Of a stretch of DNA of 33,770 nucleotides, positions 1-33,770 are shown piece after piece. Within the stretch, counting starts at the first letter, position 1. Each line of letters opens with the position of its first letter. Under the pieces are notes generated by a model. It saw only the letters and a program-made list of their open reading frames with translations, was not told where the DNA came from and did no database searches. Made by a program: the position numbers and the translations under genes. The DNA comes from a virus: positions 1 through 33,770 of IMG/VR virus record IMGVR_UViG_3300017713_000034. The stretch is one strand, 5' to 3'.

Positions 1-3000
1 GTTTTAGCGTCAAAGTATTTACCATCTTTTTCATATACACCAAACTGTTGCTGCCTGATTCTACCAGCGGCTACCTTCCTAGCTCTTTCTTTGGTTTTTG
101 CTCTGGTAATCTTAGCGTTCTTTTTACCTTTTTTACGTAAATCATTATTTATTTTTTCAACCTCTGCTATAGTTTGTTGGTATAGCTCGCTTGTCTTTTT
201 TCTTTCAACAATTTTAGCAGCTGCTCCGGTTATTCCGTTTTTAGCATTTGTTAAAGCTGCTATTTCTTTTTGTATTGCTCTAACCTGCTTCGCTTTTTCG
301 TTTGTAGGTAAATTAGATTCTTTAACCTCCGACTTTTTTTGCTCTAAAGCTTCTATCTGAACGTCTTTTTCGCTAACCTCAGCTCTTTGCTCCTCTGTTA
401 ACTGCTCCATAATCTCTACTTCTGTAGCAGTAATTTGATCACCTACTGTTTTAGCTTCTTGCCTTTTGATAATGTCAGTGCTAAGACCGTTCTTTTCTAA
501 GTAGCTAGCAAACCTATCGTACGCTACAAAATCATTCCTAACCTCAATATCTAAGTTTTCATTTAAAAGCCCTTTAGCTTTCATTGTCCTTAAATATCTT
601 TCAGCTGCTTTAGCGTCGCTGAATCTTTTGTTGTTTACAAAGTAAACTGCAGGAAGATGTCCTCTAACTTTGGAGATAACAGCGCCACCACCTTGGAACA
701 CACCCGCTCCAGCTCCAACAGACAGGCCTATTGTTTTAAGGTTTCTAGTGTCTATACCAGTAACATTGCCGTCTTGGTTGTATGTTAATATACCCTCAAA
801 CCTATTATCGTTACCAGTTATAAGGTTCACAAGAGGCATGTTAATCATCTCCTCCATAAACTCAGACGCAAACCCGTTCCATCCAGCTGCGTTTTTAGAC
901 CAGTTTATAACCTGCTCAGACCTTGTAAAACCGTATCGTCTCATTAACCTACCTAACGCGATCCTTTCCCATAAATCAGCGTTATACATCAAGTCTCCTA
1001 GTGGACCTTTCTTTAGCTTAACTTTATTTAAGAAACCTTTACCAAGACCAGGCAAATATGCTCCAATTTGCTCTGTAAATATTTCTGCCCAAGTAACTCC
1101 ATAACCTACAGCCAACGCGCCAAACAAACCTCTACCTTCTTCAAGTCCTATTTCTTCACCCTCAGCAGTTCCAGCTTGTATAGTGTCAAGTCTAAGTTGA
1201 CCCAACAAATCATCTGCGTCAGTTGTAAAAGCAAACATGTGCTCGTCAGTCATTTGTTCAATAACAGCATTTGCTATTCTATGTGGCTGCGCGAACGTTT
1301 GAGCAGCGGTTCCAGCTAAAAACGCTAAACCATCAGTAGCTTTATCAGCGACCTGCCAGCCTCTACTTAACTTGTTGCCTCGAAGTAGTAGATCTCCCGT
1401 TGTTTTGCTAACGCCAGTGACACGCCCCGTAGCTTTAAGACCCTGCTCGGCTAGCTCTTGCTTTATCTTCTTGTTTATTGATTTTGAAATACCCTTTTTA
1501 AGAGCTACTTTAGCAGCGGTTTTAGCGCCAGTAAAAGCACTACCCGTTAGAATGAACTCACCAATAAAAGGCACTGACTGCGCAAACATGCTACCCGCAT
1601 TATACGCTACGGATATATCACTTACCATTTGATCTGTTTGGCTTCTAACGGAGCTTAACGCAAGTAAATTGTTTTCAGCCTTAGTTCTTTCGTGGGGCGG
1701 CTTATCTAAAATAGCTTTAACTTTCCAGTTTTGAGCGAGATCAACTACGCCCGATATCACCGGCACGTATTGATGACCTCTATGACTAGTGAAACCACTC
1801 CAAAAACCACCGGCTTGATAAGCGTTCTCAGGACTTTCTATAACATCTTCTGCCCATTGCCTTGTCTGCAGTAATGTATAGTTAATGTTGTAGTCATAGC
1901 GTTTTCTAACGACACCCACAATATCCTCAGTCTCTTTAGCGGTGAGTCTACGCCCAAGTTTTTCCATCTGCTGTTCCACCGCTTCAGCCGTCATATCTTG
2001 AAACTCGTCCAAGAAGAAATCGTAGTCAATAATTCTGCCATTTTCGTCCATAACAGAATTTGTTTCTATTAAAACTTCTTCAGCTATAGACTTTAGGTAG
2101 AACCAGCTCTTGCCACTAGGCGAGTCGCTATCAGTGCTTAATTGATCGTAAAAATAGTGCCAAAATTCATTTCTATAATCATCCAGATCTTCAGGAGAAC
2201 TAATGTTGCCTCTACGCTCGTAGTCTTTCCAAACGTTGTTTAATATCTTGTATTTGTCAGGCTCTGCTAGCTGGTTAAAACCGTAAGTATCTTCTAAGTA
2301 GTTGCCAATGTTTTCCAACTCGCTAACGTCCCATCTATCGTAATCATATTTAAAAGAGTCTTTATACGTATCCCAAACCTCTTGTTGTTTGTTTGTAAAC
2401 AACTCGTTTTGCTCTGTTTCGAAATCTTTCCACTCTTGTGTTTCAGCAATTTTATTACCAACGTACTTGCTGATTTTATCTTGAACTGGTTTTAGATGTT
2501 CGTCCCAAGCAGCTTGCACTGCTTTTTGAACCTCTTCATTAAATGCGGCCAACGCCATTTCACCCGCGTCTTCAGGTAGTAGAGCCTGCATTTCAGCGAC
2601 TATACGCTCTTGTATTGGTGCAAAAGAGGTTTTGTATTCTTCTATTTCAGTAGAAAAAGCAGCTATAGCTTCCTCGTGAAATTGCTCACCAATTTGCTCT
2701 TGTAATATTTGAGCTTGGTTTTGAGAAGTAAGTATCATTTGAGAGGTTTCTTCAGCAACCTTTAACTCAAACGCCTCCATAATGCCATCTGCGTGCTCGT
2801 TCTCGTAATCCGTGGCAGAGAAGAAGTTTTCATTAGTTCGAACGTCTTCTTCCCCTGACAAATATCCTACAGCATCATCTTCTTCATCGATAATGGTGCG
2901 AGCCACAGCGTTGCCGGCTTTTGGAGCGTAATAATCTTGTATTATCTCCACGTCACTCATATCATCATACTTAGACCACAGCGTAGAACCCTTTATGTCA

Positions 3001-4490
3001 GTAGCATGCTTATGTACGTTCCAGAGAAATCTCAACTCCATATACCTTTGAGGATCATCATAATAATCTGTGCCACCAATCATTAGGTGTACTCTGTCCC
3101 TCATTATTGGTTTACCAAGCGAGTCTACGCCAACTTGCTCTCGCTTAACTTCTTGATAAGGTTTAAGATTTTCCCAAAAAGCTGCTTCACCAACTACCTC
3201 ATTGTAAATTTCGTCTGTGGTCTCGCTTTTAACGGTTCTAAGAACATCATCCCTTGACTCTACGTTGTAGCCACCGTCTTCGGTTCTTGTTAAAACAGGG
3301 GTTTCTATGCTAAAGCCGCTATCAAAAACGCTTTTATTAACTATACCTCTATTTGGAGCTTTAATATACGTTATACCGCTATTAGGATCCACGAACTCTT
3401 CGTTGTCATCCATAGCTGCCTCTAGCTCATTTATACTAGCTAAATCCGTAGCAAAACTTTCCCCTCCAAAATTAATTAACTGATCACCGCCAACAATTTC
3501 TTTATACGCACTTTCTACTACCTGCTGTATATTTACAACAGTTCCAAATTTGTCACCCTCGTTTTTCAACGTATAGCCCATACCTTGATATGGATCGTCG
3601 TTTGGGTTTTTAGCGGTACCGTATGGAGTTATTGTAGAGCTTTTAAACTCTATATCGTCTTTGTACTTATTGTAGGTTTGCTCGAAGTTTTCAGCAAATA
3701 AGCTAGCGTTATATTGAAAATCTTCTGACCGCTTGAATAAATGGTTGGAACCTATATCTAACCCTTTTTCAATTGCATCACCTGGCATAGGTCTATAGTC
3801 CCACATACCCGTTTTATAGTGTTCACCTAGCCCTGTGGTGTATTCGTCCCCTTCTATTCTAGTAGCTATGTCCATCCAACCAGGCCTTAAAAAACCCGGA
3901 GCATCTAAAGTTTGTTCGCCAAGCAATTTAGCCTGGTCTATCACATCAACAACATCACTTTGTCCTGTAACACTAAAGAAGGCTCTCGTCACATCATAAT
4001 AACCAGCTTTATCAAGACCCTCTTGCAGATCATCATTTAACAACAGGTTCATGTTATCATAAACAGGTAACACAGCATCTTTAGCCTCCCAAGCTTTAAC
4101 ATCGCCTACTACAGATGTTCTACTCTTGAGGCTTTGAGACATTTCGTCGTATACCCACTTATCAGGATGGTTTTGTAAAGTTGTGTGAATCCAGGTGTCT
4201 TTTCTCTCATCACCTGTATATACGGTTCTATCTGGACTAAACGCGGTGAACCGTGAATCCGACGAACCATCGCCCTGCGATGAGTCCGTATTTGCGCTCG
4301 TCATTATTATTGGTGCTGTGTTTTGTTGCCCCGTGGTCGCACTCCCCACAGAGCTCGTCGTCTTTGCTGCGCCCTCTTCTACATCCACTCTCACAAACTC
4401 AGCGTTTGGATGTTTTTCTAAAAACCCTGATTCTTTTTCTTCAGATACTCTATATATCTTACCCGTGCTTAGTTTATAAAGCTTTTTCAT
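1..4490 (-). CDS. Giant internal virion/ejection-type protein (3' end outside window)
   Basis: An uninterrupted minus-strand frame runs from ATG at 4490 (MKKLYKLSTGKIYRV...) to the window edge: at least 1496 codons with the C-terminus missing. An in-frame TAA lies 21 nt upstream, so this is the first possible start. The N-terminal two thirds is acidic, Gln/Glu/Tyr/Trp-rich and probably helical. A small-residue and hydrophobic stretch follows at about residues 965-1000 (SMFAQSVPFIGEFILTGSAF), another around 1060, and a Gly/Ala stretch near 1252-1273 (GLSVGAGAGVFQGGGAVI). The visible end (about 1390-1490) is a Lys/Glu/Gln-rich coiled coil. No lytic transglycosylase signature is visible in this part. 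Very large last-in-the-cluster proteins with amphipathic segments, next to a gp14-like protein, are typical of podovirus ejection proteins (T7 gp16 type, crAss-like cargo proteins). The role is inferred from size and position. Confidence 0.8.
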   Translation of the reverse strand, partial: MKKLYKLSTGKIYRVSEEKESGFLEKHPNAEFVRVDVEEGAAKTTSSVGSATTGQQNTAPIIMTSANTDSSQGDGSSDSRFTAFSPDRTVYTGDERKDTWIHTTLQNHPDKWVYDEMSQSLKSRTSVVGDVKAWEAKDAVLPVYDNMNLLLNDDLQEGLDKAGYYDVTRAFFSVTGQSDVVDVIDQAKLLGEQTLDAPGFLRPGWMDIATRIEGDEYTTGLGEHYKTGMWDYRPMPGDAIEKGLDIGSNHLFKRSEDFQYNASLFAENFEQTYNKYKDDIEFKSSTITPYGTAKNPNDDPYQGMGYTLKNEGDKFGTVVNIQQVVESAYKEIVGGDQLINFGGESFATDLASINELEAAMDDNEEFVDPNSGITYIKAPNRGIVNKSVFDSGFSIETPVLTRTEDGGYNVESRDDVLRTVKSETTDEIYNEVVGEAAFWENLKPYQEVKREQVGVDSLGKPIMRDRVHLMIGGTDYYDDPQRYMELRFLWNVHKHATDIKGSTLWSKYDDMSDVEIIQDYYAPKAGNAVARTIIDEEDDAVGYLSGEEDVRTNENFFSATDYENEHADGIMEAFELKVAEETSQMILTSQNQAQILQEQIGEQFHEEAIAAFSTEIEEYKTSFAPIQERIVAEMQALLPEDAGEMALAAFNEEVQKAVQAAWDEHLKPVQDKISKYVGNKIAETQEWKDFETEQNELFTNKQQEVWDTYKDSFKYDYDRWDVSELENIGNYLEDTYGFNQLAEPDKYKILNNVWKDYERRGNISSPEDLDDYRNEFWHYFYDQLSTDSDSPSGKSWFYLKSIAEEVLIETNSVMDENGRIIDYDFFLDEFQDMTAEAVEQQMEKLGRRLTAKETEDIVGVVRKRYDYNINYTLLQTRQWAEDVIESPENAYQAGGFWSGFTSHRGHQYVPVISGVVDLAQNWKVKAILDKPPHERTKAENNLLALSSVRSQTDQMVSDISVAYNAGSMFAQSVPFIGEFILTGSAFTGAKTAAKVALKKGISKSINKKIKQELAEQGLKATGRVTGVSKTTGDLLLRGNKLSRGWQVADKATDGLAFLAGTAAQTFAQPHRIANAVIEQMTDEHMFAFTTDADDLLGQLRLDTIQAGTAEGEEIGLEEGRGLFGALAVGYGVTWAEIFTEQIGAYLPGLGKGFLNKVKLKKGPLGDLMYNADLWERIALGRLMRRYGFTRSEQVINWSKNAAGWNGFASEFMEEMINMPLVNLITGNDNRFEGILTYNQDGNVTGIDTRNLKTIGLSVGAGAGVFQGGGAVISKVRGHLPAVYFVNNKRFSDAKAAERYLRTMKAKGLLNENLDIEVRNDFVAYDRFASYLEKNGLSTDIIKRQEAKTVGDQITATEVEIMEQLTEEQRAEVSEKDVQIEALEQKKSEVKESNLPTNEKAKQVRAIQKEIAALTNAKNGITGAAAKIVERKKTSELYQQTIAEVEKINNDLRKKGKKNAKITRAKTKERARKVAAGRIRQQQFGVYEKDGKYFDAK

Positions 4491-4532
4491 TACTGTTTCG
4501 TTAGTTACCCGTTAATATGTTGTTGTCTTAAT

Positions 4533-5855
4533 TTACTCCCAGTCAAATATGTCTTTAAATGGATCTACGTACTCAGTGCCACCCGTAGTTTGCCCGGCAG
4601 TTAATTCCGTTTCATAACTACCACCAGCTCCAACTACGAATTGGTGTTTAGCATATTTAAATAAATAGTCTTTAATCATGCCGTCTACTACTTTCTTCGC
4701 ATCACCTATCATAGCCTCGTCATCATATGCTTTTATAAAATTAAGCATCTCCTGTTTAGTCACCGTACCATTGTTATCTATATCTGCCGCTAGAACCATC
4801 TGACCCGTAGGCTCACCTTCTTCGTTTAAAACAGGTATTTCTAAAGCTTGAAGGGCGTCTTCGATGTCGGTAGTATCAAAAAGAGTTTCCATGTGCGTTA
4901 TCAACGCTACGTCGCCACCTATCATTGGGTCATTAATTATTGACCTCATCTCCCACGGTTTAATATCGTCAGTTATCATACCCTCAATCTCTTGCCTCAC
5001 CTTAGTATCGTTGAACTCCACTCTTTTATCTCTCGTAGCCGCGTAGCCTGTTGAGCCAATTTTGCCAGCTTCTCTACCTGGGTCAGCATTACCGTACGTG
5101 GTACCTAACGCCATCATCCTATTACCTAAATCAGCAATAGTTCCTCTAGTTTCAATATTAACTAAAGACTGGTCAAGATGAGCTTGCACTTCGTCTGAGC
5201 TGACCCACGTGTGAGTAAGATTATCGCCCTCACCCTCTATCTTGAGAAGCCCATACCTAGATCCAGTTTGCTTATATGTGCCATCTTTAATAAACTCTGC
5301 ATTATCCTCTAACCACTGATTGCCATCAGGTGTGCCTCTGTCTATTGTTACCGACTCACCATTTATATCAAACGTCATTCTTTGACTAAGCTGCGGCTCT
5401 GCTATATACAAAAACTCATCAGTAGTCACTGAATTGCTAAGTGGAGCTCCTTTCCATGTTCCCTTTTGTATATCAGCCCAGTTTGTTACCGTGGCAGATA
5501 AACCAGCCGTATCAGCAGCTCCTTGTTCCTGGTGCATTGATAACGTTGTTTGATACGCTGGATCGTCCTCCGCACCAAGCCATATGTCTCGTTGAAAAAT
5601 CAAGTCATCACTTACTGTTCCGTATTGATCTTGTAAAGGGCCTTGGACATTCTTGCCAAACTTATTGGCTTGATTTGTTAGGTATGTATCACCCTTTGCT
5701 TTATTTTCCTTTTTCTTAGTAGACTGAGCAATCAAATACTTCTCAGCCATCGCAGCAATATTCTTGCTGGCATCTACCCAAGCTTGCCCCGGCGCCACAG
5801 CGGCTGGCGCGTTTGCGGCGTATGCTCCTTTTATTAAACTTTCAGTTACTGCCAT
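4533..5855 (-). CDS. Internal virion protein with an EF-hand loop
   Basis: 440 aa, start 6 nt after the preceding gene, A-rich leader, 42 nt before the giant ejection protein. The N-terminus is Ala-rich (AYAANAPAAVAPGQAW), followed by a helical, Lys-rich segment (about 35-65) and a mixed acidic body. Residues 358-369 read DIDNNGTVTKQE, a complete canonical EF-hand loop: Asp at 1 and 3, Asn at 5, Gly at 6, Val at 8, Glu at 12. A helix-like segment (MLNFIKAYDDEA) follows, as an EF-hand requires. Only one such loop is visible. Position between the gp14-like protein and the giant protein suggests a component of the ejected internal protein set. Function beyond probable Ca2+ binding is not known to me. 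Confidence 0.85.
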   Translation of the reverse strand: MAVTESLIKGAYAANAPAAVAPGQAWVDASKNIAAMAEKYLIAQSTKKKENKAKGDTYLTNQANKFGKNVQGPLQDQYGTVSDDLIFQRDIWLGAEDDPAYQTTLSMHQEQGAADTAGLSATVTNWADIQKGTWKGAPLSNSVTTDEFLYIAEPQLSQRMTFDINGESVTIDRGTPDGNQWLEDNAEFIKDGTYKQTGSRYGLLKIEGEGDNLTHTWVSSDEVQAHLDQSLVNIETRGTIADLGNRMMALGTTYGNADPGREAGKIGSTGYAATRDKRVEFNDTKVRQEIEGMITDDIKPWEMRSIINDPMIGGDVALITHMETLFDTTDIEDALQALEIPVLNEEGEPTGQMVLAADIDNNGTVTKQEMLNFIKAYDDEAMIGDAKKVVDGMIKDYLFKYAKHQFVVGAGGSYETELTAGQTTGGTEYVDPFKDIFDWE

Positions 5856-5861
5856 ATCTTT

Positions 5862-6494
5862 TTATTGTGTGCCTAAATAGCTAGTGCCTAAAGCAGCGCC
5901 GCCTTCAGCCATACCAGCAAAAGCAGCCTGTTGAGCCGCTTGGGCTTGTTGAGCCGCCTGTCTATGAGCCGCGGTTTCGCCCTGAGCCATACCAAGCATA
6001 GTCTCTGCTATATCTCTTTTTTGTCCTCTAGCCCAGACTTCACCTTGTCTTTCCATGCTTTGGTTTGAAGCCTCTTGTTGAGCCGCCAGTCGTTGGTTAG
6101 CAGCCTCTTGCTGACCTATGCTAGCTGAAGCCTGTTGAGCTGCCAACGAGCCTTGGTTAGCCATGGCCTGCGCCAGCGCCGCAATACCGCTACCACCAGC
6201 CGCGCCCTTCATACTATCTAATATATTAGCCTGAGACTGCATGGTTTGTTGTTTTTGAAATTCAGCTTGCTGTTGGTTTACAGTTAAGTCCTCCATAACG
6301 TTCTCCATATTTGCATATGGATTAGACGTGTCCAAGTTGGCGAAGATTCTTTGCTGTCGTTCCATTTCAGCCCTAGCTTGTTCTTCCTTCGCTTCAGCAG
6401 CCTCTCTAGCATTACCAGCAGATATAGCACCAGCTGTACCTCCAGCGGCTATTAAGACTCCTGATATAATTATTGCACCTGCTATAAACGACAT
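5862..6494 (-). CDS. Internal virion protein, T7 gp14-like
   Basis: 210 aa. Residues about 4-25 form one hydrophobic, Gly/Ala-rich membrane segment (IAGAIIISGVLIAAGGTAGA). The rest is an Ala/Gln/Glu-rich helical protein with many QQ and AAQ runs and a central segment DTSNPYANMENVMEDLTVNQ followed by GAAGGSGIAALAQAMANQGS. Size (T7 gp14 is 196 aa), a single N-terminal membrane segment, and a Gln/Ala-rich coiled body match the gp14-like internal virion proteins that form the trans-envelope channel during DNA ejection. Similar proteins are common in marine phages, from my knowledge of the family. It sits directly upstream of the two larger internal proteins, the usual arrangement for such a set. 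Confidence 0.8.
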   Translation of the reverse strand: MSFIAGAIIISGVLIAAGGTAGAISAGNAREAAEAKEEQARAEMERQQRIFANLDTSNPYANMENVMEDLTVNQQQAEFQKQQTMQSQANILDSMKGAAGGSGIAALAQAMANQGSLAAQQASASIGQQEAANQRLAAQQEASNQSMERQGEVWARGQKRDIAETMLGMAQGETAAHRQAAQQAQAAQQAAFAGMAEGGAALGTSYLGTQ

Positions 6495-6497
6495 AAT

Positions 6498-6992
6498 CTA
6501 TTTGTTTTTAATATATTCTTCATATTCTTCATAACTTATTGCTACTATATCTCTCTCTAACACGTCCAGATCGGTTATATTACCTGGGTTTTTATGCGTG
6601 TTATACCATATTGATTCTTCGTGAGCATATAATATTCTTTTAACACCTGGCGTAGACTCAATTATACACGGTGCGTTGTATTCGTTTTCACCATCTTCAT
6701 TAAACACTGTAACCCTACCTTGCAGCAGAAAACACATGTGAAGGTGTTTATGTATGTGACCTACAACTAGCTGACCCTCACTCATTTTCATGCCCCTAAG
6801 ATACACGCCATCCATAAAGTGATGTGATATAGGCGAGGCTGGGTGATCTCTAACTATAGGCTTTTCAACTGTTCCAGCTATAATGTTTTCTCCGTTTGCA
6901 TTTTCTTCAATTATGCGCTGTATATTCTCTGCTATTGACCTAAAATCTATAGATACCTCTGAACCGCTTTTTTTCTGTAGCTCTTTATTCAT
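6498..6992 (-). CDS. Cupin-fold protein
   Basis: 164 aa. Residues 75-130 carry a single cupin barrel: motif 1 is the His-rich GHIHKHLHMCFLLQG (His79, 81, 83, 85), followed by beta strands (RVTVFNEDGE) and motif 2 around TPGVKRILYAHEESIWYN (Pro115-Gly116, His124, Asn131). The His pattern fits metal binding in cupins, though the usual motif 1 Glu is absent. The remainder is helical (residues 13-33 and 143-162). It lies between the small beta protein of the tail region and the internal virion proteins, so it may be virion-associated or may modify a small molecule or sugar. Similar short cupins occur in marine phages. Substrate unknown. The leader ACAATTAAATTTA precedes the ATG. Confidence 0.8.
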   Translation of the reverse strand: MNKELQKKSGSEVSIDFRSIAENIQRIIEENANGENIIAGTVEKPIVRDHPASPISHHFMDGVYLRGMKMSEGQLVVGHIHKHLHMCFLLQGRVTVFNEDGENEYNAPCIIESTPGVKRILYAHEESIWYNTHKNPGNITDLDVLERDIVAISYEEYEEYIKNK

Positions 6993-7047
6993 TAAATTTA
7001 ATTGTAACTTGCTACTATATAGTTACACTTATTGATGCTTATTTACA

Positions 7048-7434
7048 CTATTCAGCTGGGTGGCCGCTGCTTGTAAATATCTCGGCCGCTGCAGAATACA
7101 ACTCTGTTCTAGTATTAGCTACCCCCTGGTTTTGAAACTTAACCGAAGCATAATAACCCTTAACTTTAGCTTGATTTACTTCGCTGCTTTTAGAAAACAA
7201 TATAAAACTACCCGCGGCAGCTGGATCGTTTCCCGCAGCGTAAGCAGCCGTTGTGTCACAGACTATAGCTGATGCTGTCCCGTTCCACTGAGTAATACTG
7301 GTTATTGGTCCTATTTCAACATAGCTAGATGAAGTGTCAAAAGTAGCAACTTCTGAGATTGTAGCGTGATACGCCGTGTCTCCGATTTGAACGCTCTCGT
7401 TAATAGGTGTGCTAAAATTAATTGTTATAGGCAT
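7048..7434 (-). CDS. Small beta-rich virion protein
   Basis: 128 aa, starting one nucleotide after the stop of the fibre-like gene, so almost certainly cotranscribed and coupled. The sequence is made of alternating Ser/Thr/Val/Ile strands with little charge (MPITINFSTPINESVQIGDTAYHATIS) and ends in a helical Ala-rich segment. The IGDTAYHATIS element resembles N-termini of small structural proteins seen in marine phages. No enzymatic motif is visible. Composition and place between fibre and ejection genes suggest a small virion or tail accessory protein. This is an inference. Confidence 0.75.
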   Translation of the reverse strand: MPITINFSTPINESVQIGDTAYHATISEVATFDTSSSYVEIGPITSITQWNGTASAIVCDTTAAYAAGNDPAAAGSFILFSKSSEVNQAKVKGYYASVKFQNQGVANTRTELYSAAAEIFTSSGHPAE

Positions 7435-7435
7435 G

Positions 7436-9013
7436 TTATGAGTATGATACTATGTTATCTAAATTAAGGTTTAGGTCTACATTGCTTTTACCAAAAGTTC
7501 GTATATGAATTTTTCCTTTTATTGTTACAGTGCTTGTGCCGTGACCACTTACTTTTAGGCCTGATGTAGCTACTGTTGTGCCTCCGTTTGTAGCGCTTGA
7601 AGTGTTTGTGAAATCTGACAAAACAACCTGTTTCAACACGGTAAAGGTACCTCCGCCAGTTAGGGTCCAATCAACGTCTACATACCGCTTGTATTGAGTC
7701 GGCCTAGAACTATATACCTCATCAAACGATCTATTGCGCTTACCAAAGTAAGTAAGCGTAGGCGCTGCTGTGACTGAATAAGCTGGGGTTTTTGTGTTTG
7801 TAAACCTAACCCTAGGATCGTGAATTTGAATCAACTGAACCGTATCCTCCGTCGTTGGCACAGTGCTAGCAAACGTAGTGTTAGTACCTGTTTTTAACCT
7901 AAAATAATAGGTTTTTTCAGTCGTACCAGATGGGAGTTCGGGTAGTTCCAAATTAAATTTATACTCGCCAAATACCCCAGCCGCATTTACCACGTCGCGA
8001 CCTGTTGGCGCTGGTATTTCTGCGTCAATAAGTTGAGTAAATAACTCTTTACCAGTTGAATCAACACCTTGAAGGTTGAACTTAGCACCTGGATTACCAG
8101 TCACACAGACGGCTCTAGTTTCACCTCCGGATGATACGTCTTGGTTGTTTCCAACTGCAAAACCGTGTACTTTAAGTGCGGTAGAATAATTTGCTCTTGT
8201 TTGGATATTTATCTTAGTTGCTATTCTGTCAGCGGCCTCTACGGTTGTGTTGTTGTAATACATGACATCAAAAATAACAGCGGATGTAAGGCCTGTTTGA
8301 GAGTCGACAGTTTGAGAGCTTGGTCGAAGAAAAACCACTGTGTCGTAATTAGGTCCCTTTCTTTTACTAATAGCAGCAAGAGATGGCATGTTATAAAAAT
8401 GGTAGCCACCAGCTGCTGTTATTGTAACTTGACCAATTTTAGTAGTTTCTGCGCTATCACTAGCTCTCTTCAAAGGATCATAAAAAGCGCTGCCCGCGAA
8501 GGTGTCGGTTCTTGTTGTTCCACTAGTTGCAGTGGAGAGTGTGTTAGCAACTCCATAACCGTTTGTACCACTTGCGGAAGCAGACACTGTAGCATTTAGG
8601 TTGTTTTCCGTATCAACACTGACGTTGTAGCCATAGTATTCTTTAACTCCAGCACAGGCTATACCTCTGACATCTATGGTTAAAGTAGTGTCAGAACCAG
8701 GCATAGCGTAAGATGCTGTTAAAGCGCACGTCGCGTATACAACGTTTCCCGGTGTATATGGGATTCCAGACTGAGAGAACGTGACAGAGGTTATCCCTGT
8801 TGGTAAAGAAACGCCTCCTACGCCGTGTGTAAACGTTGTTCCGCTACTAGCTGTTCCTCCACTTATGGTGAAATCAGCCATAGATAAAGTATATCCATCG
8901 TCTGGCGTTATAGTCAACTGAACGGACGTAACCATGTTGCCATCAGCACCCTTATCGCCAGTCGCCTCTATACTTGTTGCGCTGTTTATAGTACAATTTG
9001 TTAGTTTTGACAT
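7436..9013 (-). CDS. Tail fibre/appendage-like protein
   Basis: 525 aa. Its ATG shares one base with the stop of the nozzle gene (TAATG). The protein is Thr/Ser/Gly/Val-rich and beta-stranded throughout, with Ig-like or TED-like stretches such as SVQLTITPDDGYTLSMADF near residues 28-47 and QVTITAAGGYHFYNM near 194-208. The C-terminal 60 residues are a Thr/Ser/Gly repeat-like region ending in alternating hydrophobic strands. There is no collagen repeat, catalytic motif or chaperone domain. Its place directly after the giant nozzle protein fits a tail appendage or adhesin, possibly host-recognising. Fibre assignment rests on composition and context. Confidence 0.75.
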   Translation of the reverse strand: MSKLTNCTINSATSIEATGDKGADGNMVTSVQLTITPDDGYTLSMADFTISGGTASSGTTFTHGVGGVSLPTGITSVTFSQSGIPYTPGNVVYATCALTASYAMPGSDTTLTIDVRGIACAGVKEYYGYNVSVDTENNLNATVSASASGTNGYGVANTLSTATSGTTRTDTFAGSAFYDPLKRASDSAETTKIGQVTITAAGGYHFYNMPSLAAISKRKGPNYDTVVFLRPSSQTVDSQTGLTSAVIFDVMYYNNTTVEAADRIATKINIQTRANYSTALKVHGFAVGNNQDVSSGGETRAVCVTGNPGAKFNLQGVDSTGKELFTQLIDAEIPAPTGRDVVNAAGVFGEYKFNLELPELPSGTTEKTYYFRLKTGTNTTFASTVPTTEDTVQLIQIHDPRVRFTNTKTPAYSVTAAPTLTYFGKRNRSFDEVYSSRPTQYKRYVDVDWTLTGGGTFTVLKQVVLSDFTNTSSATNGGTTVATSGLKVSGHGTSTVTIKGKIHIRTFGKSNVDLNLNLDNIVSYS

Positions 9014-12000
9014 TATCCTGTTATTGTTAAAACTTGATTATTATTAGTTGTATCACCGCTTACGGAAGCAGCCTCACCAATACCCTGAACACAGAAGGAC
9101 TCTACGTCAACACCATCACCGTATATATAAGAAAAGTACTTGTTTTCTTTTTTCACAAACCTAGGAACAGATCCAGATTGCATATCAGTGGTTATTGAAG
9201 TAACCTCCCAGCCATTTTGCGCTGTTAGCCCTACATGATTCCCGTCATTTGCTGAAATACTGTTCCCAGCTGCGTCTGTGACACTAGCTGTTTTCGCTGT
9301 TGTGTTAAGAATTTTTTGCTGTGTACCCTCGTAATTTAACGCCATGAATGTTTTTACAGTGCTAGGATTATCGTTGAATATAACTTCAACGTGAGAAGCA
9401 ACAAAATTAACATCTCCATAAAAAGAGTTAACAGCACCAAAAGGCCCCAACTCATCATGAAGCCAAAGGTGTTGCCCAACCCCATAGGCCCCAGAACCTG
9501 CGTTTGCAGCTGTTACGTACTTGCCAGAAACACTACCACCAGCTGATGGTATAAACGACTTAAAGCTTACCCAGCCTTTACCAGCTTCATTAAACGAAAC
9601 CGTTGTTGGCGTTAGGTTAAACACATTATCCACGGGGTTGAGAGTTACGTTATATTCTCCTTTTACAACATCAAATGTACCTAGTATTCTGTCAGACTTA
9701 GCTAAATTATCTCTAAACCAGTCTTTCATACCTACGTTAGATATTGGTGTTATACCGTCATTAGACAATCTTAATATAGCGCCACGTTGCTTATCAGCAA
9801 AATACATTCTATACTGATCACTAGCCAGCGACTCTGGATTTTTAGATATACCATAATCACCAACAAAGGGTATTGCTTGACCTAACACCCTGTCTGTGGC
9901 GGTTAAGTTTGGATTCCCATCTGCATTAAACACAGCATCTTTGTTAGACAAGACTTTAAGAACCTTATCTTCGCAAAAAGCAACTACATTAGTATCTCTA
10001 GACTTCAGGGCTTGTATAGATCCATAAGTCGGATTTAAATCTTTAGTTATTTTTTGAGAGGTGTTAAACTCGTTAAGATTATTAACAGAAGAGTTACTGT
10101 TAAATAAACCAGAGTAAATCATTCCACTACCTCTAATCTCTTCACCGTAGTCATCTAATACGGTTGAAGCCTTACAACCATTGTCTAATTGAGGCGCGTT
10201 AAAGTCGTCTCTAATTCTATCTGACTCGACTCCGTTTCCAAAAGAGTAGCAGTTATACCAAGGTAGCTTGATCGGTAGTTCATAAACATCCTCTTCTACT
10301 TCGTACATACCAGTCACCGCTTTAAACGTAAAAGACTGTTGAATTTGAGTGCCGACAGTGCTCCCTTCGTAGGCCTTAGTAAGCGTTATACCCAAACCGT
10401 TTCCATCGGCTGCGAGGGTGCTTGTTTGATCATTATTTAGTGCTATAAACGTGCCAATAGGAACATTAAGGCCAGTAACCAAAATCCTCCAACCGTTAGC
10501 GTGCATCGACTGGACTGCGTTAATTGTTCCTATGTCAGAGAATATAACAGTTTGCGTGTCACTCATAAATGGGCCCGGAATAGTAGCGTTAGTATCTACA
10601 ACAGAGGTACTAGTCACGGGTGTTTGATCACCATTTTGATATATATGGTCCTTTATGACAAGGTTTGTCTCTAAGCCATTTTGGTGTGTCAGTTTCAATT
10701 GGTCTCCTACTATAAAGCTTCGATACAATACCCCATTAGGTACTAATACTGTCGAGCTTTGCGTTTCTTTAAACTGTATATTACCGTATTTGTGATCAGT
10801 AACAATAGCTTTTGGAGTTAAAGAATGAACCTCGTTCCCGCGCTTTAGTTCTGAGCAAACTGAGCCGCTTGGTGCGTAGTCCATAATGTTATTTTCATCT
10901 AGAGTCAAAGGAATAGCATCTGTTGCTTCATAATAAATATCGATATCAACAGATTCCTTAGGTTCTGTTTCCCACATAGCAGCCTCCTTAAAGTGCTTCA
11001 CCTTACCACCTTGCTGCGAGAAAGGTGTCACTATTTCTATACGCATAGTGTTTTCGCCAGTGTGCTTCACCTCTCCACGTGGATCCCACACGCTAGTGTC
11101 TATAGCACTTGGGGTCGTGCCTCCAGTAACAGCATCAACACGTCTAAACTGCGTCCAAAATGTCTTTCTTCTTAGGGATGTCCACGACGTATTATCACCA
11201 GAGGTCTGGTTGTACATGTTACAGTTGCTACCATCATCGTAGTTATGAAGTGTCGTCATGGGTGAGCTATTAATTACCCTGTATACGTTTTGAAACGGAT
11301 CATTTTGGAATCTAAAAAACGTGCCTTCAGTTTGGAACACGTTTTGAAGAGCAGTTGTAGCATCCGAGCTATCGGTATTTTCTCTACTAAAAAACAGAAC
11401 ATCTTTATCTCCACCCACCGAACCAGACGCGTATAGACCGTTTGGTGCGGCTTCTGGTGAAGCAACAGTTGGATCACCATTCCAATACTCGCCTTCGTTG
11501 GCAGACAGCAAACTGCCGCCATGAGCAAACCTCATATTGTCAATCCACCACGATGAAGGTTTATGAGCGGCGTGTGCCGTCCAAAAGTCGTGAGTGGCAC
11601 CTCTATTATCACAAGTACCAATACCTTGTATGTGATCGTTGTCATCAATATCAGAATCCCACTCCATTTCGCCTAAAACGTTATCAAACCAAGTGTCTGT
11701 AGTATTTGCTTTATAGGTGTTGTAAGGGCCCGCTACCTGTGGGTTTGAGTGCGCTACGCTATAAGAGCCATGACCACTCCACCAAGCTTCGCCGTTATCT
11801 TCTGCTATCCAACTACCCCAAACATAATCACCCATAGCCATCCACGCTACATCAAAATGATCTAGTGTAGACCAGAACATACCATCTTCGGTCGTGTGTA
11901 AGACCTGCTCATTCAGCGTCGCGTCTCTTAGCACTTTTATAAAGAATCTACCATCAAACTCTGTTTTATCAATAGTGTCTTCAACCTTATATTCCACCGT

Positions 12001-14616
12001 ATACGCGACCGTGGTTCCATAGTTGTTTTGGAGCCATATAGCATCCATATCGGCACCTGGACCTAGAGCTTCAATAAGTATCACCTTGGTCAACACCTCA
12101 CCTGAATCAATCCCAACAACCCTTTTCCACGCTGATTTATGTATGTGTCCTTCGTCATCAGTACCAACAACTCTAGCGTATCTTACGCCGTCACTAACAT
12201 TCATCATACCTAGCTGAGCGTCATATTCTGCTGTATCGTGAGTTATTGACGTAAATAACGGAAACTCAGAGCTAGCGGTTATCCCTTGCGTAAAACCTAC
12301 GCTTCCTATAGTAAAGCCCTCTCGTTTAATAAAGGGTGGCGCGGAATTTGAAATAGCTAATATTTTATACCTAGCTTCCTCGTGGACAGGGGCACTCCCT
12401 CCATTTTGGTTTTTAAGGGTTATGTGTGTCTCCTCGTCAACTTTGTTTCTATCAGATGATTGGAATGAAAGCCACACGTTACCGTCCTCTGCGTCGTACC
12501 ACCTATCCATAACAAGGTTGTAGTACTCATTAGATGTTTCTTTAACGTAATACTTACAGTAGTCCATCCATGATGGCGGTACCACAGCCTGCCCTTGAGG
12601 TGTCTCCCATTTTTGTTGAATGTGAAGAGCATTTTTAGTATGTGAGTTTTGCTTCTCGCACCTTAAATCAGACGATAAATACGAGTATGTACCAGTGCTA
12701 GGCGTATATTTACCTATAGCACCTATTTCTTGGACGGGTGTTTCTCTACCATATTTATCCCCAAACACTACGCCAACCCTATAGCTACGTATTGATTTTA
12801 TAGATTTTTCTGCATTACCGCCATGCTTCACCGATTCGGATGATATCCACTGCGAACTAGAGAACCTAGGGATATCATAATTCTGCTTGTAGTTACCATA
12901 TACCAACCTGCTACCAGTTATCTCTTGCGCAAAGGCAGACCTAGGTACAGCATCCCACGATCTTAATAGCTGTGATGATGGTAGCACTCTATGGACCATT
13001 TCAGATGTGATAACAACCTCACCCTGCGTTTGGTGGACGTTGTTGCTTTGTATGTCCCACTCTGGATCCTTATCTCGCTGTATTGACTTAACAACATAAA
13101 CACCGTTATCTGTAGTTTTTTTATACAAAATATCTATTGTATCTACGTCGTTGGGCCTAGTCTCGTCGTTAGCCACAAAGTGAGTGACTTTAATTTCTCT
13201 CACCGTGTTTGTCATGCCGGTGTTGTAACCAGTTTGTGGTTCGTAGTCAAACTTTCCCGGCAAAAATGCTACCTCACTCCACGGTGAAAACGTAGAATAC
13301 TCACCATCAGCGTACTTGTATCTATATGCAAAGCGTCCGAACTCAAGCTCATACATAGGTCTTTTGTCCTCAAGAACCCAAACCCAATCAACGTTACTAT
13401 CTAAGATGTCGCTAGGTACACTCTGGGGTATGGCGTCGATAAAACCCGCGGCTAAATTATCCGTATTGGTTACCCCTAACCGTATTTCCTTTAATTCAAA
13501 TGTATAACTGTCGCTATACGTTTGAGTTAGGACTAGGTAATCACCCACTTCTATATTTGCGCCAGGAGGATCTATTTGAATATTAATTATCTCTTGATCT
13601 ATAGCAACACCACCTACCGAAAATGCTTGTGTTATGTTACCAGTCAATAAATCTACGCCCCTAGTAGACTGAGACATTTCTAGTCTAGGCGCTGTTTTAG
13701 GCGCTTGCTTAATAACAGTTATATGTTCTTTTTCTACATACTTACTTGCCGTAGGTTCTAGACTATCTATTGAAGCTAGGTGATTACTTCCGTTAGGAAC
13801 CTTTAGTACAGTGTGGTATATATTCCCAAATGATTCGTGCGTGCTTGAACCAGCTTTTGATCTAGATATACTTATTTTCTTTGGCTCATTAAAACCATCT
13901 GTAAAAAACAAAAAATCGTCTATTATGTTGATACCTGTTACTTGGCGATTTTGTTTAAGTTCTAAAACCGGCTCCCACCAAAAAGCCCAATTATCGGCAG
14001 AGCTTACGTCGTCTGAATACTGGGCGTCTAAATGTAATACGTCTCCGACTACTTGAAGGACCGTTGGTGGTATATCAAATAAAGCAACGCCACTATCATC
14101 CCAGCACTGAACTCTACACCCCTTACGTAGTCTATCGGCTACATCAGAAGTAACCGTTATTGTAACAAACGAACCCGTAGGTGTGTATAGTGCACTGTCC
14201 CTAACTGCTACAGCGTAAACGTCATTAAATACTAGACTAACTCTGTTATGATCAGCGTTATACTCATAAATGCTATCAGCAAAAGTGTGAAAGAGGACCA
14301 CGGGAAACGCCCAACTCTCTGGACCTAAACCTGCAACATCTGAACCAGCTAAAAGCCAATATGACTTGTTGTTAGCTTCATCAGCAGCTTGGCCTACAAA
14401 TTCAGCATAACCATGAGCTCCGCTGAATGTTAACGCCCCATCAACGTCTTGTATTTGCGTGTTTCCAGCTAGATTTTGCACTACACCTGAGTCACCGCCA
14501 TCAGATGTACGAACCTGTATGTTCATAGCATCACGATATTGACCATTAGGCACGAATCTCTCGTCGAGATCCTTGTTCATTTTACCTCCTGTAAAAACGT
14601 GTTTAATTTCTGGCAT
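9013..14616 (-). CDS. Giant tail nozzle/stabilisation protein (crAss-like muzzle type)
   Basis: 1867 aa. The N-terminus FTGGKMNKDLDERFVPNGQ, followed by YRDAMNIQVRTSDGG, is a signature I associate with the large nozzle/head-tail stabilisation proteins of crAss-like and related marine podoviruses, analogous to T7 gp12 and P22 gp10. A beta-rich body follows. A Trp/aromatic-rich insertion lies at about residues 915-1190 (WMAMGDYVWGSW, EAWWSGHGSYS, SSWWIDNMRFAHGG). The C-terminal third (about 1500-1750) is again conserved-looking, with SGLFNSNSSVNNLNEFN and QYRMYFADKQRGAILRLSND. The start at the first Met keeps the whole FTGGKM motif and lies 6 nt after the upstream adaptor gene. It would form the tail tube end through which DNA and internal proteins leave. 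Confidence 0.85.
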   Translation of the reverse strand: MPEIKHVFTGGKMNKDLDERFVPNGQYRDAMNIQVRTSDGGDSGVVQNLAGNTQIQDVDGALTFSGAHGYAEFVGQAADEANNKSYWLLAGSDVAGLGPESWAFPVVLFHTFADSIYEYNADHNRVSLVFNDVYAVAVRDSALYTPTGSFVTITVTSDVADRLRKGCRVQCWDDSGVALFDIPPTVLQVVGDVLHLDAQYSDDVSSADNWAFWWEPVLELKQNRQVTGINIIDDFLFFTDGFNEPKKISISRSKAGSSTHESFGNIYHTVLKVPNGSNHLASIDSLEPTASKYVEKEHITVIKQAPKTAPRLEMSQSTRGVDLLTGNITQAFSVGGVAIDQEIINIQIDPPGANIEVGDYLVLTQTYSDSYTFELKEIRLGVTNTDNLAAGFIDAIPQSVPSDILDSNVDWVWVLEDKRPMYELEFGRFAYRYKYADGEYSTFSPWSEVAFLPGKFDYEPQTGYNTGMTNTVREIKVTHFVANDETRPNDVDTIDILYKKTTDNGVYVVKSIQRDKDPEWDIQSNNVHQTQGEVVITSEMVHRVLPSSQLLRSWDAVPRSAFAQEITGSRLVYGNYKQNYDIPRFSSSQWISSESVKHGGNAEKSIKSIRSYRVGVVFGDKYGRETPVQEIGAIGKYTPSTGTYSYLSSDLRCEKQNSHTKNALHIQQKWETPQGQAVVPPSWMDYCKYYVKETSNEYYNLVMDRWYDAEDGNVWLSFQSSDRNKVDEETHITLKNQNGGSAPVHEEARYKILAISNSAPPFIKREGFTIGSVGFTQGITASSEFPLFTSITHDTAEYDAQLGMMNVSDGVRYARVVGTDDEGHIHKSAWKRVVGIDSGEVLTKVILIEALGPGADMDAIWLQNNYGTTVAYTVEYKVEDTIDKTEFDGRFFIKVLRDATLNEQVLHTTEDGMFWSTLDHFDVAWMAMGDYVWGSWIAEDNGEAWWSGHGSYSVAHSNPQVAGPYNTYKANTTDTWFDNVLGEMEWDSDIDDNDHIQGIGTCDNRGATHDFWTAHAAHKPSSWWIDNMRFAHGGSLLSANEGEYWNGDPTVASPEAAPNGLYASGSVGGDKDVLFFSRENTDSSDATTALQNVFQTEGTFFRFQNDPFQNVYRVINSSPMTTLHNYDDGSNCNMYNQTSGDNTSWTSLRRKTFWTQFRRVDAVTGGTTPSAIDTSVWDPRGEVKHTGENTMRIEIVTPFSQQGGKVKHFKEAAMWETEPKESVDIDIYYEATDAIPLTLDENNIMDYAPSGSVCSELKRGNEVHSLTPKAIVTDHKYGNIQFKETQSSTVLVPNGVLYRSFIVGDQLKLTHQNGLETNLVIKDHIYQNGDQTPVTSTSVVDTNATIPGPFMSDTQTVIFSDIGTINAVQSMHANGWRILVTGLNVPIGTFIALNNDQTSTLAADGNGLGITLTKAYEGSTVGTQIQQSFTFKAVTGMYEVEEDVYELPIKLPWYNCYSFGNGVESDRIRDDFNAPQLDNGCKASTVLDDYGEEIRGSGMIYSGLFNSNSSVNNLNEFNTSQKITKDLNPTYGSIQALKSRDTNVVAFCEDKVLKVLSNKDAVFNADGNPNLTATDRVLGQAIPFVGDYGISKNPESLASDQYRMYFADKQRGAILRLSNDGITPISNVGMKDWFRDNLAKSDRILGTFDVVKGEYNVTLNPVDNVFNLTPTTVSFNEAGKGWVSFKSFIPSAGGSVSGKYVTAANAGSGAYGVGQHLWLHDELGPFGAVNSFYGDVNFVASHVEVIFNDNPSTVKTFMALNYEGTQQKILNTTAKTASVTDAAGNSISANDGNHVGLTAQNGWEVTSITTDMQSGSVPRFVKKENKYFSYIYGDGVDVESFCVQGIGEAASVSGDTTNNNQVLTITG

Positions 14617-14622
14617 GCTATA

Positions 14623-15495
14623 TTACTTTATATGCTTACTCATACCTTTAAGCACTTGTGTGAATTCCTCTATCTTAATATTAGATAATCTTATTTTAGC
14701 TTTCCTTGTCTCAGCAAATCTTTCCTTTCTAAACCTAGCTATAACATACTCTGGCATGTTCGCTCTAGCAGAAACCATGGCGTACACCACGTGTTTGTAT
14801 ACCGCTTCCTCACAGAATTTGTGGACAACCATCTCCGAGTCTGTCCCAAGACCATCGCTAACATAGTGTAAGATAATTGTTTTACCTGCTAGACTAGATC
14901 CAAAGTGGATCTGCCCTCTTAAATAATCAATAAAAAACGTGCCATTTGATTGAGCGTGTTGTGGGTCCAGCCCGTACCTTTGACCGAAACCATTAAACAG
15001 AGACTCGCTATCTTCTACATTTGTCGATGGGTCGTCCGATTGGTAAGAATTAAAATTACTAGAAGTAGTTGATGGTGTTTGCTCAATCAACGCGTTATCA
15101 GTAAACGTATACGCTCCGTTAGCGTCTTGCGCTATAGCAAATGGGTTAGAGGTTTTACCAGTTGGATACAATACTCTCTCGATACCATCTGTCCCAACAG
15201 TGGTAACCTTAGTGTAGTTAACGTAGTCTTGAGGTAGTATCATTTGAAGCGTGTTAGGCACCTCTATCTCCTGAGCTTTAACAGACCTAAAAACATCATA
15301 ACTCAGCTCTTGGAAAGCCCGCATGGCGTGAAATTGCACGTCCGTTCGCCTTGCCTTAGGTATTACTTTACCCTCACCTACATACACGGACATGAAAGCG
15401 GCTATAACGTTGTCTAATGTCACGAACTGATAATCGCCAAAATTAGCTGCAGTTGTGTAATAAGATTGTTGCGTAGTATTATCTAATAAACCCAT
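14623..15495 (-). CDS. Ring/adaptor head-tail connector protein (290 aa)
   Basis: 290 aa, 2 nt after the preceding ring protein and 6 nt before the nozzle gene. Notable segments: FVTLDNVIAAFMSVYVGEGK (about 25-44), RRTDVQFHAMRAFQELSYD (about 49-67), PQDYVNYTKVT (about 94-104), a central low-complexity Ser/Asn/Asp region (about 137-165), IDYLRGQIHFGSSLAGKTI (about 189-207), and a basic C-terminal helix pair. The pattern of a helical N-terminus, a PQDYV-type strand and a HFC..AVYKHV helix is one I know from structural proteins of marine and crAss-like podoviruses at this locus. It probably forms one of the rings between portal and nozzle. Confidence 0.8.
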   Translation of the reverse strand: MGLLDNTTQQSYYTTAANFGDYQFVTLDNVIAAFMSVYVGEGKVIPKARRTDVQFHAMRAFQELSYDVFRSVKAQEIEVPNTLQMILPQDYVNYTKVTTVGTDGIERVLYPTGKTSNPFAIAQDANGAYTFTDNALIEQTPSTTSSNFNSYQSDDPSTNVEDSESLFNGFGQRYGLDPQHAQSNGTFFIDYLRGQIHFGSSLAGKTIILHYVSDGLGTDSEMVVHKFCEEAVYKHVVYAMVSARANMPEYVIARFRKERFAETRKAKIRLSNIKIEEFTQVLKGMSKHIK

Positions 15496-15497
15496 GA

Positions 15498-16208
15498 TTA
15501 ATTATTTTCTGATTGAAATTCTCTGGCAACCATTTGAGCGCCCAGCTGTGCTAAACCGGGTTTGTTGATAACTATTCCTGACATTTCTAATATTCTCGTA
15601 ACTAATTTTTCTTCTTCGGCTGGATGCAGGTCGAAGTTTACGGACGTATTTGCGTTATATAACGGTGCGCTATTTACGACCACATAACCCCATGATGGCG
15701 TTTCTGGTGCTACTATATAGTCAGCTACCAGGTTCTCTGCTTGTGCGGAAGTAGGTGCGGGTTGTATTGTTATAGCGTTTTCCCCGGTCCTTATGTACAC
15801 TCGACGAGCAGTAGTTGGCTGCGTTAGCGGGTGGGCTGACATATCTGCGTACTCACCCTGAGTAACTTCTTGTACTGTTTGATTACCAAACCGCACATTA
15901 CTTAATCTATAAGGAGTATTTGAAAATGATGTTACGTCAACTACGCCAGTGCTGTTATTTATTGCTAAAGCGTCGCCCACAACCCTGTGTACTGATATTT
16001 TCTCAAGCAGCGTCTCTATCTCATCACTCTCTTCAGACTGATTAGGTAACTTGTGAAGAGCCGTTTTCATATCATGAAAGTAACCTTCAAATATTTCTAA
16101 TTGAGCGCGGTCCGCTAAGCGGTTAAATTCCAAAGGTGTTATAAAACCTCTTTGCTCTTTATTAGTCAAGACTAACACTTTTTGATACACACTATTTATC
16201 TCTACCAT
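15498..16208 (-). CDS. Ring/adaptor protein, T7 gp11/P22 gp4 position
   Basis: 236 aa. The N-terminus NSVYQKVLVLTNKEQRGFIT with PLEFNRLADRAQLEIFEGYF is a helix-turn-helix-helix segment typical of adaptor proteins in marine phages. The middle is beta-rich (TARRVYIRTGENAITIQPAP) and the C-terminus is helical (AEEEKLVTRILEMSGIVI). It overlaps the end of the 56-aa gene by 17 nt and ends 2 nt before the next ring protein. Context (between capsid and nozzle genes) and size fit a connector that docks under the portal. Assignment to a specific ring is not possible by eye. Confidence 0.8.
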   Translation of the reverse strand: MVEINSVYQKVLVLTNKEQRGFITPLEFNRLADRAQLEIFEGYFHDMKTALHKLPNQSEESDEIETLLEKISVHRVVGDALAINNSTGVVDVTSFSNTPYRLSNVRFGNQTVQEVTQGEYADMSAHPLTQPTTARRVYIRTGENAITIQPAPTSAQAENLVADYIVAPETPSWGYVVVNSAPLYNANTSVNFDLHPAEEEKLVTRILEMSGIVINKPGLAQLGAQMVAREFQSENN

Positions 16209-16362
16209 TGCTACTGTTTTTATAGGGAAACAAGTCGTTTAACCAGCGCTTTCTTTGTTCACATCTGCAATTTTCTTTTCCAAACGCAAAATCCATGAGG
16301 CTTTTAATACCAACGCCTCTTGTTACTTTTTCTACTGAATCACCTAGTCCCTTTGAATTCAT
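16192..16362 (-). CDS. 56-aa conserved-looking phage protein with a CxC motif
   Basis: ATG at 16362 opens a 56-codon frame ending in TAG at 16192, overlapping the next gene by 17 nt. The product begins MNSKGLGDSVEKVTRGVGIK and contains ENCRCEQRKRWLNDLFPY near residues 30-47. I recognise this pattern, GLGD..EK.T...GIK followed by C.C..RK..LN..FPY, from very small proteins of Bacteroidota and marine phages. It fills the gap between the terminator at 16401-16436 and the ring gene. The two Cys as CxC could bind a metal or an iron-sulphur partner in an oligomer, but no full four-ligand site is present. Function unknown. Confidence 0.75.
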   Translation of the reverse strand: MNSKGLGDSVEKVTRGVGIKSLMDFAFGKENCRCEQRKRWLNDLFPYKNSSNGRDK

Positions 16363-16400
16363 AGTAATATAATCACATAATAAAGTGATATGTTAGCACT

Positions 16401-16436
16401 TGAAATAAAAATAGCCACCCGGAATGAGTGGCTATT
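16401..16436 (-). terminator. Rho-independent terminator after the 277-aa gene
   Basis: Inverted repeat AATAGCCAC (16410-16418) and GTGGCTATT (16428-16436), a 9-bp perfect stem with a 9-nt loop. On the minus strand the hairpin is followed by TTTTATTTCA, a U-rich tract. It lies 22 nt after the stop of the 277-aa gene and upstream of the 56-aa gene, so it ends the capsid unit and separates it from the tail unit. Confidence 0.85.
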
Positions 16437-16457
16437 AATATATACAGATTGCTATAC

Positions 16458-17291
16458 TTATCTAACTCGCTTCTCTAATCCCTTGTATATTTCCATACCT
16501 TCATCGGTTTTAAACCACGCAGCAAGAGCTGAGTACGGGTGTTCGTCAAAAGGAACGGTCATAATCTTTCTGTCGTTAGAACCTAAAGTAAACGTACGTT
16601 GATCACTAGATAACCTTAAGAAATTTTGTTCAGTTGCTTTGATACCGATATTTCTAAGATAGATATTATCATCAGCGATCAAATCTAGCATCAACTTAGG
16701 GTTTTTCTTAGCATACACTAAAAGATCTCGTCTTAGCTCCTTAGAACTCATCTCTGTAACCTGAGAGCCTATTAAGCTTCTCATAACAGCCTCTGCCATA
16801 TCTAGATCAAGATCATTAGCGGCGTTAAGGGCGTGCAATTCAAACTCGATGTTTTCAACCTCAGAAGCAGCTTGCGCTGCTGGTTTCCATTCGTAGTACT
16901 TTGCGCCTCTCTTCGGGTGGTAAAGAGATAGTATCTTTTGTAGAACAGTCTTATTTTTAGGCACGGTTAATACGCCATCTCTAAATATAATTCTTTCAGG
17001 TCTTTTAACGCCGTCCATTTCATCAACAAACGGTGTTCGTTGGTTAGTAGTGGCCATTATCTCTCTCTCGTAACCCTTTTCTTCATCAAACCAATACATC
17101 TTGCTAGACTTCATGATTGACACTAAAGGCTTTTTGTCACCTGTTAAAAAATATGTTCGATCTTTAATCTCCCACGCAGGTTCTTTGTTAACAACCTTTT
17201 TAGTTTTTTTCTCAGCGTTGATATCAACAACTGGTTCTACAGCCATAACTTCTGGAGCTACAACTTCTTTTTTTGTTTCTTTTTTTGCCAT
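16458..17291 (-). CDS. Uncharacterised protein between capsid and tail genes
   Basis: 277 aa, not recognised with confidence. The N-terminal 45 residues are Lys/Glu/Val-rich and probably disordered (MAKKETKKEVVAPEV...). Residues about 45-115 are mixed strands with a YEREIMATTNQRTPFVDEMD segment. The C-terminal two thirds is mainly helical (SEVENIEFELHALNAANDLD, SSKELRRDLLVYAKKNPKLM) and ends with helices rich in Lys/Glu. Similar proteins follow the capsid gene in marine phages, so a head-completion or internal capsid role is plausible. It is unusual in having a terminator on each side (17312-17349 and 16401-16436), implying expression partly uncoupled from both capsid and tail genes. Confidence 0.75.
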   Translation of the reverse strand: MAKKETKKEVVAPEVMAVEPVVDINAEKKTKKVVNKEPAWEIKDRTYFLTGDKKPLVSIMKSSKMYWFDEEKGYEREIMATTNQRTPFVDEMDGVKRPERIIFRDGVLTVPKNKTVLQKILSLYHPKRGAKYYEWKPAAQAASEVENIEFELHALNAANDLDLDMAEAVMRSLIGSQVTEMSSKELRRDLLVYAKKNPKLMLDLIADDNIYLRNIGIKATEQNFLRLSSDQRTFTLGSNDRKIMTVPFDEHPYSALAAWFKTDEGMEIYKGLEKRVR

Positions 17292-17311
17292 AATATATAA
17301 TATAATAAAAG

Positions 17312-17349
17312 TTAGTATAAAACTACCCCACCCGAAGGTGAGGTAGTTT
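17312..17349 (-). terminator. Strong terminator with UUCG tetraloop after the capsid gene
   Basis: AAACTACC (17320-17327) pairs with GGTAGTTT (17342-17349). After one C-A mismatch, CACC (17329-17332) pairs with GGTG (17337-17340). On the minus strand the apex reads CACC-TTCG-GGTG, the very stable C(UUCG)G tetraloop, and the hairpin is followed by TTTTATAC. It lies 31 nt after the major capsid stop codon, as expected for a highly expressed gene. Confidence 0.88.
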
Positions 17350-17379
17350 CACCAATCATAATTTTAATGCTACAGATTA

Positions 17380-18903
17380 TTAGTCTTGTAATAGCATGAA
17401 ATTGTTTGCTCCTTGAACAACTAAGCAACGCTCAGTTAAGAAGTGCATTTGCATTGCATCTAAGTCAGATGTAGCAGCTCCAACTGAACCAGTGGTCCAA
17501 GTCTTGAAACGACGATCATCCATCTCAGAAGCTCTGTAACGTACATGTAGGAAAGGACGCTTAAGGTTTCTACCTAGTGCCTGATCGTACACAGATGATA
17601 CACCTGCTGGAATGAATACACCGCGTGTGCGAGTACCATCACCAGAAAGAGCTCCACGTGTTTGTGAATCATTTAGGTATTTCCAGTCAGTCTTGTAGAA
17701 ATCGTAAGATCCACGACGGAATCCAGAGAATCCTAAGTTTAGAGCCATATCTGCCTCGTTATTGAATACACCGTAAGAAGTTCCATCAGCACCGTATGCG
17801 TTTTGACCTGCAAGCATGTCATCAACAATTAGAGAAGTGTTTCTATCCAAGAACATCATGTACTCTTCAATAGCACCCTGCTTATCAAACTCCTTAAGGA
17901 TAACATCAAAGTCAGCAAGAGAACCAGCTGCTGAACCAGAGTCAGTCGCAAGATCTAAGTCCGCAGAAACAAGTCCACGATCTTCAATAGCTTCGAAAAG
18001 ACCTTCAGTTCCTTTCATGTTAGCACCTGTGACAATAGCGTTTGTAGCTTTCACTGACTCTACCATAGACATCTCGCAGTAATCTGCAAAACGCATACGA
18101 GTATCACCAGCTGCCTTTAGGTACCAGTAGTAACCACCAGTTCCATCTTCACCGGAAACTTCAACCCAACCAATTTGAGCAGCATCAGAACCATTTACTT
18201 CGTAAAGATCCTTCATGATCTGCATGGTGTTAGCATGAGATTTAAAGTTTGGCTCAATACCTTCAAAGCGACCAGTAGTCCCTTTAGCGTGCATAGAACC
18301 GTAAACAACGACTACAAGAGCATCAGTGTCACCAGCGCCGTGAGCGTGCCCTAATGCCGCCTTATAGCTTGCAGTTCCTCCAATTGGAATAACTGAGATT
18401 TCACCAGAAGCTAAAGTAACCCCAGTAGTAGTTAAAGCTACATCAGTAGATCCATAGATAGATACTACTAGACAAGGAACTGTTTTGTTCTTTGTTGCTG
18501 AAGACACTAATACCGTGTCACCAACTCTTATACCGTGAGCGGTATCAAGATTAGAGATAATTGAGTTGTCACCACCAACTACATCCGCAGTAGCGTCACC
18601 TGAGCTATCATAATTCCCATGAACCTGACCTGTGTACTTAAGGTGTAAACGACCTTGCTCAGACCAAACGATTTGATCTGATGTTGCTGGCTCTTCCGCG
18701 CCAACCATTTCTAAAAATCCACCTACTGTTCTGTTTCCAAAAATTTCAGCTTCTTTTTCCATTAATTCTGGTAAATACTGTTGTCTCCAATCATTCGTCG
18801 ACGCTGTAAAGTCGAGATAGTTTGAAGCTAATGTTTGTTTACCTGGGGCTGCTGCTTGCACCGCTGCAATATCTGCTGCGCCCCTAGTTATACCTGTTGC
18901 CAT
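17380..18903 (-). CDS. Major capsid protein
   Basis: 507 aa. The N-terminal region (LASNYLDFTASTNDW, LPELMEKEAEIFGNRTVGG, SDQIVWSEQGRLHLKYTG) is the pattern I know from HK97-fold major capsid proteins of marine and crAss-like podoviruses, and the C-terminal domain contains LGFSGFRRGSYDFYKTDW and ends RCLVVQGANNFMLLQD. It directly follows the scaffold gene by 17 nt and ends before a strong terminator. Codon use in the C-terminal third favours TTC, TAC and CGT, fitting high expression. No N-terminal delta domain cleavage site can be decided by eye. Size is near the usual 450-510 aa for these phages. Confidence 0.88.
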   Translation of the reverse strand: MATGITRGAADIAAVQAAAPGKQTLASNYLDFTASTNDWRQQYLPELMEKEAEIFGNRTVGGFLEMVGAEEPATSDQIVWSEQGRLHLKYTGQVHGNYDSSGDATADVVGGDNSIISNLDTAHGIRVGDTVLVSSATKNKTVPCLVVSIYGSTDVALTTTGVTLASGEISVIPIGGTASYKAALGHAHGAGDTDALVVVVYGSMHAKGTTGRFEGIEPNFKSHANTMQIMKDLYEVNGSDAAQIGWVEVSGEDGTGGYYWYLKAAGDTRMRFADYCEMSMVESVKATNAIVTGANMKGTEGLFEAIEDRGLVSADLDLATDSGSAAGSLADFDVILKEFDKQGAIEEYMMFLDRNTSLIVDDMLAGQNAYGADGTSYGVFNNEADMALNLGFSGFRRGSYDFYKTDWKYLNDSQTRGALSGDGTRTRGVFIPAGVSSVYDQALGRNLKRPFLHVRYRASEMDDRRFKTWTTGSVGAATSDLDAMQMHFLTERCLVVQGANNFMLLQD

Positions 18904-18920
18904 TTTTTTTAATTTTTAAT

Positions 18921-20120
18921 TTAGCGTTTTCTATTTTTAATTTTCAACTTAAGTCCATCAGAAGAATCGCCTAGAACCTTCACTTTCACTCCGCCCACGT
19001 TGACTTCACCGTGAGTTTTACGAGGTTCTGTTTGAATGTTTTTATCCTTCGCGACACGCTCTTTAGTGGCATCAGCCCTACCCTGCTCGTAAAAGTGTTG
19101 GGCTACGGCATCAGCGTTCATAGCTGTAAATAGAGATTTGTGATATGCTTGAGCATCTGTCATAACACCTTTTTCATCAGTAAACTTACCAATAAAATTG
19201 TTTATGTCTGCCTGTGCACTCTTAGTCTCGTTAGCGTTTTTGACATTAAACCTATACTTTTTATCTCCAACGCTGTAGTCAAAACCTTTGAACTTGTCGT
19301 TAAAAACTTGATTGGTTTTTTTATCAAACGCCGATCGCGCAGTATCATTCATTTGTTTCTGCTGTTCGGACTCTTTGTTGTACCTGTTGAAGAAATCAAT
19401 TGCTTTCTGCTGCTCACTCGTGAGCTTGCTTCCAGCTTTAATCTCTTCGTAATATTTAGACTTTTGCCTGTCTAAGTGGGCTTTAGCCTTAGCAACTTGC
19501 TCTTTTAAGGCTATTTTTTTCTTTGTTATTTCTTTTTCATCATCTAACTCTTCATCAAACTTAAACTCATCTTCCATTATGAAGCTTCTTTCTTTTTCAC
19601 TTAGATGTGGTTTAGTCTGCTTGTAGTACTCCTGTAAAGCTTCTTGACTATCCATGTCCTCAACGTTAACGTTTAGCTTGACGTAGTCATTTATATCTCC
19701 ACCAGTGTCTTCCATGAAATCCACTAGTTTTTGAATGTTTTCAGGGAGCGGTTTGCCAGTAGCTTGAGCTTCTTCAATAGCCTCTACAGCTTCTTCAGCC
19801 AGTTCTTCTACTTCCTCTTCTTTTACCTCTTCTAATACTGGTGCCTCTCCTTGTACTTCTCCTTCCGGTTGTACTTCTTCTTGTTCTTGTGTGGGCTTGG
19901 GACTTTCATCGCCTCCAGCCACTCGTGAGTCGTCAGGGTTACTTTCTGGAGCTTCTGGTTCTTCGGTTGTTTCATTGGTTGGTGGTTTCGTTAGATCTAC
20001 CTTGATAACATCTGGCTCAGGTTGGAATTTTTTCATTTTAACCTTCACAACGTCATCACTAGTACTCTCAACCTCTTGAATTACCTCCTCGAGATCTGTT
20101 TGTTTGTTTTCTTCTGCCAT
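18921..20120 (-). CDS. Scaffold-like protein
   Basis: 399 aa. The first 170 residues are extremely rich in Glu, Pro and Val (EEVQPEGEVQGEAPVLEEVK) and probably disordered. Residues about 190-290 are Lys/Glu/Gln-rich coiled coil (EKEITKKKIALKEQVAKAKA). The C-terminus is basic (KVLGDSSDGLKLKIKNRKR). An acidic, helical protein with a short basic tail, placed between portal and major capsid genes, matches capsid scaffolding proteins, whose basic tail contacts the coat. No protease domain is visible. The assignment rests on composition and position. Confidence 0.82.
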   Translation of the reverse strand: MAEENKQTDLEEVIQEVESTSDDVVKVKMKKFQPEPDVIKVDLTKPPTNETTEEPEAPESNPDDSRVAGGDESPKPTQEQEEVQPEGEVQGEAPVLEEVKEEEVEELAEEAVEAIEEAQATGKPLPENIQKLVDFMEDTGGDINDYVKLNVNVEDMDSQEALQEYYKQTKPHLSEKERSFIMEDEFKFDEELDDEKEITKKKIALKEQVAKAKAHLDRQKSKYYEEIKAGSKLTSEQQKAIDFFNRYNKESEQQKQMNDTARSAFDKKTNQVFNDKFKGFDYSVGDKKYRFNVKNANETKSAQADINNFIGKFTDEKGVMTDAQAYHKSLFTAMNADAVAQHFYEQGRADATKERVAKDKNIQTEPRKTHGEVNVGGVKVKVLGDSSDGLKLKIKNRKR

Positions 20121-20153
20121 AATAAAATTTTATAAAATATTTAACGTGGGAGC

Positions 20154-22538
20154 TTACAGGCTTAAGCCAGCGTCTCCCGTAACTATATCATTACCTGATG
20201 ATTCAAACTTTTTAAGTGAATCACCTTCTTTTTTCTTGTTTACTAATGCGGCTTGGTGCATGGCTTGCCTATCTACCCTTGAATCTTTTCTATCTTCTCT
20301 TGTAGTTTCAAGCTTGCCAGCAATCTCATTTTCCATGCCTTTTAACTTAGCGTTTAAATCAAACTCTAACTCCATTAACTCTTTTTTAATTTTAGCCTCT
20401 TCTTGTAAGTATGCTATCTTTAATTGGTTTTTACCTTGCTCCAATTGCATATCGCTTTGAGTTTTTGCCTGATTTTTTTGTATCTCAGCTTGAGAAGAGG
20501 CTTGTTGAGCTTGCGCATTTGCTTGTGATTGCGCTTGTATGTTTTGCTGTTGGATTTGTTGATCACGTTCTATTTTCTTTTTACGCTTTATTTTTAATAA
20601 CTGATTTGCTAATTTAACATTTCGTATCGCCCTCAAGTCTATAGCATCGTCTAAATCCAACGTTTGCTGAGCTAACGCTACTTGTATATTGTTTTCTAGT
20701 ATTTGTTTTTCTTCGTCGTCTGGTTGCAGCTCTATGAATATACCAAAATCATATAAATGCAAACTACTTAGTTCGCTTAATGTTGCAACGTTGTGCGTGC
20801 CAATAGAGTTAACAAACGCTTCTGCGGTAGGCGAATACTCTAATATATCCGATATTCTAAGCGACAAAGCCTCTGCAGCCTCGGCAGTTAAAAACAACAT
20901 TGATTGAAGTATGTGCCTTGTAGCCGTATTAGAATTTGCAGCCGCTATTTTCTGTATTCCAACCAACGCGTTTTTATCTGGCCCTGACGCATCTCTAGCT
21001 TCGTTAAGACCTGTTACGTCGCGGATCATTTGAAGGTAGTAGTTATACGTGGTTATTAAACTCTGTATCTTGTTACTACCAGCTCCGTTTTGTATCTGTT
21101 GAATAGGTACTTTACCCGGGTTCATATCACCCTCTGATGTAAAGCTCCTACCAATTACACTACCAGTTTGGAAGAACATATTAAGAGCTTCCTGTGGATT
21201 GTAGTTCGTACCGTTGCCTAAATCAACTTCAGCAAGCCCGTCAGCATCAAGGTATACTCCATCTGGAACCATGCGCGACATAACCTGCTGCAATTTTAAA
21301 TGCGTTAACTGAATCATGTCAGCAAACCCGGTAATTCTACCAACTAGGGACTCAATGCGCCCTTGATACATTCTTGGGGCTACGATGTTGTAGCACATTT
21401 TAACTTTACTGAAGTTAGACTGGCTGCGCATCATATTTGGCGACATTTGCCATTTCAGTAGTTTCCTAGCGCCTAACACGTACACGCCTTCGTAAAGAGA
21501 CTCTATAACTCTTTCAAGTTTAGAGAAGTTTCTATCTTCAGACATTACAGCTGGAGGATCAAACGTATCGTCACGTCTAATAACCTTGTCAGCACCTGAG
21601 CTAGTTTGTTTTAGCTTGTATACGTCATTCATGTGCGTTTTGTAATTAAAATACAAAACTTGAATCTTATTCTTGTCGTTACTAGCCTTGTGATTTAATC
21701 TATTAGTTGATTTGCTAACTAGTTCTTCTATGTCGGACTCTGTAAGATCAGGGAATTCTTTGACTAGTTCGTTTATAGGTATCTCCTTCACTTCTCCAAC
21801 ATAGTATATGTCCTCAAAGTAAGGTGATTCAGTGTTAGAGTAAACTAGATTAGCAGGATCAACATATTCTACAGTAGCGCCATCAGCCATGTTGAATGAC
21901 GTTTTTACAGCTCCTATGCCTATAGTGGTTATATCATATAAACATCTTCTCTTAATTAGCTCAAAGTTGCTACCCTCCATTAATGTGTTTATGGCCTGCT
22001 CCTCCGCTAGTTCTGTTGCTTGCTTATAGGTAAGCTGCATGTGTAAAGCTAGCTCTTCCTCAGAGCTTGGTAAAACTTCTTTTTTATTTTCGTATAGATT
22101 TATATTAAAGTTTTTCGCGGCTTGGTCGTTGTACGCTTGAGCTTTGATATCACGAATAGCTGATTCCATATACGCTGTTCTTTTCTCCATACCCATTGGG
22201 TCTTGAGAGAAACAGTTAATGTCATAAGCTCTTTGCGAGAGGCCATTTACGACTATATCAACGAATTTTGAAACAATAGGAACTGGCTTCCAATCTAAGT
22301 TAAGATAGCTTAAGTCACCGTTGATAGACAGCTCGTTCTTATATTTTTGAACCGGCTGTTCACCCCTAGCGTATAACCTTAACTTGTGGAAGTTGTTTAT
22401 ATTTCCGGCAAATTTATTTGTCGAATCAGAAAACCACTCGTGCTCAATAGCTTTAGCTACTTTCTCGCCATACTCAGGGCTTAGCTTCTCTGTATCTGAA
22501 ACCGATTGAGATGGAAAATTTATAACAGACTCTGTCAT
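20154..22538 (-). CDS. Portal protein
   Basis: 794 aa, 2 nt after the large terminase. The N-terminal part has KLRLYARGEQPVQKY and LDWKPVPIVSKFVDIVVNGL (about 86-105), typical of podovirus portals that start with a Lys/Arg-rich helix followed by a hydrophobic wing entry. The middle includes ITTIGIGAVKTSFNMADGA and VEYVDPANLVYSNTESPYFE, the conserved portal segment VDPxxxxYS. The C-terminal 150 residues form a Gln/Ala/Lys-rich coiled coil (QQQNIQAQSQANAQAQQASS), matching the barrel region. The size agrees with large portals of crAss-like and related marine phages. It forms the dodecameric DNA entry vertex. Confidence 0.9.
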   Translation of the reverse strand: MTESVINFPSQSVSDTEKLSPEYGEKVAKAIEHEWFSDSTNKFAGNINNFHKLRLYARGEQPVQKYKNELSINGDLSYLNLDWKPVPIVSKFVDIVVNGLSQRAYDINCFSQDPMGMEKRTAYMESAIRDIKAQAYNDQAAKNFNINLYENKKEVLPSSEEELALHMQLTYKQATELAEEQAINTLMEGSNFELIKRRCLYDITTIGIGAVKTSFNMADGATVEYVDPANLVYSNTESPYFEDIYYVGEVKEIPINELVKEFPDLTESDIEELVSKSTNRLNHKASNDKNKIQVLYFNYKTHMNDVYKLKQTSSGADKVIRRDDTFDPPAVMSEDRNFSKLERVIESLYEGVYVLGARKLLKWQMSPNMMRSQSNFSKVKMCYNIVAPRMYQGRIESLVGRITGFADMIQLTHLKLQQVMSRMVPDGVYLDADGLAEVDLGNGTNYNPQEALNMFFQTGSVIGRSFTSEGDMNPGKVPIQQIQNGAGSNKIQSLITTYNYYLQMIRDVTGLNEARDASGPDKNALVGIQKIAAANSNTATRHILQSMLFLTAEAAEALSLRISDILEYSPTAEAFVNSIGTHNVATLSELSSLHLYDFGIFIELQPDDEEKQILENNIQVALAQQTLDLDDAIDLRAIRNVKLANQLLKIKRKKKIERDQQIQQQNIQAQSQANAQAQQASSQAEIQKNQAKTQSDMQLEQGKNQLKIAYLQEEAKIKKELMELEFDLNAKLKGMENEIAGKLETTREDRKDSRVDRQAMHQAALVNKKKEGDSLKKFESSGNDIVTGDAGLSL

Positions 22539-22540
22539 AT

Positions 22541-24760
22541 TTAATTTTTAATTATTGTTGATGTTAATCCAGTGTTCTTGTACTTGTTAATACGCAGGTT
22601 TAGAGGTTGTCTACTGGAATCGGGGTTTGGTTTATATAAGTGTCTATTACAAGCCATGATAGCCAAGCCTGAACTTATAGAAGCATCATGCTTAGTTCTC
22701 TTGTTTATATCAAATTTAGCCCAATCGTTTAGCGTGTCGCCAAAATACATTGTTCCATATGTGCCATCTTGCAATAAGCCAACGTGGTCATTTATGTACA
22801 TCTCAACAGCAGCAGCGTGTGCTTGTTTAATATCTTCGCTAGAGTTAGGCATACCACCCACCTCCTTTTCTGTAACAGATAGCTTATTCCAAAGCTTATC
22901 AGGTCTGTTCATGCTAAAACCCCTATATCCTCTTCTTCTAAGATAATACAAGAGCCTCGGCTTATTGTTCTCTGCGAGTATAGGCATGCCGTAAAACACT
23001 AGTGCCATTAGTACATCTTCAAAGAATATCTCTGCGGTTTGTGGTCTTGCTATATATTCTAGGAAGAACGTGTTAGCCGGTGCGTCTTCCATGGAGAATT
23101 TAGTTAATCCGTGTAAAGCGCCTTTCGAGCCGCGACCGTCAACAGTACCACTAATGTCGTAGCTATCACAGCCAAATGCTCCAATATGTTCGTTACCTGG
23201 ATGCTTAATTCCATTTTTTATAATTACGTTGTTTTGCAAACTTCCGCTAGGAACCCAGCTTATTTTAAACCTGCCGTTAGGGCTTGGGGTGAAATGAACT
23301 TGAGTGTCTTTTACACCATTAGCCCATTGAAAGTTTCCAGTTGTTAAAACGCCTGAATTCCTATTGCCTTCGTTATAATCTATTTGTTCGTATATTTTAA
23401 TTAGATTAAATATACTATTTTTAGTCTCATCTCTAAACGCGTGCTCCTCTGTTCTAGGGAACTGACGGTAAAACTCGTTTAAAGCGTCTTGATCGTCTCT
23501 TAAGCCATCAGCTTCATTATCCCAGTTCGTTATAACACCTACGTCTATTAATTCACCGTCTGGTCCCAGTCGTTCTCCATCACATGGATTATCAAAGACT
23601 GGAAGTCCGTATTCATCAATAAATCCTTCATAGTTCCATTCCATTGGGATAAAGAGAGAATAAAGCCCAGACTTCGTTTGTCCATTAGCATTTCGTCTTG
23701 ATACGTCAGAATCATTGTACAATTTTTTAAAGTTATCCCCACCTTTATCAAGAGCATTGCTGGTTGAACCCATCATGCACTTACCAACGATTCTACTACC
23801 TAACCTTAAACAGGTTTTAGTAACTCGCCAGTTATTTAATATGTTGTCAGGCCTCTCCCACTTACCACTCTCATCATGCACTAGTAGGCTTAACTTTTCA
23901 CCGTCATAGCTGTTGTCACCAGTGTTCTTCCAATCAATAGTAGTATCTAAACCAGCTAACTGTTCTAACTGCTCGTTGCTCTGTATTTTTTTACGAGTAA
24001 ACTTACTAGCAGGAACTCTATACGCAAGCTCGGATTTTGGACGATCCATACCATCTTGTATAGGTTTAAAGAAGAACGGGTAATTAATTGATATAGGTAC
24101 CACTTTGTCTGTAAACATTTTCTTTGCGTCGGAACCAGACTTAGAGAGTATCCCATATCTACTATCACTCGATATAGTGGCTAAGTTAACTGTTTCTGCA
24201 GAAGACATAAAAGAAAAACCTGAACGACGGTTCTTAAGGTAGCACATTCCATAGCATCTCTTATCTGCCTTGCAGGCTTCCCAGAATATAAAGAACAGTC
24301 TATTGGCCTCTCTAAAGTCTGGAGCTCCGACGTCAATCTTGCTCCATTGCAAATACATATAATGTGTACCTGTTATGTATGTCGGTACTCCGTTGTTTGT
24401 AAACCAGAATCCTTCTTCTCGTCGCTTGAATTCTTCGTCAATATAGTCGTACCACTTTTCTTTTTGTTCTTCTGGATAGTCTCTCCAGTCGAATATATTT
24501 TTAATGCGTTTAAGTTCTTTTGGATACTCCGCTTGAACCCACTTGTTTTTCTTGTGCTTAAACACGTTCTTGGGTGGTTTAGGCAAAGCTATCTTAAAGC
24601 CCTGTATCTCATATATGTCACCTATAATACCGTTTCGCGAAAGAACAACTAGATCATGTTCTTTGTTATACCCATAATTCCACTTCTTACCTCTGTTGAG
24701 TCTAGTAAGCGTAGTCTTTTTTATAGGCTGTATTATTTTATATAAACTCTGTTCGTACAT
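22541..24760 (-). CDS. terL: Terminase large subunit
   Basis: 739 aa. ATPase: a degenerate Walker A, KNRRSGFSF, at 176-184; Walker B hydrophobic stretch followed by acid pair LSLLVHDESGKW (Asp296, Glu297); coupling motif GSTSN at 331-335. Nuclease: GCDSYDISGT with Asp532, a second acidic site in the EIFFEDVL segment (577-584), and a third Asp in KHDASISSGLA near residue 702. These are the expected parts of a motor that packages DNA into the prohead and cuts it. The start shares one base with the upstream 91-aa gene (TAATG), and the portal follows after 2 nt. The length matches the long terminases of crAss-like and marine podoviruses. Confidence 0.92.
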   Translation of the reverse strand: MYEQSLYKIIQPIKKTTLTRLNRGKKWNYGYNKEHDLVVLSRNGIIGDIYEIQGFKIALPKPPKNVFKHKKNKWVQAEYPKELKRIKNIFDWRDYPEEQKEKWYDYIDEEFKRREEGFWFTNNGVPTYITGTHYMYLQWSKIDVGAPDFREANRLFFIFWEACKADKRCYGMCYLKNRRSGFSFMSSAETVNLATISSDSRYGILSKSGSDAKKMFTDKVVPISINYPFFFKPIQDGMDRPKSELAYRVPASKFTRKKIQSNEQLEQLAGLDTTIDWKNTGDNSYDGEKLSLLVHDESGKWERPDNILNNWRVTKTCLRLGSRIVGKCMMGSTSNALDKGGDNFKKLYNDSDVSRRNANGQTKSGLYSLFIPMEWNYEGFIDEYGLPVFDNPCDGERLGPDGELIDVGVITNWDNEADGLRDDQDALNEFYRQFPRTEEHAFRDETKNSIFNLIKIYEQIDYNEGNRNSGVLTTGNFQWANGVKDTQVHFTPSPNGRFKISWVPSGSLQNNVIIKNGIKHPGNEHIGAFGCDSYDISGTVDGRGSKGALHGLTKFSMEDAPANTFFLEYIARPQTAEIFFEDVLMALVFYGMPILAENNKPRLLYYLRRRGYRGFSMNRPDKLWNKLSVTEKEVGGMPNSSEDIKQAHAAAVEMYINDHVGLLQDGTYGTMYFGDTLNDWAKFDINKRTKHDASISSGLAIMACNRHLYKPNPDSSRQPLNLRINKYKNTGLTSTIIKN

Positions 24761-25035
24761 TATTTAGATCTACCCTCAGCAAATCCCTTGAATACTCTTT
24801 CTTTCTTTTCTTCAGGCGCTCTGCCTTCTAAAAGATTTTCTTCTTCTTGGATTCTGTTTAATATCTCGAAGGCGTCGAAGATCGCAAGCTTTTTTGTGGC
24901 AGCGGCATTCTTGAGTCTGTCAGCTGATATATCATCATCTGAGTCAACGATAGCTTCTTTAGCCACTTTAATTAATTCCTCAACCGCTTTGTGCCCAGCT
25001 TGGATTATATTCTTCTTCGTCTCCTTGATATTCAT
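24760..25035 (-). CDS. Small helical protein, candidate small terminase subunit
   Basis: 91 aa, wholly helical by composition (GHKAVEELIKVAKEAIVDSD, DRLKNAAATKKLAIFDAFEI) with an acidic centre and a basic C-terminal tail (FKGFAEGRSK). It lies directly upstream of terL with a one-base overlap, the classical place of a small terminase gene. I know similar proteins at this position in marine flavobacterial phages but not a proven function. No clear helix-turn-helix is visible. The start overlaps the double-GroES-like gene by 56 nt. Met1 is the only Met and is preceded by ACAATTAAAT, so this start is likely. TerS is an inference from position. Confidence 0.7.
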   Translation of the reverse strand: MNIKETKKNIIQAGHKAVEELIKVAKEAIVDSDDDISADRLKNAAATKKLAIFDAFEILNRIQEEENLLEGRAPEEKKERVFKGFAEGRSK

Positions 25036-25582
25036 ATTTAATTGTAATATACTTATTCATCACCCTGTAAAGCCTTTCTCCATCAATAACAAACTCAAAT
25101 TCATCGCCTGGTGAAAACCCTACTAACTCTCCGTTTTTAAACGTTCCGTCATTATGCTTAACAATACCTACTAAAGGCCTTTCTGACTCTACATCAAATG
25201 CATCAATAGACTTTATGGGCTTGACAAACGTAAAGCCAGGCATTGCCGCCCATTCTGCAGTTAGCTTGCTTGGTTTATACAAGAAAACCTGGTCTGATGA
25301 AACTAGATACTGATCTTCTTTTAAGAAAGACCTACTGTTTTTTTCATTACCGCGCACGTCATACCACCGTCTAAAAACATTGTGATGAACAACCACACTG
25401 TTACCTGGTTTGATAGGCGTGTTGTTTGTCAAAGGCACGCTTGTCACTTGACCAATTCTGTTTATGAATTGATGGTTTGATATTTCGGTGTTTAATATTA
25501 ATCCACCTTTACCAACAGGTATAGAGTTGTTATATCTTTCTCCCTGAGGTTTAACTACAAAGTCAAATAAACCTCTCATCAA
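24980..25582 (-). CDS. Two-barrel GroES-like (co-chaperonin-like) protein
   Basis: 200 aa. Residues about 5-103 can be laid on GroES: a strand (LFDFVVKPQGER), a mobile-loop-like GKGGLILNT at 24-32 (GroES has GGIVLT), a GQVTSVP strand (GroES GEVLAVG), IKPGNSVVVHHNVFRRWYDV (GroES VKVGDIVIF...), and a closing strand YLVSSDQVFLYK (GroES VLIMSESDILAI). Residues about 115-186 repeat the fold: PGFTFVKPIKS, PLVGIVKHNDG, FSPGDEFEFVIDGERLYRVM, NKYITIKYEY. I infer two fused GroES-type barrels, the first retaining a hydrophobic loop. Similar proteins occur in marine phages. It may cap the phage or host GroEL for capsid folding, or serve as a structural protein using the same fold. It overlaps its neighbours by 4 and 56 nt. 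Confidence 0.75.
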   Translation of the reverse strand: MMRGLFDFVVKPQGERYNNSIPVGKGGLILNTEISNHQFINRIGQVTSVPLTNNTPIKPGNSVVVHHNVFRRWYDVRGNEKNSRSFLKEDQYLVSSDQVFLYKPSKLTAEWAAMPGFTFVKPIKSIDAFDVESERPLVGIVKHNDGTFKNGELVGFSPGDEFEFVIDGERLYRVMNKYITIKYEYQGDEEEYNPSWAQSG

Positions 25583-25830
25583 TAGTCTATGTTGTATTCT
25601 ACTGACACCGCCATGTTTTTGTTAAAATCTTTCCATGGTATCACTGTGTCATCTTTTTGAATATATATAGAGTATTTTTCCTCTTCTTCTAGTATATTAC
25701 AAATAACGTGGCCGCCATACACACCTTGACCTACGGCGTAGTGCATCGAATCGTTTTTATAGTCTTTACCTATCGTTATTTTCCTTATAACATTATCCAT
25801 CACTTTCTTCTGTTCTGTCGATAGTGCCAT
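25579..25830 (-). CDS. Uncharacterised 83-aa protein
   Basis: 83 aa. A helical N-terminus (STEQKKVMDNVIRKITIGKD) is followed by a beta-rich domain (HVICNILEEEEKYSIYIQKD, TVIPWKDFNKNMAVSVEYNI). I know comparable small proteins upstream of the co-chaperonin-like gene in marine Bacteroidota phages but no function. The start chosen overlaps the upstream gene by 38 nt. Met11 would reduce this to 8 nt, but Met1 has AAGG before it and preserves the N-terminal helix. Its 4-nt overlap with the 200-aa GroES-like gene suggests coupled translation. Confidence 0.7.
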   Translation of the reverse strand: MALSTEQKKVMDNVIRKITIGKDYKNDSMHYAVGQGVYGGHVICNILEEEEKYSIYIQKDDTVIPWKDFNKNMAVSVEYNIDY

Positions 25831-26065
25831 CCTTAACGTTTACGTTGCAAGTACCATATGTGTCATTAAGCAGGTTCTGCATCATTGACACGCCCTCTTG
25901 AGCAGTAGCTAGCTCATGTAGCATAGTGTGCTTTTGTATCTCAATCCCACCTATACTGAACTGTAACTCGTTGATTTTATTAACAACCTGCTGCAGTCTA
26001 GCCAAATGCTCTTCAGAGATCTTCTCTGGCTTTAGGTCAATGACCTTTTCTTTCTTTTTACCCAT
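25793..26065 (-). CDS. Coiled-coil protein of marine phage type
   Basis: 90 aa. KVIDLKPEKISEEHLARLQQ starts a long helix with heptad-like spacing (LQQVVNKINELQFSIGGIEI, MLHELATAQEGVSMMQNLLN), closed by a short acidic tail with YGTCNVNVKDGTID. This KVIDLKPEKISEEHL..LQ pattern recurs in marine phage genomes as an unannotated family. It is probably an oligomeric structural or assembly protein. A strong A/T leader (AAATTTAATTTAATT) precedes the ATG. The motif also looks like a short helical hairpin, so a small chaperone for a tail or head protein is possible. Confidence 0.7.
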   Translation of the reverse strand: MGKKKEKVIDLKPEKISEEHLARLQQVVNKINELQFSIGGIEIQKHTMLHELATAQEGVSMMQNLLNDTYGTCNVNVKDGTIDRTEESDG

Positions 26066-26078
26066 AATTAAATTAAAT

Positions 26079-26471
26079 TTACTTCTTTACTTTTTCTAGT
26101 GATCTACCACCGAAGTATGCGCCGATCACAGTTATTAATACTAATTGAAGAAGGTCTACATACGAGTCCTTCACGTTAAAATTGATTGCACCAGCATCAA
26201 TAAAGATCAACAGCATCGTGCATACTATTAAGAACACAAGAGTCAATGGCCTTACGTTCTTAGAGAGCCATGAGTCAGACTTAAGGTCTGCTTCCCAGCG
26301 AGACGTGATATTCTTCTCCATCTCGATTTCGTAGTTGGCTACTAATTCTTTTACTTTTCTTTTAGCCTCAAGCTTCTCGTCCTTTGACGTGATAAGGTTG
26401 TCTAATACCCCACCTACGCCTTCAACAAGCTCAGTAGCTCCACTTGAGAATATTTTACTAAGTACGTTCAT
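26079..26471 (-). CDS. Holin, 3TM (gene-transfer-agent) type
   Basis: 130 aa. The N-terminal 60 residues are helical and charged (VLDNLITSKDEKLEAKRKVK). The signature RWEADLKSDSWLSKNVRPL (57-75) leads into a membrane helix (TLVFLIVCTMLLIFIDAGAI) and a second one (VDLLQLVLITVIGAYFGGRS), ending with a basic tail. RWxAD...SDSWLS.N.RPL is the hallmark I know of the 3TM holin family (Pfam Holin of 3TMs). The protein would open the inner membrane for lysis. It overlaps the upstream gene by 14 nt. No endolysin is visible in this window. Confidence 0.82.
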   Translation of the reverse strand: MNVLSKIFSSGATELVEGVGGVLDNLITSKDEKLEAKRKVKELVANYEIEMEKNITSRWEADLKSDSWLSKNVRPLTLVFLIVCTMLLIFIDAGAINFNVKDSYVDLLQLVLITVIGAYFGGRSLEKVKK

Positions 26472-26829
26472 TAAATCTCTTCGTTTTCATTTGAAACTCG
26501 AGATTCTTGTTGAATTCATCGATATCATCTGGTGTACCCGTGAATCCAACGGTAGAGTTTTCAGATATAACATCGTCTCCGTCTTTAACGTTTTCAAGTT
26601 TTTCAGTATTGAGTGCTTCCTCCTTGTCTTTCTTTTTCTTTTTGGCTTGAGCCGCGTCTGAGCCGGCGTATGCACCAGCAACTTGCCCAATGCTATTTGC
26701 TATAGTGCCAAACAGAGCTCCAGGCACAGCTTCACCTGGCGCATGAGTGGCTGCTGCGCCCTCAATTAAAGCTTCGTTGGGCTTTTTAAACGGACCTGGA
26801 AGAGCGTGCCCTTTCATTTTGAACGCCAT
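26458..26829 (-). CDS. FKMKG-tagged small protein
   Basis: 123 aa beginning MAFKMKGHALPGPFKKP, the shared tag of this phage's small proteins (see findings). Residues 20-62 are Gly/Ala-rich with a weakly hydrophobic segment (ALFGTIANSIGQVAGAYAGS). Then comes KKKKKDKEE and an acidic tail. No enzymatic motif is visible. It sits between two membrane protein genes and overlaps the holin by 14 nt. Possibly a capsid-interior or virion-targeted protein. This is a guess from the tag. Confidence 0.72.
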   Translation of the reverse strand: MAFKMKGHALPGPFKKPNEALIEGAAATHAPGEAVPGALFGTIANSIGQVAGAYAGSDAAQAKKKKKDKEEALNTEKLENVKDGDDVISENSTVGFTGTPDDIDEFNKNLEFQMKTKRFNERT

Positions 26830-26832
26830 ATC

Positions 26833-27048
26833 TTATTTTTTTGCGAATTTCTCCATACCACTAATGCCGAATGATCCTAGAACCACCCAGACGAAAGAGT
26901 CATAGACAAATTTATTAATTACTAAATCAGTTCCAGCGAATCCAGAGACTGCGTCTAGTACCATTACGACAACCATTATCCCAAAGGCTATAAAACCTAT
27001 GATTGATTTCTCGTTCCAATCGTTTGTATCTTTAAATATTTCAAACAT
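26833..27048 (-). CDS. Small two-helix membrane protein, second holin-like candidate
   Basis: 71 aa with two membrane segments, about residues 16-38 (SIIGFIAFGIMVVVMVLDAV) and 48-66 (VYDSFVWVVLGSFGISGM), a charged N-terminus (FKDTNDWNEK) and a basic C-terminal end (MEKFAKK). Size and topology fit a class II holin or antiholin. Alternatively it may be a small phage membrane protein with no lysis role. It lies next to a 3TM holin, which supports a lysis link. Confidence 0.65.
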   Translation of the reverse strand: MFEIFKDTNDWNEKSIIGFIAFGIMVVVMVLDAVSGFAGTDLVINKFVYDSFVWVVLGSFGISGMEKFAKK

Positions 27049-27049
27049 A

Positions 27050-27490
27050 TTATCTATCTTTATCTCGTATCATATCGTCTATAGCCTTGTTGTAAACTTT
27101 ATCCGTATATGATTCATTGTTATAAAAAACACTTCGCTCTGAGGTTGGCATATCTTCTTCACCTAGTAAAATGCGATATATCCTAGTAACAAGCTGGGAA
27201 CATTTGAATGAAGTTTTGAATATAGAGTACTTAATACTCGTTCTGTTTCTGTGTCGCCAAACTTCTATCCACCCAGCTGACCGGAGTTTCTCCCACCTTT
27301 TCTTATCCCAAGAATATGTGTAAGCACCCTCGATAAATTCGTTACGGGTAAATCTACCCTTATGATCTAAATATATAAGTAGTTCTAGATCAGCATCAGT
27401 TAACCCGTAAGTCTTACAGGCCCACTTGCGCGTGAGCCTGTAGTACTTAAGGATATTCATATCACGCAAATCTTGCGCTGTTAATCGCAT
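27050..27490 (-). CDS. Winged-helix DNA-binding protein
   Basis: 146 aa. The segment LTDADLELLIYLDHKGRFTR (26-45), followed by WDKKRWEKLRSAGWIEVWRH and a beta-wing (RNRTSIKYSIF), has the spacing of a MarR-like winged helix, as seen in proteins of marine flavobacterial phages. The N-terminus (AQDLRDMNILKYYRLTRKWA) supplies another helix. It may be a late-gene regulator or a DNA-binding packaging protein near the terminase genes. Of the two TerS candidates, this one has the clearer DNA-binding pattern. It is 6 nt from the head gene and ends 1 nt before the next gene. Confidence 0.7.
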   Translation of the reverse strand: MRLTAQDLRDMNILKYYRLTRKWACKTYGLTDADLELLIYLDHKGRFTRNEFIEGAYTYSWDKKRWEKLRSAGWIEVWRHRNRTSIKYSIFKTSFKCSQLVTRIYRILLGEEDMPTSERSVFYNNESYTDKVYNKAIDDMIRDKDR

Positions 27491-27495
27491 TCAGA

Positions 27496-28275
27496 TTATA
27501 CCGCGTTAGCAGCTATAGCGAATGCAGCGGCAGTTAATGCAACGGCATCTTCGACATAGTAGTGAGTTCCATCACATACTACAGAGAATCTATCACCAGC
27601 GCCAGCCGCACCTTCAGAAGTATCTATTGATAATACACTAGCACCGATTCCAGAATCGTTAACGCCACCGCCATCAAGCTGTGTACCAATAATGTTTACA
27701 GCATTGTTGTTTGTAGATACAATTAAATCTTTTGTACCTTCAGCGTCTGAAGCAATATCAAGCATAAACGTATAGTTTAATCCAGCTACAGGATCCGGTA
27801 ACCTAAATGCAGCAGTATTAGTTGCAATGTTACACAAGAAAGTTGATCCTGAGTCAGCAGCTGTTAAAACGCGAGTATTAGCATCAGCAGCACCACCAGT
27901 AGCGTCGCCAGCAGGAGTTACATTTTCAACTTTTCTTAATGTAGCAGCAGTTGCTAGAGAAATAGTAGTAACACCAGTAATAGTATCATCACAGAACTTT
28001 GAACCAAAGGCATCAGCAATAACAGTAGCACCATAGTCATCAGCTCTAGAGCTACTCATTTTTCTAGCGATAGCAACCATAGCTTGTTTTTCAGAGTTAG
28101 CTGTAACAGCTAAAGTAATCTTATCGTAAGCGCTAGGCCCTACTGCAGAAGTAATTGGTGACTCAAAATATAAGTTAACAACAGCAGAAGCTGACTGCTC
28201 CATGCCTCTGAAGTTTGATACCGAATTAACGTATGCGTCATCCTCGCTACCACGAATGTAAATAAATTTGTTCAT
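27496..28275 (-). CDS. Candidate head decoration/fibre protein
   Basis: 259 aa. The N-terminal domain (about 1-75: MNKFIYIRGSEDDAYVNSVS, then KITLAVTANSEKQAMVAIAR) resembles a domain seen in small structural proteins of marine phages. A Ser/Thr/Ala/Gly-rich beta body follows (FRLPDPVAGLNYTFMLDIAS) with GAGDRFSVVCDGTHYYVED near the end, a motif type found in capsid-fibre proteins. No catalytic residues are visible. It has a 78-nt upstream region containing a short tandem repeat, so it may have its own promoter. Confidence 0.75.
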   Translation of the reverse strand: MNKFIYIRGSEDDAYVNSVSNFRGMEQSASAVVNLYFESPITSAVGPSAYDKITLAVTANSEKQAMVAIARKMSSSRADDYGATVIADAFGSKFCDDTITGVTTISLATAATLRKVENVTPAGDATGGAADANTRVLTAADSGSTFLCNIATNTAAFRLPDPVAGLNYTFMLDIASDAEGTKDLIVSTNNNAVNIIGTQLDGGGVNDSGIGASVLSIDTSEGAAGAGDRFSVVCDGTHYYVEDAVALTAAAFAIAANAV

Positions 28276-28314
28276 TTTTGTTTTAAATAATTAGTTGTTT
28301 GAGATTTATATTGC

Positions 28315-28335
28315 TTGTGGTTTGTGATTTGTGGT
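28315..28335. repeat. Tandem heptamer repeat (3 copies)
   Basis: TTGTGGT, TTGTGAT, TTGTGGT in direct order, one base different in the middle copy. It lies in the 78-nt gap between the SET gene and the 259-aa gene, upstream of the latter on the minus strand. Possibly a binding site for a regulator or a chance low-complexity stretch. Confidence 0.5.
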
Positions 28336-28353
28336 ATAGGTCTATTATATATA

Positions 28354-28728
28354 TTACACATAATATGCTTTTTCTAAAGAATGCTGTCGGTAGTCAACTA
28401 ATACCTCTTCGTTAGCAGTTATATTTTTAATAGCCACCATCACGACATCTCCAGCTTTAGTGTAGTAGAACCTAGCATTAGGGTCATCAGAGTGATTTGT
28501 CCACCTACCCAAAGGAGTTCTATATTTTCGATCTATGCTACCCAACCCTATGACCAGCTCCTCTTGTATGTCCTTTGTTGCGAATATGCCAACGCCATGG
28601 ATATTTGAGTGATCTTTGTAATACAAGTCACTATCAAACTCTATTACATTATCCACGTTAGTTATGCGTGACATCTCTTGCTCGGACACTCCCACGTCAA
28701 CGAGCATCTGCTTGTATTTACTCAACAA
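28354..28728 (-). CDS. SET-domain protein (lysine methyltransferase-like)
   Basis: 124 aa, close in size to the small chlorovirus vSET (119 aa). SET motifs in order: HGVGIFATKDI (44-54; GxG of the cofactor site), RWTNHSDDPNARF (75-87; the NHSxxPN motif, here N78-H79-S80-D-D-P83-N84), and NEEVLVDYR (106-114; the GEELxxDY motif with Tyr113). These form the S-adenosylmethionine site and the catalytic Tyr. The N-terminal 43 residues are extra. The ATG overlaps the GroES stop region by 11 nt, so translation is probably coupled. A role on chaperonin or virion lysines is a guess. Confidence 0.85.
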   Translation of the reverse strand: MLSKYKQMLVDVGVSEQEMSRITNVDNVIEFDSDLYYKDHSNIHGVGIFATKDIQEELVIGLGSIDRKYRTPLGRWTNHSDDPNARFYYTKAGDVVMVAIKNITANEEVLVDYRQHSLEKAYYV

Positions 28729-28975
28729 GCACTATATCTTTAAGTCTAATAACTTTGTACATACTGTCTTTATACGCTATACTGTGACCAGCTCTACTGT
28801 CGTAATATACTATATCGCCTTTTTTTACGACGTCAACTACGTGTCCAGTTGTTATTATGTTTGCTTTTTTATATCTATTGTCTTCATCTGTTTTATCCGT
28901 AAGAAGCAATCCACCAGACGTCTTTTTCTCTTCTTTAATCTCAGACACAACGACTACATCATTTAACGCTTTCAT
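28718..28975 (-). CDS. groES: Co-chaperonin GroES
   Basis: 85 aa (E. coli GroES is 97). The first strand is MKALNDVVVVSEI. The mobile loop is KKTSGGLLLTD (18-28), with GGLLL in place of GGIVL, so it can engage GroEL apical helices. The next segments, VVDVVKKGDIVYYDSRAGH and MYKVIRLKDIVLVE, match the barrel strands and the closing DIxAI segment. The protein would cap GroEL rings during folding of phage proteins such as the capsid protein. The start overlaps the GroEL end by 17 nt. GroEL comes first here, the reverse of the usual bacterial groES-groEL order. Confidence 0.88.
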   Translation of the reverse strand: MKALNDVVVVSEIKEEKKTSGGLLLTDKTDEDNRYKKANIITTGHVVDVVKKGDIVYYDSRAGHSIAYKDSMYKVIRLKDIVLVE

Positions 28976-30527
28976 CTGCTCTTACATTTGAAATTACACA
29001 ATCAGCTGACATAATAGTTGTAGCTACACTAACGGCATTTTTAAGCGCTGACTTTGTAACTAGCACTGGATCAATAATACCAGCTTTCACCATATCTACA
29101 CATTTACCAGTTACCACGTCTATACCGCAGTACTCTTTGTTTTCACACGAATCACCACTAATACCAGCGTTATCTAATATGGTATAGAAAGGAGATTTAA
29201 TGGCTTCAAGCAAAGCTTCTTCTCCCGCGTTTTCGGGTGATATCTTTTGCGAGGCCCAATACAACGCTGAACCACCGCCAGGCACTATACCTTCTTTTAA
29301 TGCAGCTTTAGTAGCATAAATAGCATCTTCACATCTATCGCGCTTTTCTTTAAGCTCAACTTTTGAGCTAGCGCCAACCCTAACTATACCGACGCTACCA
29401 GATAACATGGCTAATCTTTGCTCTTGCTTTTCTTTGAAATAACCGTTCTTTTCTTCAGCTATATCACTCTCTAGTCTTTCAATACGCTCAGCTAGATCAT
29501 CTGGCATGTCATTTACAGTAAGAACTGTAGTCTTGTCATCTGTCACTGCAAAGTCAGCTTCACCTAAGTGATCTATGCTTATAAGATCTAGATCATCACC
29601 TAACTCTTCGTTTATAACAGTTGATCCAGTTATGATAGCAATATCCTCCATAGAATCAGGTCTATTAGGTCCAAAGCCAGGTTGATCAATAATATTTACT
29701 TTAATATTGCCTTTAACTTTGTTCATAAGTAGAGCTGACTTCACTTGCTGTGAGACCTGCGCGATAATAAGTAAAGACCTGTTATTTTTGATAGCGTGCT
29801 CTAACACACCCTGTATTTTTCTAATATTAGATATCTCAGACATAACTGTTAGAACTAAAGGATTATCTAGCTCTGCAATATGCTTATCGGCATTAGTAAT
29901 AAAATGTGGGGATGTTAGGCCGCAGTCCATTTGCACGCCATCTACAACGTCAACCGTTGTGTCTTCTGTCTCGGAGGTCTCCATGAGCACTACTCCGTTT
30001 TTACCTACTTTTTCGTAGGCTTTAGCTATAACTTCTCCTAGCTCGTTATCGTTATTGCACGAGATAGAGCTTACTGACTTAAGCATGTCACCTTCAACTT
30101 CAACAGACATATCATCTAGGAAGCTGCATACCTTGTCAAATCCAGTTGTTACGCCTTCCTTTAATTCTCTTATTGTGTGATTTTGCATAGACTCGTCTAA
30201 CGAATCAATTAATGCTTCAGTAAGTACGGTCGCCGTGGTTGTTCCGTCTCCAGCTTCTCTTACTGTGTTTTGAGCTGACTCCCTTACTAGTGTCGCTCCC
30301 ATGTTTTCGACCGGATCATATAAGACTACGCTCTCCGCAACGGTTACACCGTCTTTTGTTATGACCGGCTTACCGCGTCCATCTTCATATATAACGCATT
30401 TACCTGATGCGCCAAGTGTGGATTTCACGGCTTTAGCTAGTTTTTTAGCACCAGCAATTACTTTTTCTTTAGCGGGTTGGCCGAAGTCTAAATTCTTCAC
30501 CACCTCGCTAGGCAAGTTATATTCCAT
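28959..30527 (-). CDS. groEL: Chaperonin GroEL
   Basis: 522 aa (E. coli 548). Nucleotide site: KLAKAVKSTLGASGK and GDGTTTATVLTEALI (Asp of GDGTT), PGGGSALYW, and the CEDAIYATKAAL segment with the Asp equivalent to D398. The apical domain has LLIIAQVSQQVKSALLMNKV and IIDQPGFGPNRPDSMEDIAI, like GroEL helices H/I and the loop after them. The C-terminal GIIDPVLVTKSALKNAVSVA also fits. The C-terminal GGM tail of bacterial GroEL is absent. It should act as a complete ATPase chaperonin, with the phage GroES and possibly the 200-aa protein. The leader is TTTAATTTAATTTAATACAAT. Confidence 0.95.
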   Translation of the reverse strand: MEYNLPSEVVKNLDFGQPAKEKVIAGAKKLAKAVKSTLGASGKCVIYEDGRGKPVITKDGVTVAESVVLYDPVENMGATLVRESAQNTVREAGDGTTTATVLTEALIDSLDESMQNHTIRELKEGVTTGFDKVCSFLDDMSVEVEGDMLKSVSSISCNNDNELGEVIAKAYEKVGKNGVVLMETSETEDTTVDVVDGVQMDCGLTSPHFITNADKHIAELDNPLVLTVMSEISNIRKIQGVLEHAIKNNRSLLIIAQVSQQVKSALLMNKVKGNIKVNIIDQPGFGPNRPDSMEDIAIITGSTVINEELGDDLDLISIDHLGEADFAVTDDKTTVLTVNDMPDDLAERIERLESDIAEEKNGYFKEKQEQRLAMLSGSVGIVRVGASSKVELKEKRDRCEDAIYATKAALKEGIVPGGGSALYWASQKISPENAGEEALLEAIKSPFYTILDNAGISGDSCENKEYCGIDVVTGKCVDMVKAGIIDPVLVTKSALKNAVSVATTIMSADCVISNVRADESVK

Positions 30528-30573
30528 ATTGTATTAAATTAAATTAAAGTGGTATTATTTTTGTTTGGTATTT

Positions 30574-30798
30574 TTAATCTTTTTCCGCCTGTCTATCTTC
30601 TAAAAACTTTTCTACGACACGCCCGCCCTGCACTAACACGCTGTCACCAACGTTAAACAGGACGCCCTGCAAATCTCTTGTGAAATAATCCTCACCATCA
30701 GTACCCATAAAGCTTTTTTCATCTTTACTAATCTCTTTAACCTTCACCATAGTCGGCTTCTTCTGGGTAAAAGCCGAGCCTTTCATTTTAAATGCCAT
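30574..30798 (-). CDS. FKMKG-tagged small protein with a beta barrel-like body
   Basis: 74 aa beginning MAFKMKGSAFTQKKPTM. The rest (KVKEISKDEKSFMGTDGEDY, VLFNVGDSVLVQGGRVVEKF) looks like a small SH3- or KOW-like barrel, because VLFNVGDSVLVQGGRVV has the spacing of such strands. It is the gene immediately before groEL, separated by 46 nt. The tag and the barrel suggest a small adaptor or virion protein. No enzyme motif is visible. Confidence 0.7.
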   Translation of the reverse strand: MAFKMKGSAFTQKKPTMVKVKEISKDEKSFMGTDGEDYFTRDLQGVLFNVGDSVLVQGGRVVEKFLEDRQAEKD

Positions 30799-30809
30799 GA
30801 TTATCTTAT

Positions 30810-31448
30810 TTATTGATCTTCGTGAGGACCAAGTTTACCGCTACCTTTCTTAGTTTTTCCGCTTGGGTATGTGAAGGATTTTTTGGTCTTCTCTAAGTCC
30901 CTTCGTTCTTGATCCGATTCAAAGTAGTAATCTCTTGCGCGGTCTATACCCGACCTCCTCATATATTCACTCTCGGTATTTCGAAAGTCAGAAGCCCAAT
31001 CCATTTCATTCTCCAATATTCGCAAATCCTTATTGGCTTTTTTAGTTGCTTCATCTAATTCCTTTTGGTTCCTCATAACCGCATCAGAATCAGCGCCTTT
31101 AACGGTCTGCTTTAAGTGAGATTTAGTTCCTTTAATCATTGGGAACCCTTTCATTTTAAATGATGCGTCGTCGTACATCTTGTGCGCCGAGTCGTCTTTT
31201 TTGCCGTAGCCCATGTCTTTTTTTGTTAATGGTGTCTCTAATACTATATCACCTGGAAAGTTGTAATCTTTACCAGGCTCCATGATCTTTTCGTTACCTA
31301 AGTTATCTACGCCATGAACAGGGAAATCTACGTCTTCCATGGTTATATCCCCGCTGGCTATTAAATTTTGTTTATTGTTTACGTCTTTTGAATCTCTTTT
31401 ATACCCATTAGTACTAAACATAGCGGGTTTGTCTAACTTAAAAGACAT
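30810..31448 (-). CDS. Basic, Lys/Asp-rich protein with an internal FKMKG tag
   Basis: 212 aa. It starts MSFKLDKPAMFSTNG, a weak form of the shared tag, and has a full copy inside (SFKMKGFPMIKG, 96-107). The protein is charged and probably partly disordered, with helices at about 120-150 (QKELDEATKKANKDLRILEN) and 165-190. The C-terminus is basic (KKSFTYPSGKTKKGSGKLGP). The internal copy suggests either a fusion of two tagged proteins or a processed precursor. It ends 11 nt before the 74-aa gene. Confidence 0.7.
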   Translation of the reverse strand: MSFKLDKPAMFSTNGYKRDSKDVNNKQNLIASGDITMEDVDFPVHGVDNLGNEKIMEPGKDYNFPGDIVLETPLTKKDMGYGKKDDSAHKMYDDASFKMKGFPMIKGTKSHLKQTVKGADSDAVMRNQKELDEATKKANKDLRILENEMDWASDFRNTESEYMRRSGIDRARDYYFESDQERRDLEKTKKSFTYPSGKTKKGSGKLGPHEDQ

Positions 31449-31449
31449 G

Positions 31450-31698
31450 CTATTCAGAATCTTTAGCTCTAGTGCCTTCTTGAAACTTATCTACATAAAT
31501 AGGATACTCTTCAAGCTTCGGAGTTGTTTCGTCAAGCTCGAGTTTATGCTTCTGATACCATAAAGTTCTTTCTTGAGTACCAGATTTTGGCGCTTTACTC
31601 CAGTCCGGCTTACTAGTCTGTTTTAAGCTAGAAATACCCTCTAGATCTTCATTCCTTGTTTGGTCATGAAATGTTATGCCTTGCATTTTAAACGCCAT
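31450..31698 (-). CDS. FKMQG-tagged small protein
   Basis: 82 aa. It begins MAFKMQGITFHDQTRNE, one residue from the FKMKG tag. The rest is polar and charged (KPDWSKAPKSGTQERTLWYQ) with a hydrophobic patch, and ends acidic. No known domain is visible. It starts 10 nt after the previous gene and ends 1 nt before the 212-aa protein gene, so all three are coupled in one transcript. Function unknown. Confidence 0.7.
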   Translation of the reverse strand: MAFKMQGITFHDQTRNEDLEGISSLKQTSKPDWSKAPKSGTQERTLWYQKHKLELDETTPKLEEYPIYVDKFQEGTRAKDSE

Positions 31699-31708
31699 AT
31701 TGTGTATA

Positions 31709-31999
31709 TTAGAATGTTTTTACTACTTTCGGCCCTTTTGTAGCCTCTAGTTTCTTTGAGAAGTAGTCGATGCTGCCATCAATTGCAGATTCTGCGCCTT
31801 CCATAGTCTCTCTACGCGTAACTGCGTGCCAATTATCGTCAATTGCAGGGTGAGAAACCTCTGTTTGGTAAAATCCGTTAGGTAATTGGGTAATTCGCCA
31901 GTTAGATTTTGCAGACATGTGCGTCCACTCGTCTATTTCTTGTTTATTTGGCTTTGCAGTGTGCGTCGTAGACGACGTCTTATAGTATAAATAGGTCAT
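31709..31999 (-). CDS. Uncharacterised 96-aa protein
   Basis: 96 aa with an N-terminal Tyr/Thr/His-rich strand region (MTYLYYKTSSTTHTAKPNKQ), a Trp-containing core (NWRITQLPNGFYQTEVSHPA) and a helical C-terminus (ESAIDGSIDYFSKKLEATKG). It lacks the FKMKG tag of its neighbours. No domain recognised. A leader AAACCATAAAT precedes the ATG. A hairpin sits 28 nt upstream. Confidence 0.65.
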   Translation of the reverse strand: MTYLYYKTSSTTHTAKPNKQEIDEWTHMSAKSNWRITQLPNGFYQTEVSHPAIDDNWHAVTRRETMEGAESAIDGSIDYFSKKLEATKGPKVVKTF

Positions 32000-32026
32000 A
32001 TTTATGGTTTTAGGTTATATATAAGG

Positions 32027-32045
32027 TATAGGGATTTTCCCTATA
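32027..32045. other. Perfect 8-bp hairpin between two genes
   Basis: TATAGGGA (32027-32034) and TCCCTATA (32038-32045), 3-nt loop. On the plus strand it is followed by TTTTTATT, so it resembles a terminator for plus-strand transcription, although no plus-strand gene is present. On the minus strand it follows the 131-aa stop codon by 6 nt, without a good U-tract. It may be a transcript-processing or stability hairpin. Confidence 0.5.
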
Positions 32046-32051
32046 TTTTTA

Positions 32052-32447
32052 TTAGTATTTTGAGCCCGTGAATCCTTCGCCGTCAGTGTAAGCTTCAATT
32101 ACTTTATTGACTTCTGCGACATCTTTAGCTTCTTCTGGATAGAATTTTGGATCAAGACCCATACCAGCCTCTTTCATCGCATTTCTTGCGTTATCACGGT
32201 TGTACGACCAGCTTCCACTTTCGTCGTCTTTTGTAATTATACCAAGCTCTTTTGCTTTATCACTAGTCTCTTTACTAATAGTCGTCACCTCGGCGCCTTT
32301 ACCCTCGTTGAATTCCATTGCTTGTCGAATAGCCGCTTGCTTCTCATCCTCAGTCATTTCTTGCTTAAATGCTCCTGGGAAGTTTTTTTGAAATGGATTT
32401 TTTCCGCCCTTTAGCTGAAATCCGGTACTCTTGTTAAAATTAGGCAT
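32052..32447 (-). CDS. Small helical protein with a degenerate tag
   Basis: 131 aa. It begins MPNFNKSTGFQLKGGKNPFQ, followed by KNFPGAFKQ. FQLKG at 10-14 resembles FKMKG, and the following PFQK and AFKQ elements resemble the second half of the tag. The remainder is mostly helical and acidic (TEDEKQAAIRQAMEFNEGKG, ETSDKAKELGIITKDDESGS). No enzyme motif is visible. It lies between the 130-aa beta protein and the 96-aa protein, and its stop codon is followed by a hairpin (32027-32045). Confidence 0.7.
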   Translation of the reverse strand: MPNFNKSTGFQLKGGKNPFQKNFPGAFKQEMTEDEKQAAIRQAMEFNEGKGAEVTTISKETSDKAKELGIITKDDESGSWSYNRDNARNAMKEAGMGLDPKFYPEEAKDVAEVNKVIEAYTDGEGFTGSKY

Positions 32448-32461
32448 TGTTTTAGTTTTTA

Positions 32462-32854
32462 TTATCCTTCGTGGAATAGTATGTGCTCTACTTTAATAGA
32501 GGCATCACTCATTTTTAATTTGAAATCTCCTGTTGTAGCCCATGGTATTAGAGCTACATCCCCTGCGTATAGATGGCCTACGTCTTCGGCTTCTATTGTT
32601 ACAGTAACAAAATGTGCGGCGTTTGTAGAGGCGTTCCTTAAATATACTTTAGCAGCCTCATCGTCGTTGTAGCTACCCTTTGCGTATAAAACAAAAGCGT
32701 TCGTGTCGGCTGCTTGCGTTACACCCAAACCTGTTGTTTGAGCTATCGCGGTAGTGTTTCCACCCTGTGTTAATGTTGCTGTAGCGTCTATCGCTAAAGT
32801 GCTAGACAGTAGATCTGCACTAGATATTACTAATCGTGTTGTTGTAGTTGGCAT
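32462..32854 (-). CDS. Small beta-rich virion-type protein
   Basis: 130 aa, Thr/Ala/Val-rich with alternating strands (TTRLVISSADLLSSTLAIDA, AHFVTVTIEAEDVGHLYAGD). The end (ALIPWATTGDFKLKMSDASI, KVEHILFHEG) is the pattern I know from capsid-decoration or small tail proteins in marine phages. No catalytic motif is visible. It could form a trimeric or pentameric surface protein. Its gene lies 14 nt after the preceding stop and 4 nt after the metallopeptidase-like gene. Confidence 0.72.
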   Translation of the reverse strand: MPTTTTRLVISSADLLSSTLAIDATATLTQGGNTTAIAQTTGLGVTQAADTNAFVLYAKGSYNDDEAAKVYLRNASTNAAHFVTVTIEAEDVGHLYAGDVALIPWATTGDFKLKMSDASIKVEHILFHEG

Positions 32855-32858
32855 TTTA

Positions 32859-33215
32859 TTATTTGTTTTCTGCTGCTATAGCTTCTTGTTCCCATGGGTG
32901 ATTTTCGTCTCCTTCTGGCCATCTCCCGTTCGGGCCGTCTATATATCCGTTATTTCTAAAGTAGATCTTACCTTCCCACATAACCCAGTTCTCACCATAG
33001 GCAGCCCTTCCGTCTGCCATCTGATCTAGATGTTCCTGCTCGTGCTTTATAGCTGTCCTAAACATAGATGAGTTTGGATCTACATCTTCATTAACGTAGA
33101 TGCTACCATCCATATTGGCTTCTGCTATAATGTTATCATCAAGCTTCTTCCTATATATAGGAGCATTAGACGAATTCCTTACCTTTCTACCCTCTTGGCC
33201 CAATGCGAATGACAT
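32859..33215 (-). CDS. Small HExxH metallopeptidase-like protein
   Basis: 118 aa. Residues 58-62 read HEQEH, a complete HExxH zinc-site motif inside a helix (FRTAIKHEQEHLDQM). A possible third ligand lies in NHPWEQEAIAAE near the C-terminus (Glu109 or Glu111), spaced like a gluzincin. The core GENWVMWEGKIYFRNNG is a strand pair between the two. The N-terminus (MSFALGQEGRKVRNSSNAPI) is basic. The family is unnamed as far as I know, though similar proteins appear in marine phages. Proteolysis of virion precursors or of host proteins is possible but unproven. It starts 4 nt after the 96-aa basic protein. Confidence 0.75.
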   Translation of the reverse strand: MSFALGQEGRKVRNSSNAPIYRKKLDDNIIAEANMDGSIYVNEDVDPNSSMFRTAIKHEQEHLDQMADGRAAYGENWVMWEGKIYFRNNGYIDGPNGRWPEGDENHPWEQEAIAAENK

Positions 33216-33219
33216 GCCG

Positions 33220-33510
33220 TTATGCGTATAGAGACTCTAACCCTTCCTCTCCTTGGTGAGTACTTAGAGCGCCCTTTGCTTGAGAGTGTGACGTACGGCC
33301 TGCAATTGCTTTAGCTATAGCTCTCTTAGCTGGACCACCTACAGCTTTATCAACAGCTACCGATGCATGTGATTGCGGAGAACCAGAAAATTGGCCACCC
33401 TTTCCTGAAGTGAATCCCTTTTTTTCGGATAACGTTTTAGTTTTCTTCTTTGGTGGATCTTTCTTTGGAGGCGTCTTACCGGGCTTCTTTTGCTTAAATG
33501 GACTTGCCAT
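33220..33510 (-). CDS. Basic, Lys/Pro-rich small protein, first gene of the cluster
   Basis: 96 aa. It begins MASPFKQKKPGKTPPKKDPP and stays very basic to residue 30. SPFKQKKP matches the second half of the tag of the 74-aa protein (SAFTQKKP). The centre (GGQFSGSPQSHASVAVDKAV) is Gly/Ser-rich and the C-terminus is a helix (GPAKRAIAKAIAG). Its positive charge suggests binding to DNA or to acidic capsid surfaces. It is the first gene after the 260-nt non-coding region. The leader is AAAAAAACACAATATC. Confidence 0.7.
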   Translation of the reverse strand: MASPFKQKKPGKTPPKKDPPKKKTKTLSEKKGFTSGKGGQFSGSPQSHASVAVDKAVGGPAKRAIAKAIAGRTSHSQAKGALSTHQGEEGLESLYA

Positions 33511-33770
33511 GATATTGTGTTTTTTTAAGTTTACCTTGTTTACTTTATGATAGTCACACTTCTAATTTACTTTTTACCACCCTATATAAGTACTTAATTT
33601 TAATAATGTGACATAAGCCTACTACTAGGTTACTATTAACTAGCTAGTGTCACTAAAAAAAATACGTTATAAATTTTGGAGTAAAGTGTAGCCCCCCTCC
33701 CCCCGGCCCCGCCCCCTCCTACCAAAACCCAAATACTTTCCCCAGCCCCCATACGCCCGTTCGTTTTCCA
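33511..33770 (-). promoter_or_regulatory. Non-coding leader region with C-tracts (G-rich on transcribed strand)
   Basis: 260 bases with no convincing gene. From 33691 to 33718 the plus strand is almost entirely C: CCCCCC, CCCCCC, CCCC and CCCCC separated by one or two bases. More C-runs lie at 33728-33730, 33740-33743 and 33746-33750. On the minus strand this fits a G-quadruplex pattern. The rest is A/T-rich, with a dyad GTGACA/TGTCAC (33608-33613/33648-33653) enclosing smaller inverted repeats. It is the only long gap upstream of the late genes, so promoter or genome-end functions are possible. I cannot place a promoter with confidence. Confidence 0.45.

Follow-up and report, generated by a model that had tools for sequence, protein, structure and literature searches.

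Why do unrelated small proteins in an uncultured phage, several of them beside a phage chaperonin, begin with the same short peptide? We addressed this question in a 33,770-nucleotide stretch of viral DNA (IMG/VR record IMGVR_UViG_3300017713_000034, positions 1 to 33,770; hereafter the window), for which a first-pass annotation had proposed a common targeting or docking tag. Every peptide that it quoted was located where it had been placed, and reading of the ORF list and sequence gave three genes with a MAFKM[KQ]G start, all on the minus strand. The first, t123 (26458..26829; tag codons 26809-26829), is an ORF with an ATG start that begins MAFKMKGHALPGPFKKP, and its body is an orphan whose sole family match is phrog_18476 (E = 0.0027). 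The second, t74 (30574..30798; tag codons 30778-30798), begins MAFKMKGSAFTQKKP, adjoins GroEL directly upstream, and gave no match in family searches. The third, t82 (31450..31698; tag codons 31678-31698), begins MAFKMQGITF and has a homologue in locus L103 that begins MAFKMHGMTFHDHTRN.

Further copies on the same strand are more divergent. The protein p131 (32052..32447) carries a degenerate tag, GFQLKGGKNPFQKN, with FQLKG at 32406-32420 within GFQLKGGKNPF; its reading as a tag copy is supported by a likely orthologue in L103 (8172-8915) that begins MAFKLKGGKNPMQKNF. The N terminus of p96 (33220..33510), MASPFKQKKP, is of a second, SPxK type (SPFKQKKP at 33481-33504). We also found two variants absent from the first-pass annotation, MSFKLDKPAM in the product of 31448-30810 (p212) and MSFALG in that of 33215-32859 (p118). 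The core reads M-A/G-F-K-M/L; K-G usually comes next, and in many cases an S-P-x-K motif after that. Across 129 tagged proteins, F3 and G7 are invariant and M1, K4, M5, and K6 are nearly so.

We then asked how often such a motif would arise at random, a check that had been suggested at the outset, and the N-terminal tag clearly exceeds chance. Across 31 whole records, the first 30 residues of proteins contained 52 matches to [FY]K[MLI][KRQ]G and all other positions 5, whereas permuted motifs gave a mean of 1.8 N-terminal matches in the same records; a codon-level scan of IMG/VR recovered at least 119 stretches with the tag versus 6 for a codon-permuted control. Among the matches listed, the tagged loci come almost entirely from a single clade of abundant, uncultured marine phages, placed with a tree of the terminase large subunit (22541..24760, minus strand; phrog_6681, E = 9.8e-172), whose kin are podovirus-like phages of Flavobacterium, Maribacter, and Cellulophaga. 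The spread of FKMKGSP starts over marine phages, as the first-pass annotation had it, narrows to this clade. The tag was absent from the regions fetched from the cultured relatives MW202828, Panino, elemoA, phi38:1, and phi46:3; these phages have annotated structural proteins. In a sample drawn blind to the tag, the strict form was present in 4/80 loci and 1/14 whole records, and since most genomes were without it, the strict tag cannot be essential. The 27 pattern matches in cellular genomes lie mostly within other genes or short frames and look like chance, so that no host or prophage was found; judging from the bacteria that the cultured relatives infect, the hosts are probably Flavobacteriia. 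Searches with tblastn against phage records matched nothing, with either the tag-consensus peptide or p212 as the query, and our literature search found no paper mentioning FKMKG or DUF6321. A k-mer enrichment analysis in tag-free genomes, looking for another dominant tag, returned none besides SPxK-type starts and the p118 start.

The claim that the bodies behind the tag are unrelated was borne out, as 190 tagged bodies fell into 96 sequence clusters, 77 of them singletons. Homologous bodies, in turn, carry different tags or none, as illustrated by the swapped N termini of L104 (MAFKMKGFSGFK) and L033 (MAYKQKNNPFK). The tag codons match the codon usage of the genome and vary synonymously, and the nucleotide identity of the tags is as high between genomes (0.90) as within them (0.89). 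Likewise, the DNA upstream of tagged genes is no closer among copies within a genome than between genomes, and the core lies at offsets of 2 to 9 residues from the initial Met. The tag is thus a modular signal conserved at the protein level. Together with its restriction to late genes, detailed below, and its presence across the clade, this strongly supports the idea that unrelated bodies share one targeting signal.

The carriers share a strand and a composition. The strict tag was found on 51 late-strand genes and on no early gene, compared with 982 late and 402 early genes without the motif (p = 7e-8), and all N-terminal motif matches together gave 151 late and 3 early genes (p = 1e-17). Tagged proteins are small, and their bodies are richer in lysine (16.4% versus 9.1%), more positively charged (median net charge of +5.3 versus 0 per 100 aa), and poorer in hydrophobic residues (24% versus 33%). 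Among the large, conserved late proteins of the clade, we saw none with the strict FKMKG tag. The tagged genes are interspersed with one for a holin-like protein (its match to PF11351 falls below the cut-off), so that "late" need not mean "virion".

Two carrier families have virion homologues. The first is that of p212 (30810..31448, minus strand), which consists of the tag variant MSFKLDKPAM, a 65-aa beta domain (residues about 12 to 75), an internal FKMKG (31146-31160) that reads SFKMKGFPMIKG, and a helical body. Comparison with other genomes revealed that p212 is a fusion between an 82-aa family, encoded elsewhere by a separate gene, and a tagged-type protein; as a tag also precedes the same domain in L053, these observations support the internal copy. 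The 65-aa domain is untagged in deep lineages, begins with MRNSPLK in others, and carries FKMKG-type tags in others still. It matches a structural protein of phi4:1 (S0A572) and phrog_36695, a family of virion structural proteins. In the AlphaFold model of p212, the domain has a pLDDT of 91 to 96 and the internal tag region one of 44 to 51. The second family is that of p210 (5862..6494, minus strand), an inner-type virion protein homologous to phi38:1 gp099, annotated as "structural protein"; an N-terminal S-P-x-[KR] motif is present in 9 of its 31 orthologues, the window copy being without it.

The tag also occurs on an enzyme. Orthologues, AlphaFold, and BFVD point to p118 (32859..33215, minus strand; MSFALG at 33198-33215) as a small HExxH metallopeptidase. 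Among 103 distinct orthologues, 89 begin M..FK[MLI], mostly as MAFKLG, MGFKLG, or MAFKMKG, and H57, E58, H61, and a PWE motif are invariant. Its AlphaFold model has a pLDDT of 87, with residues 1 to 7 below 50; in the p118 and p212 models alike, the tag region is of low confidence and lies outside the folded domains. A fold search against BFVD gave SprT-like matches (E of about 1e-3), and one against the PDB gave no match at E ≤ 0.001. We considered p118 as a prohead protease, a possible but unsupported role, since its apparently SprT-like fold differs from those of known prohead proteases.

Which partner might such a tag bind? Between the portal gene and that of the major capsid protein (17380..18903, minus strand; phrog_13704, with a Calle_1 homologue annotated as structural protein/major capsid protein) lies the gene of p399 (18921..20120, minus strand), probably the scaffold, with an acidic stretch over its first 150 aa and a basic C-terminal tail (GLKLKIKNRKR, about 18924-18959). 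Within their final 14 aa, 64 of 67 orthologues have a motif [FL][KR]x[KR], written after seeing the tails, compared with 2.1 after shuffling, and an F-K-x-K-type tail ends 7 of 1,479 other proteins. Judged by sequence, the conserved F-K-x-K tail of this predicted scaffold resembles the tag. The likeness spans 4 to 5 residues and was spotted after the fact. By eye, the type of tag and the type of p399 tail showed no clear pattern of co-variation.

We propose that the tag is a capsid-targeting peptide that mimics or joins the scaffold tail and loads late proteins into the prohead as internal proteins, a reading that we consider slightly more probable than not. It is the best of the readings considered, on the indirect evidence of the late strand, two carrier families with virion homologues, lysine-rich bodies, and a tag that looks like the scaffold tail. 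Proteins with the tag, namely many small, lysine-rich late proteins of unrelated sequence and the HExxH metallopeptidase, would be incorporated as the prohead assembles and be packaged inside it. By mimicking the conserved, basic and hydrophobic C-tail of the putative scaffold (DFKFKIKNK), the tag might bind the same inner site on the coat protein or co-assemble with the scaffold, the major capsid protein being its putative partner, and the cargo may eventually be delivered into the host. A bolder version, which we consider less likely than not, is that of a clade-wide plug-in system of virion loading: the address would have been copied from, or have converged on, the coat-binding tail of the scaffold, some 7 codons would make any late gene cargo, and the FKMKG and SPxK/NNPFK types would be interchangeable on the same bodies.

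Known systems offer partial parallels. In phage T4, the prohead protease removes the capsid-targeting sequence (CTS) by cleavage at one defined position. Behind the tag, we saw no strongly conserved residue that might mark such a site. The internal proteins of T4 are diverse, with only the CTS conserved, and contact DNA through lysines only (PMC3012670). Similarly, we found one short N-terminal peptide on unrelated, small, highly diverse, lysine-rich proteins, for which sending to the prohead core, established in T4 (PMC3012670), is a prediction here. Unlike the CTS, the tag belongs to an unrelated phage group and is also carried by a metallopeptidase; we claim no sequence similarity, the peptides being too short for a homology test. 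In herpesviruses, the UL26 protease and the UL26.5 scaffold share a C-terminal coat-binding end (PMC12474303), much as the tag found on p118 and numerous further proteins resembles a scaffold tail, but here the tag is short, N-terminal, and encoded in separate genes, p118 belongs to the zinc metallopeptidases, and coat binding is putative. In the P22 scaffold gp8, basic C-terminal residues anchor the scaffold to the coat (PMC9965877); the p399 tail is likewise conserved, basic, and hydrophobic, but it is an alternating F-K-x-K stretch rather than a helix-turn-helix, and homology is not claimed. Finally, PhicrAss001 is, in the portions of its description that we consulted (PMC10172136), likewise a podovirus-like phage that infects Bacteroidota, and it keeps a sizeable stock of internal proteins. 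Its cargo, though, is made up of only a few proteins of large size, and those portions yielded no shared N-terminal tag.

That last comparison bears on an alternative in which the tag directs proteins to the portal or the tail interior, to be injected with the DNA like crAss001 cargo or P22 ejection proteins, and binds neither coat nor scaffold. The storage of crAss001 cargo in capsid and tail, as described in those portions, and the second motif on orthologues of p210 are consistent with it. Against it stand the silence of the same portions on a common N-terminal tag and the lack of the strict tag on large conserved late proteins, and we regard this alternative as unlikely. The tag could also serve as a binding module for some other late structure, such as an outer capsid decoration, a complex of the host membrane or of lysis, or a different site of assembly. 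Late expression is compatible with any of these, and the interleaving with the holin-like and metallopeptidase genes would fit, but the tag is not hydrophobic and appears to lack features of secretion or lipoprotein signals, and the homologies of the p212 domain and of p210 indicate the virion; we judge this quite unlikely.

The neighborhood itself had suggested a link to the chaperonin, with the tag as a docking signal that marks clients for folding by the phage GroEL (28959..30527, minus strand; PF00118, E = 8.3e-56; phrog_5725) and GroES (28718..28975, minus strand; matching the annotated GroES of L121 and L123), both encoded nearby. The clustering around GroEL held in part: 40 of 50 tagged genes are no farther than 8 kb from it (odds ratio of 4.3), t74 directly upstream, but the other 10 lie 22 to 45 kb away. 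The untagged relatives L121 and L123 also have GroEL and GroES, as do clade members that lack the tag, and the tagged bodies contain much lysine and few hydrophobic residues. As tag and GroEL are uncoupled in both presence and position, we rejected docking as the cause of the tag, and consider it very improbable. That the tag is no signal at all, being a duplication relic of gene birth or an A-rich start that aids translation, would suit its A-rich codons and the many orphan bodies but is scarcely credible, as the codon, upstream-DNA, and offset analyses rule out such artifacts, the core also occurs internally, and the same body gains and loses the tag.

Should the capsid-targeting reading prove true, it would show a route by which uncultured marine phages make arbitrary proteins internal virion cargo, and would provide a compact tag with which proteins could be loaded into phage capsids. 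From sequence alone, one could then predict some of what the virions of hundreds of uncultured genomes contain, and what many of the orphan late genes do could be put to the test. The capsid-targeting principle of T4 would then extend to an unrelated phage group, with mimicry of the scaffold tail as a molecular proposal.

Almost all genes of the 33,770-base virus record are encoded on the minus strand and run as follows: p96, the small HExxH metallopeptidase p118, p130b, p131, a 96-aa protein, t82, p212, and t74, followed by GroEL, GroES, a SET-domain protein, p259, p146, t123, the holin-like p130, and p200, then by the terminase, portal, p399, major capsid protein, p277, and two "virion structural" proteins, and finally by a 1,867-aa protein, p210, and large proteins. 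The peptides quoted in the first-pass annotation were all found in ORFs of the window, each at its reported position. The SET-domain protein between GroES and p259 (28354-28728, minus strand; PF00856, E 4.6e-11), a lysine-methyltransferase-like gene adjoining lysine-rich late proteins, has homologues among tagged loci only in L016 and L055. The holin-like protein (26079-26471, minus strand) matches PF11351 below the curated cutoff (E 1.6e-4); it is conserved in the clade and was not found in cultured relatives. The packaging module may contain another GroES-like gene, as the counterparts of p200 (24980-25582, minus strand, adjoining the terminase) in Panino, Elemovirus, and phi46:3 carry a GroES/cpn10 annotation.

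The tag has the core M-A/G-F-K-M/L, usually followed by K-G. Tagged loci from related uncultured marine phages share the window's module (GroEL, GroES, p146, p118, holin-like, p200, terminase, portal, p399, and capsid protein, in this order), with terminases 71 to 93% identical. The structural module also occurs in Podoviridae sp. MW202828, Maribacter phage Panino, Elemovirus, and Cellulophaga phages phi38:1 and phi46:3, and no tag was found in the regions fetched from these five. In a terminase tree, tag bearers were scattered across the entire clade, including its deepest branches, with none in the outgroups. The strict tag was uncommon in a sample chosen by terminase and not by tag (4/80 loci and 1/14 whole records); p118 orthologues of these genomes still usually start with MGFKLG or MAFKLG. 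Indeed, p118 (32859-33215, minus strand) is kept across the clade with a tag-type N terminus (M..FK[MLI] in 89/103 distinct proteins) and a variable linker, and a profile search revealed no counterpart in cultured relatives. A p118-like protease is the sole tag carrier of G029, a divergent clade member that also encodes a multidomain-looking 2,601-aa protein (G029/L013, 6811-14616, minus strand). One contig end (L228, 72-970, minus strand) has very AT-rich frames with asparagine runs and is possibly chimeric or misassembled.

The MAFKMKG codon pattern was found in at least 119 stretches of IMG/VR (versus 6 for the same codons permuted), nearly all true ORF starts with differing bodies, and up to seven tags occurred in a single record. 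Among 31 whole records, about half of them picked for carrying the tag so that the counts reflect a position effect and not frequency, [FY]K[MLI][KRQ]G occurred 52 times in the first 30 residues versus 5 times elsewhere (permuted motifs, mean of 1.8 N-terminal matches), and M[AGSPT][FY]K[MLI] occurred 83 times N-terminally versus once elsewhere. Across 84,980 cellular genomes, the pattern had 27 matches, most of them within other genes or short frames, a distribution that looks like chance.

The bodies behind the tag had been described as unrelated, and 190 of them indeed formed 96 clusters, 77 being singletons. Few match known families (in Pfam, DUF6321 in 5/129 tagged proteins), and the several PHROGs matched have no assigned function. 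The clearest case of modularity is the 65-aa domain of p212, which begins directly in deep lineages (MKNLS... or MSIKGY...) and is preceded in others by MRNSPLK, MSFKLDKPAM, MAFKLPG, MAFKMRK, MSKFKLKG, or MAFKMKG; in L053, the order is tag, p212-type domain, and DUF6321. Two bodies 72% identical start with MAFKMKGFSGFK (L104) and MAYKQKNNPFK (L033), so that one N-terminal type can take the place of the other. The second type, MAY[IVKT]Q.NNP[FI], is present at L033:7353-7607, at L047:10143-10481, and in records G008, G012, and G037, also on bodies that carry FKMKG elsewhere. Tags have equal nucleotide identity within and between genomes (0.89 and 0.90), and their upstream DNA is no closer within genomes (0.43 and 0.44). 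Their synonymous codons follow genome usage, their core lies 2 to 9 residues from the Met, and occasional copies are internal. Together, these sequence features argue for selection on the peptide itself; they speak against a translation-start effect and against recent duplication of a cassette.

Tagged proteins are small (median, 120 aa), rich in lysine (16.4% versus 9.1% in untagged proteins of <350 aa), and basic (median net charge per 100 aa, +5.3 versus 0 in the same set). Their bodies contain [SN][PA][AILMF][KQ] at 5.43 per 1,000 aa versus 0.59 for permutations, about ninefold. With the late strand defined as that of the longest (structural) gene, 51/51 strict tags were on it, versus 982/1,384 motif-free genes (p = 7e-8), as were 151/154 of all N-terminal motif matches (p = 1e-17). 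In AlphaFold models, p118 and p212 have folded domains, and the tag or its variant falls in segments of low confidence.

Several observations point to the virion. The domain of p212 has a match in phrog_36695 ("virion structural protein") and a fold match in S0A572, a structural protein of Cellulophaga phage phi4:1. p210 is a homologue of phi38:1 gp099, which has a structural annotation, and an N-terminal S-P-x-[KR] is present in 9/31 p210 orthologues. p399, encoded between the portal and capsid genes, is 30% acidic in its first 150 residues and basic at its end, a position and composition that suggest a scaffold. The pattern [FL][KR][FILMVY][KR], defined after the tails were seen, occurs within the last 14 residues in 64/67 distinct p399 orthologues, versus 2.1 in shuffled tails and 7/1,479 other proteins; FKFK is the commonest form (consensus, DFKFKIKNK).

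The tag fits a capsid-targeting peptide. Basic C-terminal residues of the P22 scaffold bind coat (PMC9965877), and in herpesviruses, a coat-binding end is common to protease and scaffold (PMC12474303). From these precedents, we propose that the tag would mimic the p399 tail or co-assemble with it, and that accessory proteins, the p118 metallopeptidase included, would thereby be loaded into the prohead; we infer the packaging, partner, and ejection of the tagged proteins. The strongest rival is an ejection- or tail-loading signal. Docking to the chaperonin is weakened because GroEL also occurs without the tag, 10/50 tagged genes lie 22 to 45 kb from GroEL, and tagged bodies are poor in hydrophobic residues.

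No mention of FKMKG was found in the literature searched. By its mechanism, a capsid-targeting tag would add to the known capsid-targeting peptides, on different proteins and in an unrelated phage group.
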